This document shows positions 1 through 64,000 of a stretch of 64,000 nt of DNA, piece by piece. Position 1 is the stretch's first letter, and every line of letters begins with the position of its first letter. Origin of the DNA: Neobacillus sp. FSL H8-0543 (GTDB lineage Bacteria; Bacillota; Bacilli; Bacillales; Cytobacillaceae); assembly GCF_038592905.1 (NCBI RefSeq), contig NZ_CP151943.1, positions 2,431,001 through 2,495,000 on the forward strand, in the 5' to 3' direction. The notes beneath the pieces are model-generated. The model ran no database searches, was not told the DNA's origin, and saw only the letters and a list, made by a program, of their open reading frames with translations. The translations under genes were made by a program, and so were the position numbers.

Positions 1-85
1 ATTTGTAATCTCCTGTATCTGTATTTTTATTTGGCTGTGTTAAACAAATCTGTTGATTTGCGCTCCAGGCACTGATCAATCCAGC
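1..85. repeat. Left edge; dispersed-repeat fragment
   Basis: No gene is seen before position 86. Positions 41-79 resemble the repeat at 44646-44695 (shared CTGTTGATT and GCTCCAGG blocks), so this is probably a degenerate copy of the same intergenic repeat family. Confidence 0.4.
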
Positions 86-1210
86 TTATTTCGATAGGTT
101 AAGAGTTGATTGCTTAATTTTTTCTTGCAATTTTTCGTAATAAAGATCAGCATCAACTGGGAATTCAACTGTTTGGTTCATCCAGGAAGATAAATAAATA
201 GCATTCGCGATATCTACACTTTGTAAACCGTCTTCTCCAGGTGCTAGGAGAGGTGTCCTATGCAGGATGCCATTGACCCAATTTTGAATGAGCCCCAGGT
301 GGCCTGGATTGCCACTATCGACAGGTATATCTATTCTTTGGTATTCGGGCATACCAAAGCCGCCTTTAAACGTTGCATTAAATTCTCGTTCTGATTGAGC
401 CAGTTTAAAAAATGTTAGTGCATTATTTTCAACTACGAGTTTCCCGTAGTCACCGACAATTTCAAAGCGATTGGTTCCCGGAGCTTCCCCTGTTGAAGCG
501 ATAAACACGCCTGTCGCACCATTTTCATACTCAACATAGGCCGTCACATCATCTTCCACTTCAATATCATGATATTTGCCATAGTGACAGAATGCATGGA
601 CACGCTTCAGTCTAAGACCGGTTATCCATTGCCACAAGTCCAGTTGGTGTGGAGCCTGGTTTAATAAGACCCCTCCACCCTCACCCTTCCAGGTTGCTCT
701 CCAGCTACTTAAATCATAATAACTTTGCGGCCGGTACCAATCTGTAATAATCCAATTTGTCCGCTTTATTTCCCCCAGTTCTCCCTTTTGAATCAGTTCG
801 CGTAATTTTTGATATAACGGGTTTATCCGTTGATTTAACATAACGGCAAATACCTTGCCACTTTTTCTGGCCGACTCATTCATTTCAATGACATGCTTGC
901 TATAGACCCCTGCCGGTTTTTCAACTAGAACATGAATACCTTTGGCGAATGCCTTTTTAGCTATTTCAGGATGACTGAAATGCGGTGTTGCAATAATCAC
1001 AGCATCAATGCCTGATTCTTGAAGAAACACATCTTCATCTTGGTAACATTGTACATTGCCTTTCACTTGCATTTTAATATCCTCAAGCTGTTGAATTCGG
1101 CCGCAAACCGCCGTTAACACAGCTCCCTCTACCAGCCCTGTATCCAATTGCAGGGCATATGTTCTGCCCATATAACCTATTCCAATTACACCAACCTTTA
1201 CGTTACCCAT
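86..1210 (-). CDS. Gfo/Idh/MocA family oxidoreductase
   Basis: This is an NAD(P)-dependent sugar or inositol-type dehydrogenase of 374 aa. An N-terminal Rossmann fold starts with GVIGIGYMG, followed by the family lysine motif EKPAG near residue 97 and a C-terminal substrate domain with an APHQLDLWQW block carrying the catalytic-type His. I chose the ATG at 1210 because a GAGG ribosome site lies 7 nt upstream; the longer TTG-started frame (1225) would bury that site. It follows another Gfo/Idh gene on the same strand, separated by a probable terminator. The pair lies at the distal end of the GH65 sugar cluster, which suggests oxidation or reduction of a sugar released by that system. The substrate cannot be read from the sequence. 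Confidence 0.85.
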   Translation of the reverse strand: MGNVKVGVIGIGYMGRTYALQLDTGLVEGAVLTAVCGRIQQLEDIKMQVKGNVQCYQDEDVFLQESGIDAVIIATPHFSHPEIAKKAFAKGIHVLVEKPAGVYSKHVIEMNESARKSGKVFAVMLNQRINPLYQKLRELIQKGELGEIKRTNWIITDWYRPQSYYDLSSWRATWKGEGGGVLLNQAPHQLDLWQWITGLRLKRVHAFCHYGKYHDIEVEDDVTAYVEYENGATGVFIASTGEAPGTNRFEIVGDYGKLVVENNALTFFKLAQSEREFNATFKGGFGMPEYQRIDIPVDSGNPGHLGLIQNWVNGILHRTPLLAPGEDGLQSVDIANAIYLSSWMNQTVEFPVDADLYYEKLQEKIKQSTLNLSK

Positions 1211-1251
1211 ATTATTACCTCGCAATTCTTACTTTTTGATATCATTCCCAA

Positions 1252-1282
1252 TAAAAAAATCCTCCTCTAAATCTAGAAGAGG
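1252..1282 (-). terminator. Terminator between the two Gfo/Idh genes
   Basis: An 8-bp stem with one G.U pair (arms 1261-1268 and 1275-1282) is followed on the - strand by a run of seven T. It would end transcripts of the gene at 1291-2277. Confidence 0.7.
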
Positions 1283-1290
1283 GAGCGTTG

Positions 1291-2277
1291 TTATTTTCTG
1301 TTCTCGGCAATTTCATCCATGACCCAGTTCGTTCTCGCACCAGTCACCCCAATACTTGGGCACTGACTGCTGTCTTTTGTTAAGTCTGCCACAATCGTTT
1401 CTATCAAGGGTTGATGGACGTGGAGCGGCGCTTCAAAACTCCATTGCTCTCTTCCACTTGCCGTCGTCAAAACAATGGGCTCATTTCCAAAAGTTGAAAA
1501 GGTAATTTTCCCATTACTGCCAACGATTTCATTCACATCTACATCTTCAAAGGCAGTAAAACACCAACTGCCAACTCCATGGACTCCCGACTCAAATAGG
1601 TAGGTACCTGTAACGATATCTTCCGCACGATAATAACCTGCTTGATTGGATGCAAAACCTCGAACATCCTTAATTGGCCCAAACAAATAATCTAATAAAT
1701 CAAGCGTGTGACTAGCTAAATCAAAAAACAGGCCACCTCCGGCTATCTCAGGATGAACTCTCCACGGGAGATTTTTTGAATCCAATACATCATCTGAAGC
1801 TTTTTGATACTGTGTTGTTGAAACAAAACGAACATCACCGACTGCTTTATTTTCTAATAACTCTTTTACTTTTAAAAATTGGGGCAGAGCCCTACGGTAG
1901 TAAGCAACATAAAGAGGTACGCCTGCAGCTTTGCATGCAGCAATCATTTCATTGCATTCCTCAAAATTGAGCGCCATTGGCTTTTCTACATAAACTGGTT
2001 TTCCTGCCTTTGCCACTTTAATGGTATATTCTTTATGTGAACTTGGTGGTGTCGCAATATAGACGGCATCGACATCTGGGTCGTTAATCAGTTCATCAGC
2101 ATTATCGTACCATTTCGGTACATGATGTCTTTCCGCATAATCCTTTGCCAGTACAGCGGTCCTCCGCATGACAGCAACTAACTCTGAATTTTTAATTTTC
2201 TGGAATGCTGGTCCACTTTTCACTTCCGTCACATCACCGCATCCAATAATTCCCCAACGGACTTTTTCAAAATTCAT
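1291..2277 (-). CDS. Gfo/Idh/MocA family oxidoreductase
   Basis: A 328-aa NAD(P)-dependent dehydrogenase. It has the Rossmann start WGIIGCGDV, an EKPMAL motif with the conserved lysine near residue 99, and a FDLASHTLDLLDY block carrying the expected His. AAGGAG lies 9 nt before the ATG. It diverges clearly from the neighbour at 86-1210, so the two are probably not interchangeable. Paired Gfo/Idh enzymes beside sugar phosphorylases or CUT1 importers often handle keto-sugars, inositols or anhydro-sugars in the same pathway. That is context only; no specific substrate is claimed. Confidence 0.87.
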   Translation of the reverse strand: MNFEKVRWGIIGCGDVTEVKSGPAFQKIKNSELVAVMRRTAVLAKDYAERHHVPKWYDNADELINDPDVDAVYIATPPSSHKEYTIKVAKAGKPVYVEKPMALNFEECNEMIAACKAAGVPLYVAYYRRALPQFLKVKELLENKAVGDVRFVSTTQYQKASDDVLDSKNLPWRVHPEIAGGGLFFDLASHTLDLLDYLFGPIKDVRGFASNQAGYYRAEDIVTGTYLFESGVHGVGSWCFTAFEDVDVNEIVGSNGKITFSTFGNEPIVLTTASGREQWSFEAPLHVHQPLIETIVADLTKDSSQCPSIGVTGARTNWVMDEIAENRK

Positions 2278-2335
2278 GGCTTATTCTCCTTCTAGGTCAA
2301 GACCCTAATTTCCATACCTAACACCACGCAGGCAT

Positions 2336-2371
2336 TTAAAGAAGCCTAGTCCAAACGGACTTGGCTTCTTT
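2336..2371 (-). terminator. Hairpin downstream of first GH65 gene
   Basis: A long stem (arms about 2341-2352 and 2357-2368, loop AAAC) lies between the GH65 gene and the Gfo/Idh pair. The T tail is weak on the - strand and somewhat better on the + strand, so termination may be partial. Confidence 0.5.
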
Positions 2372-2482
2372 GTTATTAAAAATTTGTAAGGTGCTCCCAA
2401 TTAAGTACAACAATAACATGGTGACCCATCGTGAGTCGAGAGGAAATGGAGGAGCTATCTTTCACAATTAGCCATCCTATCC

Positions 2483-4753
2483 TTAAACCCTAACCTCTTT
2501 CCCCTTTACAAGAGAGATATCCCTGCCCTTGTGGGTAATTGTCAGATCTTCCCCATCTAAAATCAGATAAGTAACTGCATCCTTTTCGATGTTTGCACGA
2601 AGGAATCTATTCTGGTACTGGAGTTGGAACTGGAGCGAAGTCCATTCTTCCGGAAGAGTGGGAGAAAGTGACAAACCGCTTTCCTTCAATCTCAAACCGG
2701 CAAACCCGAATACGATTGCCAACCACGTTCCGCCCATATTTGCCAGGTGAAGACCATCTTTTGTGTTTCCATGAGTATTATCTAAATCCAAGCGGGAAGT
2801 TTCATTAAAATAACGATAAGCCTTCTCTTTATAGCCTAGCCTCGATGCCATAATACTGAAGACACAATACGATAGAGAAGAATCATGAGTCGTTACTTTT
2901 TCGTAGTAATCATAAGAATTCTTAATGGTTTCAAGGTCCTGCTCATCTTCTAACAGAAAATGAGAAAGTACAGTATCGGCTTGCTTACTAACCTGATAAC
3001 GGTACAGGGTTAATGGATGATAGTTCAGCAATAGCGGGAATTTCTCTTTAGGCGTATTTTCAAGATCCCAACGCGCCTTCGATAAAAAGCTGTCATCCTG
3101 TGCAGAAATCTTTTGTCCTTCATCATATGGAAGGTACATATTTTCCCCAGCAGCTTGCCATTCATCCACTTCTTCTTCAGTTACTCCAAGCCTTTCGACC
3201 AACTCTGTTAACACATCATTATTGGTTTCTTTTAATAAACGATGCATCTTTGCAGCCCAAAGCAAATTATGTTTGGCCATCGCATTTGTATAATAGTTAT
3301 TGTTTACAATGCACGTATATTCGTCTGGACCCGTTACGTTATCAATTCTAAATTGACCGTTTAGCATATGACCCGTATCGACCCAGAGGCGAGCTGTTTC
3401 GAAAAGTACTTCGGCCATATAATCCTTTAGGAAATCTTCATCCTTTGTTACTAAATAATATTGAATATAACTATAGGCAATATCAGCACTAATATGATAT
3501 TGGGCTGTGCCTGCAGGGAAGAATGCAGAGCTTTCCGGTCCTGTTATTGTTCGCCAAGGGAATAGAGCCCCCTTTTTATGTCCCATTTCCCTCGCACGAG
3601 CACGAGCGCTGTCTAAAATAGAGTATCGCTGCAATAATAGATTTTTAGCAATTTCCGGATGAGTCATTAAGAATACTGGTAACATATAAATTTCTGTATC
3701 CCAGAAATAATGGCCCTCATATCCTTCTCCTGATAACCCTTTCGCAGCTATGTTACTCACTCGTTCTTTACCTGCTGATTGCAAAAGTTGATAAATGCTG
3801 AAGCGGATGGATTGTTGAAGCTCCTCAGCCCCACCGATTTTTACATCAGATTTATTCCAGAATTGATCCAGGTAACCTTTCTGTTCAACTAAAAGATTAG
3901 CAAAAGACTTCTCCTTCGTGTGCTGATATACATCCACTGCCTTTTCAGCTACATCGTCCCCATGTCGGAGTGTGTCAGTGTAAATGTTGAACTTGGTAAA
4001 TTGAATCGTTTGATTCCCTTCGAACAGATACACTTCAGAAGTACTGCTGTCTAAAGCTTTCCTGTCATATTGATAATTCTCCGCTATAACCTTAGAGAAA
4101 CTTAAACAGGCAACCTCTAAATTTGTAGCAAACGTTTTATCCTTAACAATACTATATGCTTCTTCCTGACGAACTTCGGTTACATGCAGCCGTTTTGCGT
4201 GGCCAGAAGCAACACGTGGATCACTTTTATCAACAAAATTTGATACATCTCCATTTACATTTGAAACGATTCTTACATGATGAACAAGGGTAATCGGCTC
4301 AATCTTTATATCAATCGCGAATAATTCTTTCGTTGCAAAGGAAACGATTCTTTTAAAATAAAGATTAACCTCTTTTCCTTTTGGTGATTTCCAGTGAACA
4401 ATTCGCTCAGAAAATCCTGCATCCATATGCAGATTGCGTTTGAAATGAATAATTTCGCCTTCAAATAAAGAAAAACGTTCATCATCAATATAAATTTCCA
4501 CCGTTTGTCCATCAATAACATTTACGAGTTTTTGTTGCTTCTCAGGAAAGGCAAAAAGTTTTTCCCCGTAACTGATTTCAACCTCATCGTGGAAGGCATT
4601 AATGTATGTACCACGAATCGATTTAAATCCCTCCTTGTACCCTTCTTCAAAATTCCCACGGACTCCAAGATAGCCGTTACCTAAGGATAAAAGGCTTTCA
4701 TTTATTAACAGATTATCATTATCAGTCTCGGACTTTGTTAATTTCCACGTCAT
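2483..4753 (-). CDS. Glycoside hydrolase family 65 disaccharide phosphorylase
   Basis: About 756 aa. GH65 enzymes cleave alpha-glucosides with inorganic phosphate, giving beta-glucose 1-phosphate. The family core is intact: N-terminal LGNGYLGVRGNFEEGY, central GEGYEGHYFWDTE, the acid-catalyst block VTGPDEYTCIVNNNYYTN, and C-terminal HDSSLS. The block differs from that of maltose phosphorylases as I recall them (GPNEYENNVNNNWYTN), so maltose is less likely; a kojibiose-, nigerose- or glucosylglycerol-type substrate is open. The ATG at 4753 has GAGG 8 nt upstream; a GTG at 4771 has no visible site. It lies 27 bp after the beta-phosphoglucomutase gene, the classic partner that uses its product. 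Confidence 0.88.
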   Translation of the reverse strand: MTWKLTKSETDNDNLLINESLLSLGNGYLGVRGNFEEGYKEGFKSIRGTYINAFHDEVEISYGEKLFAFPEKQQKLVNVIDGQTVEIYIDDERFSLFEGEIIHFKRNLHMDAGFSERIVHWKSPKGKEVNLYFKRIVSFATKELFAIDIKIEPITLVHHVRIVSNVNGDVSNFVDKSDPRVASGHAKRLHVTEVRQEEAYSIVKDKTFATNLEVACLSFSKVIAENYQYDRKALDSSTSEVYLFEGNQTIQFTKFNIYTDTLRHGDDVAEKAVDVYQHTKEKSFANLLVEQKGYLDQFWNKSDVKIGGAEELQQSIRFSIYQLLQSAGKERVSNIAAKGLSGEGYEGHYFWDTEIYMLPVFLMTHPEIAKNLLLQRYSILDSARARAREMGHKKGALFPWRTITGPESSAFFPAGTAQYHISADIAYSYIQYYLVTKDEDFLKDYMAEVLFETARLWVDTGHMLNGQFRIDNVTGPDEYTCIVNNNYYTNAMAKHNLLWAAKMHRLLKETNNDVLTELVERLGVTEEEVDEWQAAGENMYLPYDEGQKISAQDDSFLSKARWDLENTPKEKFPLLLNYHPLTLYRYQVSKQADTVLSHFLLEDEQDLETIKNSYDYYEKVTTHDSSLSYCVFSIMASRLGYKEKAYRYFNETSRLDLDNTHGNTKDGLHLANMGGTWLAIVFGFAGLRLKESGLSLSPTLPEEWTSLQFQLQYQNRFLRANIEKDAVTYLILDGEDLTITHKGRDISLVKGKEVRV

Positions 4754-4780
4754 GCCCTTCGCCTCGCTCACTATAGTAAA

Positions 4781-5452
4781 TTATTCTAAATTAAATTGTT
4801 TTAATATTTCATCAAGGTCTAATAGAGTTGTATCGCTCACTATATAATCAGCAGCCGACAAGTGTACCTTGTCGCCAATCCCAACGGAAAACATGCCTGC
4901 CTGATTAATCGCTTCAATTCCAGCAGCTGCATCTTCTAGTCCAACACATTCTCCATAAGGAATGTTTAGATAATCAGCTGCGGTTGTAAAGGTTTCCGGG
5001 TCTGGCTTTCCTTTCGTTACCTTCGCTGCATCAACAATATAATCTATGTAATGGGTAAGACCAAGCAGTTCCAATACCCTTTGGGCATTCTTGCTAGCAG
5101 ATCCAATCGCAATTTTAATATGATTCTCTTTCAATTTAGTAAAGAGTTCTTCAATACCAGGTAAAACATTTTCTGGTTTTATCGTCTTAATTAACTCCAC
5201 ATAATGGTCATTCTTTTGATAAGCAAGTTTCTCTTTTTCTTTCTGAGGCATATCTTTTAAAGAAGGGTTTAATGCCAGAATCCTTTCTAAGGAATCCATC
5301 CGGCTAATCCCTTTAAGCTGCTCATTAAACTGTCTATCAATGGTTATGCCGAGTTCCTCTGCAAGCTTTTTCCATGCCAAATAGTGAAATTCTGCCGTAT
5401 CTGTGATAACCCCATCTAAATCAAATATGAAGGCTTTCGGAGTCTGTTTCAT
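4781..5452 (-). CDS. pgmB: Beta-phosphoglucomutase (HAD superfamily)
   Basis: A 223-aa HAD-family enzyme converting beta-glucose 1-phosphate to glucose 6-phosphate. Motif I FDLDGVITDTAEFH (residues 9-22) has the nucleophile Asp and the second acid Asp. GSASKN is motif II, the lysine in TKGKPDPETF is motif III, and GLEDAAAGIEA is motif IV. The cap contains KGISRMDSLERIL, as in known beta-phosphoglucomutases. Its place directly before a GH65 gene supports the assignment: inverting phosphorylases release the beta-anomer that this enzyme needs. A terminator-like hairpin lies between it and the lacI-type gene, so it may have lower or separately controlled expression. Confidence 0.92.
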   Translation of the reverse strand: MKQTPKAFIFDLDGVITDTAEFHYLAWKKLAEELGITIDRQFNEQLKGISRMDSLERILALNPSLKDMPQKEKEKLAYQKNDHYVELIKTIKPENVLPGIEELFTKLKENHIKIAIGSASKNAQRVLELLGLTHYIDYIVDAAKVTKGKPDPETFTTAADYLNIPYGECVGLEDAAAGIEAINQAGMFSVGIGDKVHLSAADYIVSDTTLLDLDEILKQFNLE

Positions 5453-5485
5453 TGTCGTTTCCTTTCTTTCAAGAGATATTTCTTT

Positions 5486-5510
5486 ATAAAAAAGGGCCTA
5501 TTCTTGGCCC
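5486..5510 (-). terminator. Terminator-like hairpin after LacI gene, inside the operon
   Basis: Arms GGGCC (5494-5498) and GGCCC (5506-5510) with a 7-nt loop are followed on the - strand by six T and then ATA. It lies between the regulator and pgmB and would reduce readthrough into pgmB and the first GH65 gene. Confidence 0.65.
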
Positions 5511-5520
5511 ATTCATTCCA

Positions 5521-6546
5521 TTAATCTAAGCCTCGTGCTTCCCCAACCGTCCCGCGTTCAACTAACTGATAGGGAACAAATACATGTCTTGTATCCTGCT
5601 TATTCTCCATCAGATTCTTCAATAGAAGAGCGGATTGTCTTCCAATTTCCACAAAATCCTGGTGAATGGTAGTAAGTTTTGGTTCCGTATAACTGCTGAA
5701 AACCAAATTATCAAATCCAGTAATTGAAACATCCTCAGGAATTCTTAAACCTGCTTCTTTTACTGCCCGCATCACGCCATATGCCATTAGGTCACTAAAG
5801 CAAAGAAACGCCGTCGGACATTTCTCTTGCAAATAATTTTTAGCTAAAGCATAGGCTTTATCCTCAGAGAAATCGGCATGAAGAATATCTTCCTTATGAA
5901 TCTTCAGGTCATATTTTTTATATGCCTCCTTGACACCATTCATCCGGTCCATGTTTACATAGGTCTCTTCTGTTCCCGCCATTATTACAATTTTACGATG
6001 ATTGCGTTCCAATAAATAACAAGCAACCTCTTTACTTGCCTTTGCATTATTAATTGAAACACTACCAATTAATTTATTTGAATCCTCTTTTAAAATGTCT
6101 ATATAGACGACAGGAATATTCGTATTGATTAATTCTTTAAAATAAGGATCGTCTGTTCGAATTCCTTGTAAAACAGCGCCGCCAATGTTTCGTTCACTAC
6201 AAAATTGAGCATAGCTTTTTTGCCGTTGTTTTAGTGAATCTATTAAATACACAGATAATTCATGGTCATTTTCTTCTACTGCCTGATAGACACCCTTGAA
6301 AATATCGAATGCATTGGTGTCCTTTTCATTTTGATTAAAAACTCCGGACGAGATTAATCCAATCGTTCTCTGTTTCTTTGATGATAGATTTTTAGCCACC
6401 AAATTAGGCGAGTATTCTAGTTCCTTCGCTATTTCAAAAATTCGTTGTCGAGTTTTCACACTAACATCCGGGTAATTATTGAATGCTTTTGAAACGACAG
6501 CAATCGAAACACCTGCTTTTTTGGCAACATCTTTTATTGTAGCCAT
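5521..6546 (-). CDS. LacI-family transcriptional regulator
   Basis: A 341-aa repressor. The N-terminal LacI helix-turn-helix reads TIKDVAKKAGVSIAVVSKAF, followed by a hinge ending LVAKNLSSKK and a periplasmic-binding-like sugar domain with the usual C-terminal TTIHQDF block. GGAGGTGA lies 7 nt before the ATG. Encoded within the sugar operon, it is the natural candidate for the two AAAACGTTTT operators upstream of the first operon gene (12899). The effector is unknown; a disaccharide or phosphosugar of the pathway is likely. Confidence 0.9.
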   Translation of the reverse strand: MATIKDVAKKAGVSIAVVSKAFNNYPDVSVKTRQRIFEIAKELEYSPNLVAKNLSSKKQRTIGLISSGVFNQNEKDTNAFDIFKGVYQAVEENDHELSVYLIDSLKQRQKSYAQFCSERNIGGAVLQGIRTDDPYFKELINTNIPVVYIDILKEDSNKLIGSVSINNAKASKEVACYLLERNHRKIVIMAGTEETYVNMDRMNGVKEAYKKYDLKIHKEDILHADFSEDKAYALAKNYLQEKCPTAFLCFSDLMAYGVMRAVKEAGLRIPEDVSITGFDNLVFSSYTEPKLTTIHQDFVEIGRQSALLLKNLMENKQDTRHVFVPYQLVERGTVGEARGLD

Positions 6547-6615
6547 TGAACAATCACCTCCAATTAACCAATCATAAATTCAGTTATTAATGCCAACTAG
6601 TCTTTACAAAAAACA

Positions 6616-7314
6616 CTACATATTTTGTACTGCTGATTTCTTTTCTACTTTCAACGTAAATTTATAGAACGCATAGAAAGATAAAAACACACTGATTGTG
6701 CCTGAGAAAAAAGGTAACAAAAACCAAACCTTTGTACTTATATAGATGATTAAGATATTCAAAATTAGGATGATAAAGGACAATAACGGCCTTCCGAATG
6801 TAAGAAAAAATGAATTCTTAAACAAATCTCTCAAGCACATACGATAATGTGCAGTTAAGGAGAAGAAGTTCATGTTCATAACGAACAGAAGGAGTCCAAT
6901 AATCATGAATATGATCGTTAAAAGGTCATTTTCTTTACTAAAAAAATACAGGTCCATTATCCAAATAAGCCAAATGATTCCCCACCCCGCACCTGATAGT
7001 AGTGCTGTCTTGTAGCTATCTTTAAAATAGGAAAAATAAGTCTTGATAAGTGACGTTTGATCTTTTTCCAATAACCAATCGCGAGTTACTCCAAACAAAG
7101 CTACCGTACTAGGAAAAAGAAGGATAGGGAATAATAGTAAAGCAGGCACCATATGCATAATCATTGCACTTCTTGAATCATTAAAAAGAGAACTTAGAAC
7201 GATAATTGTTATAGGGAGATTTATTATAAACCATAAGATATTTACTATGGTGAAGCGCATAAACCATTCTGCTATCAGATGGATACCTCCCATTAATCCT
7301 GAAATATCCCGCAT
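6616..7314 (-). CDS. YesL/DUF624 family membrane protein
   Basis: A 232-aa protein with about five hydrophobic helices (around residues 17-40, 50-75, 100-122, 130-150 and 165-205) and the conserved family element FPSTVALFGVTRDWL. Proteins of this family (B. subtilis YesL as prototype) are regularly encoded with CUT1 ABC sugar importers. Their biochemical role is not established; an accessory role in uptake is often suggested. GGAGG lies 7 nt before the ATG. The gene follows the two permease genes on the same strand and is clearly part of their unit. Confidence 0.8.
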   Translation of the reverse strand: MRDISGLMGGIHLIAEWFMRFTIVNILWFIINLPITIIVLSSLFNDSRSAMIMHMVPALLLFPILLFPSTVALFGVTRDWLLEKDQTSLIKTYFSYFKDSYKTALLSGAGWGIIWLIWIMDLYFFSKENDLLTIIFMIIGLLLFVMNMNFFSLTAHYRMCLRDLFKNSFFLTFGRPLLSFIILILNILIIYISTKVWFLLPFFSGTISVFLSFYAFYKFTLKVEKKSAVQNM

Positions 7315-7391
7315 ATTGCTTCCTCCTTCATAATGACTACCCTTTCACCTGGGGATTTTTTCGGAGCAAGCAGCGAAAATAAGCCCACGTA

Positions 7392-8228
7392 CTATTTGAC
7401 TGCACCGTCCCCAATTCCTTTAATAATATGCTTTTGAGCAAGGATAAAGAAAATAACAATTGGGATCATCGTTAGTAGTAAACCAGCCATTGCCATATTC
7501 CACTGAATGGTAAATTCGCCAAAGAAATAGAAGGTTGATAGAGGAATCGTTCTTAAGTCCTTATCCGTCAATGTTAATGAAGGTAATAGATAGTCATTCC
7601 AAATGCTAATGATATTAATGATTAAAACCGTAACCGTTATTGGTTTTAAAATCGGGAAAATAATTCTCCAAAAGACACCGAACTTAGATGCACCGTCTAT
7701 CGTAGCTGCTTCTTCTAGCGAAACAGGGACAGATTTTATAAAACCATGATATAAGAAAACAGAAATACTTGAGTTGAAACCAACGTTCATAAAGATTAGC
7801 CCTTCACGGGTATTTAACATTGGGATGCCAAGCGTATCCATAATGTTCCCCATTAACTGCATCAAAGGCATCATGATGGTTTGAAACGGGATTAACATCG
7901 TTGCAATAAAGATCATAAAAATGACATTACTTAACTTATTGTTCGTTCTAACTAACATCCAAGCCGTCATGGAAGATAAAACAACTAGAAGGATGATTGA
8001 AATAATCGTTATATATAATGAGTTTCCAAGTGCATTAAGGAAGTTCATTTTTTCCATTGCACCAATGTAGTATTGAAATCCAAAATTTTCAGGCCAGGCA
8101 AGAACATTTTCATATAGTTCCTGGCGATTTTTAAATGAGTTCACAAAAATAATGTAGATTGGAGATAAGAAGAAAAGTGCAACTAATATAAGTAATACTT
8201 CTTTGAGAATTTTATTAGTTGTTCTCAT
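7392..8228 (-). CDS. CUT1 ABC sugar transporter permease (MalG-like)
   Basis: A 278-aa inner-membrane permease with six predicted helices. The EAA loop that docks the ATPase reads EEAATIDGASKFGVFWRIIFP, trimmed by one residue in some relatives. The ATG at 8228 has AGGTGG 7 nt upstream and overlaps the stop of the preceding permease gene, so the two are translationally coupled; a GTG three bases earlier is possible. It forms a heterodimer with the product of 8228-9112. No ATP-binding subunit gene occurs anywhere in the cluster, so a shared MsmX/MsmK-type ATPase encoded elsewhere is expected. Confidence 0.9.
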   Translation of the reverse strand: MRTTNKILKEVLLILVALFFLSPIYIIFVNSFKNRQELYENVLAWPENFGFQYYIGAMEKMNFLNALGNSLYITIISIILLVVLSSMTAWMLVRTNNKLSNVIFMIFIATMLIPFQTIMMPLMQLMGNIMDTLGIPMLNTREGLIFMNVGFNSSISVFLYHGFIKSVPVSLEEAATIDGASKFGVFWRIIFPILKPITVTVLIINIISIWNDYLLPSLTLTDKDLRTIPLSTFYFFGEFTIQWNMAMAGLLLTMIPIVIFFILAQKHIIKGIGDGAVK

Positions 8229-9112
8229 CACATTTCCACCTCTCGCTTTTTCGTTAGGTACACTTGTGTCAACGCAATCACTGCAACAATTAAGAAAAAG
8301 ACAATCGCTTTAGCCTGACCAAGTCCATAATTCGAATACCCAAAAATCTCATTATAAATATTCATTGCAAACATTTCTGTGGAATTAGCAGGGCCACCAC
8401 CCGTTAATGATAGGTTCGTATCGTAAATTTTAAATGCTGAAGAAAGGGTTAAAAATAGACTGATTGTAAAGGATGGCATTAAGAGAGGGAAAATAATTTT
8501 TCTTAACTTTTGCCAATTATTTGCTCCATCAATCTTAGATGCTTCCAATAATTCACCAGGAATCGCTTGAATACCTGCTATGTAAATTATCATAATGTAA
8601 CCGGCCATTTGCCAAGTAAATACAACAACTAAAGCATACAAGGAATAGTTAGGATCTAATAGCCAATTTAAAAAGATGCTGTCCAATCCTGTTATCTCCC
8701 CAATTAGGGTAAAAACATCAGAGAATACAAATTGCCAAATATAACCTAACATTAGACCACCAATTAAATAAGGCATAAATACCATCGTACGTGCTGTATT
8801 AGCTGTTCTGAGGTTGGATGTAACTAGAAGTGCAAATCCCAGTCCCACAATATTAACAGAAATAACTGCCAAGACGGTAAATTTAATCGTCAGCCATGCG
8901 GAATTTAGAAAGCGTTCATCATCAAATAATTTGGCAAAGTTCTCTAATCCAACAAAAACCATTGGGTTCGCTGCAATCCCATCCCAATCAAAAAAGGAAT
9001 AGTAGATTCCGATTAGAAATGGAATGATCACGACAACCGAAAAGATTATCACAAGCGGAGCTGTAAATAATGCATACCAACCCCAATTCTTTCTTTTTGT
9101 CACTTTAACCAC
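8228..9112 (-). CDS. CUT1 ABC sugar transporter permease (MalF-like)
   Basis: A 294-aa permease with six or seven helices and the EAA loop ELLEASKIDGANNWQKLRKI near residues 185-205. The N-terminus has a single helix (about 14-35) followed by the SFFDWDGI segment typical of bacillary MsmF/MalF-like proteins. The start is uncertain: GTG at 9112 with a weak AGAAAG upstream, or GTG at 9103. It overlaps the MalG-like gene and follows the binding-protein gene, from which it is separated by a strong hairpin. Confidence 0.88.
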   Translation of the reverse strand: MVKVTKRKNWGWYALFTAPLVIIFSVVVIIPFLIGIYYSFFDWDGIAANPMVFVGLENFAKLFDDERFLNSAWLTIKFTVLAVISVNIVGLGFALLVTSNLRTANTARTMVFMPYLIGGLMLGYIWQFVFSDVFTLIGEITGLDSIFLNWLLDPNYSLYALVVVFTWQMAGYIMIIYIAGIQAIPGELLEASKIDGANNWQKLRKIIFPLLMPSFTISLFLTLSSAFKIYDTNLSLTGGGPANSTEMFAMNIYNEIFGYSNYGLGQAKAIVFFLIVAVIALTQVYLTKKREVEM

Positions 9113-9147
9113 TTCTTTCTAGTAATTATCGTGGATAGTATTTACTA

Positions 9148-9171
9148 GACACGCCTAAATTCAGGCGTGTC
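9148..9171 (-). promoter_or_regulatory. Intercistronic stem-loop between binding-protein and permease genes
   Basis: A perfect 9-bp GC-rich stem (9148-9156 with 9163-9171, loop of 6) lies just after the binding-protein stop. On the coding strand it lacks a T run, so it reads as an mRNA-stabilising hairpin at the 3' end of the binding-protein message. Such hairpins keep binding protein in excess over permease. Confidence 0.55.
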
Positions 9172-9198
9172 CAGCCTTTTTTATTTTACAAAACTCTA

Positions 9199-10455
9199 TT
9201 ACTTCACTGCATTTTGCCAAGCAGCATCAAGTTTTTCGATTAATTCTTGACCAGTCATATCTTTACTTATGAAGAATTCCTGTGCAACTGGTGTGAAATC
9301 ATTTGTAACTACGTTTGCTGGGTAATAGTTTTGAGCCCAAGGAATGGTATTACCGCTGTTTGATGCTTCAAATACAGCTTGTGATAGTGGATCAAGTTCA
9401 CCTGGATCAATATTTGTCATAGCAGGAACGAATCCAAATTCTTCAACAATGTACTTTTTACCAAGATCACTGTTTAACATCCATTTTAAGAAGTCGTTCG
9501 CATTCTTAACTTCTTCTTTATCTTTTGTTCCGTTGATTGCCCAGTTATTACCTACACCAACTGATAATTTGTCATTTCCGTTAAGTGGGAATGGAAGCAT
9601 ACCAATTTCAAAACCTAAATCATAATCTTTAAGCATTCCATATGCCCAGTTACCTTGGTGAATCATAGCTGTTTTTCCAGATGCAAAATCACCAATTTCT
9701 TTATCGTAATTTACATCAAGTGGGTTTGCTGCATTAGCTTTAATCGCTTCAAAGAATTTCCCGAATTCTTGGAATTCCTTTGTATCTGCCATTGTTACCT
9801 TGCCTTCACTCAATTGGTCAATGAAGTCAAAATGATCTTTTTGTAATGCGAAGGGGTAGTTGCTAATATGTCCAATTAAGAAATAAGCTTCTTGTGAAAG
9901 GCCAAATGGATTAATGCCATCTGCTTTTAATTTTTCTAATGTACTTTTAAAAGATTGATAATCCTTTAAGTCTTCTGGTTTAACTAAATCCTTGTTGTAT
10001 ACCAAACCAAAACCTTCAACGCCATATGGAACACCTACAATTTTATCATCGTATTTTAATTCCATATTTGGAGCAATATTTTTTACATATTCTTCATTAC
10101 TCATATCATAAACATAAGAATTTAATTTTTCTGCTTCTTTAACGTGTTGAAGGCTGAAAATAGATGGGCCTTGTTTACTGTTCAATTTAATTTGTAGCTG
10201 TTGGAGATAGTCATCTCCTGTAGTTCCCCATATTTCTACTTCAACGCCAGTTTCTTTTGTGTATTCTTTAGCAAGTTTTTCTAACTGTTCAGAAATCTCA
10301 ACTTTACTTTGGAAAATGGTGATTTTTTTGTCCGAAGACTCCTTTGATCCTTCTTTACTTGATCCTTTTTCGCTGCTGCCGCCTGAACATGCTGTCAAAA
10401 CAAGCATGAAAGCAATCATTAACATGCTGACTAATGCTCTTTTCTTGAATTTCAT
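9199..10455 (-). CDS. Sugar ABC transporter substrate-binding lipoprotein
   Basis: A 418-aa extracellular sugar-binding lipoprotein. The signal peptide MKFKKRALVSMLMIAFMLVL leads to the lipobox LTAC, followed by a Ser/Gly/Lys-rich linker and a family-1 solute-binding fold with the GKTAMIHQGNWAYGML block typical of CUT1 binding proteins. I start it at the ATG at 10455, with AGGAGG 9 nt upstream; the frame can be opened to 10536, but the extra 27 residues precede the signal peptide and overlap the GH65 stop region. It delivers sugar to the two downstream permeases; the ligand is probably the disaccharide cleaved by one of the GH65 enzymes. Confidence 0.92.
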   Translation of the reverse strand: MKFKKRALVSMLMIAFMLVLTACSGGSSEKGSSKEGSKESSDKKITIFQSKVEISEQLEKLAKEYTKETGVEVEIWGTTGDDYLQQLQIKLNSKQGPSIFSLQHVKEAEKLNSYVYDMSNEEYVKNIAPNMELKYDDKIVGVPYGVEGFGLVYNKDLVKPEDLKDYQSFKSTLEKLKADGINPFGLSQEAYFLIGHISNYPFALQKDHFDFIDQLSEGKVTMADTKEFQEFGKFFEAIKANAANPLDVNYDKEIGDFASGKTAMIHQGNWAYGMLKDYDLGFEIGMLPFPLNGNDKLSVGVGNNWAINGTKDKEEVKNANDFLKWMLNSDLGKKYIVEEFGFVPAMTNIDPGELDPLSQAVFEASNSGNTIPWAQNYYPANVVTNDFTPVAQEFFISKDMTGQELIEKLDAAWQNAVK

Positions 10456-10532
10456 TTTATTGACCCTCCTATTGTTTTTTATATAGTAATAAAATGAAAG
10501 ATTCATTTTATAACTACCAGATTTAGTGTTGG

Positions 10533-12899
10533 TCAATTTGCTTGACCAATAGGGATTTCTATAGAATTATCGCAATCATATAATTGCTCATTAACTCTGA
10601 ACTCTATTCTTTCCTTGTTTTCCGCTTTGACAGAAAGTACATTATCAGTAACTGATAGTGTAATAGGCTGTCCTTGCCAATTAAGAGTAAACTTCAACCT
10701 ATGCCAGTTCTTAGGGAGCCTTGGGTTAATGGTGAGTTTTCCATCAACAAGCCTTATTCCGGCAAACCCAAAAACAACTGATTTCCATATCCCGCCGATT
10801 GATGCCGCATGAACCCCATCATCAGACGTATTCATCATTGGTCCTAAATCAATTGCACTTAACTTTTGGAACAATGAATAGGCCAAGTCGTATTCACCAA
10901 TATCATTAGCCAAAATGGCATGTGTAGCTAAACTTAAGCTAGAATCATGCAAGGTTCTAGGTTCATAGTAGTGAAAGTTGGCTCGTTTCACTGCTTCCGA
11001 GAAGCGTTTATGTTCAAATGTTTGTTCTAACAAATAAAGTAAGATTAAAATGTCCGCCTGTTTTGAAACTTGTATTTCGTTTATTTGGTCCGCATTATAA
11101 TCTCGATAAATACTTCTAATCTTTGTCTGCTTTTTGTATTTTTCTAAATCAATTTCCTTCAGCTGAAGATACGTTTTGTCTTGCGGTATGACAAAATCTT
11201 CTTCCCGAGGATTTGGGAGATAAAGTTTATCAGCTCTTGACTGCCAGAGTTGATAAGATTCGTGAACGCCCAATTTATCATCTAGCTCTCCTAATAGCTT
11301 TGGATTTTCTCTTCTTAATTTTTCGTAGTATTTCATCGCCAACTTCATATTGAAGAAGGCCATATAATTGGTAAATGCATTATCATCCACATGTTCCTTA
11401 TATTCATCAGGACCGACAACTTTATTGATATGATATTGCCCCGTCTCCTCGTTCCACTCTATCCGGGTTGCCCAGAATCTGGCTGTATCTAGGATCATTT
11501 CATACCCGTATTGGTCCATGAATTCTTCGTCACCCGTTACGTTATAGTACTGATAAACGGCAAAAGCTATATCAGATGTAATATGCTGCTCAATAAATCC
11601 GGACCAAATTTTCTGTTGTTTTCCAGTAACAATATCAACGTCCCCCCAGATTGGCGTAACCTCGCCATCTGTCGGCCAAGCAGCTTCCCAAGGATACATA
11701 GCGCCTTCATAGCCATTGTCTTTTGCCTTTTGACGTGCGCCTGATAATCCATGATATCGGTAGGTTAAGAGTGATTTTGCTACTTCCGGATTAGAATAAA
11801 TAAAGAATGGTAGAATAAAAATTTCTGTATCCCAGAATGAGTGTCCTTTATAGCCCTCTCCACTTAACGCCTTTGCACCAATTCCCATCCGGTCGTCGTG
11901 TGCCGGTGTCATAATGGTTAAGTGGTATAGAGAAAAGCGTAATGAGAGCAAATCAAAGGGATTGTCACTCTCAATTTCGAAATTATAAGTCTTCCAAACT
12001 TTGTTCTCCCAAGAGTTTCTATGAGTTTGAAAAAGATTATCATAGCCTTGTTTAAAACTATTCTGCAAATCTAGCAACGAAATGTCTCGGAGGCGTTGAA
12101 GACTATAATTCTCCTTACACCATACTTTATCCCGGCTAGTATGAACCGTCGTTAATTTTTCCATTTTCAACGTATCGTTTGGCTGAAGTACCATTTGATA
12201 GGTCAGCCATACTTTGCGGCGACCCATGTTCATTTCGGGAGTTACTGCCGATTCATCATCGTTAATCGTAATCTTGTGTATTGTGTTCATAACGATGTCA
12301 ATGTTCGATTCATTGGTTGTTTGAATTAGTTGAATATATTTCTTTTCAAAAATCCTTCTCTCTCCTTCAAGGAAATGCTGTGAACCAGAGTTGGATAGTT
12401 GCGCATTAATACCCGAATCGAAGGAGATTTCAACAGGATGTGTCAAGCTTTCAATTTCCATTTTCATTCCTACTAAATGCAAATTATCTAATGAAATAAA
12501 TCGTTTAAAATGGAAACGCAATTCTTTTCCGCGAGGAGAGGTCCAGTTAAAAGATCTTGTTAATTCGGCAGTTTTTAAATTTAATTGTTTGATGTAACCC
12601 TTGGTTTTACCGAATTCTAAACTGAATCTTTCTCCATCTATCCGGATATCTATTCTGGTAAAGTCCGCCAAGTTTGGCAATTCTGTTACTTCATTTTTCT
12701 CAGCTTTATTAAAAGTCCCATTTACAAACAGATTTCTCGTTTCTTTTATGTATGGTTCTTCTGTAGCTGACCGTAATCCCATATACCCATTTCCCAAGTA
12801 CATGATTGCTTCGCTTTTACCTAGTAAATCTGAAGAAAAATCTACATCTGCTATTATCCAATTCTTGTATTCTCCATTTCCTAATGAAAAATCCATCAT
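10533..12899 (-). CDS. Glycoside hydrolase family 65 disaccharide phosphorylase
   Basis: 788 aa and first gene of the operon. The core includes YLGNGYMGLRSATEEPY, ALSGEGYKGHSFWDTE, the catalytic-acid block VVGPDEYKEHVDDNAFTNYM and HDSSLSLATHA. The block resembles those of kojibiose/nigerose-type phosphorylases more than maltose phosphorylases; this is memory-based. It is only distantly similar to the GH65 protein at 2483-4753, with a different N-terminus and different residues after GPDEY, so the operon probably cleaves two linkages or two chain lengths. GAGG lies 8 nt before the ATG at 12899. The promoter, cre-like site and two operator palindromes lie directly upstream. Confidence 0.88.
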   Translation of the reverse strand: MMDFSLGNGEYKNWIIADVDFSSDLLGKSEAIMYLGNGYMGLRSATEEPYIKETRNLFVNGTFNKAEKNEVTELPNLADFTRIDIRIDGERFSLEFGKTKGYIKQLNLKTAELTRSFNWTSPRGKELRFHFKRFISLDNLHLVGMKMEIESLTHPVEISFDSGINAQLSNSGSQHFLEGERRIFEKKYIQLIQTTNESNIDIVMNTIHKITINDDESAVTPEMNMGRRKVWLTYQMVLQPNDTLKMEKLTTVHTSRDKVWCKENYSLQRLRDISLLDLQNSFKQGYDNLFQTHRNSWENKVWKTYNFEIESDNPFDLLSLRFSLYHLTIMTPAHDDRMGIGAKALSGEGYKGHSFWDTEIFILPFFIYSNPEVAKSLLTYRYHGLSGARQKAKDNGYEGAMYPWEAAWPTDGEVTPIWGDVDIVTGKQQKIWSGFIEQHITSDIAFAVYQYYNVTGDEEFMDQYGYEMILDTARFWATRIEWNEETGQYHINKVVGPDEYKEHVDDNAFTNYMAFFNMKLAMKYYEKLRRENPKLLGELDDKLGVHESYQLWQSRADKLYLPNPREEDFVIPQDKTYLQLKEIDLEKYKKQTKIRSIYRDYNADQINEIQVSKQADILILLYLLEQTFEHKRFSEAVKRANFHYYEPRTLHDSSLSLATHAILANDIGEYDLAYSLFQKLSAIDLGPMMNTSDDGVHAASIGGIWKSVVFGFAGIRLVDGKLTINPRLPKNWHRLKFTLNWQGQPITLSVTDNVLSVKAENKERIEFRVNEQLYDCDNSIEIPIGQAN

Positions 12900-12917
12900 A
12901 TAATATTCCTCATTTCG

Positions 12918-12927
12918 AAAACGTTTT
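12918..12927. promoter_or_regulatory. Putative LacI-family operator, proximal copy
   Basis: Perfect palindrome AAAACGTTTT with CG centre, the core expected for LacI/GalR regulators, 19 bp before the first GH65 start codon. The flanks (G on the left, AGTTT on the right) match those of the second copy at 12982-12991; centres are 64 bp apart, close to six helical turns. Confidence 0.6.
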
Positions 12928-12981
12928 AGTTTGTTGCCAAAAAAATAATTGCTTCCCGAAGAATTATTTTTAAAATCCTCG

Positions 12982-12991
12982 AAAACGTTTT
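12982..12991. promoter_or_regulatory. Putative LacI-family operator, distal copy
   Basis: Second AAAACGTTTT palindrome, shared with flanks from CGA to TAGTTT. It lies about 20-30 bp downstream of the predicted transcription start, where a bound repressor would block elongation or form a loop with the proximal copy. Confidence 0.6.
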
Positions 12992-12998
12992 AGTTTTT

Positions 12999-13014
12999 TT
13001 AAAAGCGTTTACAT
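12999..13014 (-). promoter_or_regulatory. cre-like site (CcpA)
   Basis: On the - strand ATGTAAACGCTTTTAA matches the cre consensus WTGNNARCGNWWWCAW with one mismatch (T for C near the 3' end). It overlaps the predicted transcription start, fitting carbon catabolite repression. Confidence 0.6.
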
Positions 13015-13018
13015 TTTA

Positions 13019-13047
13019 AATTTAATACTCATAGAAGAAATTGTCAA
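13019..13047 (-). promoter_or_regulatory. Sigma-A-type promoter of the GH65/ABC operon
   Basis: On the - strand a perfect -35 TTGACA (13042-13047) and a -10 TAAATT (13019-13024, 4 of 6) are 17 bp apart. The predicted start is about 13012, giving a leader of about 110 nt that contains both operators. Confidence 0.6.
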
Positions 13048-13306
13048 CAAAGTTACCTTATAAAATCTGTGACAAAAGACTTTTTGTTTTTATTTTCCAA
13101 TAGAAAACGTTCTAAAGCTGTTATTACTCACTAATTGTTCACATTTACCATCTTCATGGTTAAGGTTAATAACTTCCTTTGGGATAGAGGGGTTATTCAC
13201 CACTTGTTTACCTATGGTACAGATTATCTTGCAAAAGTGATTTCATTTTCAAACTAAATCAATATATTTTATATTAGATTTACTAACGTAAATACTAATA
13301 TGATCT

Positions 13307-13403
13307 ATGAAGGACAAAACTCTCCTTCCAAATCGGCAAAATGTCCTTCATCCCAGTTATGAAGGACAAAGCTCTTCTTTCAAACCTGCAAAATGTCTTT
13401 CAT
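13307..13403. repeat. Two tandem 45-bp units with inverted termini
   Basis: Units at 13307-13351 and 13359-13403 are separated by 7 bp. Each starts ATGAAGGACA and ends in its inverse (TGTCCTTCAT exact in the first, TGTCTTTCAT in the second). The 25-bp middles are similar (CTCTTC/TTC..AAA..GCAAAA). Each can fold into a 10-bp hairpin. Confidence 0.8.
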
Positions 13404-13432
13404 ATAGTTCTTTGGATAAAGAAAATAAATTT

Positions 13433-13500
13433 AGTATAAAAAACCGCCTCTATTTATGGTAAGGTTCACCGCACCAATTATACCGGCGGTTTTTAGTACT
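13433..13500. repeat. Imperfect inverted repeat around the left rlmH-end copy
   Basis: Arms 13433-13448 and 13485-13500 match at 14 of 16 positions, each with a CCGCC/GGCGG end next to an A or T run. The 36 bp between them hold most of the duplicated rlmH end. It could be a recombinase recognition structure or a bidirectional terminator. Confidence 0.6.
13441..13467. mobile_element. Candidate outer attachment site (27-bp copy of rlmH 3' end)
   Basis: Identical over 27 bp to 18304-18330. On the - strand it encodes the last residues of RlmH (EPYHK, stop) plus 9 downstream bases, but no upstream rlmH sequence is present. Direct orientation with respect to rlmH marks the far end of an integrated segment. 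Confidence 0.75.
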
Positions 13501-13613
13501 GGAAAATAGTTAGTAACATTATTGGTTTAGAAAAAGCTAAAATTGCAGGTTATGGCTTAATTTAAAGAAATTTTTTAGTTCAAGAGGACCGTGAAACGCC
13601 ATCTAAGTCCTAA

Positions 13614-14525
13614 TTACTTAACCAGTCTATTTGTAATGTTTTCCATTTGATTTTGGATAATATTTAGAAATGTCTTCACAGATTTTGATGAATTATTCTT
13701 TGATACTACGTAGCCCAGAGGAATCTTTACTGGGCTATGATTTATCATGAAAGGTTTAGAGATGATCAATTTGTTCCACATAACTTGTCCATTTTTTAAA
13801 GCAGGATCTAGAATAAAGTTAATTGCTCTTCCTTCGGCAACTGTCTTTTCGATGATATCTGTGTTATTAGTAGCAAAAAGGATCTTATTAGGTGCATATT
13901 TATCGGAAAGCTCTTGAAAAAATTGTACTACATACTTGCTGTTATAAATAACTATGGGGTAATCTGACAAATCATATGGAGTAATGTATTCAAGGGAGGC
14001 TAATGGTGAATGTTCATTTACAAGGACATATACTTTTGAATCGAAAAGAACTTTAAATAACAAATCAACATGCTCTTTATGCATACTTTCATAAATATGA
14101 ATTAAACCTGCATGGATTTTACCTTGTTTGATTCCTTCGATAATCTCCTCTGTGGAATCTTCTTCTATATCTACTTTAATATGACGTCGGCTTTCGTGAA
14201 AAGACTGAAAGGCATCAAGTAATAGTGTATTGCATAGCCCAAATATAGCTGATATTTTTAATTCCTTTTGTTTCTTTCGGGCCTTTTCCTCAAATTCCTG
14301 AAGCTTTAAAACGATTTCTTTGGCATGTTGAATCATTTCTTTTCCCTCAACCGTTGGTTCTGTACCTAATCGTGTACGCTTGAAAAAATAGATTCCAAGC
14401 TCATCTTCAAGTGAAGCAATTGCCCTGCTTATTCCAGATTGAGTAACATGGAGATTTTGCGCTGCTGTGGTAATCGATCTTGTTTTTTCAACTTCAACGA
14501 TATATTTTAATTGCTCGATATTCAC
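13614..14525 (-). CDS. LysR-family transcriptional regulator
   Basis: A 304-aa regulator. The N-terminal winged helix-turn-helix reads NIEQLKYIVEVEKTRSITTAAQ, trimmed, followed by LHVTQSGISRAIASLEDELG and a two-lobed effector domain. The GTG at 14525 has GGAGG 6 nt upstream; the extra ten residues of the longer frame would lie over that site. It is transcribed divergently from the monooxygenase gene, the typical arrangement for a LysR activator of the neighbouring operon. Effector unknown. Confidence 0.88.
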   Translation of the reverse strand: MNIEQLKYIVEVEKTRSITTAAQNLHVTQSGISRAIASLEDELGIYFFKRTRLGTEPTVEGKEMIQHAKEIVLKLQEFEEKARKKQKELKISAIFGLCNTLLLDAFQSFHESRRHIKVDIEEDSTEEIIEGIKQGKIHAGLIHIYESMHKEHVDLLFKVLFDSKVYVLVNEHSPLASLEYITPYDLSDYPIVIYNSKYVVQFFQELSDKYAPNKILFATNNTDIIEKTVAEGRAINFILDPALKNGQVMWNKLIISKPFMINHSPVKIPLGYVVSKNNSSKSVKTFLNIIQNQMENITNRLVK

Positions 14526-14551
14526 CTTATACCTCCATCCATGACCAAAAC

Positions 14552-14625
14552 TCATGAAACCATGATTTATATTAATTTTACATGAGCCATTACTTTTTGT
14601 AAAATTATTTTTAGATTAGTCTAAA
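14552..14625. promoter_or_regulatory. Divergent control region with two palindromes
   Basis: Between the LysR and monooxygenase genes lie TCATG-AAAC-CATGA (14552-14565) and TTTAGA-TTAG-TCTAAA (14610-14625). Both are perfect interrupted palindromes. The second fits the T-N11-A pattern of LysR operators and overlaps a possible -10 region for the + strand operon. Confidence 0.45.
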
Positions 14626-14696
14626 GATTCTGGATAAAACACGTATCTGGAGGATGTAGGCCACCCTATATTAATAATAATGAAGGAGGAGAAGCA

Positions 14697-15944
14697 ATGA
14701 AATTCGGATTATTCTATGAGCATCAATTACCTAAACCATGGAAAGAGGGGGACGAGCATCAGCTTTTAAAAGATGCTCTAGATCAAATTGAACTGGCCGA
14801 TCAACTGGGTTATGACTACGTATGGGAGGTTGAGCATCACTTTCTTGAAGAGTACAGCCATTCTTCCGCACCAGAAGTGTTTCTCGCAGCAGCTTCACAG
14901 CGCACGAAAAACATTCGTATTGGACACGGAATTGTCCAGCTTCCAATGGAATTCAACCATCCAGCTCGTGTAGCAGAGCGGATTGCAACATTGGATTTAA
15001 TATCTGATGGCAGGGTTGAATTTGGAACAGGAGAAGGTTCAGCAGAAATTGAATTGGGAGGCTTTAATGTCGACCGTGCTGTCAAGCGCAGGGAATGGAG
15101 CGAAGCTCTCGATGCGATTACAAAAATGTTTGTTGAAACACCGTTTGCTGGTTATAATGGTGAATTTCTAAAAATGCCAGCACGTAACGTCCTTCCAAAG
15201 CCCATGCAAAAACCTCACCCGCCTTTATGGATGGCGTGCAGCCAGCATGAAACCATCACTTTGGCCGCATCAAAAGGAATTGGAGCGCTTTCCTTTGCCT
15301 TTATTGAGCCAGAGCAGGCTAAGGAATGGGTAGATGAATATTATAAGATTATTGCATCAGAACAATGTAATCCTGCCGGTTTTTCCGTCAATCCGAATGT
15401 CGCAATCGTTCTGCCGTTTAGTGTCCATGAAGATGAAAAAACAGCTGTTGAGCGGGGTGTCGAAGGGGCTAACTTTTTTGATTATTCATTAGGTCATTAT
15501 TATGCCTTTGGTAAACATCGTCCTGGTTATTCGGATATTTGGGATGAATTTAACAAAAACCAACTACAGGCCACTTCTAGTGCTTCTGAGGAAACAGGTC
15601 ATGAGACCATTTCTAGAAGAGGAGCAATCGGAACACCTGAGCAAGTGCGCGATATCCTCCGCCGATATGAGGAGGCCGGGGTTGACCAGGTGATTTTCAT
15701 CAGTCAGGCAGGGAAAAACCAACATGAACATATTTGTGAGGCACTGAATTTATTTGCCAAGGAAGTAATGCCGGAATTTAAAGATCGTGATGAGCAGTAT
15801 CAAGCACGTAAACAGCAAAAACTGGCCCTGGCAATGGAGCAAGCAATGGAACGCAAGAAACCAGCTCGTCACTCGGATGAGGATTATACAGTGGTCTCAC
15901 CTCCACGCCTGCCAATTACGGAATCAGTTCATGCCAAAAATTAG
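14697..15944 (+). CDS. LLM-class (luciferase-like) flavin-dependent monooxygenase
   Basis: A 415-aa TIM-barrel flavin monooxygenase that would use reduced FMN and O2. It starts MKFGLFYEHQLPKPW; further family blocks are YDYVWEVEHHFLEEYSHSSAP, the strand ending IRIGHGIVQLP, HPARVAERIATLDLISDGR, and the phosphate-binding region near IGTPEQVRDILRRYEEAG. A charged Gln/Lys-rich tail of about 45 residues follows the barrel. GGAGG precedes the ATG. Downstream genes encode an esterase and two flavin reductases, which fits a two-component oxygenase supplied with FMNH2. The substrate is not identifiable. Confidence 0.88.
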   Translation: MKFGLFYEHQLPKPWKEGDEHQLLKDALDQIELADQLGYDYVWEVEHHFLEEYSHSSAPEVFLAAASQRTKNIRIGHGIVQLPMEFNHPARVAERIATLDLISDGRVEFGTGEGSAEIELGGFNVDRAVKRREWSEALDAITKMFVETPFAGYNGEFLKMPARNVLPKPMQKPHPPLWMACSQHETITLAASKGIGALSFAFIEPEQAKEWVDEYYKIIASEQCNPAGFSVNPNVAIVLPFSVHEDEKTAVERGVEGANFFDYSLGHYYAFGKHRPGYSDIWDEFNKNQLQATSSASEETGHETISRRGAIGTPEQVRDILRRYEEAGVDQVIFISQAGKNQHEHICEALNLFAKEVMPEFKDRDEQYQARKQQKLALAMEQAMERKKPARHSDEDYTVVSPPRLPITESVHAKN

Positions 15945-16016
15945 AGAAGAATAAATTTCCAATATATTTTGCAAACGCTAATAAAAAGGAATGGATTCTA
16001 GGGAGGGGTATACCAG

Positions 16017-16934
16017 ATGGCAAGTAAAGAGAGTTTGGCTGTTAGACAGGGGTTACTAGAATGGGGAGCGCAGCAGGCACAAAAACAGCCTTCCATTGAG
16101 GAAATGAGAAAAAGCCTAGAAGACTTGATGAGTAGTACACCACTTGCGTCGGATGTTTCTATAAATAGAATTCAAATAGGAGAAACTCCAGCTGAATGGG
16201 TCACAACACCAACCGCTACCCAGAACCGCGTATTTCTTTTCCTTCATGGAGGCGGTTACTTTTTAGGCAGTTGTAAAGCCTACCGGGATTTGGCGTCACG
16301 TCTTTCCGAAGCAACAAATAGTCGGGTGCTCACAGTTGAGTATCGATTGGCCCCTGAGCATCAATACCCTGCCGCCATCGAGGATGCGGTTTCTGCGTAT
16401 CGCTGGCTTGTTTCTGATCAGGGGATTGATCCGTCCCAAATCATTATTGGAGGAGATTCCGCTGGTGGCGGGTTAACCTTGGCCACGTTATTATCTTTGA
16501 GAGATGCCGGTGACACACTTCCAGCCGCTGCTGTACTTCTTTCACCTTGGACTGATATGGAAGGAACGGGGAAATCAATGGAAACTAGGAAAGATGTAGA
16601 TCCATGGCTAAACCCTGACCAGAGCAGAGCAACACCCCCTATGTATATAGGGAATTTGGATCGGCGCCATCCATTGGTTTCTCCTATCTATGCAGATTTA
16701 CAGGGGCTGCCTCCAATGCTTGTTCATGTCGGTAATGATGAAATTTTACTGGACGATTCTGTTCGACTCGTAGAGAGAGCTGAAGTTGCAGGTGTGGATG
16801 TCACCTTCAAAATATTTGAAGACATGTGGCATGTGTTCCACGCATTTGCTGCAAGTGTCCCAGAAGCGCAAGAAGCGATCAATGAAATTGGAAACTATGT
16901 AACTAAAAAGCTCGAAGCTATTGAAATTACTTAA
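16017..16934 (+). CDS. Alpha/beta hydrolase, hormone-sensitive-lipase (family IV) esterase
   Basis: A 305-aa esterase with the oxyanion-hole motif LFLHGGGYFLGS (residues 73-84), nucleophile elbow GGDSAGGGL (Ser near 146), an Asp in VGNDEILLDD and the His in MWHVFH. GGGAGGGG lies before the ATG at 16017. Position right after a flavin monooxygenase suggests it hydrolyses the ester or lactone that oxygenase might make; this is inference. A UUCG-capped terminator follows the stop. Confidence 0.9.
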   Translation: MASKESLAVRQGLLEWGAQQAQKQPSIEEMRKSLEDLMSSTPLASDVSINRIQIGETPAEWVTTPTATQNRVFLFLHGGGYFLGSCKAYRDLASRLSEATNSRVLTVEYRLAPEHQYPAAIEDAVSAYRWLVSDQGIDPSQIIIGGDSAGGGLTLATLLSLRDAGDTLPAAAVLLSPWTDMEGTGKSMETRKDVDPWLNPDQSRATPPMYIGNLDRRHPLVSPIYADLQGLPPMLVHVGNDEILLDDSVRLVERAEVAGVDVTFKIFEDMWHVFHAFAASVPEAQEAINEIGNYVTKKLEAIEIT

Positions 16935-16977
16935 AAATTGCTTCCGACGAATTGAGGTTTCAAAAAACTATTCTAAG

Positions 16978-17002
16978 AAAGGCTGCTTCGGTAGCCTTTT
17001 TT
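16978..17002 (+). terminator. Terminator with UUCG tetraloop after the esterase gene
   Basis: A 6-bp stem (16981-16986 with 16991-16996) capped by TTCG is followed by six T. It lies 20 bp before the flavin reductase start, so that gene is made by readthrough or from its own promoter. Confidence 0.8.
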
Positions 17003-17022
17003 GTAGAAAAGGGGGAATCTTT

Positions 17023-17514
17023 GTGATTAAAACCGCGGATAAAATAAATCTCTTTAAACAAATCATGGGTCACTACCCAACAGGCGTTACCATTGTTACT
17101 ACTATGGATGAGAATGAAGAGCCTACCGGACTTACTGTAAATTCCTTTACCTCAGTGTCAATCGATCCATTGTTAGTATTGTGGTGCATCGATAAAAAAT
17201 CATCTTCATATGAAACGTTTTTAAAAGCTGGTCGCTTTGCTGTCCATACCCTATCTTCAGATCAAACGGAGGCTTGCTGGGCATTTGCCGGAAAGAGTTC
17301 TGACCGTTTTGTGGAAGTAAACTGGTACACATCGGAAAATAAATTACCAATCATAAAGGATTCCCTTGGAACTTTAGAATGCCTTACGGTTCAACAAATA
17401 GATGCCGGTGATCATATCATTCTAGTAGGTGAAGTAATAGAGTTATCAAAAAATGACAAGGAACCGTTACTTTTTTACAACAAAAAGGCAGGGACCATAC
17501 CAAAAGATTGGTAG
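17023..17514 (+). CDS. Flavin reductase (FMN-binding split-barrel family)
   Basis: 163 aa, HpaC/DIM6-like: reduces free FMN or FAD with NAD(P)H to feed a partner oxygenase. Family blocks are MGHYPTGVTIVTT, GLTVNSFTSVSIDPLLVLWC and GDHIILVGEVIEL. The GTG at 17023 has GGGGG 7 nt upstream. The open frame extends back to 16921, but that stretch contains the preceding terminator hairpin, so the longer version is rejected. It sits between the esterase and a second reductase gene, giving two candidate reductases for one oxygenase. Confidence 0.88.
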   Translation: MIKTADKINLFKQIMGHYPTGVTIVTTMDENEEPTGLTVNSFTSVSIDPLLVLWCIDKKSSSYETFLKAGRFAVHTLSSDQTEACWAFAGKSSDRFVEVNWYTSENKLPIIKDSLGTLECLTVQQIDAGDHIILVGEVIELSKNDKEPLLFYNKKAGTIPKDW

Positions 17515-17558
17515 TCAATAATGATGATTCGGAACCTTCTTAAAGAGGAGCTGCATGG

Positions 17559-18104
17559 ATGAAAATATTGGGGATTTCAGGTACGTTGATAGGAAGGAAA
17601 ACTCTAACAGTTATTGAGCAGGTGATAAATGAGATTAAAAGTTTTTCCCCTGAAGCGGACGTGGACATTCTAGATCTTAGAAAATTTAACATTCAATTTT
17701 GTGATGGACGCACAACCTCCGAATATACAGGAGATACGAAGGAAGTAATCGAACGAATTTCTTTAGCCGATGGCTATATTATAGGAACACCCATTTTTCA
17801 AGGTTCCTTCACTGGTGCATTAAAAAATTTATTAGATTTGGTTCCTCCTTCGGTATTTCAACACAAAGTTATGGGGTTCGTGGCTACTGGAGGAAATCCT
17901 CAGCATTACTTAGTGGTTGAAAATCAATTAAAACCAATAGCAGGATATTTTAAAGCCATTATAACTCCACATTTTATCTTTGCAAATAGCAGTCAATTTA
18001 ATAAGCAAAATGAAATTGTGGATTCAGAATTGAACGCGGAAATAAAGGAATTTTCTCAACAAGTAATATTTATGATGAGTAAATTGTCAATGGAATCAAA
18101 GTAA
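17559..18104 (+). CDS. NAD(P)H-dependent FMN reductase (flavodoxin-fold)
   Basis: A 181-aa flavodoxin-like reductase. The phosphate-binding loop is GISGTLIGRKT at the N-terminus, and the flavin-contacting GTPIFQGSFTGALKNLLDLVP block lies near residues 78-98. It belongs to the NADPH-dependent FMN reductase family (SsuE/ArsH relatives). AAAGAGGAG lies 8 nt before the ATG. Together with the gene at 17023-17514 it would supply reduced flavin to the monooxygenase. It is the last gene before the rlmH junction. Confidence 0.87.
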   Translation: MKILGISGTLIGRKTLTVIEQVINEIKSFSPEADVDILDLRKFNIQFCDGRTTSEYTGDTKEVIERISLADGYIIGTPIFQGSFTGALKNLLDLVPPSVFQHKVMGFVATGGNPQHYLVVENQLKPIAGYFKAIITPHFIFANSSQFNKQNEIVDSELNAEIKEFSQQVIFMMSKLSMESK

Positions 18105-18127
18105 CAGAGAACACAACTTGCCTAGTT

Positions 18128-18148
18128 GGGGCCACGACTCGTGACCCC
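18128..18148 (+). terminator. Hairpin ending the island operon
   Basis: A GGGG/CCCC-based stem with one internal mismatch (18128-18136 with 18140-18148) and an AT-rich, T-poor tail, 24 bp after the FMN reductase stop. Confidence 0.5.
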
Positions 18149-18260
18149 ATTCTTATATTATAAACAGATGCATACTAGTTTTAAGATCAAAAGATTGACC
18201 GAAAGTTGATTTCTTTATTTTACCGATTTCCTCCTGCCCTTGTCTGAATAAACGTAAAAC

Positions 18261-18290
18261 TGAAAACCTCGAAGAACTGATAGGTTTTCA
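18261..18290. repeat. Inverted repeat between FMN reductase gene and rlmH
   Basis: Perfect 9-bp arms TGAAAACCT / AGGTTTTCA with a 12-nt loop, lying just inside the island next to the rlmH repeat. It may serve as rlmH terminator, but no strong T run follows on the - strand. Confidence 0.45.
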
Positions 18291-18303
18291 GGATAATTAA
18301 TGT

Positions 18304-18330
18304 AAACCGCCTCTATTTATGGTAAGGTTC
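18304..18330. mobile_element. Candidate attachment site at rlmH 3' end
   Basis: The 27 bp cover the last six codons and stop of rlmH plus 9 bp downstream, and match 13441-13467 exactly. In staphylococci the SCC attB lies in the equivalent rlmH end, where the sequence also encodes a C-terminal YHK. Confidence 0.7.
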
Positions 18331-18792
18331 TCCCCGATTGATCCGGAAGGCTCGATAAATCTGCTCAATTAAAATCAACTTCATAAGTTGATGGGGGAAG
18401 GTCATTTTTGAAAAAGAGAGTTGTTCGTTTGATCTTTTTAATACTTCCTCGCTTAAGCCTAATGACCCGCCAATAATGAAGGCAATTTTGCTTTTTCCGT
18501 AGGTAGCGAGTTTATCCATAGTATCGGCTAGTTCTTCAGAGGATTGCATTTTGCCATTGATTGCAAGCGCAATTACATATGTATCCTGACTAATTTTCGC
18601 CAGTATCCTTTCGCCTTCCTTTTGTTTTACCTGAACCATTTCTAATTCACTGAGTTCTTCCGGAGCTTTTTCATCTGCCACTTCAATAACTTCAACCTTA
18701 GCATAAGCCGTTAATCTTTTTAAATATTCGTCTATTCCCAGTTTTAAATATTTCTCTTTTAATTTGCCAACCGTGACAATGGAGATATTCAC
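18313..18792 (-). CDS. rlmH: 23S rRNA (pseudouridine1915-N3)-methyltransferase
   Basis: A 159-aa SPOUT methyltransferase that methylates pseudouridine 1915 of 23S rRNA in assembled ribosomes. The SAM-binding knot includes [13 protein letters not shown]; the C-terminus is [14 protein letters not shown], as usual. AAGGAGG lies 16 nt before the ATG at 18792; a GTG two codons upstream (18798) is better spaced and also possible. The 3' end is a repeat boundary (see island). Upstream are a DnaA-box cluster and a small Cys-rich gene. Confidence 0.96.
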
Positions 18793-18837
18793 AATTCACA
18801 GCCCTCCTTTTTACGTTACAAACAGTTTACAAACAAG

Positions 18838-18962
18838 TTATCCACAGGACTTATCCACATGTCCACAATTTTTATCCACATATTGTATGAGATCATTCGT
18901 TCGCCACTATATACATAGCTATGTTTTGACAATATTCACAGGTTGTTGATAAGTTATCCACA
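18838..18962. promoter_or_regulatory. DnaA-box cluster beside rlmH
   Basis: Four perfect TTATCCACA boxes at 18838-18846, 18851-18859, 18872-18880 and 18954-18962, all in one orientation, plus one-mismatch ATATTCACA at 18932-18940. Three lie between rlmH and the small CxxC gene, the fourth inside that gene. B. subtilis has an origin-distal DnaA-box cluster at the same locus (yydA), as I recall. Confidence 0.85.
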
Positions 18963-19051
18963 TCTACTTTGGTTAATACTGGAAAGGTTTCAAACTCATC
19001 TACAACTATATCTAAGGCAAGTTCAACATGTTCTTCACAACAATAAATCAT
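18893..19051 (-). CDS. CxxH/CxxC small protein (YyzF-like)
   Basis: A 52-aa Cys-rich protein: MIYCCEEHVELAL at the start, with CCEEH near the N-terminus and CEYC at residues 38-41, presumably a metal-binding pair. It matches what I recall of the CxxH/CxxC family encoded next to htrC/rlmH in Bacillus (YyzF). GAGGTG lies 8 nt before the ATG at 19051. Function unknown. Its 3' half contains a perfect DnaA box, so codon choice here may be constrained. Confidence 0.8.
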   Translation of the reverse strand: MIYCCEEHVELALDIVVDEFETFPVLTKVDVDNLSTTCEYCQNIAMYIVANE

Positions 19052-19144
19052 TGTTAATACACCTCATTATTTTTTACTAAATGATATTTTTATTATTTAC
19101 ATCAAATTAACGGTCATACAATGTATCTTTACCATGATAACATA

Positions 19145-19172
19145 AGAAAAAAGGTGAGCAGCTCACCTTTTT
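19145..19172. terminator. Bidirectional terminator after htrC
   Basis: Palindrome GGTGAGC-A-GCTCACC (19153-19167) flanked by A and T runs, usable on both strands, directly after the htrC stop. Confidence 0.8.
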
Positions 19173-19176
19173 TTTC

Positions 19177-20412
19177 TTATTGTGAATTGTCATTCGCTAA
19201 TGTAAGGGTTGTTTCCATTAGCTTTCCTTCACGATAATATTTAATTTTCATTTGTTCACCGATTTTTTTCTCTTGATAGAGATGCTTCCTGAGATCAATT
19301 ACATCATTAATCTCTACTCCGTCCATTTCAACAATGACATCAAGCTCTGTTAGTCCAGCCTTTGCAGCCGGAGAATTTGCTACCACTTGGCGAAGTGCGA
19401 CTCCATATGTTACATTCCTTGGAAGTTTTAGCGCCTCCTCTTGATAGTAGCCAGGAATCTCAGCAACAGATTTTAAATCCACGCCCATATACGGCCTCTT
19501 CACTACTCCAAATTGCTCAAGATCACTAATAATCGGTTTTGCATAATTAATTGGAATCGATAAACCAATCCCTTCAACTGCATTCTGAGCTATTTTCATT
19601 GAATTAATCCCAATGACTTGTCCTGCAATATTAATTAAAGCCCCACCACTGTTACCAGGGTTAATGGCAGCATCCGTTTGGAGCACCTCTGCCTGCCAAT
19701 CCATTATCCCATCCTGATTAATATCAACTGGTATCGTTCGATTAATCCCTGAAATAATTCCTTGGGTTACAGAACCCGAAAAGGTTGTTCCAAGCGGATT
19801 CCCAATCGCCATTACAGGCTCTCCCATCTTTAGCACATCAGAATTTCCAAACTCAGCGATTTTTTTAACATGTTCTGTATCAATTTCAAGGACTGCTAAA
19901 TCTGTCCATATATCTCCGCCAAGCAGTTCAGCAGGAATCTTCGTTCCGTCCGTTAGTGTGACTTCCAAGTGTGTTGCGCCCTCCACTACATGCTGATTTG
20001 TTACGACATAGGCTTTATTACCGGCCTTTTTATATATGACACCTGAGCCAGTTCCTGCTGCTTCCTGTGAACCACTGCCGTTATCTGACCAAAAGTTAGA
20101 GGTTTGTATATTATTAATTCCTACTACCGCTTCCGCAGCCTTGTCGATCGCCTTTGTAGTATCCGTATTAACATCATAAGATACCTGTTGTTGCAGAGGA
20201 GCACCTTGATCGGTGCTATTTCCCCCTGTTGGCTGGTTCAGATTTGGCTGAACACTGTATGGAAGTAATCCTTGGTTGGATAATGTCGGTATTGAAAAGA
20301 CAACTAACAAAGCTCCAATAATTGCACCTGCAATACTAGCAAAGAAGAATCCGCTTTTACGGCCCCTTTTTTCTGAAAAACGTTCCTGTGAGTGATCATC
20401 ATAGTAACCCAT
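19177..20412 (-). CDS. htrC: HtrA-like membrane serine protease (YyxA/HtrC)
   Basis: A 411-aa envelope protease of the S1C/HtrA family. A cytoplasmic N-terminus of about 20 residues is followed by one membrane helix (about 22-43), a Gln/Pro-rich linker, the trypsin-like domain with His in VVTNQHVVEGA, Asp in DIWTDLAVLEI and Ser in INPGNSGGAL, and one C-terminal PDZ domain. It is the last member of the walRKHIJ-htrC cluster, as in B. subtilis where the gene is yyxA. A terminator between walJ and this gene implies at least partly separate expression. Confidence 0.93.
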   Translation of the reverse strand: MGYYDDHSQERFSEKRGRKSGFFFASIAGAIIGALLVVFSIPTLSNQGLLPYSVQPNLNQPTGGNSTDQGAPLQQQVSYDVNTDTTKAIDKAAEAVVGINNIQTSNFWSDNGSGSQEAAGTGSGVIYKKAGNKAYVVTNQHVVEGATHLEVTLTDGTKIPAELLGGDIWTDLAVLEIDTEHVKKIAEFGNSDVLKMGEPVMAIGNPLGTTFSGSVTQGIISGINRTIPVDINQDGIMDWQAEVLQTDAAINPGNSGGALINIAGQVIGINSMKIAQNAVEGIGLSIPINYAKPIISDLEQFGVVKRPYMGVDLKSVAEIPGYYQEEALKLPRNVTYGVALRQVVANSPAAKAGLTELDVIVEMDGVEINDVIDLRKHLYQEKKIGEQMKIKYYREGKLMETTLTLANDNSQ

Positions 20413-20557
20413 TTTTTCACCATACCCCCCTTTTAAAAAGATGCTATTATATATTTTGGCTTATCTTTATAATTATACTCCTTCAGATGAAAATTTATAA
20501 AGATTACATATAGGTTTGAAGCAGCCAAAGGGGATTATTCTTATTTTAGTCATCTTT

Positions 20558-20596
20558 AAAAAAAGCAAAGGCCCATTTCTGGGTTCTTTGCTTTTC
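20558..20596 (-). terminator. Terminator after walJ
   Basis: A long stem (AAAAGCAAAG...CTTTGCTTTT with an inner CCCA/TGGG pair) followed by T on the - strand, between walJ and htrC. Confidence 0.75.
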
Positions 20597-20599
20597 TGG

Positions 20600-21394
20600 T
20601 TATACTGCAGTTAAAATGGTTGGTGTTTTAGGGTCTGTATCATAGACCTCAAATTGTTCGCCTACGATTACTCCCTGGCTCTGCAGTGTTTGAGAGACTG
20701 ACATTCTCGCTAATTCCTTCATATTATTATCAAGACTTAAATGTGCCAGATAAATCCTTTTCGTCTTGTCACCTATGACTTCACTCATCGCAATTGCAGC
20801 ATCTTCATTGGATACGTGGCCAACATCACTAAGAATTCTTCTCTTAATGCTCCATGGATATCTTCCCATTCTTAGCATCTGCACATCATGATTTGACTCA
20901 AAAATGTAGGTATCTGCATTAGAGATAATTCCCTTCATACGATCACTAACATAACCTGTATCAGTAATAAGAACGAGTTTTTTACCAGAGTGATGGAAAA
21001 CATAAAACATTGGTTCAGCTGCATCGTGTGATACGCCAAAGCTTTCAATATCCGTACATCCAAAGCTTTTGACAGCTTCCGTGTTGAAAATCATCTTTTG
21101 CTCTGTTGGAATTTCACCAACAGATCTTTCCATGGCTCGCCAGGTATTTTCATTTGCATATATCGGCAGCTTATATTTTCTTGCTAATACGCCAATTCCT
21201 TTAATATGATCACTGTGTTCGTGGGTAACAAATATCCCTGTTAATTTACTTATATCACGGTCAATTTGTCCAAATAATGCCTCCATTTGTTTCCCACTAA
21301 ATCCCGCATCTACTAGAAAGGAGTGTTCATCTGACTCTACATACAATGCATTCCCCGTACTCCCGCTAGCTAAGATGCTATATCTTAATGACAT
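20600..21394 (-). CDS. walJ: WalJ metallo-beta-lactamase-fold hydrolase (YycJ)
   Basis: A 264-aa MBL-fold phosphohydrolase. The metal motif is THEHSDH near residues 59-65, with later His and Asp ligands in SHDAAEP and ITDTGYVSD. WalJ/YycJ proteins belong to the WalRK operon and have been linked to coordinating division with replication and to DNA metabolism. AAGGAGA lies before the ATG. It starts 6 bp after the walI stop. Confidence 0.94.
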
Positions 21395-21400
21395 TCTCCT

Positions 21401-22201
21401 TCACTCCAAATCCCTATTTTCATCGCTGTTAAATTGAATAATATGTCCCTCAAAGGCATTAACAAAAAGACTTTCCCCGTTATCAACAACAAAACGCCAA
21501 GTAGGTGCTAATACTTGTGATGCGGCTAATTGAATTAAGGTTGAATATCCCAGTTCTATTTTTGTTATCTTACTTTTTGGCTTTAGTACTCCTTTTTGAT
21601 GTAAAGTTTCAATTGCCTGTAACGGAGTGAGGATTTCTTCCTTTTCCTTCAGTTCGTCTATTTCCTCCAAATAGGATTGGTCGTATGAAACGATTTGGTT
21701 TTCACTATTATAATTGAAGGTGAGCTTCCCGCTAATATTTTCATATAGAGGCATACCTTTATACTTCTGGAAATAAATGATTACCTTTTTTTCATCATCT
21801 TTCTTCCAAAATTGATACTCCTCGCCAAATAAAACACTATCATTAATAAAAGAGGTAAGCTCACTAGGTTCAAACTTTACGTTCAATTGAATCGGCTTTT
21901 CCAGGATCACTTGAAGTGTTGTGCTAGGATTCTTTACCTGCCGCTTTTCTCCTTCTAAATTCTCTGTATCAGCATTCGCAAACATCTTCGGCTTTGCACT
22001 AAGATACTGATCTTTAATTGGAGCTTTTGGCAGTTCGACATCAATTTGAATTTCATCTAACTTCAGCTTATCTTCAATCGAGGCTTTCATAATAAACTCA
22101 TATTTATTGGCATCGCGAATTTCCATGAATTGATATAAAAGATAGACATCTAAAATTAAAAACGTTAAGATAAAAATCGTCTTAATTTTACTCCAATCCA
22201 T
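21401..22201 (-). CDS. walI: WalI, two-component accessory protein (YycI)
   Basis: A 266-aa single-pass membrane protein: helix at about residues 7-26, then an extracellular YycH/YycI-fold region. In B. subtilis WalI and WalH contact WalK through their membrane helices and modulate kinase activity. The frame overlaps walH by 14 bp, implying coupled translation. Confidence 0.93.
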   Translation of the reverse strand: MDWSKIKTIFILTFLILDVYLLYQFMEIRDANKYEFIMKASIEDKLKLDEIQIDVELPKAPIKDQYLSAKPKMFANADTENLEGEKRQVKNPSTTLQVILEKPIQLNVKFEPSELTSFINDSVLFGEEYQFWKKDDEKKVIIYFQKYKGMPLYENISGKLTFNYNSENQIVSYDQSYLEEIDELKEKEEILTPLQAIETLHQKGVLKPKSKITKIELGYSTLIQLAASQVLAPTWRFVVDNGESLFVNAFEGHIIQFNSDENRDLE

Positions 22202-23516
22202 GCATTAATCCCCCCAGATCATCCATCGAGATTTGCCCCCATCTTTGGTCATAAAGATAAAACCATGCAGGCTCTAAGAGGATAAGCTTATTCTCATCTG
22301 TACCTCTCTCCATTCGATAGCCTAATACAACTTGCCTTAGTAAATCTTTTCTAAAGCTCTTTTTTGATTCCAAGTAATTAAAAACTTCCCTGCCTGATGG
22401 CACAGTAACTTTTTTCGTCTCCGTTGTTAACGGGAGCTCTAAAGAGATATTTGGTCTTATATATTTAATAATTTCATCTTGGCCCCATACTTCCTTTATT
22501 TCAGTCAGCCCTTTATCATTAAAGACCGGGAACCCATCGGAACTGTATAGCTGAAAAGTAACAGAGTGATTTATTTCATCATTTGAAACATAGCGATAAG
22601 GATCTGTCCATCCTCCATGTTCATTTATATAGTCAATACTCCGCTTTAATAAATCGTTAGAGTTTACAGTATACTTTTCCTCTGCTGTGGGGTTAACGTA
22701 AACCAGCATATTACTATCATCATTAACAGTCATTTTACTCGAGACATCTGTGAACTCTTCTCCATGAGGGATCGGGCTTTTTTGTACAAAGCTGGGATTA
22801 CTGAACAGTGCATCTTTGAATGCCTCTGAGTTAAGAACGAATGGTAAATACTTATATTCCATCATTTCCATTTCACCCTCAGGGATAAAAACAGTTCGCT
22901 TTTCTGTTGCTTCAACAGCGAAATAGGCAGGATATTTCTCAGCATTCATAAAGAAATTCTTATTAAATTCAATTATTATTGATGGAGTTACATGGCTCAT
23001 ATAAACTTGCTTCTTATCTGCTGAAACAAAGTATACTGTTCCACTGTCCTCTTTTAGGCCTTCTACTTTAATAATAATGCGGTCAAAATTAAAGGAGGGA
23101 ATATTTTTGTCCTCGAATTTTAGGATATTTCGGTAAAGATCAATGGGTACCTCCCCGGGAAAGACAATTTCTACATTTCCATTTCCATGCATTAAACTCT
23201 TTAAATCCTGAAAATCGTTTGAGTAATTTTTAACATCATAAAATGACCATCTGCTGATCTCCTTGATTAGAAGGTCAAGGTCCGTTGCATTCGTTGTCCC
23301 ATAATGTTTATTTTCCAAATGGAATAATGCTAAGTCAGGACGGATGATTTCGTCTAATTCCTGTTTCTCACTTAAGGTAACTTCTGCAACATAATTTCTG
23401 CTATCCAGTGTGTTATAGTTAGGCTGGTAGGTCCAAAGATTCCAGGTTAACACCAAGCTAAATAGAACAAGGACGATTAATATCAGTGATTTACTAGTTT
23501 CATATTTCATGACCAT
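22188..23516 (-). CDS. walH: WalH, two-component accessory protein (YycH)
   Basis: A 442-aa protein with one N-terminal helix (residues about 11-29) and a large extracellular domain. It partners WalI in regulating WalK. The start is either ATG 23516 (GAGG only 4 nt away) or, better spaced, ATG 23510; both lie inside the walK 3' end, so the genes overlap. Sequence is divergent, as usual for this family, and the assignment rests on position and architecture. Confidence 0.92.
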   Translation of the reverse strand: MVMKYETSKSLILIVLVLFSLVLTWNLWTYQPNYNTLDSRNYVAEVTLSEKQELDEIIRPDLALFHLENKHYGTTNATDLDLLIKEISRWSFYDVKNYSNDFQDLKSLMHGNGNVEIVFPGEVPIDLYRNILKFEDKNIPSFNFDRIIIKVEGLKEDSGTVYFVSADKKQVYMSHVTPSIIIEFNKNFFMNAEKYPAYFAVEATEKRTVFIPEGEMEMMEYKYLPFVLNSEAFKDALFSNPSFVQKSPIPHGEEFTDVSSKMTVNDDSNMLVYVNPTAEEKYTVNSNDLLKRSIDYINEHGGWTDPYRYVSNDEINHSVTFQLYSSDGFPVFNDKGLTEIKEVWGQDEIIKYIRPNISLELPLTTETKKVTVPSGREVFNYLESKKSFRKDLLRQVVLGYRMERGTDENKLILLEPAWFYLYDQRWGQISMDDLGGLMHGLE

Positions 23517-25333
23517 TCATCCTCTTCTGTTTTCTCGTAGGGGAGAGAAAAAGAAATAACCGTTCCGTTTCCTTCTTCACTTATAGCCCATATAGATCCC
23601 CCATGAGCATTCACCATCTCTTTAGCTATCGCCAAACCCAGTCCTGTTCCGCCTAATTTTCTGGTCCTTGCTCTATCTACCCGATAAAACCGATCAAAAA
23701 TCTTTCCGATATTCTCCTTCGGAATTCCCACACCTTCATCCGAAATACTTGCTATTATCTTTTCAGGTTGCTCAATTATGGAGAAAGTAACTTTGCCCCC
23801 TTCAGGCGAATACTTTAAGGCATTTGAAATGATATTGTAGAGCACCTGTGTCATTTTATCCTCATCTATTTCTACGAATATCGCCTCTGAAGGCAGTGCA
23901 CGATGAAAGGTGACATTTTTCTCTTTTGCCATCTCAAACCGATCGATGATCCTATGAAAGAAGTCAACAAAATTTACCCATTCCTTTGTTAATAGGTAAT
24001 CGGTACTATCCATTTTTGATAGTTGTAGGAGATCGTTAACTAGACGAATCATTCGCTCCGTCTCCGTCCTCGTTACTTCTAAGAAGTTAGGAGCAATTTC
24101 CTCGTTCCTCCATGCACCCTCTGCTAATGCCTCTAAATAACTTCTCATTGTAGTTAGCGGTGTTCTTAACTCATGCGATACATTCGCAACGAACTCTCGT
24201 CTTTCCATATCAAGTTTCTCTTGATCAGTAATGTCATGGAGAACAGCAATTAATCCATTTACAAAGCCTGTTTCTTTTTGAATGACAGAGAAGTTAGCAC
24301 GAAGGATATATCGTTCTTTTTTCGTACTATAATCTAAAATAAGTGAATCCTGTTCTTCAAGCAAATCTTCAAAAGTATTTGTATCTGTTAAGCCTAGCAG
24401 CGATACGATTGGCTGTGACAAAACTGTTTCACGTGAAACATCCAGCATCTGTGCAGCAGGTTCATTAATAAGAATAATCCGCCCTTTACGATCAGTAGCA
24501 ATTACGCCATCCGTCATATAAGATAGGACAGATAAGAGTTTTCTTCTTTCTCCCTCCGTCATCGCTTGAGCTTCTTGAAGTTTTTTCGATAAGTTGTTGA
24601 ACGTAAACGCTAGGGTTCCTATTTCATCATTTCCATAAACCCTTACTTTTCGAGAAAAGTTCCCCTTTGCCATCGCTAGGGCTTGTTTTTTCATATCCGT
24701 AATCGGCCTGGTAATTGTCTGGGCTAGAAGAATTCCTAATATCGCAGTAATAGATAAAGCAATCGCCGTACCTGTTGAAAAAATATTATTAATTTCCTTC
24801 ATTTGGGTAAAAACATTTTCAATTTTTGCGTCTAAATAAATCGCCCCAATTACTTTACCGCCTGATTTTATAGGAGTAGAAAGAACCCAAATTCGATTGT
24901 TACTTGGGCGATCAATGAAAATACTGCTTTGATCCTCTTCTAAGACCAGTGATTGTGTGACCAAAAGTTCTGTTGTCCTTTGTCCGACGACCCACTGATT
25001 ACTCGGATGTGAGGATCCAATGATTTTACGCGACCTTCCATCAATTACACGGATTTCAGAAATATCAACGGATTCAAAGTCTTGAAGAATTAGTTTGATT
25101 TCCTCTTCCAGTGTTGAATCCTCCGGAGTCCTAGTTTTTTCCATTTCTTCAACAATATTATAGGCAAGCAAATCAATGCGTTCCTTTAGAGATGTTTGAA
25201 AGTTTGTCCTTAACGTTTCTTCTAGTTGTCGAACAAAATAGACACCAATAATTTGCATCGCAACTAGGATTAGCAAGACATAAATGATAACAAATTTTAC
25301 ATGTATCGAGCGAAAAAAACTAACCCTTTTCAT
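23507..25333 (-). CDS. walK: WalK sensor histidine kinase (YycG)
   Basis: 608 aa, essential cell-wall homeostasis kinase. Helix 1 is about residues 10-30; an extracellular PDC/Cache-like domain follows, helix 2 about 183-205, HAMP to about 257, an intracellular PAS domain about 262-370, HisKA with phosphoacceptor in FVANVSHELRTPLTTMRSY, and HATPase boxes NALKYSPEGGKV, DEGVGIP and GTGLGLAI. It follows walR by 7 bp. A perfect parS site is embedded in the part encoding the PAS domain. Confidence 0.97.
   Translation of the reverse strand: MKRVSFFRSIHVKFVIIYVLLILVAMQIIGVYFVRQLEETLRTNFQTSLKERIDLLAYNIVEEMEKTRTPEDSTLEEEIKLILQDFESVDISEIRVIDGRSRKIIGSSHPSNQWVVGQRTTELLVTQSLVLEEDQSSIFIDRPSNNRIWVLSTPIKSGGKVIGAIYLDAKIENVFTQMKEINNIFSTGTAIALSITAILGILLAQTITRPITDMKKQALAMAKGNFSRKVRVYGNDEIGTLAFTFNNLSKKLQEAQAMTEGERRKLLSVLSYMTDGVIATDRKGRIILINEPAAQMLDVSRETVLSQPIVSLLGLTDTNTFEDLLEEQDSLILDYSTKKERYILRANFSVIQKETGFVNGLIAVLHDITDQEKLDMERREFVANVSHELRTPLTTMRSYLEALAEGAWRNEEIAPNFLEVTRTETERMIRLVNDLLQLSKMDSTDYLLTKEWVNFVDFFHRIIDRFEMAKEKNVTFHRALPSEAIFVEIDEDKMTQVLYNIISNALKYSPEGGKVTFSIIEQPEKIIASISDEGVGIPKENIGKIFDRFYRVDRARTRKLGGTGLGLAIAKEMVNAHGGSIWAISEEGNGTVISFSLPYEKTEEDEWS
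24425..24440. promoter_or_regulatory. parS site (exact) in walK
   Basis: TGTTTCACGTGAAACA, the perfect 16-bp palindromic ParB/Spo0J loading site, lies inside walK, about 20 kb from parB and 30 kb from oriC. Confidence 0.92.
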
Positions 25334-25340
25334 GGAACCC

Positions 25341-26051
25341 TTACTCCTGCTCAGGATTCCGCAGGTAGTATCCGACTCCTCGACGAGTTATAATCCAAGT
25401 TGGATGGCTAGGGTTATCTTCAATTTTTTCACGTAATCGACGAACGGTAACATCCACTGTACGGACATCTCCATAGTAATCATAGCCCCAAACGGTTTGA
25501 AGCAAGTGTTCTCTCGTCATTACTTGTCCAATATGTTTTGCAAGATAATAAAGCAACTCAAATTCCCTGTGGGTTAACTCAATTGTCTCGCCGCGCTTGG
25601 AGACGACATAAGCATTAGGATGTATCACAAGCAAACCTACTTCAATTTCATTCGATTCATTTTCAGCTTCAGGCTGGGATACGATTACCTGGTGACGCCT
25701 TAAATTTGCTTTTACCCTCGCAATTAATTCCCTGGTGCTAAAGGGCTTCGTCACATAATCATCCGCCCCAAGCTCCAAACCTAATACTTTATCAATTTCT
25801 GAGTCCTTTGCGGTCAACATAATGATTGGCATTTCATACTTTTTCCGTACTTCACGGCAAACTTCCATTCCATCTTTTAACGGCAGCATAATATCCAATA
25901 GGATTAAGTCTGGTTGAATTTCTTCTACCATTGTTATTGCTTCATTTCCATCGTAGGCACAATAAACATCGTAGCCTTCTTTTTTTAGGTTAAACTGCAA
26001 TATGTCTGCAATTGGTTTTTCATCATCTACAACAAGAATTTTCTTTTCCAT
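25341..26051 (-). CDS. walR: WalR response regulator (YycF)
   Basis: A 236-aa OmpR-type regulator. The receiver domain has acidic residues DDE (9-11) and phosphorylated Asp 53 in LLDIMLP, with the Lys in YVTKPFS; the C-terminal winged helix contains [20 protein letters not shown]. It controls autolysin genes through TGTWAH-N5-TGTWAH boxes. AGGAG lies before the ATG. First gene of the walRKHIJ unit. Confidence 0.97.
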
Positions 26052-26230
26052 TACATTGCTCCTTTTTAAAATAATCTATTTGATTAACAATATAAAAAGC
26101 AAATCTACTCTAATTACTTTACCATTGTTTTAGCCTTAATTCATCTATTAGAAGTATTAGTAAAAAGTGGTGTAAGCTTTCAGTATTGTGGAGTCTGCAA
26201 ATCGTTGGGATCCTATTTTAAACAGAAACC

Positions 26231-26270
26231 AAAATATAAAAGAGTCCCCAGCAGTTAAACTAGAGACTCT
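26231..26270 (-). terminator. Terminator after the M23 peptidase gene
   Basis: Arms AGAGTC (26241-26246) and GACTCT (26265-26270) with an AT-rich, T-rich tail on the - strand separate this gene from walR. Confidence 0.65.
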
Positions 26271-26285
26271 CTTTATCATATTTCC

Positions 26286-27746
26286 TTATTTTCCTACATA
26301 TGAAAGCGGATTTTGGTTTACTCCACCTTTAAATACTTCAAAATGCAAATGGATTCCAGTAGAGTTTCCTGTTGTGCCCATAACTCCAATATGTGATCCC
26401 TTTGAAACTGTTTGTCCTACACTCACATCAATTGAAGATAAATGTGCATAAAGTGTCCGTAATCCATTTTGATGATCAATGATAATTTTATTTCCATACG
26501 CTCCACTATAACCAGCAGATACAACGACACCATTATCGGCAGCCTTTATTGTACGATTGCTTGGTCTGGCAATATCGATTCCTTTGTGCATACTGCCCCA
26601 TCTATAACCCATCTCGCTAGAAATATAACCGCCTACCGTTGGCCATGCAAGGCTGCCGCTGCCGCGGGAAGGTATGACCTTGGTACCCATGACTACAATA
26701 TGATCAACTGGCTGTTGAAGAACTGTCTCACTTGCTACCTCTTTTTTAATTATATTCCCATTTTTTTCTGAGATAGCAAATGTAACTGAACGGGAACCAT
26801 TTTTACCTTCTTGTTTTACTTTGGTTTCACCCTTAGGCATTGTAGAGTCATTCTCGACTTCTTTTGTAAATGGAATGTCCTCTTTTTGATTCATTTCTTT
26901 AGTGACAATAACTTCAATATATGGCTTTAGTGCTGTAATATTTACTTCCTGGCCGATTTTTAACACAGTATCTTCTTTAATATCTGGATTCAATACCAAT
27001 AACTCTTCAAGCTTTAAACCATTATCATTTGCTACTGAACCTAGAACATCACCCTCTTTTACAACATACTTCTTTTCTTCTAAAGTGCCCTTTTGTAAAA
27101 GTGTGATGGCTTCATCTACAGATACTATTTTTTCTGGTTCTATTTTTTCTGCTTGAACTGCAACATTTTCAGATAAAACGACGTCTAATAGACGAGTTTC
27201 ATTTTCCTTTAGTGCTGGTAAAGTATTAGACGTTGAAGCTTTTCTAGCTTCAAGTTCTGTTAATTGCTCTGCTGTTACATATTTAAGTTTGAGATTTCTA
27301 ACAACCTCTTCAGCTGTTTCTCTACTATCTAAATAGACAACTGGTTTACCATCAATAACGATAGCAGAAGCTTCTGCTTGGAATTGAATAGCTTTCTCAA
27401 GATTATCAACTGCTTCTAGATTATTTGCTGTTGAATGGAATACCTGTTCAGAAATATATTCGACTTGAGGAGCAATCTGCAAATTGACATCCTTATGAGT
27501 TTCCTTTAATGTCTCGGCTTTTTCAGTAATAATAGTATCAACAACTTCTTTATTTGAAACGGTTCCAATATATGTTTCGTTAAGGTATACATAATAAACA
27601 GTTGTTAGTTTGAAATTGCTAGCTGCACTTGCTGGAATATTGCTAAATGCAAATGTCGAAGCAGCTAACGTGGTAATAATAGCCATTTTTAGAGATCGTC
27701 TTTTCGTTAATTTACTTGATTTTTTTCCTCTATTTAAAAATAACAT
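26286..27746 (-). CDS. Secreted LysM/G5/M23 peptidoglycan endopeptidase
   Basis: 486 aa. The signal peptide ends near ASAAS (residue 43), followed by a helical region, a LysM domain (about 222-270, KYVVKEGDVLGSVANDNGL), a G5 domain (about 280-355) and a C-terminal M23 metallopeptidase with zinc ligands in MHKGIDIA and HLHFEV. It would cut peptide cross-links in the wall during growth. It is encoded right upstream of walRK on the same strand, and a perfect WalR box lies upstream of its predicted promoter, so WalR control is likely. Confidence 0.92.
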   Translation of the reverse strand: MLFLNRGKKSSKLTKRRSLKMAIITTLAASTFAFSNIPASAASNFKLTTVYYVYLNETYIGTVSNKEVVDTIITEKAETLKETHKDVNLQIAPQVEYISEQVFHSTANNLEAVDNLEKAIQFQAEASAIVIDGKPVVYLDSRETAEEVVRNLKLKYVTAEQLTELEARKASTSNTLPALKENETRLLDVVLSENVAVQAEKIEPEKIVSVDEAITLLQKGTLEEKKYVVKEGDVLGSVANDNGLKLEELLVLNPDIKEDTVLKIGQEVNITALKPYIEVIVTKEMNQKEDIPFTKEVENDSTMPKGETKVKQEGKNGSRSVTFAISEKNGNIIKKEVASETVLQQPVDHIVVMGTKVIPSRGSGSLAWPTVGGYISSEMGYRWGSMHKGIDIARPSNRTIKAADNGVVVSAGYSGAYGNKIIIDHQNGLRTLYAHLSSIDVSVGQTVSKGSHIGVMGTTGNSTGIHLHFEVFKGGVNQNPLSYVGK

Positions 27747-27876
27747 TGGAATCCTCCTAAATTACAGAAACAACTCTCTTAAATTAGTACTTTATATCTA
27801 TAAAAGAATTTCCCTACTTTTTTATCCTCTATTACTTTACCATATTTCATTCTAAATAGACGAAAAGTCTCGATAA

Positions 27877-27893
27877 TGTAACAAAAATGTATA
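27877..27893 (+). promoter_or_regulatory. WalR-box-like sequence, second site
   Basis: TGTAAC-N5-TGTATA, one mismatch from TGTWAH-N5-TGTWAH, in reverse orientation to the M23 gene and inside its leader. Confidence 0.35.
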
Positions 27894-27989
27894 ATACCTG
27901 ACATTTTCCTACAAAAATAGTGGAAAGAAATAGGTCGAATCTCTCACTTTTTAAGGATATTTCCCATACAATATTAGAAATAATCCCCT

Positions 27990-27995
27990 ATTATA
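27990..27995 (-). promoter_or_regulatory. -10 element of the M23 gene promoter
   Basis: Perfect TATAAT preceded by TGG (extended -10). A weak TTGTCG lies 19 bp upstream. The leader would be about 240 nt. Confidence 0.5.
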
Positions 27996-28085
27996 CCAAC
28001 ATTTCTACTAATTTCGACAACCTGATGCAATTCTTTACAAGACCTTACAGTATTTGCAGTATATCTTCGAAAAAACCGAATTTTT

Positions 28086-28102
28086 GTTACAGTAATATTA
28101 CA
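28086..28102 (-). promoter_or_regulatory. WalR box upstream of the M23 endopeptidase
   Basis: On the - strand TGTAAT-ATTAC-TGTAAC matches the WalR consensus TGTWAH-N5-TGTWAH exactly, about 90 bp upstream of the predicted -10 and in the activating orientation. Confidence 0.65.
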
Positions 28103-28116
28103 ATGTTACACAATAA

Positions 28117-28146
28117 AAAAAGAAGCTTACAAATGCAAGCTTCTTT
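28117..28146 (-). terminator. Terminator of the tRNA cluster
   Basis: Strong stem AAGAAGCTT / AAGCTTCTT followed by seven T on the - strand, just after tRNA-Phe. Confidence 0.85.
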
Positions 28147-28152
28147 TTGGGA

Positions 28153-28225
28153 TGGCGCAGGACGGAATCGAACCGCCGACACAAGGATTTTCAGTCCTTT
28201 GCTCTACCGACTGAGCTACTGAGCC
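28153..28225 (-). tRNA. tRNA-Phe (GAA)
   Basis: 73 nt without encoded CCA. The anticodon loop is CTGAAAA (anticodon at 28190-28192), with intact D, anticodon and T arms. The acceptor stem has one U4.C69 mismatch (GGCTCAG against CTGCGCC), unusual for this tRNA. Last gene of the Lys-Glu-fMet-Asp-Phe cluster. Confidence 0.85.
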
Positions 28226-28337
28226 ATATTATTAAATGTTTCCTAAACCCTTATTCCAATCAGACACTTTGCTCAAAAGAACTTCCGTTCTTTCTCGCAG
28301 ATTGCCGCAGAAGCAAATCCAGTGATGTGAGCAATCT

Positions 28338-28362
28338 GCTCTACCGACTGAGCTACTGAGCC
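28338..28362 (-). pseudogene. 5' fragment of a tRNA-Phe copy
   Basis: Exact copy of nucleotides 1-25 of the tRNA-Phe gene, with part of its 5' flank also duplicated. It ends at the D-stem; the following sequence is not tRNA-like. Confidence 0.8.
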
Positions 28363-28419
28363 ATGATTAATATTGTTTCCTAAACTTTTACTGAGCCATT
28401 TATAATTTTTTTAAAAAAA

Positions 28420-28496
28420 TGGCGGTCCGGACGGGACTCGAACCCGCGACCTCCTGCGTGACAGGCAGGCATTCTAACCAACTGAACTACCGGACC
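28420..28496 (-). tRNA. tRNA-Asp (GTC)
   Basis: 77 nt with encoded CCA. Acceptor GGTCCGG pairs with CCGGACC, discriminator G73, anticodon GTC in loop CTGTCAC. It begins 2 nt after the initiator tRNA. Confidence 0.95.
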
Positions 28497-28498
28497 AA

Positions 28499-28572
<74 letters not shown>

Positions 28573-28766
28573 ACAATAATATTAATAAAGTTTTGTCTAT
28601 GCTCATAGCTAGTATGGACTGTATCAATCTCAGAAAGACTAACCAAGCAGCAACTTAGTGAACCTTGAACATATCAAGTTATCGTCGCCCCGATTTAAGT
28701 AAGCTAATTCAAGATGTAAGCTCAATCGGTGCGCTGTAGATTATTCGAAGAAGTTTATTCGAACGT

Positions 28767-28796
28767 GCTCCACCCCGCGACAATAATATTAATAAA
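28767..28796 (-). pseudogene. 5' fragment of a tRNA-fMet copy
   Basis: 30 bp identical to 28560-28589, covering nucleotides 1-13 of the initiator tRNA plus 17 bp of 5' flank. No remaining tRNA body. Confidence 0.8.
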
Positions 28797-28800
28797 ATAA

Positions 28801-28875
28801 TGGTGACCCCTACGGGATTCGAACCCGTGTTACCTCCGTGAAAGGGAGGTGTCTTAACCACTTGACCAAGGGGCC
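28801..28875 (-). tRNA. tRNA-Glu (TTC)
   Basis: 75 nt with encoded CCA. Anticodon TTC in loop CTTTCAC; acceptor GGCCCCT pairs with AGGGGTC through one G.U. Confidence 0.95.
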
Positions 28876-28913
28876 ATTTAAATTGAAAGTTATTTTGCAA
28901 ATGCAAAGAACTT

Positions 28914-28989
28914 TGGTGAGCCATGAAGGATTCGAACCTTCGACCCTCTGATTAAAAGTCAGATGCTCTACCAACTGAGCTAATGGCTC
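28914..28989 (-). tRNA. tRNA-Lys (TTT)
   Basis: 76 nt with encoded CCA. Anticodon TTT in loop CTTTTAA; acceptor GAGCCAT pairs with ATGGCTC. First intact gene of the cluster. Confidence 0.95.
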
Positions 28990-29102
28990 GACACATTAAA
29001 TTATTTCCTAATCTTATATTTCTGTAAGTCGGATGTTCCGTTTACATCTTTCCAAGACGTAAACTGCACAACTCGAAGCTAATTCACGAGGCAATGCTCG
29101 TT

Positions 29103-29134
29103 GCTCTATCAACTGAGCTAATGGCTCGACACAT
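29103..29134 (-). pseudogene. 5' fragment of a tRNA-Lys copy
   Basis: 32 bp matching 28965-28996 with one difference: nucleotides 1-25 of tRNA-Lys plus 5' flank. The 3' part is absent. Confidence 0.8.
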
Positions 29135-29221
29135 AAATTGTTTCCGTTTGTGACGACGCTTTTTATAATAGCATGGATGATAGAGAATAAGCAACTCTTT
29201 TTTAAAATTTATTTATATAAA

Positions 29222-29254
29222 ATAATAAGTCCTCGCTTTGAGGACTTATTATTT
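29222..29254. terminator. Bidirectional terminator after purA
   Basis: A perfect 14-bp stem (29222-29235 with 29241-29254), loop GCTTT, AT-rich outer part with T tail on both strands, directly after the purA stop. Confidence 0.85.
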
Positions 29255-29257
29255 TCC

Positions 29258-30550
29258 TTAAATTTGTCTCCAAGGACTGCGAACCACATTTGTTTGATTA
29301 CGGTCTGGACCGACAGAGAATGTCGTTAATGGAATACCTGTAAGCTGGGTTACACGTTCCACGTAGTGGCGTGCGTTTTCAGGCAGATCATCTAAGGACT
29401 TACATGTAGTGATATCCTCAGGCCAGCCTGGCAGTTCCTCATATACAGGTTCACATTCTGCCAAAACCTTTAGGCTAGCAGGATATTCGGTGATTAGTTC
29501 ACCCTTATAGCGATAAGCCGTACAAATCTTCACTGTCTCAAGACCTGATAAGACATCGATAGAATTAAGTGAAAGGTCTGTTAAGCCGCTTACCCGACGT
29601 GCATGCCGGACAACGACACTGTCAAACCATCCAATTCGGCGAGGACGGCCAGTTGTCGTTCCATATTCACGTCCCACTTCACGGATACGATTTCCTATCT
29701 CATCATGCAATTCAGTTGGGAACGGACCATCACCAACCCTTGAGGTGTAAGCTTTACAAACTCCAACGACATGGGTGATTTTCGATGGGCCAACACCTGA
29801 ACCGATCGTCACTCCGCCAGCAACGGGATTAGAAGAGGTTACAAATGGATACGTACCCTGGTCGATATCTAACATTACACCCTGTGCCCCTTCAAAAAGA
29901 ACACGTTTGCCCTCATCCAACGCATCATTCAATACTACAGAAGTATCACAAACATACTGTTTAATTTGTTGGCCATATTCATAATATTCTTCGAGGATCT
30001 CTTCTTTCGTAAAACCTGTGGTCTCGTAGATTCGTTCGAACAGACGATTTTTCTCAGCAAGGTTCCGTTCAAGCTTTTCTTCAAACACATCATGTTCAAG
30101 TAGATCAGCAATTCTTATACCAACACGGGCTGCTTTATCCATATAAGCTGGACCAATTCCTTTTTTGGTTGTCCCAATCTTATTCGCACCCTTACTTTCT
30201 TCTTCTACAGCATCAAGTTTTAAATGGTAAGGAAGAATCACATGTGCTCGATTGCTTATGCGAAGATTATCTGTTGTAATTCCTTTTTCATGTAAGTAAG
30301 CTAATTCTTGTACAAGTGCCTTTGGATCAACAACCATTCCGTTTCCAATGACACAAATTTTCTCTTTATAAAATATTCCCGATGGAATTAAGTGCAATTT
30401 GTAGGTTTCACCGTTAAACTTTATCGTGTGACCAGCATTATTGCCCCCTTGATAACGAGCAATCGCCTCTGCGTTTTCTGATAGGAAATCTGTAATTTTC
30501 CCTTTTCCTTCGTCTCCCCATTGTGTACCAACAACTACGACTGATGACAT
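29258..30550 (-). CDS. purA: Adenylosuccinate synthetase
   Basis: 430 aa; joins IMP and aspartate using GTP, the first committed step to AMP. The N-terminal GTP-binding loop is [11 protein letters not shown], followed by [11 protein letters not shown], the IMP-contacting [11 protein letters not shown] and the C-terminal [16 protein letters not shown] lies 6 nt before the ATG at 30550; the frame runs to 30601, but those residues cover the ribosome site. PurR control is indicated by the upstream inverted PurBox pair. Confidence 0.97.
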
Positions 30551-30602
30551 TAAGGCACCTCCAAAAGTTATGCGTTCATTTAAATATATAAATCCACTCA
30601 CT

Positions 30603-30632
30603 ATTTTAACAATTTTATGATAAAAAAGTCAA
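30603..30632 (-). promoter_or_regulatory. purA promoter
   Basis: -35 TTGACT (30627-30632) and -10 TAAAAT (30603-30608) 18 bp apart on the - strand, immediately downstream of the PurBoxes. Confidence 0.6.
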
Positions 30633-30638
30633 CTAAAC

Positions 30639-30675
30639 ACGAACATTATATATTAATTTATTAATATATGTTCGT
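30639..30675. promoter_or_regulatory. PurR operator (paired PurBoxes)
   Basis: Inverted ACGAACAT (30639-30646) and ATGTTCGT (30668-30675) separated by 21 bp of AT-only sequence. The CGAA cores and spacing fit the paired PurBox upstream of PurR-regulated genes in Bacillus. Confidence 0.7.
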
Positions 30676-30779
30676 AAAATAGTAATATTTGAATCTATTA
30701 ATACTCTTCATTGTAAAACTGGGTAATTTTTCATAAAATTAGTATGTTGTTAATAAATAAATAGGATAGGATGTGCAGT

Positions 30780-31705
30780 ATGAAACTAAAAGAGCGCTTG
30801 GAACCCACTGAATTAGTAATTTTCAGAAGTTTGAATGGGAGAATGGTATTATCTGAAAAGGATAAAATTTACTATTTATTCTTGAAAAGGGCTTCAAAGG
30901 TGAACTGAATAGTGACTTATGGTTAGAGGGACTCTCAAAAAATTGGCTTATTATTCATGACTTAATGCTTGAATGTAACTACTCATTTTTCCAAATTGAT
31001 ACCTTGCTTCTTTCCTACGATACACTCTACCCCTTAGAAGTTAAAAATTATGAAGGTGATTTTATTATCGAAGGTGATAGGTGGTGTACCGTTTCAAAAA
31101 GGGATATTAAGAATCCAATTAATCAGATGGAACGTACTGAATCCTTATTCCGACAATTACTTCAAAGTCTTGGTTATAAGTTCCCTATTCAATCATACCT
31201 TATCTTCATTAACCCCGAATTCCACTTATATCATGCCCCACCAAACCCTTCAATTATTTTTCCAGCACAGCTTACTCGCTTTTTGAAGAAGCTAAACACG
31301 AAGACTACAAAAGTGAATCAAAGGATTTTAACATTAGCTGAAAAGTTAATTGCTCTTCATACTACAGAGTCCCCCTACACCAAGTTACCTCCATATAGCT
31401 ATGAAAAACTAGATAAAGGTCCCCTTTGTCCAAAGTGTTATTCATTATATACAAATTTAGTTGATGAAATATTGTCGTGTACAAATTGCGGCTTCAACGA
31501 AGATGACATTGATGTAGCAATATTACGTAGTGTTGCGGAATATAAATTACTTTTTCCTGAAAGGAAAATAACTACAAAAGCAATTCATGATTGGTGTAGC
31601 ATTATTAAATCAAAGAAAACAATTCGAAGAGTTCTTTCAAAAAACTTTCTCTTAGTAGGTCATGGGAAGTCAGCAAAATTTGTATCTCCAGTGATTGATA
31701 ATTAA
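30780..31705 (+). pseudogene. NERD-domain protein gene, frameshifted
   Basis: Two frames make one NERD (nuclease-related domain) protein. From ATG 30780 the first encodes about 40 residues and stops at 30906. The second, continuing from about 30884, reads EKGFKGELNSDLWLEGL then FFQIDTLLLSYDTLYPLEVKN, the NERD core with QID and EVK catalytic-type residues. One missing base near TTG-AAAAGGG (30884) explains the break. The C-terminus has a zinc ribbon (CPKC...CTNC) and a helical region. The frame from ATG 30965 alone (246 aa) lacks the first strands of the domain. It is on the + strand, against most neighbours. Confidence 0.75.
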
Positions 31706-31738
31706 AATTGAACACTTTTGTATTCTTAGCTTTCCTTG

Positions 31739-32063
31739 GGTTACCGTCTAACTGCTTTTTCCTAAGGATCGGGCAACATTGGCCTCCTATGGTTACCATC
31801 CAACTGCTTTTTCCTGTGGCCCGGGCATCATTGGCCTCCTATGGTTACCGCTCCACCACTTTTTCCTGAGGATCGGGCATCATTGGCCTCCTATGGTTAC
31901 CATCCAACCGCTTTTTCCTGAGGATCGGGCATCATTGGCCTCCTATGGTTACCGCTCCACCACTTTTTCCTGTGGCCCGGGCATCATTGGCCTCCTATGG
32001 TTACCGCTCCACCACTTTTTCCTGAGGATCGGGCATCATTGACCACCTTGGTTACTGTTCTGC
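31739..32063. repeat. 52-bp tandem repeat array (six units plus partial)
   Basis: Units start at 31739, 31791, 31843, 31895, 31947 and 31999, each 52 bp (the last 51), with a degenerate start of a seventh. Shared frame: GGTTACC, CTTTTTCCTG, CGGGCATCATTGGCCTCCTAT. Two positions alternate between variants (CATCCAACTG or CGCTCCACCAC; TGTGGCCC or GAGGATC). No spacers, no coding pattern. Confidence 0.92.
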
Positions 32064-32111
32064 CCCTTTTTATAGCATCAATCTACGAATTAGCAGGCAT
32101 AAATTAATTTC

Positions 32112-32143
32112 TCAAAAAAGCTAGCCAATTATCTGGCTAGCTT
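32112..32143 (-). terminator. Terminator of the rplI-dnaB unit
   Basis: 10-bp stem AAGCTAGCCA / TGGCTAGCTT (arms 32118-32127 and 32134-32143) with a T run on the - strand, right after dnaB. Confidence 0.85.
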
Positions 32144-32148
32144 CAAAA

Positions 32149-33504
32149 CTATGCACCTGGAGCAGCATCATAGCGTGTTTCTAGATTTACAAATTTATTG
32201 TATTCTTTTACAAACGCTAATGAAACTGTCCCTGTTGGACCGTTACGCTGCTTTGCAATGATGATTTCTATAATATTCTTATTCTCTGATTCTTTGTCAT
32301 AGTAATCGTCACGGTACAAGAATGCTACAATATCGGCATCCTGCTCGATACTACCTGATTCACGGATATCGGACATCATCGGGCGTTTATCCTGACGTTG
32401 TTCCACACCACGAGAAAGCTGAGAAAGTGCAATAACGGGAATTTGAAGCTCACGCGCCAATTGCTTGAGGGAGCGGGAAATCTCAGATACTTCCTGCTGA
32501 CGGTTTTCACCCGAACGGCCACTTCCTAAAATGAGCTGCAAATAATCAATTAAGATCATGCCTAGGCCATGCTCTTGCTTTAAACGGCGGCATTTGGAAC
32601 GGATATCACTAATTCTAACCCCTGGAGTATCATCGATGAAAATACCTGAGTTAGACAGACTGCCCATTGCCATTGTCAGTTTGCCCCAATCATCATCCGT
32701 CAAAGAACCGGTACGAAGACGCTGCGCGTCAATATTTCCCTCAGAACACAGCATACGCATTACAAGCTGTTCTGCGCCCATCTCAAGACTAAAAATCGCA
32801 ACATTCTCATCCGTTTTCGTCGCAACATTGGCTGCAATATTCAAAGCAAAGGCCGTTTTACCCACGGAAGGACGTGCTCCAACAATAATTAAGTCATTAC
32901 GCTGGAATCCAGCTGTCATCCGGTCCAGTTCTGCGAATCCCGTAGCAATGCCAGTAACTTCACCAACACGGTTGTGCATCTCTTCAATATTGTCATACGT
33001 ACGAACGAGAACATCTTTAATATTGTGGAATGCACCTGCATTTTTTCGTTGAGCAACAGCTAATATGTTTTTCTCCGCTTCGCTTAATAATGCTTCCACT
33101 TCATCTTCACGGGCATAACCATCCGATGCAATCGCAGTTGCTGTACGAATTAAGCGCCTAAGCAATGATTTTTCTTCTACGATTCTAGCATAATATTCAA
33201 TATTTGCAGCTGTAGGGACAGAGCCTGCGAGGTCACTTATATAACTTACTCCACCTGTATCTTCTAAAAGCTTAGTAGCTGCAAGTTCTTCGGATACCGT
33301 TACTAAGTCCACGGCTTTCCCTTCATCATTTAACTTAAGCATCACATTAAAAATCTTTTGGTGTGCTGCACGATAAAAATCTTCAGGTATTAATATTTCA
33401 GAAGCTACAGTTAAGGAGGTAGGTTCTAAAAAAATCGCACCTAATATGGCCTGCTCCGCTTCAATATTTTGTGGCGGCAGACGATCTGCAAATAAATCGC
33501 TCAT
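32149..33504 (-). CDS. dnaB: Replicative DNA helicase (DnaB family; dnaC in B. subtilis naming)
   Basis: A 451-aa hexameric helicase that unwinds DNA at the fork. The N-terminal primase-interacting domain starts PPQNIEAEQAILGAIFLEP; the RecA-like domain has Walker A GARPSVGKTAFALN, Walker B MILIDYLQLI and the arginine-finger region. Shine-Dalgarno AGGAGG upstream. Downstream of gdpP and rplI as in B. subtilis. Confidence 0.97.
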   Translation of the reverse strand: MSDLFADRLPPQNIEAEQAILGAIFLEPTSLTVASEILIPEDFYRAAHQKIFNVMLKLNDEGKAVDLVTVSEELAATKLLEDTGGVSYISDLAGSVPTAANIEYYARIVEEKSLLRRLIRTATAIASDGYAREDEVEALLSEAEKNILAVAQRKNAGAFHNIKDVLVRTYDNIEEMHNRVGEVTGIATGFAELDRMTAGFQRNDLIIVGARPSVGKTAFALNIAANVATKTDENVAIFSLEMGAEQLVMRMLCSEGNIDAQRLRTGSLTDDDWGKLTMAMGSLSNSGIFIDDTPGVRISDIRSKCRRLKQEHGLGMILIDYLQLILGSGRSGENRQQEVSEISRSLKQLARELQIPVIALSQLSRGVEQRQDKRPMMSDIRESGSIEQDADIVAFLYRDDYYDKESENKNIIEIIIAKQRNGPTGTVSLAFVKEYNKFVNLETRYDAAPGA

Positions 33505-33654
33505 ATATCAAAAACCTCCTATTTTGAAGAGGATGACTTACCTATTTAATAGAATTTTTATATAAAATGAAGAAAAGTGACCAGTTAGAACCGATCACGT
33601 CATTTGTTAACTTTAATAGTGTAACATGTTTATCTGGAAATTGAACTGGCAAAA

Positions 33655-34104
33655 TTAGTTTGTTTCTTTAACTGAAACCGTCAAGGTTGCCAAAACTTCA
33701 TGGTGAAGTTTGACTGGAACCTTTGTCGAACCTAGTGTACGGATGGCATCGGTTAATTCCATTTTTCGTTTATCAATCTTAATTCCATGCTTCTTTAACA
33801 GTTCTTCAGCAATTTGCTTTGTAGTGATTGAACCGAATAATCGGCCGCCTTCACCTGCTTTTGCTGTTAATTCCACTGTGATTTTTTCCAATGTATCTTT
33901 TAGCTCTTTGGCTTCAGCAAGCTCTTCTGCTGCTAATTTTGCCTCTTTTTTCTTTTGAGCATCTAATGTACTAATACTCGCACTATTTGCTTCCATCGCT
34001 AAACCCTGTTTAATTAAAAAGTTATGTGCATAGCCATCAGCTACATTTTTAACTTCGCCTTTTTTCCCTTTTCCTTTAACGTCTTTTAGAAAAATTACTT
34101 TCAT
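33655..34104 (-). CDS. rplI: 50S ribosomal protein L9
   Basis: 149 aa. N-terminal [20 protein letters not shown] and the Gly/Lys-rich helix are standard, with a C-terminal domain containing [14 protein letters not shown]. It overlaps the gdpP stop by 4 bp, implying coupling. Confidence 0.97.
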
Positions 34105-36074
34105 TCTTTTTTCCCACCTTCAAAATAATCTTCAATTGCTTGCTTTAATTGTTTTTCAGCTTCTAGAATGGTTATACCAGCAAATTGCGTTGCTGCATTT
34201 GTCAGATGTCCTCCGCCTGAGAGGCTTTCCATAATGACTTGGACATTGATACTGCCTAATGACCTTGCACTAATTGAAATAATCTCATCACTCCGTCTCG
34301 CAATGACAAATGAAGCAACTACATTATCCATCGTCAGTAATGTATCTGCAGCTTGAGCAATAAGGACTTGGTCATTAAACTCCTCTTCATCACCTTTTGC
34401 TATAGCAATACCCTCATGGAAAACGGCTGCTGATTCGATTAGCTTTGACCTTTTTATATACGTATCAATGTTTTCCTTCAGAAGCTTTTGAACAAGAATG
34501 GTGTCTGCCCCTTGACCTCTTAGATAGGAGGCTGCGTCAAATGTTCGGGCGCCTGTTCTTAAAGTAAAGCTTTTTGTATCAACGACAATACCAGCTAGCA
34601 AGGCTGTTGCTTCTATCATTTCAATTTTACCGCGTTTTGGCTGATATTCAAGAAATTCGGTCACCAGCTCTGAAGTAGAGGAGGCGTATGGCTCCATATA
34701 CACAAGGACAGGGTTATCAATGAACTCTTCGCCGCGGCGGTGATGATCAATAACGACAACATGGTCAATTTTATTTAACAATCGTGCTTCAATGACGAGC
34801 GCTGGTTTGTGCGTATCGACAATTACTAGCAGTGTTTTTTCTGTTGAAATCTCAAGCGCCTCTTCTGGACCAATAAAATGCGAATATAAGTGTTCTTGAG
34901 GGCGAATTTCTTCCATTAACCTTTGTACACCGCCGCCTAATTCTTGTGCGTTTACAACCATGTAGGCTTCCTTTTGATTCATTTGTGCTACTCGGTAGAT
35001 TCCTATCGAAGAACCGATAGAATCCATATCAGGATTTTTATGTCCCATAATTATTACCTTATCACTTGCTATAATCAATTCCTTTAATGCATGGGATATG
35101 ACTCGCGCCCTTACGCGTGTCCGTTTCTCAATCGGGTTCGTTTTACCGCCAAAAAACTTCACCTTTCCATTTGGCTGTTTAATGGCTACCTGATCTCCGC
35201 CTCTGCCTAAGGCAAGGTCAAGGCTCGATTGGGCTAACACACCTAACTCGGGCAAGGATGGTGTACCGGCACCGACGCCAATACTTAAGGTAAACGATAA
35301 ATTTTGCTTCGAAGTCATTTCCCTTACTTCGTCAAGGACAGTGAATTTTCCCTTTTCAAGCATTTGGAGAATTCCTTCACTAAAAACGGCAATAAATCGT
35401 TCAGAAGAAATTCGTTTTAAAAATACTCCATTCTCCTGAGCCCATCTATTTAATGTAGAGGTTACAATATTATTAATACTTCCACGCATTTGATCATCCA
35501 TGCCTTGCGTCAATTCATCGTAGTTATCTAAAAAGATTATGGCAATAACCGTTCGCTCATCATGATACAATTTTTCTATTTCTTTTTGCTCTGTTACATC
35601 GAAAAAATAAAGCAGTCGTTCTTCACGCTTAAGTATTACCTGAAACTTACGGTCATGCAGAGTAATAATCTCTGTGTCCACTTCCTGTTTAATTAATGGA
35701 ACTAAGGAATCAGCTATTTCATAGAGGGACTTTCCAACCAGAGTATCTTCGTCAAAATAGGAAGACAAAAAGGGATTGGCCCATTCAATAAAATACTCAT
35801 CATTAATCAGCATAATCCCAATCGGCATTTCCATGAGTGCCTCTTCACCGACTCTTTTTACCCGGTAAGAAAGGGTTGAGATATATTCTTCCATCTCTTT
35901 TCTTTGCCGATTATCAATGATAATCATATAGTACAGTGGAAGGATGATTAGAAATAGCCCTGCCAAACTAGCGATCCAATTATAAAACGACAGGACAATG
36001 AGCAACACTGCTGCAATACCTATTAGCCCGTAAAACGGGTAACGAATTGAGCGTTTTTCGATAAATGCGGGCAA
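34101..36074 (-). CDS. gdpP: Cyclic-di-AMP phosphodiesterase GdpP (YybT)
   Basis: 657 aa; degrades c-di-AMP to pApA. Two membrane helices (about 13-50), a PAS-like haem-binding domain (about 85-150), a degenerate GGDEF domain (about 175-305) and DHH-DHHA1 phosphodiesterase with [36 protein letters not shown] and the C-terminal [12 protein letters not shown]. It connects c-di-AMP levels to wall and potassium homeostasis. It sits between yybS and rplI as in other Bacillaceae. Confidence 0.95.
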
Positions 36075-36100
36075 AGTTTTCAGCTCCTAAACAGTTGTCA

Positions 36101-37045
36101 TCACTTTTTTCTATCGTAGCCCTTTCGTAAATCAAAGCCTAAGTCAATTATACCTAATATCCCTATAATATAAAGGAAAATTGGAATAATGAAGGATACA
36201 ATCACTATGGTTATCGCGATAGCTTTGGATATTCCTTTTTTATCAAAGTAGTAAAACAGAAACGTTAATCCTTGAAGAACCATTAGAAATTGCAGAATAT
36301 ACGTTAGGTTTACAATGGCTGCGAACAAATATGTACCCTCTTCAGGATTAGCGAACATACTAACTAACAAGATACCGAGGAAATACCAAAGTAAACTTTT
36401 GGGTAATCTTATATCCTTAAATGACTTCCACTTTTCTGCCTGAATGCCAAATCTTTTTAACATTGGGAAGGAGACGAGCTGTATGATAAATACGATGAAG
36501 AAAGAGGCAATCACAAATAGGGTCGGGATTAACGTTTTTACTAGTTTTAATCCCTCTTTAAATTGATTCATCGCCCGCTCAGTTTCTTCTGCACTTCCGA
36601 AATTCTTTAGCAGTTCAGCAGACGTATTCATCGATTCCTGCATCATGTCAATCATTTCACCAATCATGTCAATTTTAAAAAGGACAATGCTAGCCGTATA
36701 AATAATGATTAAATTAAGCAAGAAAACAAAAGTTCCTGACAGCAAAATTGTAAACCTGCTCTTATTTAACCGAATAAAATATCCCATTACAGCACCAGTA
36801 GTTCCATAGGCTAGCGCTAATGGAACCGACATAATCGACCCAACAATGAGCGAAAGAAAAAGTGAAGCAATCACAAAAACTAGAGTAATTTTCCCATCAT
36901 TTTTAGCAGCAAATAATATAAATGGGACTCCTATAAAGAAGGTAATAATCATTCCTAATAATGGTACATAGAGTGTTATTAACAACAGTACCGCAAAGAC
37001 TGCTAATAAAACGGCACCTTCTGTTAACCTTTTGACATTTATCAT
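36101..37045 (-). CDS. yybS: YybS family (DUF2232) membrane protein
   Basis: 314 aa with about eight hydrophobic helices, matching the DUF2232/YybS family always found before gdpP. Biochemical function is unknown; an S-component-like fold has been suggested for the family. It starts 26 bp upstream of gdpP. Confidence 0.88.
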   Translation of the reverse strand: MINVKRLTEGAVLLAVFAVLLLITLYVPLLGMIITFFIGVPFILFAAKNDGKITLVFVIASLFLSLIVGSIMSVPLALAYGTTGAVMGYFIRLNKSRFTILLSGTFVFLLNLIIIYTASIVLFKIDMIGEMIDMMQESMNTSAELLKNFGSAEETERAMNQFKEGLKLVKTLIPTLFVIASFFIVFIIQLVSFPMLKRFGIQAEKWKSFKDIRLPKSLLWYFLGILLVSMFANPEEGTYLFAAIVNLTYILQFLMVLQGLTFLFYYFDKKGISKAIAITIVIVSFIIPIFLYIIGILGIIDLGFDLRKGYDRKK

Positions 37046-37125
37046 TTTCCCACCCCAACTTTTTCACAAAAGCCTTTCTCTTAATTTTAGCTAGATGTTT
37101 GTAGCTATTCAAGAATTTAGCAAGA

Positions 37126-37163
37126 TAAAATAAAAAGGCAGCAAGGGCGATACCCTCACTGCC
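37126..37163 (-). terminator. Terminator of the rpsF-ssb-rpsR operon
   Basis: Stem GGCAGTGAGGG / CCCTTGCTGCC (37137-37163) followed by a T run on the - strand. Confidence 0.85.
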
Positions 37164-37173
37164 TTAAATAATA

Positions 37174-37413
37174 TTATTCACCAGACACGAATGGTAGTAA
37201 TGCCATTTGACGTGCACGTTTGATAGCAACTGTTAATTTACGCTGATATTTAGCGCTTGTACCAGTTACACGACGTGGTAAAATCTTTCCACGTTCAGAG
37301 ATGAATTTTTTAAGTAAATCTACATCTTTATAGTCGATGCGAGAAATGCCGTTAGCTGTGAAATAACACACTTTCCGGCGTTTTGCGCGACCGCCTTTAC
37401 GTTGTCCTGCCAT
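37174..37413 (-). CDS. rpsR: 30S ribosomal protein S18
   Basis: 79 aa, basic N-terminus and the block [21 protein letters not shown], trimmed, followed by [14 protein letters not shown]. Third gene of the conserved rpsF-ssb-rpsR operon; S18 binds next to S6 in the 30S platform. Confidence 0.98.
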
Positions 37414-37459
37414 GAAATTCCCTCCTTTAGTTTTATTTTATCCGTTCATTAACGTCTTT

Positions 37460-37984
37460 TTAGAATGGAAGGTCGTCATCAGAGATGTCAATTTGACCAT
37501 TCCCTGCAAACGGGTCCTCGTCCATTCGCTGAAATTTATTATTGTTTTGATTCTGGTTTTGAGCAGGGCGTTGATTCTGATTGTTGCTGTTACCATAAGG
37601 AGATCCTTGCGGTTCCCTAGGTGGAGCACCGAATTGATCATTGTTGTTTCTACCGCCGCCAGAAGAGCCCTTAGGTTCAAGAAATTGAACATTATCCGCT
37701 ACAATCTCTGTAAAATACTGACGCTTTCCATCTTGTTCGTAAGTACGAACTTGAATTCGACCATCAACCCCTGCTAAACTGCCCTTTTTAAGGTAGTTAG
37801 CAACATTTTCAGCTGCTTTTCGCCAAACAACTATATTAAGGAAGTCTGCTTCTCTTTCACCTTGCGGATTTGAAAATTGACGATTTACCGCAAGAGTAAA
37901 AGTAGCAACTGCAATGCCGTTTGGTGTGTATTTCAGTTCAGGATCTTTCGTTAAACGGCCAACAAGGACAACACGATTTATCAT
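37460..37984 (-). CDS. ssbA: Single-stranded DNA-binding protein
   Basis: 174 aa. An OB-fold ([19 protein letters not shown] to about residue 105), a Gly/Asn/Gln-rich flexible linker and the acidic tip DISDDDLPF that recruits replication proteins. The ATG at 37984 has AAGGAG 9 nt upstream; a TTG three codons earlier overlaps the site region. Between rpsF and rpsR in the usual order. Confidence 0.97.
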
Positions 37985-38010
37985 CAGAATCAACTCCTTC
38001 TTCCAGTAAA

Positions 38011-38026
38011 TGTTTCATGTGAAACA
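38011..38026. promoter_or_regulatory. parS-like site between rpsF and ssb
   Basis: TGTTTCATGTGAAACA matches parS at 15 of 16 positions (T for C at position 8), in the intergenic region. Confidence 0.65.
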
Positions 38027-38056
38027 TTTTGTCCCAGAAAAAAATTTATAGTTATA

Positions 38057-38344
38057 TTAAGCTTCTTCTCTAATTACAAGATGGCGAATGATATCTTCGC
38101 TGATTTTTGCAAGACGAGAAAATTCTTGTACTGCATCAGCTGAAGCTTGTGTTTTAGCGATTTGGTAGTATCCGTCGCGGAAATCGTTGATTTCGTATGC
38201 AAGACGGCGCTTACCCCAATCCTTTGTTTCAGCAGTTTCCGCACCATTGTCAAGAAGAATTGTGTTAAAACGCTCTACTAGAGCTTTTCTAGCTTCATCT
38301 TCAATATTTGGGCGGATGATGTACATGATTTCGTACTTATTCAT
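38057..38344 (-). CDS. rpsF: 30S ribosomal protein S6
   Basis: 95 aa beginning [24 protein letters not shown] precedes the ATG at 38344; the frame runs further upstream to 38401, but that stretch is the leader. First gene of the S6-SSB-S18 operon. Confidence 0.97.
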
Positions 38345-38400
38345 CACAGTCACCTCCTTTTGGTCTAAACGGCCCGATTTGGGCAAGAAGCAATTATTCA
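38345..38400 (-). promoter_or_regulatory. Possible S6:S18 autoregulatory leader
   Basis: On the - strand GCCC-AAATC-GGGC is followed by CCGTTTAGACC just before the ribosome site. A hairpin with an exposed CCG near the rpsF ribosome site is the hallmark of the S6:S18-binding leader. Fold not computed. Confidence 0.4.
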
Positions 38401-38490
38401 TTACTCACAAGGTAAAATTATAGCACAGCTTTTATGGAAAAGCAATGACATTCACCTATTGCTACTTTTGTCAAAGATAGACTCCCCACA

Positions 38491-38521
38491 AATATTAAAA
38501 ACCTTGCAAATAAATGCAAGG
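38491..38521 (-). terminator. Terminator after ychF
   Basis: 7-bp stem CCTTGCA / TGCAAGG (38502-38508 with 38515-38521) followed on the - strand by TTTTT. Confidence 0.75.
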
Positions 38522-38528
38522 CCTTGCT

Positions 38529-38550
38529 CTGTTGATTTGCTCTCCAGCAA
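38529..38550. repeat. Dispersed intergenic repeat fragment
   Basis: CTGTTGATTTGCTCTCCAGC resembles the elements at 41-79 and 44646-44695. Confidence 0.4.
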
Positions 38551-38571
38551 CTCTTCTAAAATCTAATATAA

Positions 38572-39672
38572 CTATACATTAAAGCGGAAGTGGATGACGT
38601 CTCCGTCTTTTACGATGTATTCTTTACCTTCTAGGCGGACTTTCCCTGCTTCTTTCGCAGCATTATAGCTTCCAGCTGCCAATAAATCATCATAGGAAAC
38701 TGTTTCGGCACGAATAAATCCTCGTTCGAAATCAGTGTGAATGATTCCTGCACATTGTGGTGCCTTCATTCCAGTAATAAATGTCCAAGCACGAACCTCT
38801 TGAACACCAGCTGTGAAGTAAGTAGCTAACCCGATTAAGCTATAGGCTGCACGAATCAATTGGTCGAGACCTGATTCTTCAATCCCAAGCTCTTCAAGAA
38901 ACATTTGCTTCTCTTCGCCTTCAAGTTCGGCGATTTCTTCTTCTACTTTTGCACAGATAACGATTACTTCTGCATTTTCTGTTGCAGCAAATTCACGGAC
39001 CTTTTGTACGTATTCATTATCTGACGGATTAGCAATTTCTTCTTCACTTACATTCGCTACATAAAGAACTGGCTTTAATGTCAGCAAGTGAAGCATTTTT
39101 GCTACTTTCTTTTGTTCTTCAGTAAATTCAACTGCCCGAGCAGGTTTCTCTTGTTCAAAAGCATCACGGAGCATTGATAACACTTCAAATTCTGCTACTG
39201 CATCCTTATCCTTTTGTTTGGATAATTTCTCGACTCGGCCAATACGTTTTTCGACTGACTCCATGTCAGCTAGGATTAACTCAAGATTAATAACCTCAAT
39301 ATCAGATATTGGGTCGACTTTTCCTGATACATGGGTGATATTCTCATCTGCAAAGCAGCGAACAACATGGCAAATGGCATCAACTTGACGGATGTGTGAA
39401 AGGAACTTGTTTCCTAAACCTTCACCTTTACTTGCACCTTTTACAATCCCTGCAATATCTGTAAATTCAAAAGCAGTTGGGACGGTCTTTTTTGGTTGAA
39501 CAAGCTCTGTCAATTTTGTTAAACGGTGGTCTGGTACTTCTACAATCCCTACGTTTGGATCAATCGTACAGAACGGGTAGTTTGCAGATTCCGCACCAGC
39601 CTGTGTAATTGCATTAAATAAAGTAGACTTACCTACGTTCGGCAGCCCTACGATTCCAGCTGTTAAAGCCAT
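38572..39672 (-). CDS. ychF: Redox-regulated ATPase / Obg-like GTPase YchF
   Basis: 366 aa. P-loop GLPNVGKSTLFNAITQ, FTDIAGIVKGASKGEGLGNKF switch region, a coiled-coil insertion (about 130-200), and a C-terminal TGS domain ending GKEYIVKDGDVIHFRFNV. YchF hydrolyses ATP rather than GTP and associates with ribosomes. Start at ATG 39672 preceded by GAGGAG; the upstream eight codons lack support. Confidence 0.96.
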   Translation of the reverse strand: MALTAGIVGLPNVGKSTLFNAITQAGAESANYPFCTIDPNVGIVEVPDHRLTKLTELVQPKKTVPTAFEFTDIAGIVKGASKGEGLGNKFLSHIRQVDAICHVVRCFADENITHVSGKVDPISDIEVINLELILADMESVEKRIGRVEKLSKQKDKDAVAEFEVLSMLRDAFEQEKPARAVEFTEEQKKVAKMLHLLTLKPVLYVANVSEEEIANPSDNEYVQKVREFAATENAEVIVICAKVEEEIAELEGEEKQMFLEELGIEESGLDQLIRAAYSLIGLATYFTAGVQEVRAWTFITGMKAPQCAGIIHTDFERGFIRAETVSYDDLLAAGSYNAAKEAGKVRLEGKEYIVKDGDVIHFRFNV

Positions 39673-39782
39673 TTCCTTCACTCCTCGATAAATCAATCTA
39701 TTGTAATGATAAATAAGTCCAATAGTAATAAAAGCCTCTCACAATTATAGGCATTCACGGCTAAAAAGACAAGAAGTACAAA

Positions 39783-39806
39783 AACTGGTGCACCTAGGCA
39801 CCAGTT
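39783..39806 (-). terminator. Terminator after the molybdopterin oxidoreductase gene
   Basis: 9-bp stem AACTGGTGC / GCACCAGTT with a short T tail on the - strand, overlapping the stop codon. Confidence 0.7.
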
Positions 39807-41790
39807 ATTTTACTTTTTCAATATTTACCAAGCAATCATACAACGTACTACCCAGGCCGTTATCGGATGCTCTGCTTGAAGTTAAATTATTGACGGAACC
39901 GCCAAACTTCTTCCAAATTCCTTCATCAATATTAATTGTATTGGGATGTACCTTTGACAGAATAGTTAAATACCCTCGTACTTCGCCGCGGTCATTCCAT
40001 ACCCTTACCTCATCACCCTCATTCAACTGCAGCGATTTTGCAATATTCTCAGCCACTTCTACCTGAAGCTGCGGGTCTTTTTTAAATAAATGATAGTTTT
40101 GGGAATGATTCGACCTCATCGGATGAATTGTTAATAAACTATATGGAAACTTCTCTGCAAGCTCAGGATTTCTCCATTTTGATTCCTGTGGTACCGCAAG
40201 TTCCAAACGTCCTTGCTCACTAGTAAATTCAAATTTCCCTGATGATGTTTTAAACTGACGGTCCTGCCATGGTATCAGCTTAACTGGGAGCTCCAAGGTT
40301 TGTCGTTCCTTAAGAGTCTCTAGCTTTAGCCCTTTCTCAGCTAGTGAATTTAGCGTCATGGTAAGCCATTCTTCTCTGGAAAAATTAAACTCCTCGCCAA
40401 AGCCAAGCCGTTCTGCTAATTGTGTCCAAATCCATAAATCAGGCTTAGCCTCCCCAGGCGCTGAGACAAGTTTAGGTCCATAATTTACGTAATGATGATA
40501 CATCGAAGAATAGTAAATATCTTCTTCTTCAAATACGTTCGTCGCGGGTAACACATAATCAGCTAATCGCGCCGTATCCGTCATAAATTGTTCAATGACA
40601 ACAAGCGTTTCAACTGAAGAAAAAGCCTTCTGAACGACCATTGAGTCTGGTACTTGGGTTAAAGGATTTCCGCAGGTCACGATAATCATTTTAATTTCTG
40701 GATCGATTGCCGCAAGAACTTCTTCTGCTTGCTTCATAATCGAAAATTGGCGGTGGTTTTTCCGACGATCTGTGAGTGTCAAATTGCCAATATCAAAGCT
40801 TTGTCCAACCTGGAGGTTAGCATAATTAGCCCCGCCTCCGCCGATACCAATATTGCCGCTGACGGCGACTAGCGCATCTATCAAACGAATCGTGTTTCCT
40901 CCATTTTGATATCTTTGCAAGCCTAGACCCATGAAGGTGGCTGTCGGCTTATCCGTAAACACCTTTGCCAGCATGGTGATTCTTTCAATTGGGACCTCTG
41001 TCATTTCACTTACTTTCTCTATTGTGACTCCCTCAAGGAGCTCTAATAAATCAGCAAACCCATAAGAGTAATTATTAATAAAATCACGATCTTCAAGCCC
41101 TAATCGAAGGATTTCCTTCATGACTCCAGCAGCTAATAATCCATCTAAACCAGGTTTTACGGTAATATGCTCATTTGCAATTTTAGCCGTTGCATTAAAT
41201 AGGGGGTCAATGACAATTAGTTTGGCACCCTTTTTCTTTGCTTCAAGCAGATTTTCATAAAAATGCATATTTGTCCGTGCGACATTTCGTCCCCAAATAA
41301 TAATATTCTTACTGTTTAATACATCCTTGGGTTCATGACTGTAGGCATCACCGAAATCCCATTTCTGTGCTTCTATTCCCGCCCCCCAGCAAAGGGATCC
41401 ATAAAGTTCTGTTACACCGCCATAACAGTTAAAGAAACGTTGGTCGAGATTTTTTAAAATACCGTTATTCGCATAATCATGACTATGCAGGACAGATGTT
41501 GTTCCAACCTGTTCTTTTATTTCCTTCATCCTTACTGCTATTTCATCAAGCACTTGGTTCCAGGAAATTTGCTGAAATTCCCCATTCACCTTTTTTAAAG
41601 GGTAAAGCAACCGCTCCGAAGAGTTTGTCCTTGTTTCGAGCATCCGGCCTCTTCCACAAATTTTCCCTTTCGTAATCGGGTGTGAAGGATCTCCGTCTAC
41701 TTTTATTACCCTGTCATGTTCAACCGTCACGTGAAATCCACAGCTATCCCAACAATTTAATGGACAGGCTGATTTCAGAATGCTAGCCAA
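39805..41790 (-). CDS. Molybdopterin-dependent oxidoreductase (YyaE-like)
   Basis: About 661 aa, a single-subunit member of the DMSO-reductase superfamily. An N-terminal 4Fe-4S motif (ACPLNCWDSCGF plus a later KGKICGRG) is followed by molybdopterin-binding domains including VIDPLFNATA and a C-terminal domain with HPMRSNHSQNYH. It resembles B. subtilis YyaE, encoded in the same neighbourhood; substrate unknown. The probable start is TTG 41790 just after GGGGGTGG; an alternative TTG at 41808 has no site. Confidence 0.88.
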   Translation of the reverse strand: MASILKSACPLNCWDSCGFHVTVEHDRVIKVDGDPSHPITKGKICGRGRMLETRTNSSERLLYPLKKVNGEFQQISWNQVLDEIAVRMKEIKEQVGTTSVLHSHDYANNGILKNLDQRFFNCYGGVTELYGSLCWGAGIEAQKWDFGDAYSHEPKDVLNSKNIIIWGRNVARTNMHFYENLLEAKKKGAKLIVIDPLFNATAKIANEHITVKPGLDGLLAAGVMKEILRLGLEDRDFINNYSYGFADLLELLEGVTIEKVSEMTEVPIERITMLAKVFTDKPTATFMGLGLQRYQNGGNTIRLIDALVAVSGNIGIGGGGANYANLQVGQSFDIGNLTLTDRRKNHRQFSIMKQAEEVLAAIDPEIKMIIVTCGNPLTQVPDSMVVQKAFSSVETLVVIEQFMTDTARLADYVLPATNVFEEEDIYYSSMYHHYVNYGPKLVSAPGEAKPDLWIWTQLAERLGFGEEFNFSREEWLTMTLNSLAEKGLKLETLKERQTLELPVKLIPWQDRQFKTSSGKFEFTSEQGRLELAVPQESKWRNPELAEKFPYSLLTIHPMRSNHSQNYHLFKKDPQLQVEVAENIAKSLQLNEGDEVRVWNDRGEVRGYLTILSKVHPNTINIDEGIWKKFGGSVNNLTSSRASDNGLGSTLYDCLVNIEKVK

Positions 41791-41854
41791 ATACCCCACC
41801 CCCAACAATTCTATTTATCTACTTTTTCTCATTAGATTAATATAATTTATCGAA

Positions 41855-41887
41855 AAAGAAAAGCATGACACGTTACTCTTCATGCTT
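41855..41887 (-). terminator. Terminator overlapping the DUF951 gene end
   Basis: 8-bp arms AAGCATGA / TCATGCTT (41861-41868 and 41880-41887) with TTCTTTTT after it on the - strand; the first arm includes the last codons. Confidence 0.7.
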
Positions 41888-42070
41888 CACTAGAATCTTT
41901 TTCATTTTTCGCGAAAACTCTCGTCTTGGGATAAGAACGCTATGTTCACAGCCCTCACATTTAATGCGAATATCCATCCCCATTCGAATAATCTTCCAGC
42001 GATTGGTTCCACATGGATGCTGTTTTTTCATCTCGACAACATCGTTTAGTGCATATTCCTTTTCTTCCAT
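41873..42070 (-). CDS. DUF951 family small protein (YyzM-like)
   Basis: 65 aa starting MEEKEYALNDVVEMKKQHPCG. It shows the DUF951 pattern KKxHPCG, RxGxDIRIKCxGC and MIPRxxF-like region, with Cys residues that may bind metal. Function unknown. It lies 22 bp after the MscS gene, as in relatives. GGGGGAG lies before this ATG. Confidence 0.87.
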   Translation of the reverse strand: MEEKEYALNDVVEMKKQHPCGTNRWKIIRMGMDIRIKCEGCEHSVLIPRREFSRKMKKILVKHEE

Positions 42071-42092
42071 GTTATACTCCCCCTTAAATCCT

Positions 42093-42971
42093 TTATTTAG
42101 GTTGTTCCGTTCCACTCGAGTACATAACAAGCTTTGGATATGGAATTTTGATTCCTTGCTCATCCAAATGATTTTTGATATCCTTCCGCAACATCCTTGC
42201 AACCCCGAAATGCTTCATTGGTAGCGTTTCAGCCACGACCCGCAAGACTACCTCCGTTGGTCCCATTGTTTGAATTCCTAATAGCTCTGGCGGCTTTTCT
42301 AAATCTTCATATTGATTGGGTAATAGTTCAAGGAGCTCTTGGATGGCCCTTTCTGCCTTGTCAACATCTTCACCATAAGCAATTGCAATATCAACCACAG
42401 CGACACTGTTATTTACTGAAAAATTGGATACTTGAGTAATGCTCCCGTTCGGTAAAATATGTACTTCACCCGTCCAGGTTTTTAGCTTTGTTGTTCTTAA
42501 GCCAATCGTCTCCACCGTACCTTCAAATGTTCCAATTCGCACATGGTCGCCAACAGAAAATTGATCCTCAAAAATGATAAAAAAGCCAGTAATAATATCT
42601 TTAACTAGGTTCTGCGCTCCAAAGCCAACTGCAAGTCCGACAATCCCTGCTCCTGCTATCAATCCTTTTACATCAATGTCAAAAACGGAAAGAATCATCA
42701 TAAAGGAAATAAAATAAACAACATAGGTAAGGATATTATCAAGAAGTCTTGCTAATGTCTCATCGCGGCGCTCTGAAGTCTTTATCAGATTTTGCGTGTG
42801 CGATCTTAATTTGAATACATTGCGGATAGCCACTTTTCCGATTCTAATTAAAATATTGGTAACGATAAGTATGGCAATGATTTTTAACGCCCCTTCACCA
42901 ATAGCCATCCATGTGTCTTCATTTTGAAGTTTATCGATATATCTTTGTATAATATTTTTTGCAGAACTCAT
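42093..42971 (-). CDS. Small-conductance mechanosensitive channel (MscS family)
   Basis: About 292 aa. Three membrane helices (about 30-50, 80-105 and 110-135). The pore helix reads LIAGAGIVGLAVGFGAQNLVKD, slightly trimmed, followed by the MscS beta domain with DQFSVGDHVRIG and VHILPNGSI. It releases solutes on hypo-osmotic shock. The ATG at 42971 has AGAGGGG 8 nt upstream; the GTG at 42980 has none. Confidence 0.93.
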   Translation of the reverse strand: MSSAKNIIQRYIDKLQNEDTWMAIGEGALKIIAILIVTNILIRIGKVAIRNVFKLRSHTQNLIKTSERRDETLARLLDNILTYVVYFISFMMILSVFDIDVKGLIAGAGIVGLAVGFGAQNLVKDIITGFFIIFEDQFSVGDHVRIGTFEGTVETIGLRTTKLKTWTGEVHILPNGSITQVSNFSVNNSVAVVDIAIAYGEDVDKAERAIQELLELLPNQYEDLEKPPELLGIQTMGPTEVVLRVVAETLPMKHFGVARMLRKDIKNHLDEQGIKIPYPKLVMYSSGTEQPK

Positions 42972-43085
42972 TCTGAACACCCCTCTAAAAACTAACTATT
43001 CACATCTATTTTAACAATTATTCCTTGTACTATATAGTAGTGTGATTTCCCTGCTTTTTCAATTAGAATATCTTTCGCTCTGACG

Positions 43086-43116
43086 TGTATAGATTATCGA
43101 AATTTTCCGTATACTG
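43086..43116 (+). promoter_or_regulatory. Possible sporulation promoter of yyaC
   Basis: TGTATA (43086-43091) and TATACTG (43110-43116), 18 bp apart, resemble sigma-F/sigma-G elements. Expected for a spore-specific gene but short and AT-rich. Confidence 0.35.
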
Positions 43117-43120
43117 TTAA

Positions 43121-43151
43121 AAAGAAAAGCGGAGGCACCGGAGCTAGACAA
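43121..43151. repeat. Dispersed intergenic repeat fragment
   Basis: AAAGCGGAGGCACCGGAGCTAGACAA type sequence, a motif often scattered in Bacillus intergenic regions; the GGAGC block mirrors GCTCC in the other repeat copies of this window. Confidence 0.4.
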
Positions 43152-43180
43152 AAGTGCGGCTAATTGAAGGAGTGGACTGA

Positions 43181-43798
43181 ATGAATCTAAGACCAAAACT
43201 CTTTGACAGGAAGACTAATACACGAATACTTCATGATGATTTTCAAGCGTCTGAGAATCTAGCTGAGGAACTTCTTTCATATACATCAAGCTTGTTAAGC
43301 CGTCCGATTGTTTTCGTTTGTATTGGTACTGATCGTTCCACTGGAGATTCATTAGGCCCGCTTGTTGGAACCTTGCTAGAAGAAAGGGAAATTAACTCCT
43401 TTCACGTGTATGGTACATTAGATGATCCGATACATGCAGTTAATCTTGAAGAAAAACTAATAGAAATTTACGCGAAACATAATGACCCATACTTAATTGG
43501 AATTGATGCCTGTTTAGGGAGACTAAAAAGTGTTGGGGTAATACAAGTCGGAAATGGACCTGTACGGCCAGGCGCAGGAGTAAATAAGGAACTACCTGCA
43601 GTAGGTAATATCCATATTACTGGTATTGTCAATGTAAGTGGATTCATGGAGTTTTTTGTATTACAAAATACCCGACTCAATTTAGTCATGAAAATGGCCA
43701 AAACAATTGCAAATGGTATTTATCAGGCAAGCCTCCTGCATCCTAATAAACGATGGCAAGAGCTAAACCAGGACAAAGAACATAAACATACAAATTAA
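43181..43798 (+). CDS. yyaC: Sporulation protein YyaC (DUF1256, GPR-like fold)
   Basis: 205 aa. Conserved blocks are FVCIGTDRSTGDSLGPLVGT, slightly trimmed, IGIDACLGR and PAVGNIHITGIVNVSGFME. The family belongs to the hydrogenase-maturation/GPR-protease fold and is confined to spore formers, which indicates an endospore-forming host. AAGGAG precedes the ATG. It is on the + strand, opposite its neighbours, as in B. subtilis. Confidence 0.92.
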   Translation: MNLRPKLFDRKTNTRILHDDFQASENLAEELLSYTSSLLSRPIVFVCIGTDRSTGDSLGPLVGTLLEEREINSFHVYGTLDDPIHAVNLEEKLIEIYAKHNDPYLIGIDACLGRLKSVGVIQVGNGPVRPGAGVNKELPAVGNIHITGIVNVSGFMEFFVLQNTRLNLVMKMAKTIANGIYQASLLHPNKRWQELNQDKEHKHTN

Positions 43799-43824
43799 AA
43801 CAGAGCAATCGATTGCTCTGTTTT
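43797..43824. terminator. Bidirectional terminator between yyaC and the DUF554 gene
   Basis: Perfect 20-bp palindrome CAGAGCAATCGATTGCTCTG (43801-43820) flanked by AAAA and TTTT, serving two convergent genes. Confidence 0.85.
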
Positions 43825-43851
43825 ATTCCATTAATTGTTAAAAACCTTTTT

Positions 43852-44553
43852 TTAGTAGAAGTAAAGAATTGTTACAATTATTCCTGTTACTAAAATACCA
43901 GGGAGGAGGTTGGCAACCTTTATCTTTATAATACCAAGCAGGTTTAAGCCAATCGCAAGAATCATCACTCCACCTGTAGCTGTCATTTCTGTGATAAATT
44001 GGTCCATCAGGATTTGAGGAACGAAACGATCAATCTGAGTTGCAAATAAAGCAATTAGCCCCTGATAGAGGAGAACTGGAACGGCTGAAAATAAAACACC
44101 AACCCCAAGAGTTGTTGTTAAAATGATCGATGTAAAACCATCAATGATTGATTTCGTATATAGTACCGAATGATCACCGCGAATTCCACTATCAAGCGCA
44201 CCGATAATCGCCATTGCCCCAATCACAAAGATGAGGGTAGCCGTTACGAACCCCTCGGAAAGACTTCCATTTCCATTCGAACCCATTTTCGTTTCAAGCC
44301 AACGTCCTAGCTGATTGAGCTTTTCGTCTAATTGCAGCCATTCCCCAAAGACTGCACCAATGACCAAGCTTAAAATAACAATTAGGAAATTCTCACTTTT
44401 CAATCCCATTTGCAGGCCGAGAACGAGAACCGATAATCCAATCGCATACATCACTGTCACTTTCATGCCTTCGGAAATCCGGCTGAGACGCGAACCAATC
44501 AGTGTACCAATAATAATTAATAAGCCATTTACAATCGTCCCTAATAAAAACAT
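43852..44553 (-). CDS. DUF554 family membrane protein (YdfK-like)
   Basis: 233 aa with about six or seven hydrophobic helices and the family start LGTIVNGLLIIIGTLIGSRL, slightly trimmed. Possibly a transporter or channel; function not known. It lies between parB and yyaC. Downstream it converges on yyaC at a shared terminator. Confidence 0.85.
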   Translation of the reverse strand: MFLLGTIVNGLLIIIGTLIGSRLSRISEGMKVTVMYAIGLSVLVLGLQMGLKSENFLIVILSLVIGAVFGEWLQLDEKLNQLGRWLETKMGSNGNGSLSEGFVTATLIFVIGAMAIIGALDSGIRGDHSVLYTKSIIDGFTSIILTTTLGVGVLFSAVPVLLYQGLIALFATQIDRFVPQILMDQFITEMTATGGVMILAIGLNLLGIIKIKVANLLPGILVTGIIVTILYFY

Positions 44554-44645
44554 TCTCTATCCACCATTCTTCGACTCTCGAAATTTTTAATACTATTAAA
44601 CTATCATGTTTCATTTTCACTATAAAGATATTTTTATGTCTATGC

Positions 44646-44695
44646 TAAACTTTTCTGTTGATTTCAGCTCCAGGCGCTTCGCTCCAATCAACAGA
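44646..44695. repeat. Dispersed intergenic repeat with hairpin
   Basis: CTGTTGATT (44655-44663) and AATCAACAG (44686-44694) form a perfect 9-bp stem around GCTCCAGGCGCTTCGCTCC. Related fragments occur at 41-79 and 38529-38550. Confidence 0.6.
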
Positions 44696-44745
44696 GTTAT
44701 ATTGACTTTGTTTTAAAATACCATTTCCAAAAGAGACGGAAGGCA

Positions 44746-44774
44746 AAAAAAAAACCATCCCTTTGATGGTTTAA
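44746..44774 (-). terminator. Terminator of parA-parB
   Basis: 8-bp arms AAACCATC / GATGGTTT (44754-44761 and 44767-44774) followed by about ten T on the - strand. Confidence 0.85.
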
Positions 44775-45628
44775 AGTGATTCTTCTTGACCAAGCATTTC
44801 TAAAATCCGTTCTAAATCCTCTTTTGAGAAAAACTCAATTTCAATTTTCCCCTTGTTTTTGGATTGTTTAATGTTCACCGTTGTTCCAAAACGCTCACGG
44901 AGGGAATGTTCACGTTCTTGTAAAAAGATATCCTTTTTCTTCTCCGACTTTTTTGTTTCACGTGGAACATTTTCGTTCATTTGTTGAATCAATTTTTCTA
45001 ACTGACGGACATTTAATGCTTCATTAATTACTTTATCAACCATTAAAGGCAGTTTGGCTTTTTGACGGAGACCTAATAATGCCCGACCATGTCCCATTGA
45101 AATTTTACCATTTGAAATTAACTCTTGGATTTTCACAGGAAGTGAGAGTAAGCGGATATGATTGGCTACATGTGGGCGGCTTTTTCCTAAACGTTTGGCT
45201 ACTTCCTCTTGTGTAAGCTTTAACTTTTCCATTAGTGTCTGGTAAGCTAGTCCCTCTTCAATCGGGTTTAAATCCTCTCTTTGGAGATTTTCCAATACTG
45301 CCAATTCCATCATTTGCTGCTCAGATAACTCTCTGACTACGGCAGGAATTGACTTTAGCCCTGCCTCTTTTGTTGCGCGGAAACGTCTTTCCCCCACCAC
45401 AATTTCATAGCCCTTAATACTTTTTCTAACAACGATTGGCTGCAGAATCCCATGCTCCAGGATTGACTCCTTTAATTCGTTGATGGACTCTTGTTCGAAG
45501 GTTTTCCGTGGCTGGTAGGGGTTGGGACGCAATTCTTTTATATTTATCTCTTGGACTGTCTCTTCCTTTGCAGCTTCGATATTATTAAAAAATGCGTTCA
45601 ATCCTTTCTTACCTAAACCTTTAGCCAT
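44771..45628 (-). CDS. parB: Chromosome-partitioning CTPase ParB (Spo0J)
   Basis: 285 aa. The N-terminal CTP-binding domain contains LRPNPYQPRKTFE and VVGERRFRATKEAG; the central helix-turn-helix is LTQEEVAKRLGKSRPHVANHI; a C-terminal dimer domain follows. It loads at parS and spreads as a clamp, recruiting SMC. A parS site lies inside its own gene (44954-44969). It overlaps parA by 8 bp. Confidence 0.97.
   Translation of the reverse strand: MAKGLGKKGLNAFFNNIEAAKEETVQEINIKELRPNPYQPRKTFEQESINELKESILEHGILQPIVVRKSIKGYEIVVGERRFRATKEAGLKSIPAVVRELSEQQMMELAVLENLQREDLNPIEEGLAYQTLMEKLKLTQEEVAKRLGKSRPHVANHIRLLSLPVKIQELISNGKISMGHGRALLGLRQKAKLPLMVDKVINEALNVRQLEKLIQQMNENVPRETKKSEKKKDIFLQEREHSLRERFGTTVNIKQSKNKGKIEIEFFSKEDLERILEMLGQEESL
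44954..44969. promoter_or_regulatory. parS site inside parB
   Basis: TGTTTCACGTGGAACA, one base from the perfect palindrome. Read on the other strand it is the version I recall from the spo0J gene of B. subtilis (TGTTCCACGTGAAACA). Confidence 0.88.
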
Positions 45629-46382
45629 TAGAGACCACTTCCTTTGCTAAATCTAAATATACTTCTGCCCCACGAGATCTGGAATCATAGGTAATGATTG
45701 GTTCCCCATGGCTTGGAGCCTCACTTAGACGCACGTTTCTTGGAATAATGGTTTTGTAAACCTTGTCCTGAAAGTATTTTTTCACTTCTTCAATCACTTG
45801 AATGCCTAAGTTTGTCCGTGCATCAAGCATCGTTAATAAAACACCTTCTATTTTCAAGTCTTGATTTAAGTGTTTTTGAACGAGGCGTACCGTATTTAAC
45901 AATTGACTCAAACCCTCTAAGGCATAATACTCGCATTGGACGGGTATTAATACTGAGTCTGATGCTGTTAGGGCATTTAGAGTCAATAGGCCTAATGATG
46001 GAGGACAATCGATAATAATATAGTCAAACTGATCCTTAACTTCTCCAAGAGCGCGCTTTAAGCGAACCTCCCTAGAAATAGTTGGTACTAGTTCAATTTC
46101 CGCCCCCGCTAGTTGGATGGTAGCAGGAATTACATATAAATTTTCAACAGCTGTCGGTTTAATCACCACTTTTGCTTCTATATCATCTACCAAGACATCA
46201 TAAATGCACTGGTCTACATCGGCCTTTTCCACACCAAGCCCGCTCGTTGCATTTCCTTGGGGATCAATGTCTACTAATAGCACTTTTTTCCCTATGTATG
46301 CTAAGCAGGCACCCAGGTTGACAGAGGTCGTTGTTTTACCGACTCCGCCCTTTTGATTCGCGATTGCAATGGTTTTGCCCAC
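45621..46382 (-). CDS. parA: Chromosome-partitioning ATPase ParA (Soj)
   Basis: 253 aa. Deviant Walker A KGGVGKTTTSVNLGACL at residues 11-27, Walker A' LLVDIDPQGNATSGLG, Walker B IIIDCPPSLG. Dimerises with ATP, binds DNA and, in B. subtilis, also controls DnaA at the origin. Coupled to parB. Confidence 0.97.
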   Translation of the reverse strand: MGKTIAIANQKGGVGKTTTSVNLGACLAYIGKKVLLVDIDPQGNATSGLGVEKADVDQCIYDVLVDDIEAKVVIKPTAVENLYVIPATIQLAGAEIELVPTISREVRLKRALGEVKDQFDYIIIDCPPSLGLLTLNALTASDSVLIPVQCEYYALEGLSQLLNTVRLVQKHLNQDLKIEGVLLTMLDARTNLGIQVIEEVKKYFQDKVYKTIIPRNVRLSEAPSHGEPIITYDSRSRGAEVYLDLAKEVVSNG

Positions 46383-46682
46383 GATGTCACCTACCCTAAT
46401 TATTTGTTTAGCGAAAGCTGCCTAGGTATGGCACTCCCGCTATCTTTTTTCAAATCTATCATCTAAAATTCTATCAGAATGAACAATTAAACTAGCTAAC
46501 TTTGCTAAAAATCCAAGTAAAGAAAATTTCCATGCTATCTATTTTATCATGAAACGGAACGATTGTTATTTTTTTTCTAAAAATTAAAGGGAATAGGTTT
46601 GGTTATTAGTTCCCTAATGTTTGATAAACATAAAAAATAAGAACCAAACGGTTAAGTTAGTTTGGTTCTTTCTGAGTATTAT
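46383..46682. other. noc-parA intergenic region
   Basis: About 300 bp with no gene. It holds the noc terminator (46631-46670) and AT-rich sequence that should carry the parA promoter; no clear -35/-10 pair or operator stood out. Confidence 0.6.
46631..46670 (-). terminator. Terminator after noc
   Basis: 11-bp stem AAGAACCAAAC / GTTTGGTTCTT (46639-46649 with 46660-46670) followed by ATTTTTTA on the - strand. Confidence 0.85.
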
Positions 46683-47555
46683 TTACTTTTTCTTTGGTAT
46701 TTTAATGGTAAATTGGTAGAATTCTTCAAATTCCTCTTCCTGGGCATCAAGATTAATTCCACTATCAGATACCATTGATAAAGATTGCCTGATTGTATTT
46801 ACAGCTATTCTCATATCTTTGCTGAAGGCTTTCCTTTTGGGCTTCGGTTTCTTATTCTTTTGCTCTAGTAAGCGAACGACTCTATCCTCTGTCTGCTTTA
46901 CATTTAAATTCTTCTCAATGATCTCTTCTAATAACATGACTTGTTTCTCAGGGTCCTTAAGAGGAATAAGCGAACGCGCATGGCGTTCAGTAATTACCTT
47001 ATTTAATAATGACTCCTGAATTTGTTGCGGCAGCTTTAGAAGTCTAAGCTTATTTGCTACGGTAGATTGCCCTTTACCAAGCCGCTGTGCAAGAGCCTCT
47101 TGTGTTAAATTATGAAGTTCCAGTAATTTCCCATAAGCGATTGCTTCTTCAATCGGCGATAACTCTTCACGCTGAAGATTCTCTATTAAGGCAACAGAAG
47201 CTGTTTCAGTATCTGAGTAACTTTTGATTATCGCTGGTGCCTCATCCCAGCCTAGCTTTTTCATAGCACGCCAGCGGCGCTCTCCAGCAATAATTTCATA
47301 GCTTCCTTCAAACTGTCTGACAACAATTGGCTGAATGATTCCATGAGTGTGAATGGTTCTTGACAATTCTTCTATTTTTGCATCGTCAAATACGGTTCGA
47401 GGCTGAAAACGGTTTGGAACAATACTATCAATCGGTATTTTTGTTATTTCATCATTTCTTTCTAATTCCGTTTCCATTTCTAACTCTTCTTCAAGTTCAA
47501 CCTTTTGATCTCCTTTTTCGCCGAGGCCAAAAAAGCGTGAAAACGAATTCTTCAT
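46683..47555 (-). CDS. noc: Nucleoid occlusion protein Noc
   Basis: 290 aa, ParB paralogue. N-terminal membrane-targeting segment [18 protein letters not shown]-binding [15 protein letters not shown], helix-turn-helix [22 protein letters not shown]-terminal dimer domain. The amphipathic N-terminus and gene position next to rsmG distinguish Noc from ParB. It blocks division over the chromosome. Start at ATG 47555 with AAAGGTGG upstream. Confidence 0.96.
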
Positions 47556-47692
47556 CCCCAACACCACCTTTACGAAACTCCCTATTACTTATTCGCTATC
47601 TGAATAATATCTTCCTGCTAAACCATTAATAATAAACAAATTATCTTACCTATCAAAATCCTCAACGTTATGATAATTTCCCTAGAAATTAC

Positions 47693-48409
47693 CTACTCTA
47701 TTGGTGATTTCCCCGGAGTACCCGGTTTACGGGGATATTTTTTTGGTGTTTGCTTTTCCTTCTTAATCACTAAAATATTTCGTTCGCTTTCTTCCATTGG
47801 TAAGGAAAACGTATACTTCTCCTCTAATTTTCCTCCAAGAGTCGTAATTGCCTTTTTACCAACTGCTAATTCTTCATTTGCATGTGCTGCCTTCATTGCA
47901 ATAAAATGGCCACCTACTTTTACGAGCGGTAAGCATAGCTCACTCAAGACAGACATCCTGGCAACGGCTCTGGCCGTGACGATATCATAGGTCTCTCGAT
48001 GCTTCGGGTTTACCCCAAACGTCTCCGCTCGGTCATGGATAAAATGGACGTTTTCTAAGTTTAAGACATTTGCAAGATGATTTAAAAAAGATATACGCTT
48101 ATTTAATGAGTCAACTATTGTTACTTCCAATTGAGGGAAAACTATTTTTAACGGAATACTTGGAAACCCCGCACCTGCTCCGACATCACATATACTTACA
48201 GGCTTTGTGAAGTCAAAATGAAAAGCAGCAGAAATAGAATCATAAAAGTGTTTTAAATAAACCTCAGCTTTATCAGTTATCGCTGTTAAGTTCATCTTTT
48301 CATTCCACTCGACCAAGGTTTGATAGTATGTTTCAAATTGTTCCAGCTGTTCAACGGTAAGGGTGATTCCCTGTACAAGCAGCAGTCCCTTGAATTGTTC
48401 AATGTTCAT
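47693..48409 (-). CDS. rsmG: 16S rRNA (guanine527-N7)-methyltransferase
   Basis: 238 aa. SAM-binding [16 protein letters not shown], followed by [14 protein letters not shown]-terminal basic tail. GAGGAAG lies 8 nt before ATG 48409. The frame extends upstream to 48544 but that part overlaps the mnmG 3' end and is not RsmG-like. Loss of this enzyme gives low-level streptomycin resistance in several bacteria. Confidence 0.96.
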
Positions 48410-48443
48410 CGGCAAAACTTCCTCACTGATTTTCTTTAGCAAC

Positions 48444-50333
48444 TTATTCAGCTGATACTCTGGCAATCTTACCCTGTTCCAGATACACAAGAAGAATGGA
48501 AACATCCGCTGGATTGACGCCGGAAACACGGGATGCTTGGGCAATCGATAATGGTTTGATTAGCTTCAAGCGCTGCCTGGCTTCTGTAGCTAACCCTGAA
48601 ACCTTGTCATAATCAATATTATCAGGGATTTTTTTATTCTCCATTTTCTTTAGACGTTCTACCTGCTGCAGGGACTTCTCAATATAACCCTCATATTTAA
48701 CCTGAATTTCAATCTGTTCTTTTACATCTGGATCTAATTCCACTTCACTTGGTAAGATGCGTTCTAGTAATTCATAATTCATTTCCGTTCTCTTTAATAA
48801 ATCAGCTGCACGAATACCGTCTTTTAGTTCGCTCCCGCCAATGCTCTGAATAAGCTCTTGAACTTCTTTCGCAGGCTTTATAAAGGTGGATTGAAGTCTA
48901 GCCTTTTCTTTTTCAACGGCTTCTTTCTTTGCTAAAAATTTTTCATAACGCCCTTCTTTAATTAAACCAATTTGATGTCCAATTTCAGTTAAGCGCAAAT
49001 CAGCATTATCATGACGTAAAAGAAGGCGGTATTCGGCTCTTGAGGTTAACAAGCGATATGGTTCGCTTGTTCCCTTTGTTATTAAATCATCAATAAGTAC
49101 ACCGATATAGGCATCGGACCGACTCAGAACTAGCGGATCCTTACCCATTATATTTAAAGCAGCATTAATTCCAGCCATTAAACCTTGAGCCGCTGCTTCT
49201 TCATAACCAGAAGTCCCATTAATTTGCCCAGCAGTAAATAAGTTTTTGACAATCTTTGTTTCAAGTGTTAACCAAAGCTGCGTTGGAATGATTACATCAT
49301 ATTCAATCGCATAACCAGGCCTCATCATTTGGGCATTTTCTAACCCTTCAACTGAATTGATTAATTTTTGCTGGATCTCTTCTGGTAAGCTTGTTGATAG
49401 CCCCTGAATATATACTTCTTGAGTATTCCTTCCTTCTGGTTCAAGGAATATTTGATGGCGTGGTTTGTCATTGAAGCGAACCACCTTATCCTCAATCGAT
49501 GGGCAATAGCGCGCACCAGTTCCTTTAACCATCCCAGAATACATCGGCGAACGGTGAAGATTCTCATCAATTAGCTGATGTGTCTTTTCATTGGTATACG
49601 TAAGCCAGCATGGAAGCTGGTCAGTAATAAACTTGGTCGTTTCATAAGAAAAAGCCCTCGGTTCCATATCTCCTGGCTGAATCTCCGTTTTACTATAATC
49701 AATTGAATGACTGTTTACTCTTGGTGGTGTCCCCGTTTTAAAGCGCACTAACTCAAAACCAAGCTCTTCAAGCTGTTCAGACAATCGAATCGAAGGCATT
49801 TGATTATTTGGTCCGCTTGAATATTTCAATTCACCCAAAATCACTTCACCCCGCAGGAAAGTGCCCGTGGTGATCACGACTGCTTTTGCCCGAAAAATGG
49901 CACCGGTTTTCGTAATTACTCCCTTACAAATACCATCCTCAACAATTAATTCCTCAACCATACCCTGGAGTAAAGTTAGATTCGGTTCCCTCTCAAGTGT
50001 ATATTTCATTTCATGCTGATAGGCAAACTTATCAGACTGTGCCCTGAGTGCACGAACAGCTGGACCCTTTCCGGTGTTCAGCATCCTCATTTGGATATAG
50101 GTTTTATCAACATTCTTAGCCATTTCACCACCAAGTGCGTCAATCTCACGCACAACAATCCCTTTCGCCGGACCGCCGACAGATGGATTACATGGCATAA
50201 AGGCAACCATATCCAAGTTTATGGTAATCATTAATGTTTTTGCGCCAATGCGGGCCGCCGCGAGGCCTGCTTCACAACCTGCATGACCTGCACCGATGAC
50301 AATGACGTCGAAATTACCTGCTTCGTATTGCAT
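48444..50333 (-). CDS. mnmG: tRNA uridine-5-carboxymethylaminomethyl modification enzyme MnmG (GidA)
   Basis: 629 aa. N-terminal FAD motif [20 protein letters not shown], slightly trimmed, with [22 protein letters not shown] and later [17 protein letters not shown]. Acts with MnmE on wobble uridine 34 of several tRNAs. ATG 50333 has GGAGG 6 nt upstream. Between mnmE and rsmG as in most Firmicutes. Confidence 0.97.
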
Positions 50334-50384
50334 CACTTACCTCCAATTCTAAATACCCTTACTTTTTCTATACTATTTAACGCC

Positions 50385-51770
50385 CTATTTTCCTAAACAA
50401 AATTGTGAGAATAGCTGATCGATGAGACTTTCATGAACACTCTCACCAATAATTTCACCAAGCAATTCCCATGCACGCGTTAAGTCTATTTGTACGATAT
50501 CAATCGGCGTCCCGTTTTCAACATTTTCCAGTGCTTCCTCAATTGTGTTTAGGCTTTGGCCTAGCAAGGCAATATGGCGACTATTCGATACATACGTTAA
50601 ATCACCCGTTTCGATCGTACCTGAGAAGAATAGGGAAGCAATTGCTTCTTCAAGCTCTTCTACACCACGGTCTTCAAGTAGAGAGGTGGTAACTAATTTA
50701 TGATTAGCTGCCAATTTTTTTACCTGTTCTAAATTAATTTGCTGCTGGAGGTCCGTTTTATTAACAATGACGATGACATCCATTCCCTTTACAACTTCAA
50801 AAAGTTTTTCATCCTCTTGTGTTAATTGTTCCGCATAATTCAATACTAATAAAATTAAATCAGCTTCATTTAACACCTGCCGCGACCTTTCTACACCGAT
50901 TCGTTCAACAATATCTTCTGTTTCACGAATACCAGCGGTGTCTAACAATCGGAGTGGTACCCCTCGAACATTGACATATTCCTCGATAACATCACGGGTA
51001 GTCCCTGGAATATCCGTGACAATTGCTTTATTTTCATGAACAAGGCTGTTAAGTAACGAAGATTTGCCGACATTTGGACGGCCAACGATCGCTGTAGAAA
51101 GACCTTCACGCAAAATCTTTCCTTGCTGAGAGGTTTGTAACAGCTTTTTGATTTCCTCCCGAATATAAAGAGCCTTTTCTGTCAGCATTTTATGTGTCAT
51201 TTCTTCGACATCGTCATATTCTGGATAATCTATATTCACTTCGACATGGGCCAAAATCTCTAATATTTCCTGACGTAAGCCACGAATAAGTTTTGATAAG
51301 CGGCCTTCCATTTGTCCAAGTGCTACATTCATTGCACGGTCTGTTTTTGCTCTAATTAAATCCATTACCGCCTCTGCTTGCGATAAATCTATCCTTCCAT
51401 TTAAAAAGGCACGTTTCGTAAATTCCCCCGGCTCGGCTAATCTGGCGCCAAAGGAGAGAACATGCTGCAAAACTCGATTGACTGACACAATTCCACCGTG
51501 ACAGTTGATTTCGACAACATCTTCTTTCGTAAAAGTCTTCGGACCCTTCATTACTGACACCATTACCTCTTCAATTACCTCTTCTGTCTTTGGATCGAGC
51601 AAATGCCCATAGTGTATCGTATGGGTTGCTACTTCCATTAGCCTTTTACCGCTAATGCTTCGAAAGATTCGGTCGGCAATTTTAATGGAATCATCGCCGC
51701 TTAATCGTACAATCGCAATCGCTCCCTCACCCATCGGCGTCGATATGGCAGCTATCGTATCAAATTCCAT
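50385..51770 (-). CDS. mnmE: tRNA modification GTPase MnmE (TrmE/ThdF)
   Basis: 461 aa. N-terminal folate-binding domain ([21 protein letters not shown] region), helical domain, and an inserted G domain with [24 protein letters not shown] and NKTD; the C-terminal catalytic Cys is in FCLGK. Partner of MnmG. Start probably ATG 51770; a GTG at 51779 is also open, and neither has an ideal ribosome site. DnaA boxes lie upstream. Confidence 0.97.
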
Positions 51771-51879
51771 CACCTTCACCCACTCTTTAAAAAATTGATC
51801 TATTTAAAAATCGTAATATGTTTTTGCTCCAAATTATTAGAATACCACATGATTTTGTTCGTGAAAAATCATTTGTTAC

Positions 51880-51935
51880 TTATCCACATATAATTAATGT
51901 CCACGTATTATTTTAACTTATCCACATGTGAATAA
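51880..51935. promoter_or_regulatory. DnaA-box cluster upstream of mnmE
   Basis: Three perfect TTATNCACA boxes: 51880-51888 and 51918-51926 (TTATCCACA, + orientation) and 51927-51935 (TTATTCACA on the - strand, abutting the second). The thdF/mnmE region is a known DnaA-binding cluster in B. subtilis, as I recall. Confidence 0.8.
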
Positions 51936-52020
51936 CAATAAAACAAACGAATTCAAATAATTGTTATAAATAATGTTGTTCTTGTTGATTGGATCATTCA
52001 ACATTAAAATTTATAATGGC

Positions 52021-52051
52021 AAAAAAAACACCCAACTATTTAAGTTGGATG
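52021..52051 (-). terminator. Terminator of the rnpA-yidC-jag operon
   Basis: 8-bp stem CATCCAAC / GTTGGGTG (52029-52036 with 52044-52051, one G.U) followed by eight T on the - strand. Confidence 0.85.
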
Positions 52052-52071
52052 CCTTTGGAGTTTTTTCTATT

Positions 52072-52716
52072 CTATTTTCTAGCGCCAGCTGCGACTGGCT
52101 TTCCTGGGGAAATGACGATATAGCGATGCGGGTCAGATCCGTCAGAAAAGGTTTTTACTCGCTTATTATCAGATAAAGCAGTATGAATAACTTTACGCTC
52201 ATATGATGGCATGGGTTCTAGTGCAACATCTTTCCCAGATTTTAATGCCTTTTGGGCTAGACGATGTGCTAGTTGAATCAGTGTTTCATTTCTCCGATTT
52301 CGGTAATCTTCAGCATCTAAAATAACCGTTAAGTATTGATTAGAAAATCGATTTAATACTAATTGGGTTAAATATTGAAGTGAATTTAATGTCTGGCCTC
52401 TTTTTCCAATTAATAATGCAATTTTTTCTCCAGTCATAACGAAAAGAACTTGTTTGCCATCTCGTTTGATTTCTATTTCAACTGGTGCACCCATTTTTTC
52501 AGTAACTTGGATGAGGAATTTTTTTGCCTCTTCAATCGGATCAATAATTACTGAAACCTTTACGATTGCTGGACGAGAACCAAATATCCCGAATAACCCT
52601 TTTTTGCCTTCATCAATAATCGATACATCTGTGCGGTCTTCTGTTGTCTTTAATTGAGCTAAAGCTGATTTTACTGCTTCTTCGACAGTTTGTCCTGTAG
52701 CAGTTACTTGTTTCAC
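52072..52716 (-). CDS. jag: RNA-binding protein Jag/KhpB (SpoIIIJ-associated)
   Basis: 214 aa. N-terminal Jag domain ([18 protein letters not shown]), KH domain with [14 protein letters not shown], and C-terminal R3H with [10 protein letters not shown] and the ending HRYIVISPG. Starts at GTG 52716, overlapping the yidC stop by 4 bp. KhpB proteins bind RNA and influence cell elongation. Confidence 0.95.
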
Positions 52717-53489
52717 TTTTTTGCTCCTCCCGCTTTACCGGTATCCGAAACCTTCCTCAAATCCGGGCCTTTAATGAAATATGTTTGAACAATCATGAAA
52801 ATATTACCAACTACCCAATACAATGAAAGAGCTGCTGGGAAACTAAACGCAAAAACAACAATCATGATTGGCATCATCCAAAGCATCATCGCCATTTGCG
52901 GGTTATGCTCCTGACCAGCCATCATTAGCTTTTGCTGGATAAAGGTTGTAATACCAGCAACGATTGGTAAAATAAAATATGGATCCTTTTCACCAAGATC
53001 AAACCAAAGGAAGTTTTGTTCAGCAATTTCCCGTGTTCTTGAAATTGCATGATAAAAACCGATTAAAATTGGCATTTGAACTATTAAAGGAAAACAGCCT
53101 GCCATTGGATTTACGCCATGCTTTTGAAATAAAGCCATTGTTTCTTGCTGCAATTTTTGCTGTGTTTTTTGATCTTTAGAGCTGTACTTCTCACGAAGTG
53201 CTTTCATTTCAGGCTGCAGAGCCTGCATTGCCTTTGAACTTCTCGTTTGCTTAATCATAAGCGGTAACATAACTAATCGAATTAAGATTGTAACCACAAT
53301 TAGCGATAAACCAAAGCTGCCGCCAAGAATTTCAGCACCTTTAACGATCAGCCATGATAGCGGATAAACAATATACTCATTCCAAAAACCTGTACTTTCA
53401 GCATTAATCGGTTTGGTAATTTCTGTACACCCTGCTAAGAACAAAACAACAGAAAGGATGCCGAGCATTAGTAATATTCTTTTTTTCAA
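52713..53489 (-). CDS. yidC: Membrane protein insertase YidC/SpoIIIJ
   Basis: 258 aa with a lipoprotein signal (lipobox LAGC at residues 18-21) and five helices; the hydrophilic-groove Arg is in [17 protein letters not shown]. Inserts membrane proteins; the SpoIIIJ version is also needed in sporulation. The start is a TTG at 53489 with AGGAGG 9 nt upstream. Adjacent to rnpA. Confidence 0.96.
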
Positions 53490-53604
53490 CCGAGTTTTCC
53501 TCCTTGAAAAATATATATATCCTACAATTAATGAATTTTATGTACTCATCTACACTTGATTCATTTCACATAGGTATTTTACCATCTTCTATAATAGCTT
53601 GTCT

Positions 53605-53952
53605 TTAATATTTTTTACTCAATACCTTACCAACCTTAAGAACATGGGTTAAACTCTTTTTTACATCGAAAAAACCCATTTCTGCAACAGGCTTTCTAGC
53701 AATAATTACGTAATCATTACCCTTGCTTATTTGATCGGATAACTCCAAAATTGCTTGTTTTATGTATCTTTTTATTTGGTTCCTCGTAACAGCATTTCCT
53801 ACCTTCTTGCTTACTGAAAGACCGATTCGAAAATACTCCTGATCCTTTTTTGCTAAGGCATAGACAACAAATTGGCGATTGGCAAAGGACTGCCCTTTTT
53901 GGAATGATTCTTGAAACTCTTTATTCTTTTTTATCCGCTGCTCTTTTCTCAT
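53605..53952 (-). CDS. rnpA: Ribonuclease P protein component
   Basis: 115 aa, basic. Start [20 protein letters not shown] and the RNR-type motif around [18 protein letters not shown] (usual NxxxRNxxKR). Protein cofactor of RNase P for tRNA 5' maturation. Follows rpmH, separated by about 200 bp with two hairpins. Confidence 0.96.
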
Positions 53953-54060
53953 AAAACACCTTCAGTCCTGGCTGGATCCATCTAAGTATAACAATTTCTA
54001 CTATAACCTCAAATTAGATTTCATAATCGAATCGAATCAATTTTTCTTTTATAAAATAAT

Positions 54061-54101
54061 CATCACGATCGGAAAACAATTGCTTCATTCCGATCGTGAT
54101 G
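54061..54101. repeat. Perfect 14-bp inverted repeat between rpmH and rnpA
   Basis: Arms 54061-54074 and 54088-54101 (CATCACGATCGGAA and its inverse), 13-nt loop, no adjoining T run on the - strand. It may be an mRNA-processing or stabilising hairpin at the 5' end of the rnpA message. Confidence 0.7.
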
Positions 54102-54125
54102 GTAATTTCGACTCAGCCGCTAATT

Positions 54126-54158
54126 GAAAAAAAAGACCACTGAGACGTTTCAGTGGCC
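54126..54158 (-). terminator. Terminator after rpmH
   Basis: Stem CCACTGA / TCAGTGG (within 54137-54158) followed by eight T on the - strand; abuts the rpmH stop. It would let rpmH be made in excess over rnpA. Confidence 0.85.
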
Positions 54159-54292
54159 TAAGCTGATAATACTTTTCTTCCCTTTAGACGACGGCGAGCT
54201 AAAACTTTACGTCCTGAAGCCGTGCTCATACGACTACGGAAACCGTGAACTTTACTGTGCTTACGTGTTTTAGGTTGATATGTTCTTTTCAT
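54158..54292 (-). CDS. rpmH: 50S ribosomal protein L34
   Basis: 44 aa, reading [18 protein letters not shown] at the start and [11 protein letters not shown] at the end, the full canonical L34 sequence. GGAGGTG lies before ATG 54292. It marks the left border of the origin region. Confidence 0.98.
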
Positions 54293-55008
54293 TTATATGA
54301 CACCTCCCTGAGGAATAACTCTCAAATTGAACGACAGTCTTAATTATTATAAAGACGTTGACCCATAATTGTCAACCATCCTTCTAATATTATCCCGCCT
54401 CTTCATTTTTTCTTGCAAGTAAACTTTTTCCCCTGAAGATTTTTAGTTTGAACCTGCAATAAATTTTACTGTGGATAATTTTTCGACATTTTTTTTACTC
54501 TCACACAAGATGTTGACAGGTTTTACACAAAAACACTACTTGTGGACAAGTTTAACTAACTGATTGTGTCAGTTGTGGATAAACTTAGAAAAGGCATTGC
54601 ACCTCTTACGATTATTTGATATTATATTTGTGTTTTCACTCTGAATAACTTCGTTCCGGTTTTTACATTATCCACAGATTGTGGATAACATGTGGACAAG
54701 TTATTATAGTATACTGCAGAAACTTGTCCACAAGAGGTGGATATTGTCGAAACTCCACTTTACTTCCTATCATATGTTTTCCACAACCAGTGTTTCGTAT
54801 ATTTATAAATTAATAGGTTGTACACCTTGTACAACATAGGTTTTAACGGAACTTCTAACTATTGGCTGCTGAGGATGTTGCGGGGATACTTCGCCATTCT
54901 TTGTGAAAAAATATATTTATTATTTGGAGTAAGACAGACATCATTTTCAGGAACGTGTTCATTTATAGAGGAAGTAGTACAAAATAGATAATAAAGGAGG
55001 GACAACCA
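54293..55008. promoter_or_regulatory. oriC: oriC, part upstream of dnaA (DnaA-box clusters)
   Basis: 716 bp without genes, rich in DnaA boxes. Perfect boxes: 54470-54478, 54574-54582 and 54680-54688 on the - strand (TTATCCACA), and 54668-54676 on the + strand. One-mismatch TTGTCCACA occurs at 54541-54549 (-), 54691-54699 (-) and 54724-54732 (+). It equals the incA/incB part of Bacillus oriC and should also contain the DnaA-autoregulated dnaA promoter; I could not fix its -35/-10. Confidence 0.92.
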
Positions 55009-56352
55009 TTGGAGAATATTGCGGATTTATGGAATGCAGCGCTAGCCAACATCGAGAAAAAGATTAGCAAGCCTAGTTATGACACCTGGCTTAAGTCCAC
55101 CAAAGCTCATTCTCTTCAAGGCAATTTGCTCGTTGTTACCGCTCCAAATGAATTTGCACGTGATTGGCTGGAGGAACGTTACTCCCAGTTAATTTCAGGC
55201 ATACTCTATGACATCACTGGAGAAGAGCTATCTGTAAAGTTTATTATTCCGCAAAATCAAAAAGAAATAGAACAGGACATGCCAAATCGTCCAAAAAAGG
55301 AAAAAAAAGATGAGCATCATGAATTCTCGCCAAATATTTTGAATCCAAAATATACCTTTGATTCCTTTGTCATTGGATCTGGGAACCGTTTTGCTCATGC
55401 TGCATCTCTTGCTGTAGCTGAGGCGCCGGCGAAAGCCTACAACCCTTTATTCATTTATGGGGGTGTGGGCCTAGGAAAAACTCATTTAATGCATGCCATT
55501 GGCCATTATGTCATTGACCATAACCCTTCAGCTAAAGTGGTTTATTTATCTTCAGAGAAGTTTACAAACGAATTTATCAATTCAATTCGAGATAATAAAG
55601 CAATTGAATTTCGCAATAAATATCGTAATGTTGATGTACTGCTTATTGATGATATTCAATTCTTAGCGGGAAAAGAATCAACTCAAGAGGAATTTTTCCA
55701 TACCTTTAATACCTTGCATGAGGAAAGCAAGCAGATCATTATCTCAAGTGACCGTCCGCCACGGGAAATTCCTACCCTGGAGGATCGTCTGCGTTCACGC
55801 TTTGAATGGGGATTAATTACTGATATTACTCCACCAGATTTAGAAACCAGAATTGCCATTCTTAGAAAAAAAGCACGGGCGGAAGGATTAGATATCCCGA
55901 ACGAAGTGATGCTTTATATTGCCAACCAAATTGATTCAAATATTCGAGAACTTGAAGGGGCATTAATTCGTGTCGTTGCCTATTCATCGTTAATTAATAA
56001 AGATATTAATGCGGATTTAGCTGCTGAAGCATTAAAGGATATAATTCCTAGTTCAAAGCCAAAAGTGATTACCATCCTTGATATCCAAAGGACAGTAGGC
56101 GAACACTTTAATATAAAACTAGAGGATTTCAAAGCGAAAAAGCGAACGAAATCTGTTGCCTATCCGAGGCAAATAGCTATGTACTTATCCCGAGAATTAA
56201 CGGACTTTTCTTTGCCGAAAATTGGCGAAGAGTTTGGGGGCCGTGATCATACGACAGTCATCCATGCTCATGAAAAAATATCAAGGCTTTTAAATTCAGA
56301 TGTTCAGCTCCAAAGGCAAATGAAAGAGATAAATGAACTGTTGAAAGTTTAG
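55009..56352 (+). CDS. dnaA: Chromosomal replication initiator protein DnaA
   Basis: 447 aa. Domain I (about 1-80, [19 protein letters not shown]), a short linker, AAA+ domain III with [15 protein letters not shown] and [11 protein letters not shown], and domain IV with the DNA-binding signature [15 protein letters not shown]. It begins at TTG 55009, with AAGGAGG 8 nt upstream. First gene of the rightward origin operon. Confidence 0.98.
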
Positions 56353-56558
56353 TTTCCCTGTGCATAACTCTTGTCCGTTTATACACAGTCTGTCCACATG
56401 TGGATAGACTGTGTTTCCATTAGAAAAACTAAGTTATCCACATACTAACAGGCCCTACTAGTACTTCTACTATATTTTAAAAAAATAATATTATATGCTA
56501 GCACAATTTATTTATACCTAATTGAATTAAAAATTTGCTTTTTACGGAGGATTATTCG
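56353..56558. promoter_or_regulatory. oriC: oriC, unwinding region between dnaA and dnaN
   Basis: Boxes: 56359-56367 (TTATGCACA, - strand), 56379-56387 (TTATACACA, +), 56399-56407 (CTATCCACA, -, one mismatch) and 56434-56442 (TTATCCACA, +). Downstream of the last box 56455-56472 reads as six triplets CTA CTA GTA CTT CTA CTA, the DnaA-trio signature (3'-GAT-5' on the bottom strand). The AT-only tract from about 56473 to 56495 follows, the expected duplex-unwinding site. Confidence 0.93.
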
Positions 56559-57695
56559 ATGCGATTTATTATTCAACGAGACCGTCTCGTTCAAAGTGTT
56601 CAAGAAGTTATGAAGGCTGTGACTTCAAGAACGACGATTCCTATTTTAACGGGGATTAAAATTACAGCTACAAACGAAGGGGTAACTTTAACAGGCAGTG
56701 ATTCTGATATTTCGATTGAATCCTTTATTCCTAAAGAGGAAGCTGGGGATGAAATTGTTGAAATCAAACAAACAGGATCTATTGTCCTACAAGCTAAGTT
56801 CTTTAGTGAAATCGTTAAAAAGCTTCCTACTGATTCAGTAGAAATTGAAGTACTCAATCACTTACAAACCGTTATTCGCTCAGGAAAATCGGAATTCAAC
56901 TTAAACGGTCTTGATGCAGAGGAGTACCCTCACCTTCCGCAGATTGAAGAAAATAATAAGTTTCATATTGCAACCGACCTGTTAAAAACCATGATCCGCC
57001 AGACATTTTTTGCCGTTTCCACTTCTGAAACACGCCCCATCTTGACAGGTGTAAACTGGAAGGTTGAAAAAGGTGAGTTAACCTGTATTGCAACAGATAG
57101 CCATCGTCTTGCACTCCGGAAGGCAAAGATTGAAACAGAACTTGCCGATACGTATAATGTGGTCATTCCAGGTAAGAGTTTGAACGAGTTAAGTAAGATT
57201 ATTGATGATTCGAATGATCTAATCGATATCGTCATTACAGAAAATCAAATTTTATTTAAAGCGAAGCACTTATTATTTTTCTCTAGATTGTTAGAAGGTA
57301 ACTATCCTGATACCTCAAGATTAATTCCGTCTGAAAGTAAAACAGACATTACTGTTAATACAAAAGATTTTCTTCATGCGATTGACCGTGCCTCTCTACT
57401 AGCTCGTGAAGGCAGAAACAATGTCGTAAAGTTTTCAACGATTGAAGCTGGCGTCATTGAAATTTCTTCAAATACTCCTGAGGTTGGAAAAGTAGTTGAA
57501 GAAATTCAAAGCCAATCCATTGATGGGGAAGATTTAAAAATTTCCTTTAGTGCAAAGTACATGATGGATGCTTTAAAAGCACTAGAAGGAACCGACATTA
57601 AGATTAGCTTTACTGGTGCGATGCGGCCCTTCCTTATTCGTCCCCTTCACGATGAAACAACTTTGCAATTGATCTTGCCTGTCAGAACGTATTAA
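56559..57695 (+). CDS. dnaN: DNA polymerase III beta sliding clamp
   Basis: 378 aa, three repeated clamp domains beginning MRFIIQRDRLVQSVQEVMKA and ending QLILPVRTY. GGAGG lies 8 nt before ATG 56559; eight upstream codons of the open frame are not part of it. Target-binding groove residues near the C-terminus are standard (RPFLIRP, LILPVRT). Confidence 0.97.
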   Translation: MRFIIQRDRLVQSVQEVMKAVTSRTTIPILTGIKITATNEGVTLTGSDSDISIESFIPKEEAGDEIVEIKQTGSIVLQAKFFSEIVKKLPTDSVEIEVLNHLQTVIRSGKSEFNLNGLDAEEYPHLPQIEENNKFHIATDLLKTMIRQTFFAVSTSETRPILTGVNWKVEKGELTCIATDSHRLALRKAKIETELADTYNVVIPGKSLNELSKIIDDSNDLIDIVITENQILFKAKHLLFFSRLLEGNYPDTSRLIPSESKTDITVNTKDFLHAIDRASLLAREGRNNVVKFSTIEAGVIEISSNTPEVGKVVEEIQSQSIDGEDLKISFSAKYMMDALKALEGTDIKISFTGAMRPFLIRPLHDETTLQLILPVRTY

Positions 57696-57703
57696 GCCTA
57701 AAA

Positions 57704-57742
57704 AAAGTCACCAATGAATGGTGACTTTCTTTATTTTTTTAG
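57704..57742 (+). terminator. Terminator after dnaN
   Basis: 9-bp stem AAAGTCACC / GGTGACTTT (57704-57712 with 57720-57728) followed by a T-rich tail. Confidence 0.85.
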
Positions 57743-57814
57743 TTTTCTTTGTAACTAAGAGAGTTTTTTAGTAAAATAAAGTATTGAGTCCATTTTAGAA
57801 ATGAGTGATAAACG

Positions 57815-58030
57815 GTGCCAGAAAAAATTAAGCTAAATACTGAGTTTATTACATTAGGACAATTCCTCAAATTAGCTGAAGTCATTCAGACTGGTGGAAT
57901 GGCTAAATGGTTTTTAAGTGAAAATGATATTTTTATAAATGGCGAACAGGATCAAAGAAGAGGCAGAAAGCTTCGTGCTGGGGATAATGTTTCAATACCC
58001 GGCTTTGGTGAGTTTGTAATTACCGAGTAA
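57815..58030 (+). CDS. rlbA: S4-domain RNA-binding protein (YaaA/RlbA)
   Basis: 71 aa with an S4 domain ([20 protein letters not shown], trimmed, [17 protein letters not shown]). It starts at GTG 57815 with a poor ribosome site. Always between dnaN and recF; in B. subtilis it is linked to ribosome assembly. Confidence 0.9.
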
Positions 58031-58049
58031 CTTAAGGGATGTTGTTCTC

Positions 58050-59168
58050 ATGTATATCGAGCAATTAGCTTTAAAAAATTACCGGAACTATGACAGCGTA
58101 TCAATTGAATTTGAAAATAAAGTAAATGTGATTTTAGGTGAAAATGCCCAAGGTAAAACAAATGTGATGGAATCCATTTATGTTTTAGCTATGGCTAAAT
58201 CCCACCGAACGACAAATGATAAAGACCTCATACGTTGGGACCAAGAGTATGCTAAAATAGATGGTAGGATTCAAAAACAACATAGTTCCCTGCCTTTACA
58301 GCTAATCATTTCAAAAAAAGGTAAAAAGGCAAAATTTAATCATATAGAACAACGGAAATTGAGCCAATATGTTGGAAATATGAACGTGGTAATGTTTGCG
58401 CCAGAGGATTTAAATCTAGTAAAAGGCAGTCCACAGGTAAGAAGACGTTTTATTGATATGGAAATAGGCCAGGTTTCGCCAATATACTTACATGATATGA
58501 GCCAATATCAAAAAATACTTCAACAACGCAATCATTTTTTAAAAATGATGCAGATAAAAAAGCAAACGGACCAAACCATGCTCGAAATACTTACCGAGCA
58601 ATTTATTGACATGTCCGTTAAGATTGTTAAGAAGAGATTTGAATTCCTCAGACTGCTTCAGAAATGGGCAGAACCGATACATAATGGGATATCACGAGGG
58701 ATTGAACAATTAGAAATAACCTATAAACCATCTGTGGATGTATTAGAAGATCAAGAATTGTCGAAAATGAAATTAAGTTTCGAGGAAAAATTTAATAAAT
58801 TAAGAATAAGAGAAATCGAACGGGGAACCACCCTATTCGGCCCCCACAGAGACGATCTGCAATTTCTTGTAAATGGCAGGGATGTTCAAACGTTTGGTTC
58901 ACAAGGTCAGCAACGAACAACAGCCCTTTCTGTTAAGCTTGCCGAAATTGAACTCATTCATTCTGAAATTCGCGAATATCCCATTTTACTGCTGGATGAT
59001 GTCTTATCTGAATTAGATGATTACCGTCAGTCACATTTATTAAATACCATTCAAGGCAGAGTCCAAACCTTTGTCACCACAACAAGCGTTGATGGAATTC
59101 ATCATCAAACACTAAAAGAAGCTTCGATGTTTGAAGTCGTTTCCGGCCAAATTGAGAAAGTAAATTGA
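58050..59168 (+). CDS. recF: DNA replication and repair protein RecF
   Basis: 372 aa SMC-like ATPase. Walker [16 protein letters not shown], signature region [14 protein letters not shown], Walker [12 protein letters not shown]. Promotes RecA loading at gaps with RecO/RecR. It starts 19 bp after rlbA. Confidence 0.97.
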
Positions 59169-59177
59169 GGTGGGCGT

Positions 59178-59426
59178 GTGTATATTCATATCGGGGAAGA
59201 TTTAAATATCAGGGCAAAGGATATTATCGCTATCCTTGATAAAGAATGTGTGAATTCTTCAGAATTAGTAGAGGAATTCTTAAAACATCATGGGGAAAGG
59301 TTAATTAACCTTTCAAAAAACCCCTTTAAATCGGTCGTTATAACTTATGATAAAGTATTCTTATCCCCAATTTCTTCCGGAACTTTAAAGAGACGGTCAA
59401 GTCAAAAGTATATCCAAGAATGTTGA
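59178..59426 (+). CDS. remB: Extracellular matrix regulator RemB (YaaB)
   Basis: 82 aa, DUF370/RemA-like family: MYIHIGEDLNIRAKDIIAI at the start, followed by a conserved VITYDKVFLSPISSGTL block. RemA/RemB activate biofilm matrix genes in B. subtilis. GTG start at 59178, GAGGTGG just upstream, 9 bp after recF. Confidence 0.9.
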   Translation: MYIHIGEDLNIRAKDIIAILDKECVNSSELVEEFLKHHGERLINLSKNPFKSVVITYDKVFLSPISSGTLKRRSSQKYIQEC

Positions 59427-59481
59427 TATAATAGTTTTATTTTAAAAATATAGAGTATTTTTTTGATGAAAGTGCGGGTGA

Positions 59482-61413
<1,932 letters not shown>

Positions 61414-61523
61414 AAAATAGGATAAAAAGGGTAGAGGGGTGACCACTATCCTCCTTTTTTCGTTTACCTTAAACCGTGGTAATCATTGAAGGCTAAGCGT
61501 CACCCTAAATAGGAGGTCCGAAG

Positions 61524-64000
61524 ATGGCTGATACACCAAATCCTCAAGTGAAAGAGATTAATATTAGTCAGGAAATGAGAACTTCCTTTCTTGACTATGC
61601 GATGAGTGTTATTGTTTCGCGTGCCCTTCCAGATGTCAGGGATGGCTTAAAACCAGTTCATCGCCGTATTCTATATGCTTTGCATGATTTAGGAATTCAT
61701 GCGGACAAACCATATAAAAAGTCTGCACGTATCGTTGGTGATGTAATCGGTAAATATCACCCCCATGGGGATGTTGCCGTATATGAAACGATGGTACGGA
61801 TGGCACAGGATTTTAACTATCGTTATATGCTTGTTGACGGTCATGGGAATTTTGGATCAGTAGATGGTGACTCCGCAGCAGCAATGCGTTATACAGAGTC
61901 TAGAATGTCCAAAATTTCTATGGAATTATTAAGAGATATTAATAAAGATACAATTGATTTTCAGGATAACTATGATGGTGAGGAAAGAGAGCCTTCGGTT
62001 ATGCCAGCAAGATTCCCTAACCTATTAGTTAATGGTTCTATGGGTATTGCAGTTGGTATGGCTACCAATATCCCGCCACATCAACTTGGCGAGATTATTG
62101 ATGGCGTATTAGCCGTTAGTCATGACCCAGATATTACGATTCAAGAGTTAATGGAAATTATTCCTGGACCTGATTTCCCTACTGGAGGGATCATCGTTGG
62201 CCGAAGTGGTATTCGTAAAGCTTACGAAACGGGCCGAGGGTCAATAACAATACGGGGAAAGGTTGTTATTGAACAAAAGTCAAATGGTAAAGAAGTTATT
62301 ATTGTAAATGAGCTTCCTTACCAAGTAAATAAGGCTAGGTTGGTTGAAAAAATTGCTGAACTGGCCCGCGATAAAAAACTCGAAGGTATAACAGACCTAC
62401 GAGATGAATCAGATCGTAAGGGGATGCGCATAGTCATCGAGGTTCGAAAAGATGCGAATGCCAATGTCCTCTTAAATAATCTATATAAACAAACGGCTAT
62501 ACAAACAAGTTTTGGGATAAATACATTAGCACTTGTTAATGGCCAGCCCAAAGTTTTAAATCTTAAGCAATGTTTAGTCTATTATTTAGACCATCAAGTT
62601 GTGGTTATTCGCAGAAGAACAGAATTTGAGTTGCGGAAAGCGGAAGCACGGGCACATATCTTGGACGGCTTAAGGATTGCACTAGATAATCTTGATGCAG
62701 TCATTAGATTAATTCGAAGCTCACGGACAACAGATGTTGCGCGTGAGGGCTTAATGACTCAATTTAATCTTTCTGAAAAGCAAGCCCAAGCGATTCTCGA
62801 TATGCGTTTACAACGCTTAACTGGGTTAGAAAGAGAAAAAATTGAAGAAGAATATCAAAACTTAGTAGCGCTTATTGCAGAGTTAAAGGCAATCTTAGCT
62901 GATAATGAAAAAGTACTTGAAATTATCCGCGAGGAATTATTAGAGGTGAAGGAACGCTTTAATGATAAGCGCCGTACGGAAATCGTTACTGGCGGAATCG
63001 AGAATATTGAAGATGAGGACCTTATTCCTCGCGAAAACATCGTTATTACCTTAACTCATAATGGGTATATCAAACGTTTGCCGGTTTCTACTTATCGTGC
63101 ACAAAAACGAGGTGGACGAGGAATCCAAGGAATGGGAACAAACGATGATGATTTCGTTGAACATCTAATTACTCCTTCAACCCACGATACCATTCTTTTC
63201 TTTACTAACAAAGGAAAGGTTTATCGGGCAAAAGGCTACGAAGTTCCTGAGTATAGCCGGACTGCTAAAGGATTGCCAATCATCAATCTCCTTGGAGTTG
63301 AAAAGGGAGAATGGGTAAATGCGATTATTCCAGTTGATGAGTTTGTTGATGATTGGTACCTATTCTTTACAACAAAAGAAGGTATTTCAAAGCGTTCACC
63401 ATTAACGTCATTTGCACATATCAGAAATAATGGCTTAATTGCATTAAATCTCCGTGAAGAGGATGAACTCATATCCGTACGTCTAACAGATGGAACGAAG
63501 GATATCATTATTGGAACGAAGAAAGGTATGCTAATCCGTTTCCCTGAAACAGATGTAAGATCGATGGGAAGAACGGCAACAGGCGTCAAAGGGATTACGT
63601 TAGGCCATGATGATGAGGTTGTAGGTATGGAAGTACTAGAAGTAGATAATGACATACTTATTGTTACAAAGAACGGTTATGGTAAACGGACACCAGCCAC
63701 AGAATATCGTATCCAAGGTAGAGGTGGTAAAGGTATTAAAACCTGCCATATTACTGAAAAAAATGGTGATCTTGTATCGGTAAGAGCTGTTACGGGTGAA
63801 GAGGATATAATGCTTATTACCACTGGTGGTGTTCTTATCCGTACCGATGTAGGTGGTATTTCCACGATGGGCCGAAATACACGCGGTGTAAAACTCATCA
63901 ATATAAAAGAAGATGACAATGACCATGAATATGTGGCAACTGTTGCTAAAGTAGAAAAAGAAGAAATAACTGAAGAAGCCAATATTATTAATGAGTTACC
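61524..64000 (+). CDS. gyrA: DNA gyrase subunit A (3' end outside the window)
   Basis: 825 codons visible, open at the right edge, and close to full length for the family (about 820-840). The N-terminal breakage-reunion domain has the catalytic Tyr in [12 protein letters not shown]; the C-terminal beta-pinwheel contains the GyrA box [16 protein letters not shown] lies 7 nt before ATG 61524. Residue 84, in [15 protein letters not shown], is Val where B. subtilis and most others have Ser (E. coli Ser83). Confidence 0.97.

Follow-up and report, generated by a model that had tools for sequence, protein, structure and literature searches.

The 64,000-nucleotide stretch of the Neobacillus sp. FSL H8-0543 genome analysed here (the window) carries five genes beside rlmH that are enclosed by two copies of the end of that gene. 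This raises the question of how the block reached the site, and by means of which enzyme.

The attachment sites at the rlmH end

An earlier note on this DNA had proposed that the block is an island that integrated into the end of rlmH and restored the gene, in the manner of SCC elements. We confirmed that the 27-bp direct repeat AAACCGCCTCTATTTATGGTAAGGTTC is exact at 13441-13467 and 18304-18330, and a search of the 5,295,870-bp genome with up to three mismatches found it in these two places only. The 23-bp core of the repeat had no match in 100 dinucleotide shuffles of the window. Since rlmH has one match in the whole genome, the left copy stands there with no other rlmH sequence, as had been claimed. 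SCC elements insert at the rlmH 3’ end and restore the gene; here too the block lies at that end and rlmH is an intact 159-aa NCBIfam equivalog. The features of the site are as follows.

13441-13467, no strand: left copy of the 27-bp direct repeat (exact match, genome search and shuffles)
13439-13494, minus: far-side attachment site (attL-like), two 27-nt half-sites around a central GA
13466-13467: central GA of the attL-like site (TC on the plus strand)
13468-13494 and 13439-13465: element half and chromosome half of the attL-like site
18304-18330: right copy of the repeat, the last five rlmH codons and stop (EPYHK-stop) plus 9 bp
18329-18330: putative crossover dinucleotide of the right copy
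13468-18330: putative element between the crossover points, 4863 bp, set by the two GA centres
18313-18792, minus: rlmH, the integration target, 159 aa (NF000985, 265 bits, cut-off 172)
18227-18330, minus: rlmH-side end of the element, resembling what follows one att copy of relative G049, 19.3 kb away from rlmH
about 18260-18291: weak terminator-like hairpin (-12 kcal/mol, z only -1.4)

The left copy proved to be part of a larger feature. On the minus strand it reads ...TGCGGT-GA-ACCTTACC..., a 56-bp dyad whose half-sites match at 20 of 27 positions, compared to a best of 18 among 20,000 random window positions. The site scored 70.7 with a position weight matrix (PWM) derived from 86 sites, all of them from relatives. 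It is preceded by GCGGT, like 16 of the 100 internal att copies of the survey described below; ACGGT precedes another 24. GA is the dyad centre both in the window and in relatives: over 99 of their internal copies, dyad matches summed by centre came to 1259 for GA, ahead of 856 for the runner-up among the centres of 1 or 2 nt that we tried. The arms match right up to the 2-nt centre, although the dyad alone cannot fix the spacer length, and only 43 of the 99 copies had 14 or more dyad matches, which counts against our reading. A passage of PMC10581047 gives GA as the central dinucleotide for CcrAB, the SCC recombinase. Judged by its layout, the 56-bp left site appears to be a full serine-recombinase-type site, of which the 27-bp repeat shows only a part; flanking direct repeats and a terminal dyad around a central GA are features of SCC-type elements.

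At the other end, the rlmH-side sequence was 84% identical to that of G049 over 81 bp (18265-18343, a stretch that takes in the core as well as 13 bp of rlmH). Outside the core it scored 109.5, whereas 200 shuffles reached 68.5 at most; about 25 bp of this G049-like end recurs within G049. The empty site that had been suggested for comparison did not turn up: among the best matches listed for each genome, a search of 61 genomes with the left-flank DNA found att-like sequences and a dispersed repeat of 52 bp, with no exact empty site. The contig of G046, the nearest relative (87% in walRK), stops 258 bp beyond rlmH; an att copy of this genome lies on a 4.3-kb contig whose remainder does not match the window’s region.

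The enclosed genes and the recombinases

Five genes lie between the repeats, four of them on the plus strand, with rlmH on the minus strand.

13614-14555, minus: LysR-family regulator (PF03466 and PF00126)
14697-15944, plus: luciferase-like (LLM) flavin-dependent monooxygenase (PF00296, 183 bits)
16017-16934, plus: alpha/beta-hydrolase esterase (PF07859)
17023-17514, plus: short flavin reductase of the partner reductase type (PF01613), GTG start picked by eye
17559-18104, plus: NADPH-dependent FMN reductase, MsuE/SsuE-like below cut-off (PF03358)
13630-17553: block 88% identical to G001 C114

Comparison with solved structures placed the LLM protein only as a member of the luciferase superfamily, and the esterase near EstD11-type enzymes. 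The best NCBIfam match of the esterase was NF058651, the hormone-sensitive-lipase GESAG subfamily, at 304 bits, under the cut-off of 430; the short flavin reductase matched HsaB/FerA/HpaC-type models, likewise below cut-off. The cargo is one gene set, a LysR regulator, a flavin monooxygenase with two candidate reductases and an esterase, which may oxidize a ketone or a similar substrate and then hydrolyze the ester. Of 7999 candidate proteins scored, 7836 matched the LLM protein at E≤1e-100, so common a family that it tells little about the island. An 89% identical LLM protein is present in G001, where the shared block lies on a different contig from rlmH with no att site in the 40 kb read; the NADPH-dependent FMN reductase falls outside the shared block. 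The occurrence of the block outside any att-bounded place suggests that other routes also moved this cargo, a point against the cassette reading proposed below. Had the genes been long-standing residents of the site, relatives should carry them at the same place, but tblastn gave no match to any of the five at E≤1e-20 in the 7-20 kb downstream of rlmH of 56 relatives.

No recombinase was present among the island ORFs of at least 100 aa, in agreement with the earlier note. The ccr-type search of the rest of the genome proposed there returned no PF07508 match, and thus no large serine recombinase and no ccr gene was detected in either search. With SCC-type att sites on both sides and no large serine recombinase in the genome, the island resembles ACME or the pseudo-SCC elements. 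Six genomes have Ccr-like recombinases, or pieces of them, downstream of rlmH. Four of these genes are open, three adjoining rlmH and that of G027 lying about 10 kb away; their best NCBIfam match was CcrB at 321-436 bits, under the cut-off of 900, and none of seven proteins from relatives reached a CcrA, CcrB or CcrC cut-off (best 436 bits against 900). These recombinases appear to be related to Ccr without being members by the cut-off rule. In G049, broken recombinase pieces lie inside the rlmH array.

Att-bounded segments in relatives

Of 60 relatives, four were dropped, G054 for want of an rlmH match and G015, G016 and G046 because they offered nothing usable downstream of the gene; the 56 remaining and the window’s genome make the 57 counted. 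Segments were set allowing up to two mismatches, and the stretch read was 7-20 kb per genome, or 38.8 kb in the window’s genome, so that longer segments were missed. Further att copies were found downstream of rlmH in 45 of the 57 genomes, 100 forward and 2 reverse, the other 12 having no internal copy in the stretch read. At zero, one and two mismatches the internal copies numbered 57, 29 and 13 forward and 0, 0 and 2 reverse; a Markov null of three times the sequence, both strands, gave 0, 0 and 12. The arrays reach up to seven internal sites, and 68 of 100 internal copies encode EPYHK-stop. A survey of 80 named loci, 13 of which share an exact 300-mer with a stretch of the other survey so that the two are not independent, gave 83 forward and 3 reverse copies downstream of rlmH and none upstream. 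By these counts rlmH is an SCC-type hotspot in the relatives, and this genus-wide evidence backs both the integration with restoration of rlmH and the likeness to SCC elements.

The 100 att-bounded segments (87 in 42 genomes at up to one mismatch) have a median length of 3.3 kb. Ninety-six overlap no Ccr-like sequence, by which we mean that neither PF07508 nor tblastn with four Ccr-like queries gave a match. In G009, G010 and G027 the recombinases are in stretches with no internal copy and so fall outside the segments; the count of four is to that extent favorable to our reading. The segments that we looked at hold operons or transporter sets (gluconate, PTS, S-methylmethionine).

Some segments are found again, over their full length, in other species and at other array positions. 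The clearest, of 2.45 kb, is found in L062, G018 and G049 at about 90% identity, compared to 70-78% for rlmH, and it breaks at the att centres: homology begins 3-4 nt before one and stops 17-28 nt after the next. The recurrence test left out two of the 100 segments (≤400 bp), and breakpoints were looked at in 14 chosen pairs out of 96 with any match. Less favorable to our reading, segments of G036, G037 and G043 recur between close relatives and run through the att sites, recurrence stops short of att in G028/G049 (right side) and G013/G032, and it is patchy in G023/G029, G017/G018 and G014/G034. Of the 27 ORFs in seven recurrent segments, 26 were scanned against NCBIfam or Pfam, and none of these matched a recombinase family. 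Since segments with no Ccr-like sequence recur intact across diverged species, ccr is apparently dispensable in cis. The earlier note had left three options, a remnant, a passenger moved in trans and a composite; this att-to-att recurrence favors the passenger, the remnant keeps a lesser share of the probability, and the composite drew no support from att sites.

Origin of the island and its relation to known systems

We propose, with a probability of roughly two in three, that the 4863-bp block is an SCC-type cassette lacking its own recombinase that was integrated by a Ccr-type enzyme supplied by another element. A large serine recombinase of this type, acting in trans, would have recombined the dyad attP of a circular form with attB at the rlmH 3’ end, with exchange at the central GA. 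The right half-site of the element would encode EPYHK-stop, so that rlmH stayed intact, and the left half-site would have been carried to the far end, forming the full dyad at 13439-13494. The repeat, the dyad with its GA centre, the hotspot, the lack of a large serine recombinase in this genome and the recurrence elsewhere of segments lacking one can be read from the sequences; the Ccr-like enzyme, its action in trans and the substrate class are inferred.

The strongest competitor, which we consider unlikely though well ahead of the others, is that an SCC-like element inserted while still complete, ccr included, and that a later deletion took its recombinase region, leaving the ends and one operon. 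In favor of this, broken recombinase pieces lie in the G049 array, the right end of the island resembles a G049 element end that precedes different genes, and the cargo looks joined from two pieces, the G001 homology stopping at 17553. Speaking against a remnant are the lack of any recombinase piece among the island ORFs of at least 100 aa and the intact recurrence of Ccr-less segments between diverged species. Decay of a once ccr-bearing element would look identical at this locus, a point that we counted against the cassette reading.

It is very improbable that the island is one block of a unit that includes the sugar operon to its left. In favor of this, six of the ten ORFs of the sugar region (window 86-12899), both GH65-type enzymes included, had no match at E≤1e-20 downstream of rlmH in the 56 relatives, and sequence beyond own position 20.4 kb corresponds to the rlmH neighborhood of G044 and G020, so the DNA in between is extra. 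Against it, each of the other four ORFs had a single match, at 27-30% identity for three of them and at 64%, in G029, for the fourth (window 86-1225), and a PWM scan of 38.8 kb gave no third att site: leaving aside the two known ones and the reverse reading of the dyad (19.7), the best score was -7.4, against 70.7 for the left copy.

We rejected a duplicated or shared bidirectional terminator that involved no integration: on either strand the left site does form a strong hairpin with a U-run (-26.1 and -27.7 kcal/mol; z scores -5.4 and -4.5), but the repeat is not scattered, with two copies genome-wide, the relatives’ copies lie downstream of rlmH in one orientation, and a terminator has no need to encode EPYHK-stop. 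Gene-end repeats are common for tyrosine-integrase islands, and the genome has 12 PF00589 matches (11 above cut-off), but this reading was also rejected as highly improbable, with no such match inside or beside the island or within 270 kb of rlmH (the nearest about 277 kb away), dyad arms in the serine-recombinase layout, and Ccr-like recombinases near rlmH in relatives.

ACME carries metabolic operons and is not known to have a ccr of its own. Like it, the pseudo-SCC and composite SCC islands of staphylococci are att-flanked at the rlmH (orfX) end; the present island differs in its bacterial family, its size of 4.9 kb, its single gene set and a genome with no helper recombinase. A passage of PMC7029739 describes ACME as mobilised by the ccrAB of SCCmec. 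SCC-like islands at rlmH in Bacillaceae are already published, and ours is a variant of them: the portions of PMC10061031 that deal with such elements in Bacillus, Niallia, Planococcus and others describe the same target and repeats of the rlmH end, report tandem composites, and list elements, found via primase-helicase pairs, with one or two large serine recombinases, whereas none was seen in the island or in 96 of the 100 surveyed segments. The Enterococcus cassette chromosome shares the rlmH 3’ end, an att of about 50 bp with dyad symmetry and variable cargo, but is described in sections of PMC6222049 as 32 kb with ccrAB, in contrast to a single gene set with no ccr.

The rlmH arrays also resemble chromosomal integrons in having recombinase-free units in one direction beside a fixed site. 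Integron cassettes are mostly promoterless single genes moved by a tyrosine recombinase at folded single-strand sites, whereas the rlmH segments have serine-type dyad sites and regulated operons. We suggest tentatively, at somewhat less than even odds, that rlmH of Bacillaceae may be an integron-like array of recombinase-free whole-operon cassettes that pass between species and genera when a Ccr-type serine recombinase occasionally acts on them in trans, each bringing an rlmH C-terminus and an att dyad able to double as a bidirectional terminator that insulates its operon.

SCC elements are best known as large elements that carry methicillin resistance and a recombinase of their own. In soil-type Bacillaceae, sites of the same architecture enclose small units, mostly of one operon, with no large serine recombinase, and a few of these units are shared almost without change by diverged species. 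Should movement in trans prove true, these arrays would be the counterpart, for whole operons and with a serine recombinase, of integron cassette arrays, and would offer a non-staphylococcal system for studying the movement and evolution of cassettes such as ACME.

A dyad at the left repeat copy

Direct sequence comparison confirmed the exact 27-bp repeat that the earlier note had placed at both ends of the island, and these were the sole copies in the 5.3-Mb single-contig genome at up to three mismatches. The right copy is the rlmH end, GAA CCT TAC CAT AAA TAG (E-P-Y-H-K-stop), plus nine bases. By rlmH, Neobacillus niacini and its allies are the nearest named relatives, which places the window in Neobacillus or very close to it.

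13439..13494 (-), attL-like dyad that includes the left copy (13441-13467)
13468..18330, the island, 4863 bp between the putative crossover points
18313..18792 (-), rlmH

On the minus strand the left copy reads ACTAAAAACCGCCGGTATAATTGGTGCGGT-GA-ACCTTACCATAAATAGAGGCGGTTTTTTATAC, and the two 27-nt arms flanking GA match at 20 positions; the same comparison at 20,000 random window positions gave a mean of 7.1 and a best of 18. The arms were looser in related genomes, where 99 internal copies (further att-core copies downstream of rlmH) had a median of 13 matches, with at least 14 in 43, compared to a median of 6 and none with 14 or more for 55 copies at rlmH itself. When 1- and 2-nt centres were tried, the best summed over internal copies was the 2-nt GA with 1259 matches (runner-up, 856). 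CcrAB requires the central dinucleotide GA, according to a statement in PMC10581047 citing Misiura 2013, and dyad att sites are mentioned for enterococcal ECC (PMC6222049). A PWM trained on 86 sites, all from relatives, scored the left copy at 70.7, equal to its best training site, and the rlmH copy at 36.5. Judged by its sequence, the left copy is a putative recombination site. Since it is a dyad centred on GA, the 27-bp repeat represents GA plus one half-site, which matches the prediction for integration by a large serine recombinase.

rlmH as an integration hotspot

We searched downstream of rlmH (7-20 kb in relatives, 38.8 kb in the window's genome) for the core with up to two mismatches. 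The set comprised 57 genomes, the window's genome among them and the rest relatives (56); 45 had at least one further copy and the other 12 had none within the stretch read, with 100 copies forward and 2 reverse. At 0, 1 and 2 mismatches, 1.08 Mb held 57, 29 and 13 forward and 0, 0 and 2 reverse copies; 3.25 Mb of Markov-shuffled control gave 0, 0 and 12 on both strands. Among 80 named loci, nearly all Bacillaceae going by title and sharing at least 13 loci with the 57-genome set, 49 had at least one forward copy, with downstream totals of 83 forward and 3 reverse and no copy in 765 kb upstream of rlmH. Internal centres lay outside ORFs of at least 100 aa in 94 of 100 cases versus 723 of 2850 random positions, and 68 of the 100 internal copies still encoded EPYHK-stop. 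We conclude that rlmH is an integration hotspot across the group. SCC-like islands at rlmH, including tandem composites, are described from Bacillus, Niallia, Planococcus and others (PMC10061031), and a list in PMC10581047 includes B. cereus and Geobacillus vulcani.

The att dyad, the GA centre and the hotspot in relatives support the earlier likening of the island to SCC. We consider it close to certain (probability about 0.95) that the island is an SCC-type integration product.

rlmH C-terminus fragments separate from rlmH were seen in 7 of 61 genus genomes (L133-L139, in G047, G034, G035, G056, G060, G019 and G044). Four of these loci (L133, L134, L136, L138) have at least two matches to the att core, which would fit the existence of second landing sites. 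Among the matches listed, att-like copies remote from rlmH occur in G013 (L257, about 390 kb off), G039 (L258, far off) and G034 (L259, another contig).

Recombinases and att-bounded segments

Six genomes (G009, G010, G023, G027, G049, G052) have a whole or partial large serine recombinase in the fetched stretch downstream of rlmH. Four genes are open; those of G009, G010 and G023 adjoin rlmH and that of G027 lies about 10 kb off. Their best NCBIfam model was CcrB at 321-436 bits, none reaching the cut-off of 900; a fifth recombinase on another G060 contig scored 349, and partial genes from G009 and G052 scored 95 and 229. They are Ccr relatives rather than members by the cut-off rule. Ccr-like queries matched in 14 of the 80 named loci.

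In 18 loci, 4 without such an ORF, 13 of the 14 Ccr-like ORFs listed with a located centre run antisense over the att centre into rlmH (G009, G010, G023, G052, L015, L028, L039, L042, L043, L057, L068, L073, L080). Their final 3-48 residues are encoded by the host gene and would change in a circle.

Ccr-like sequence was present in 4 of 100 att-bounded segments, of which G049 has two and G023 and G052 have one apiece; the G009, G010 and G027 recombinases fall outside this count, their stretches having no internal site. Median segment length was 3.3 kb, and 14 genomes had three or more internal sites (maximum seven). An all-against-all comparison of 98 segments >400 bp revealed entire segments common to different genomes, end to end. 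A 2.45-kb segment of about 90% identity occupies array place two in L062 (Bacillus sp. PAMC26568) and three in G018 and G049, although rlmH identity among all three is 70-78%. In each pairwise alignment of this segment, homology begins 3-4 nt ahead of an att centre and ends 17-28 nt past the following one; in the flanking 1.5 kb nothing but the att repeats aligns. G028 and G049 (rlmH 83%) share at 98% identity a gluconate operon segment with gnd, gntP and gntK above cut-off and a gene of the GntR family, breaking at the att centre on the left and 435-738 nt short of att on the right. The first array segment of G039 is 96% identical to that of G042 (rlmH 84%). Sharers also include close relatives, G036/G037/G043 (96-99%, rlmH 93-96%) and G007/G045 (98%, rlmH 95%), and some alignments are patchy or continue through att sites. 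Seven recurrent segments were inspected for content, which included a PTS + GH1 glycosidase set, S-methylmethionine permease + homocysteine methyltransferase, BioY + acyl-CoA enzymes and, in two segments, ABC-transporter + regulator sets; a scan of 26 of the 27 ORFs in these seven segments gave no match to any recombinase family. These shared sequences suggest that segments without a recombinase move between genomes.

The 2.45-kb segment in G018 carries a gene (L116:14345-14830) matching PF14526 (Cass2), a family that Pfam names as integron-associated effector-binding protein.

The island, its cargo and its left side

13306-13403, intergenic repeat around ATGAAGGACAAA...GTCCTTCAT
2483-4771 and 10533-12899, two distinct GH65-type genes in the sugar region left of the island
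16978-17003, terminator-like hairpin (by eye) separating the esterase gene from the flavin reductase gene

The island encodes LysR, an LLM monooxygenase, an esterase, a flavin reductase and an FMN reductase, a set from which we predict oxidation of a ketone-like substrate followed by esterase hydrolysis. Given the hairpin, the last two genes may form a separate unit. G001 carries the block from 13630 to 17553, which excludes the FMN reductase gene, at 88% identity on a contig other than that of rlmH. Its neighbours there are a gene with GntR/aminotransferase domains on one side and one for a YkuD transpeptidase on the other, and no att site was found in the 40 kb read. The rlmH-side island end resembles what follows one att copy in G049, located 19.3 kb away from rlmH (84% over 81 bp, core included); beyond the core the alignment scored 109.5, and 200 shuffles reached at most 68.5. 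No window-side protein matched in the sequence following that copy. Element ends and cargo therefore seem, from these alignments, to assort separately.

The earlier note had seen no recombinase inside the island, and no PF07508 match was found anywhere in the window's genome; PF00239 had two matches, a resolvase-type ORF of 217 aa and a 63-aa fragment, and the nearest of 12 tyrosine-integrase matches was >270 kb from rlmH. Between the remnant and passenger options left by that note, movement as a passenger that carried no recombinase is the better reading and rather probable, as recombinase-free segments recur between genomes; the remnant ranks lower. Mobilisation of ACME by ccrAB of SCCmec is described in PMC7029739. 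The proposed composite including the sugar operon fared worst: the 38.8 kb examined has no further att site to the left that would tie the operon to the element.

Past 20.4 kb of the genome's own stretch, several ORFs have matches at 67-91% in the rlmH neighbourhoods of G044 and G020 and, by eye, look like a peptide-transport operon. The two GH65-type genes are 33% identical, with relatives elsewhere in other genomes. Among the matches listed, the 13306-13403 repeat has many copies across the genus, and those in other genomes are often in tandem at 52-bp spacing.

Among the open-access papers listed, none described arrays of whole operons that lack a recombinase at rlmH in Bacillaceae, which is not proof of novelty. 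Taken alone, the island is a modest find; the point of interest is the array of exchangeable operon cassettes to which it seems to belong.
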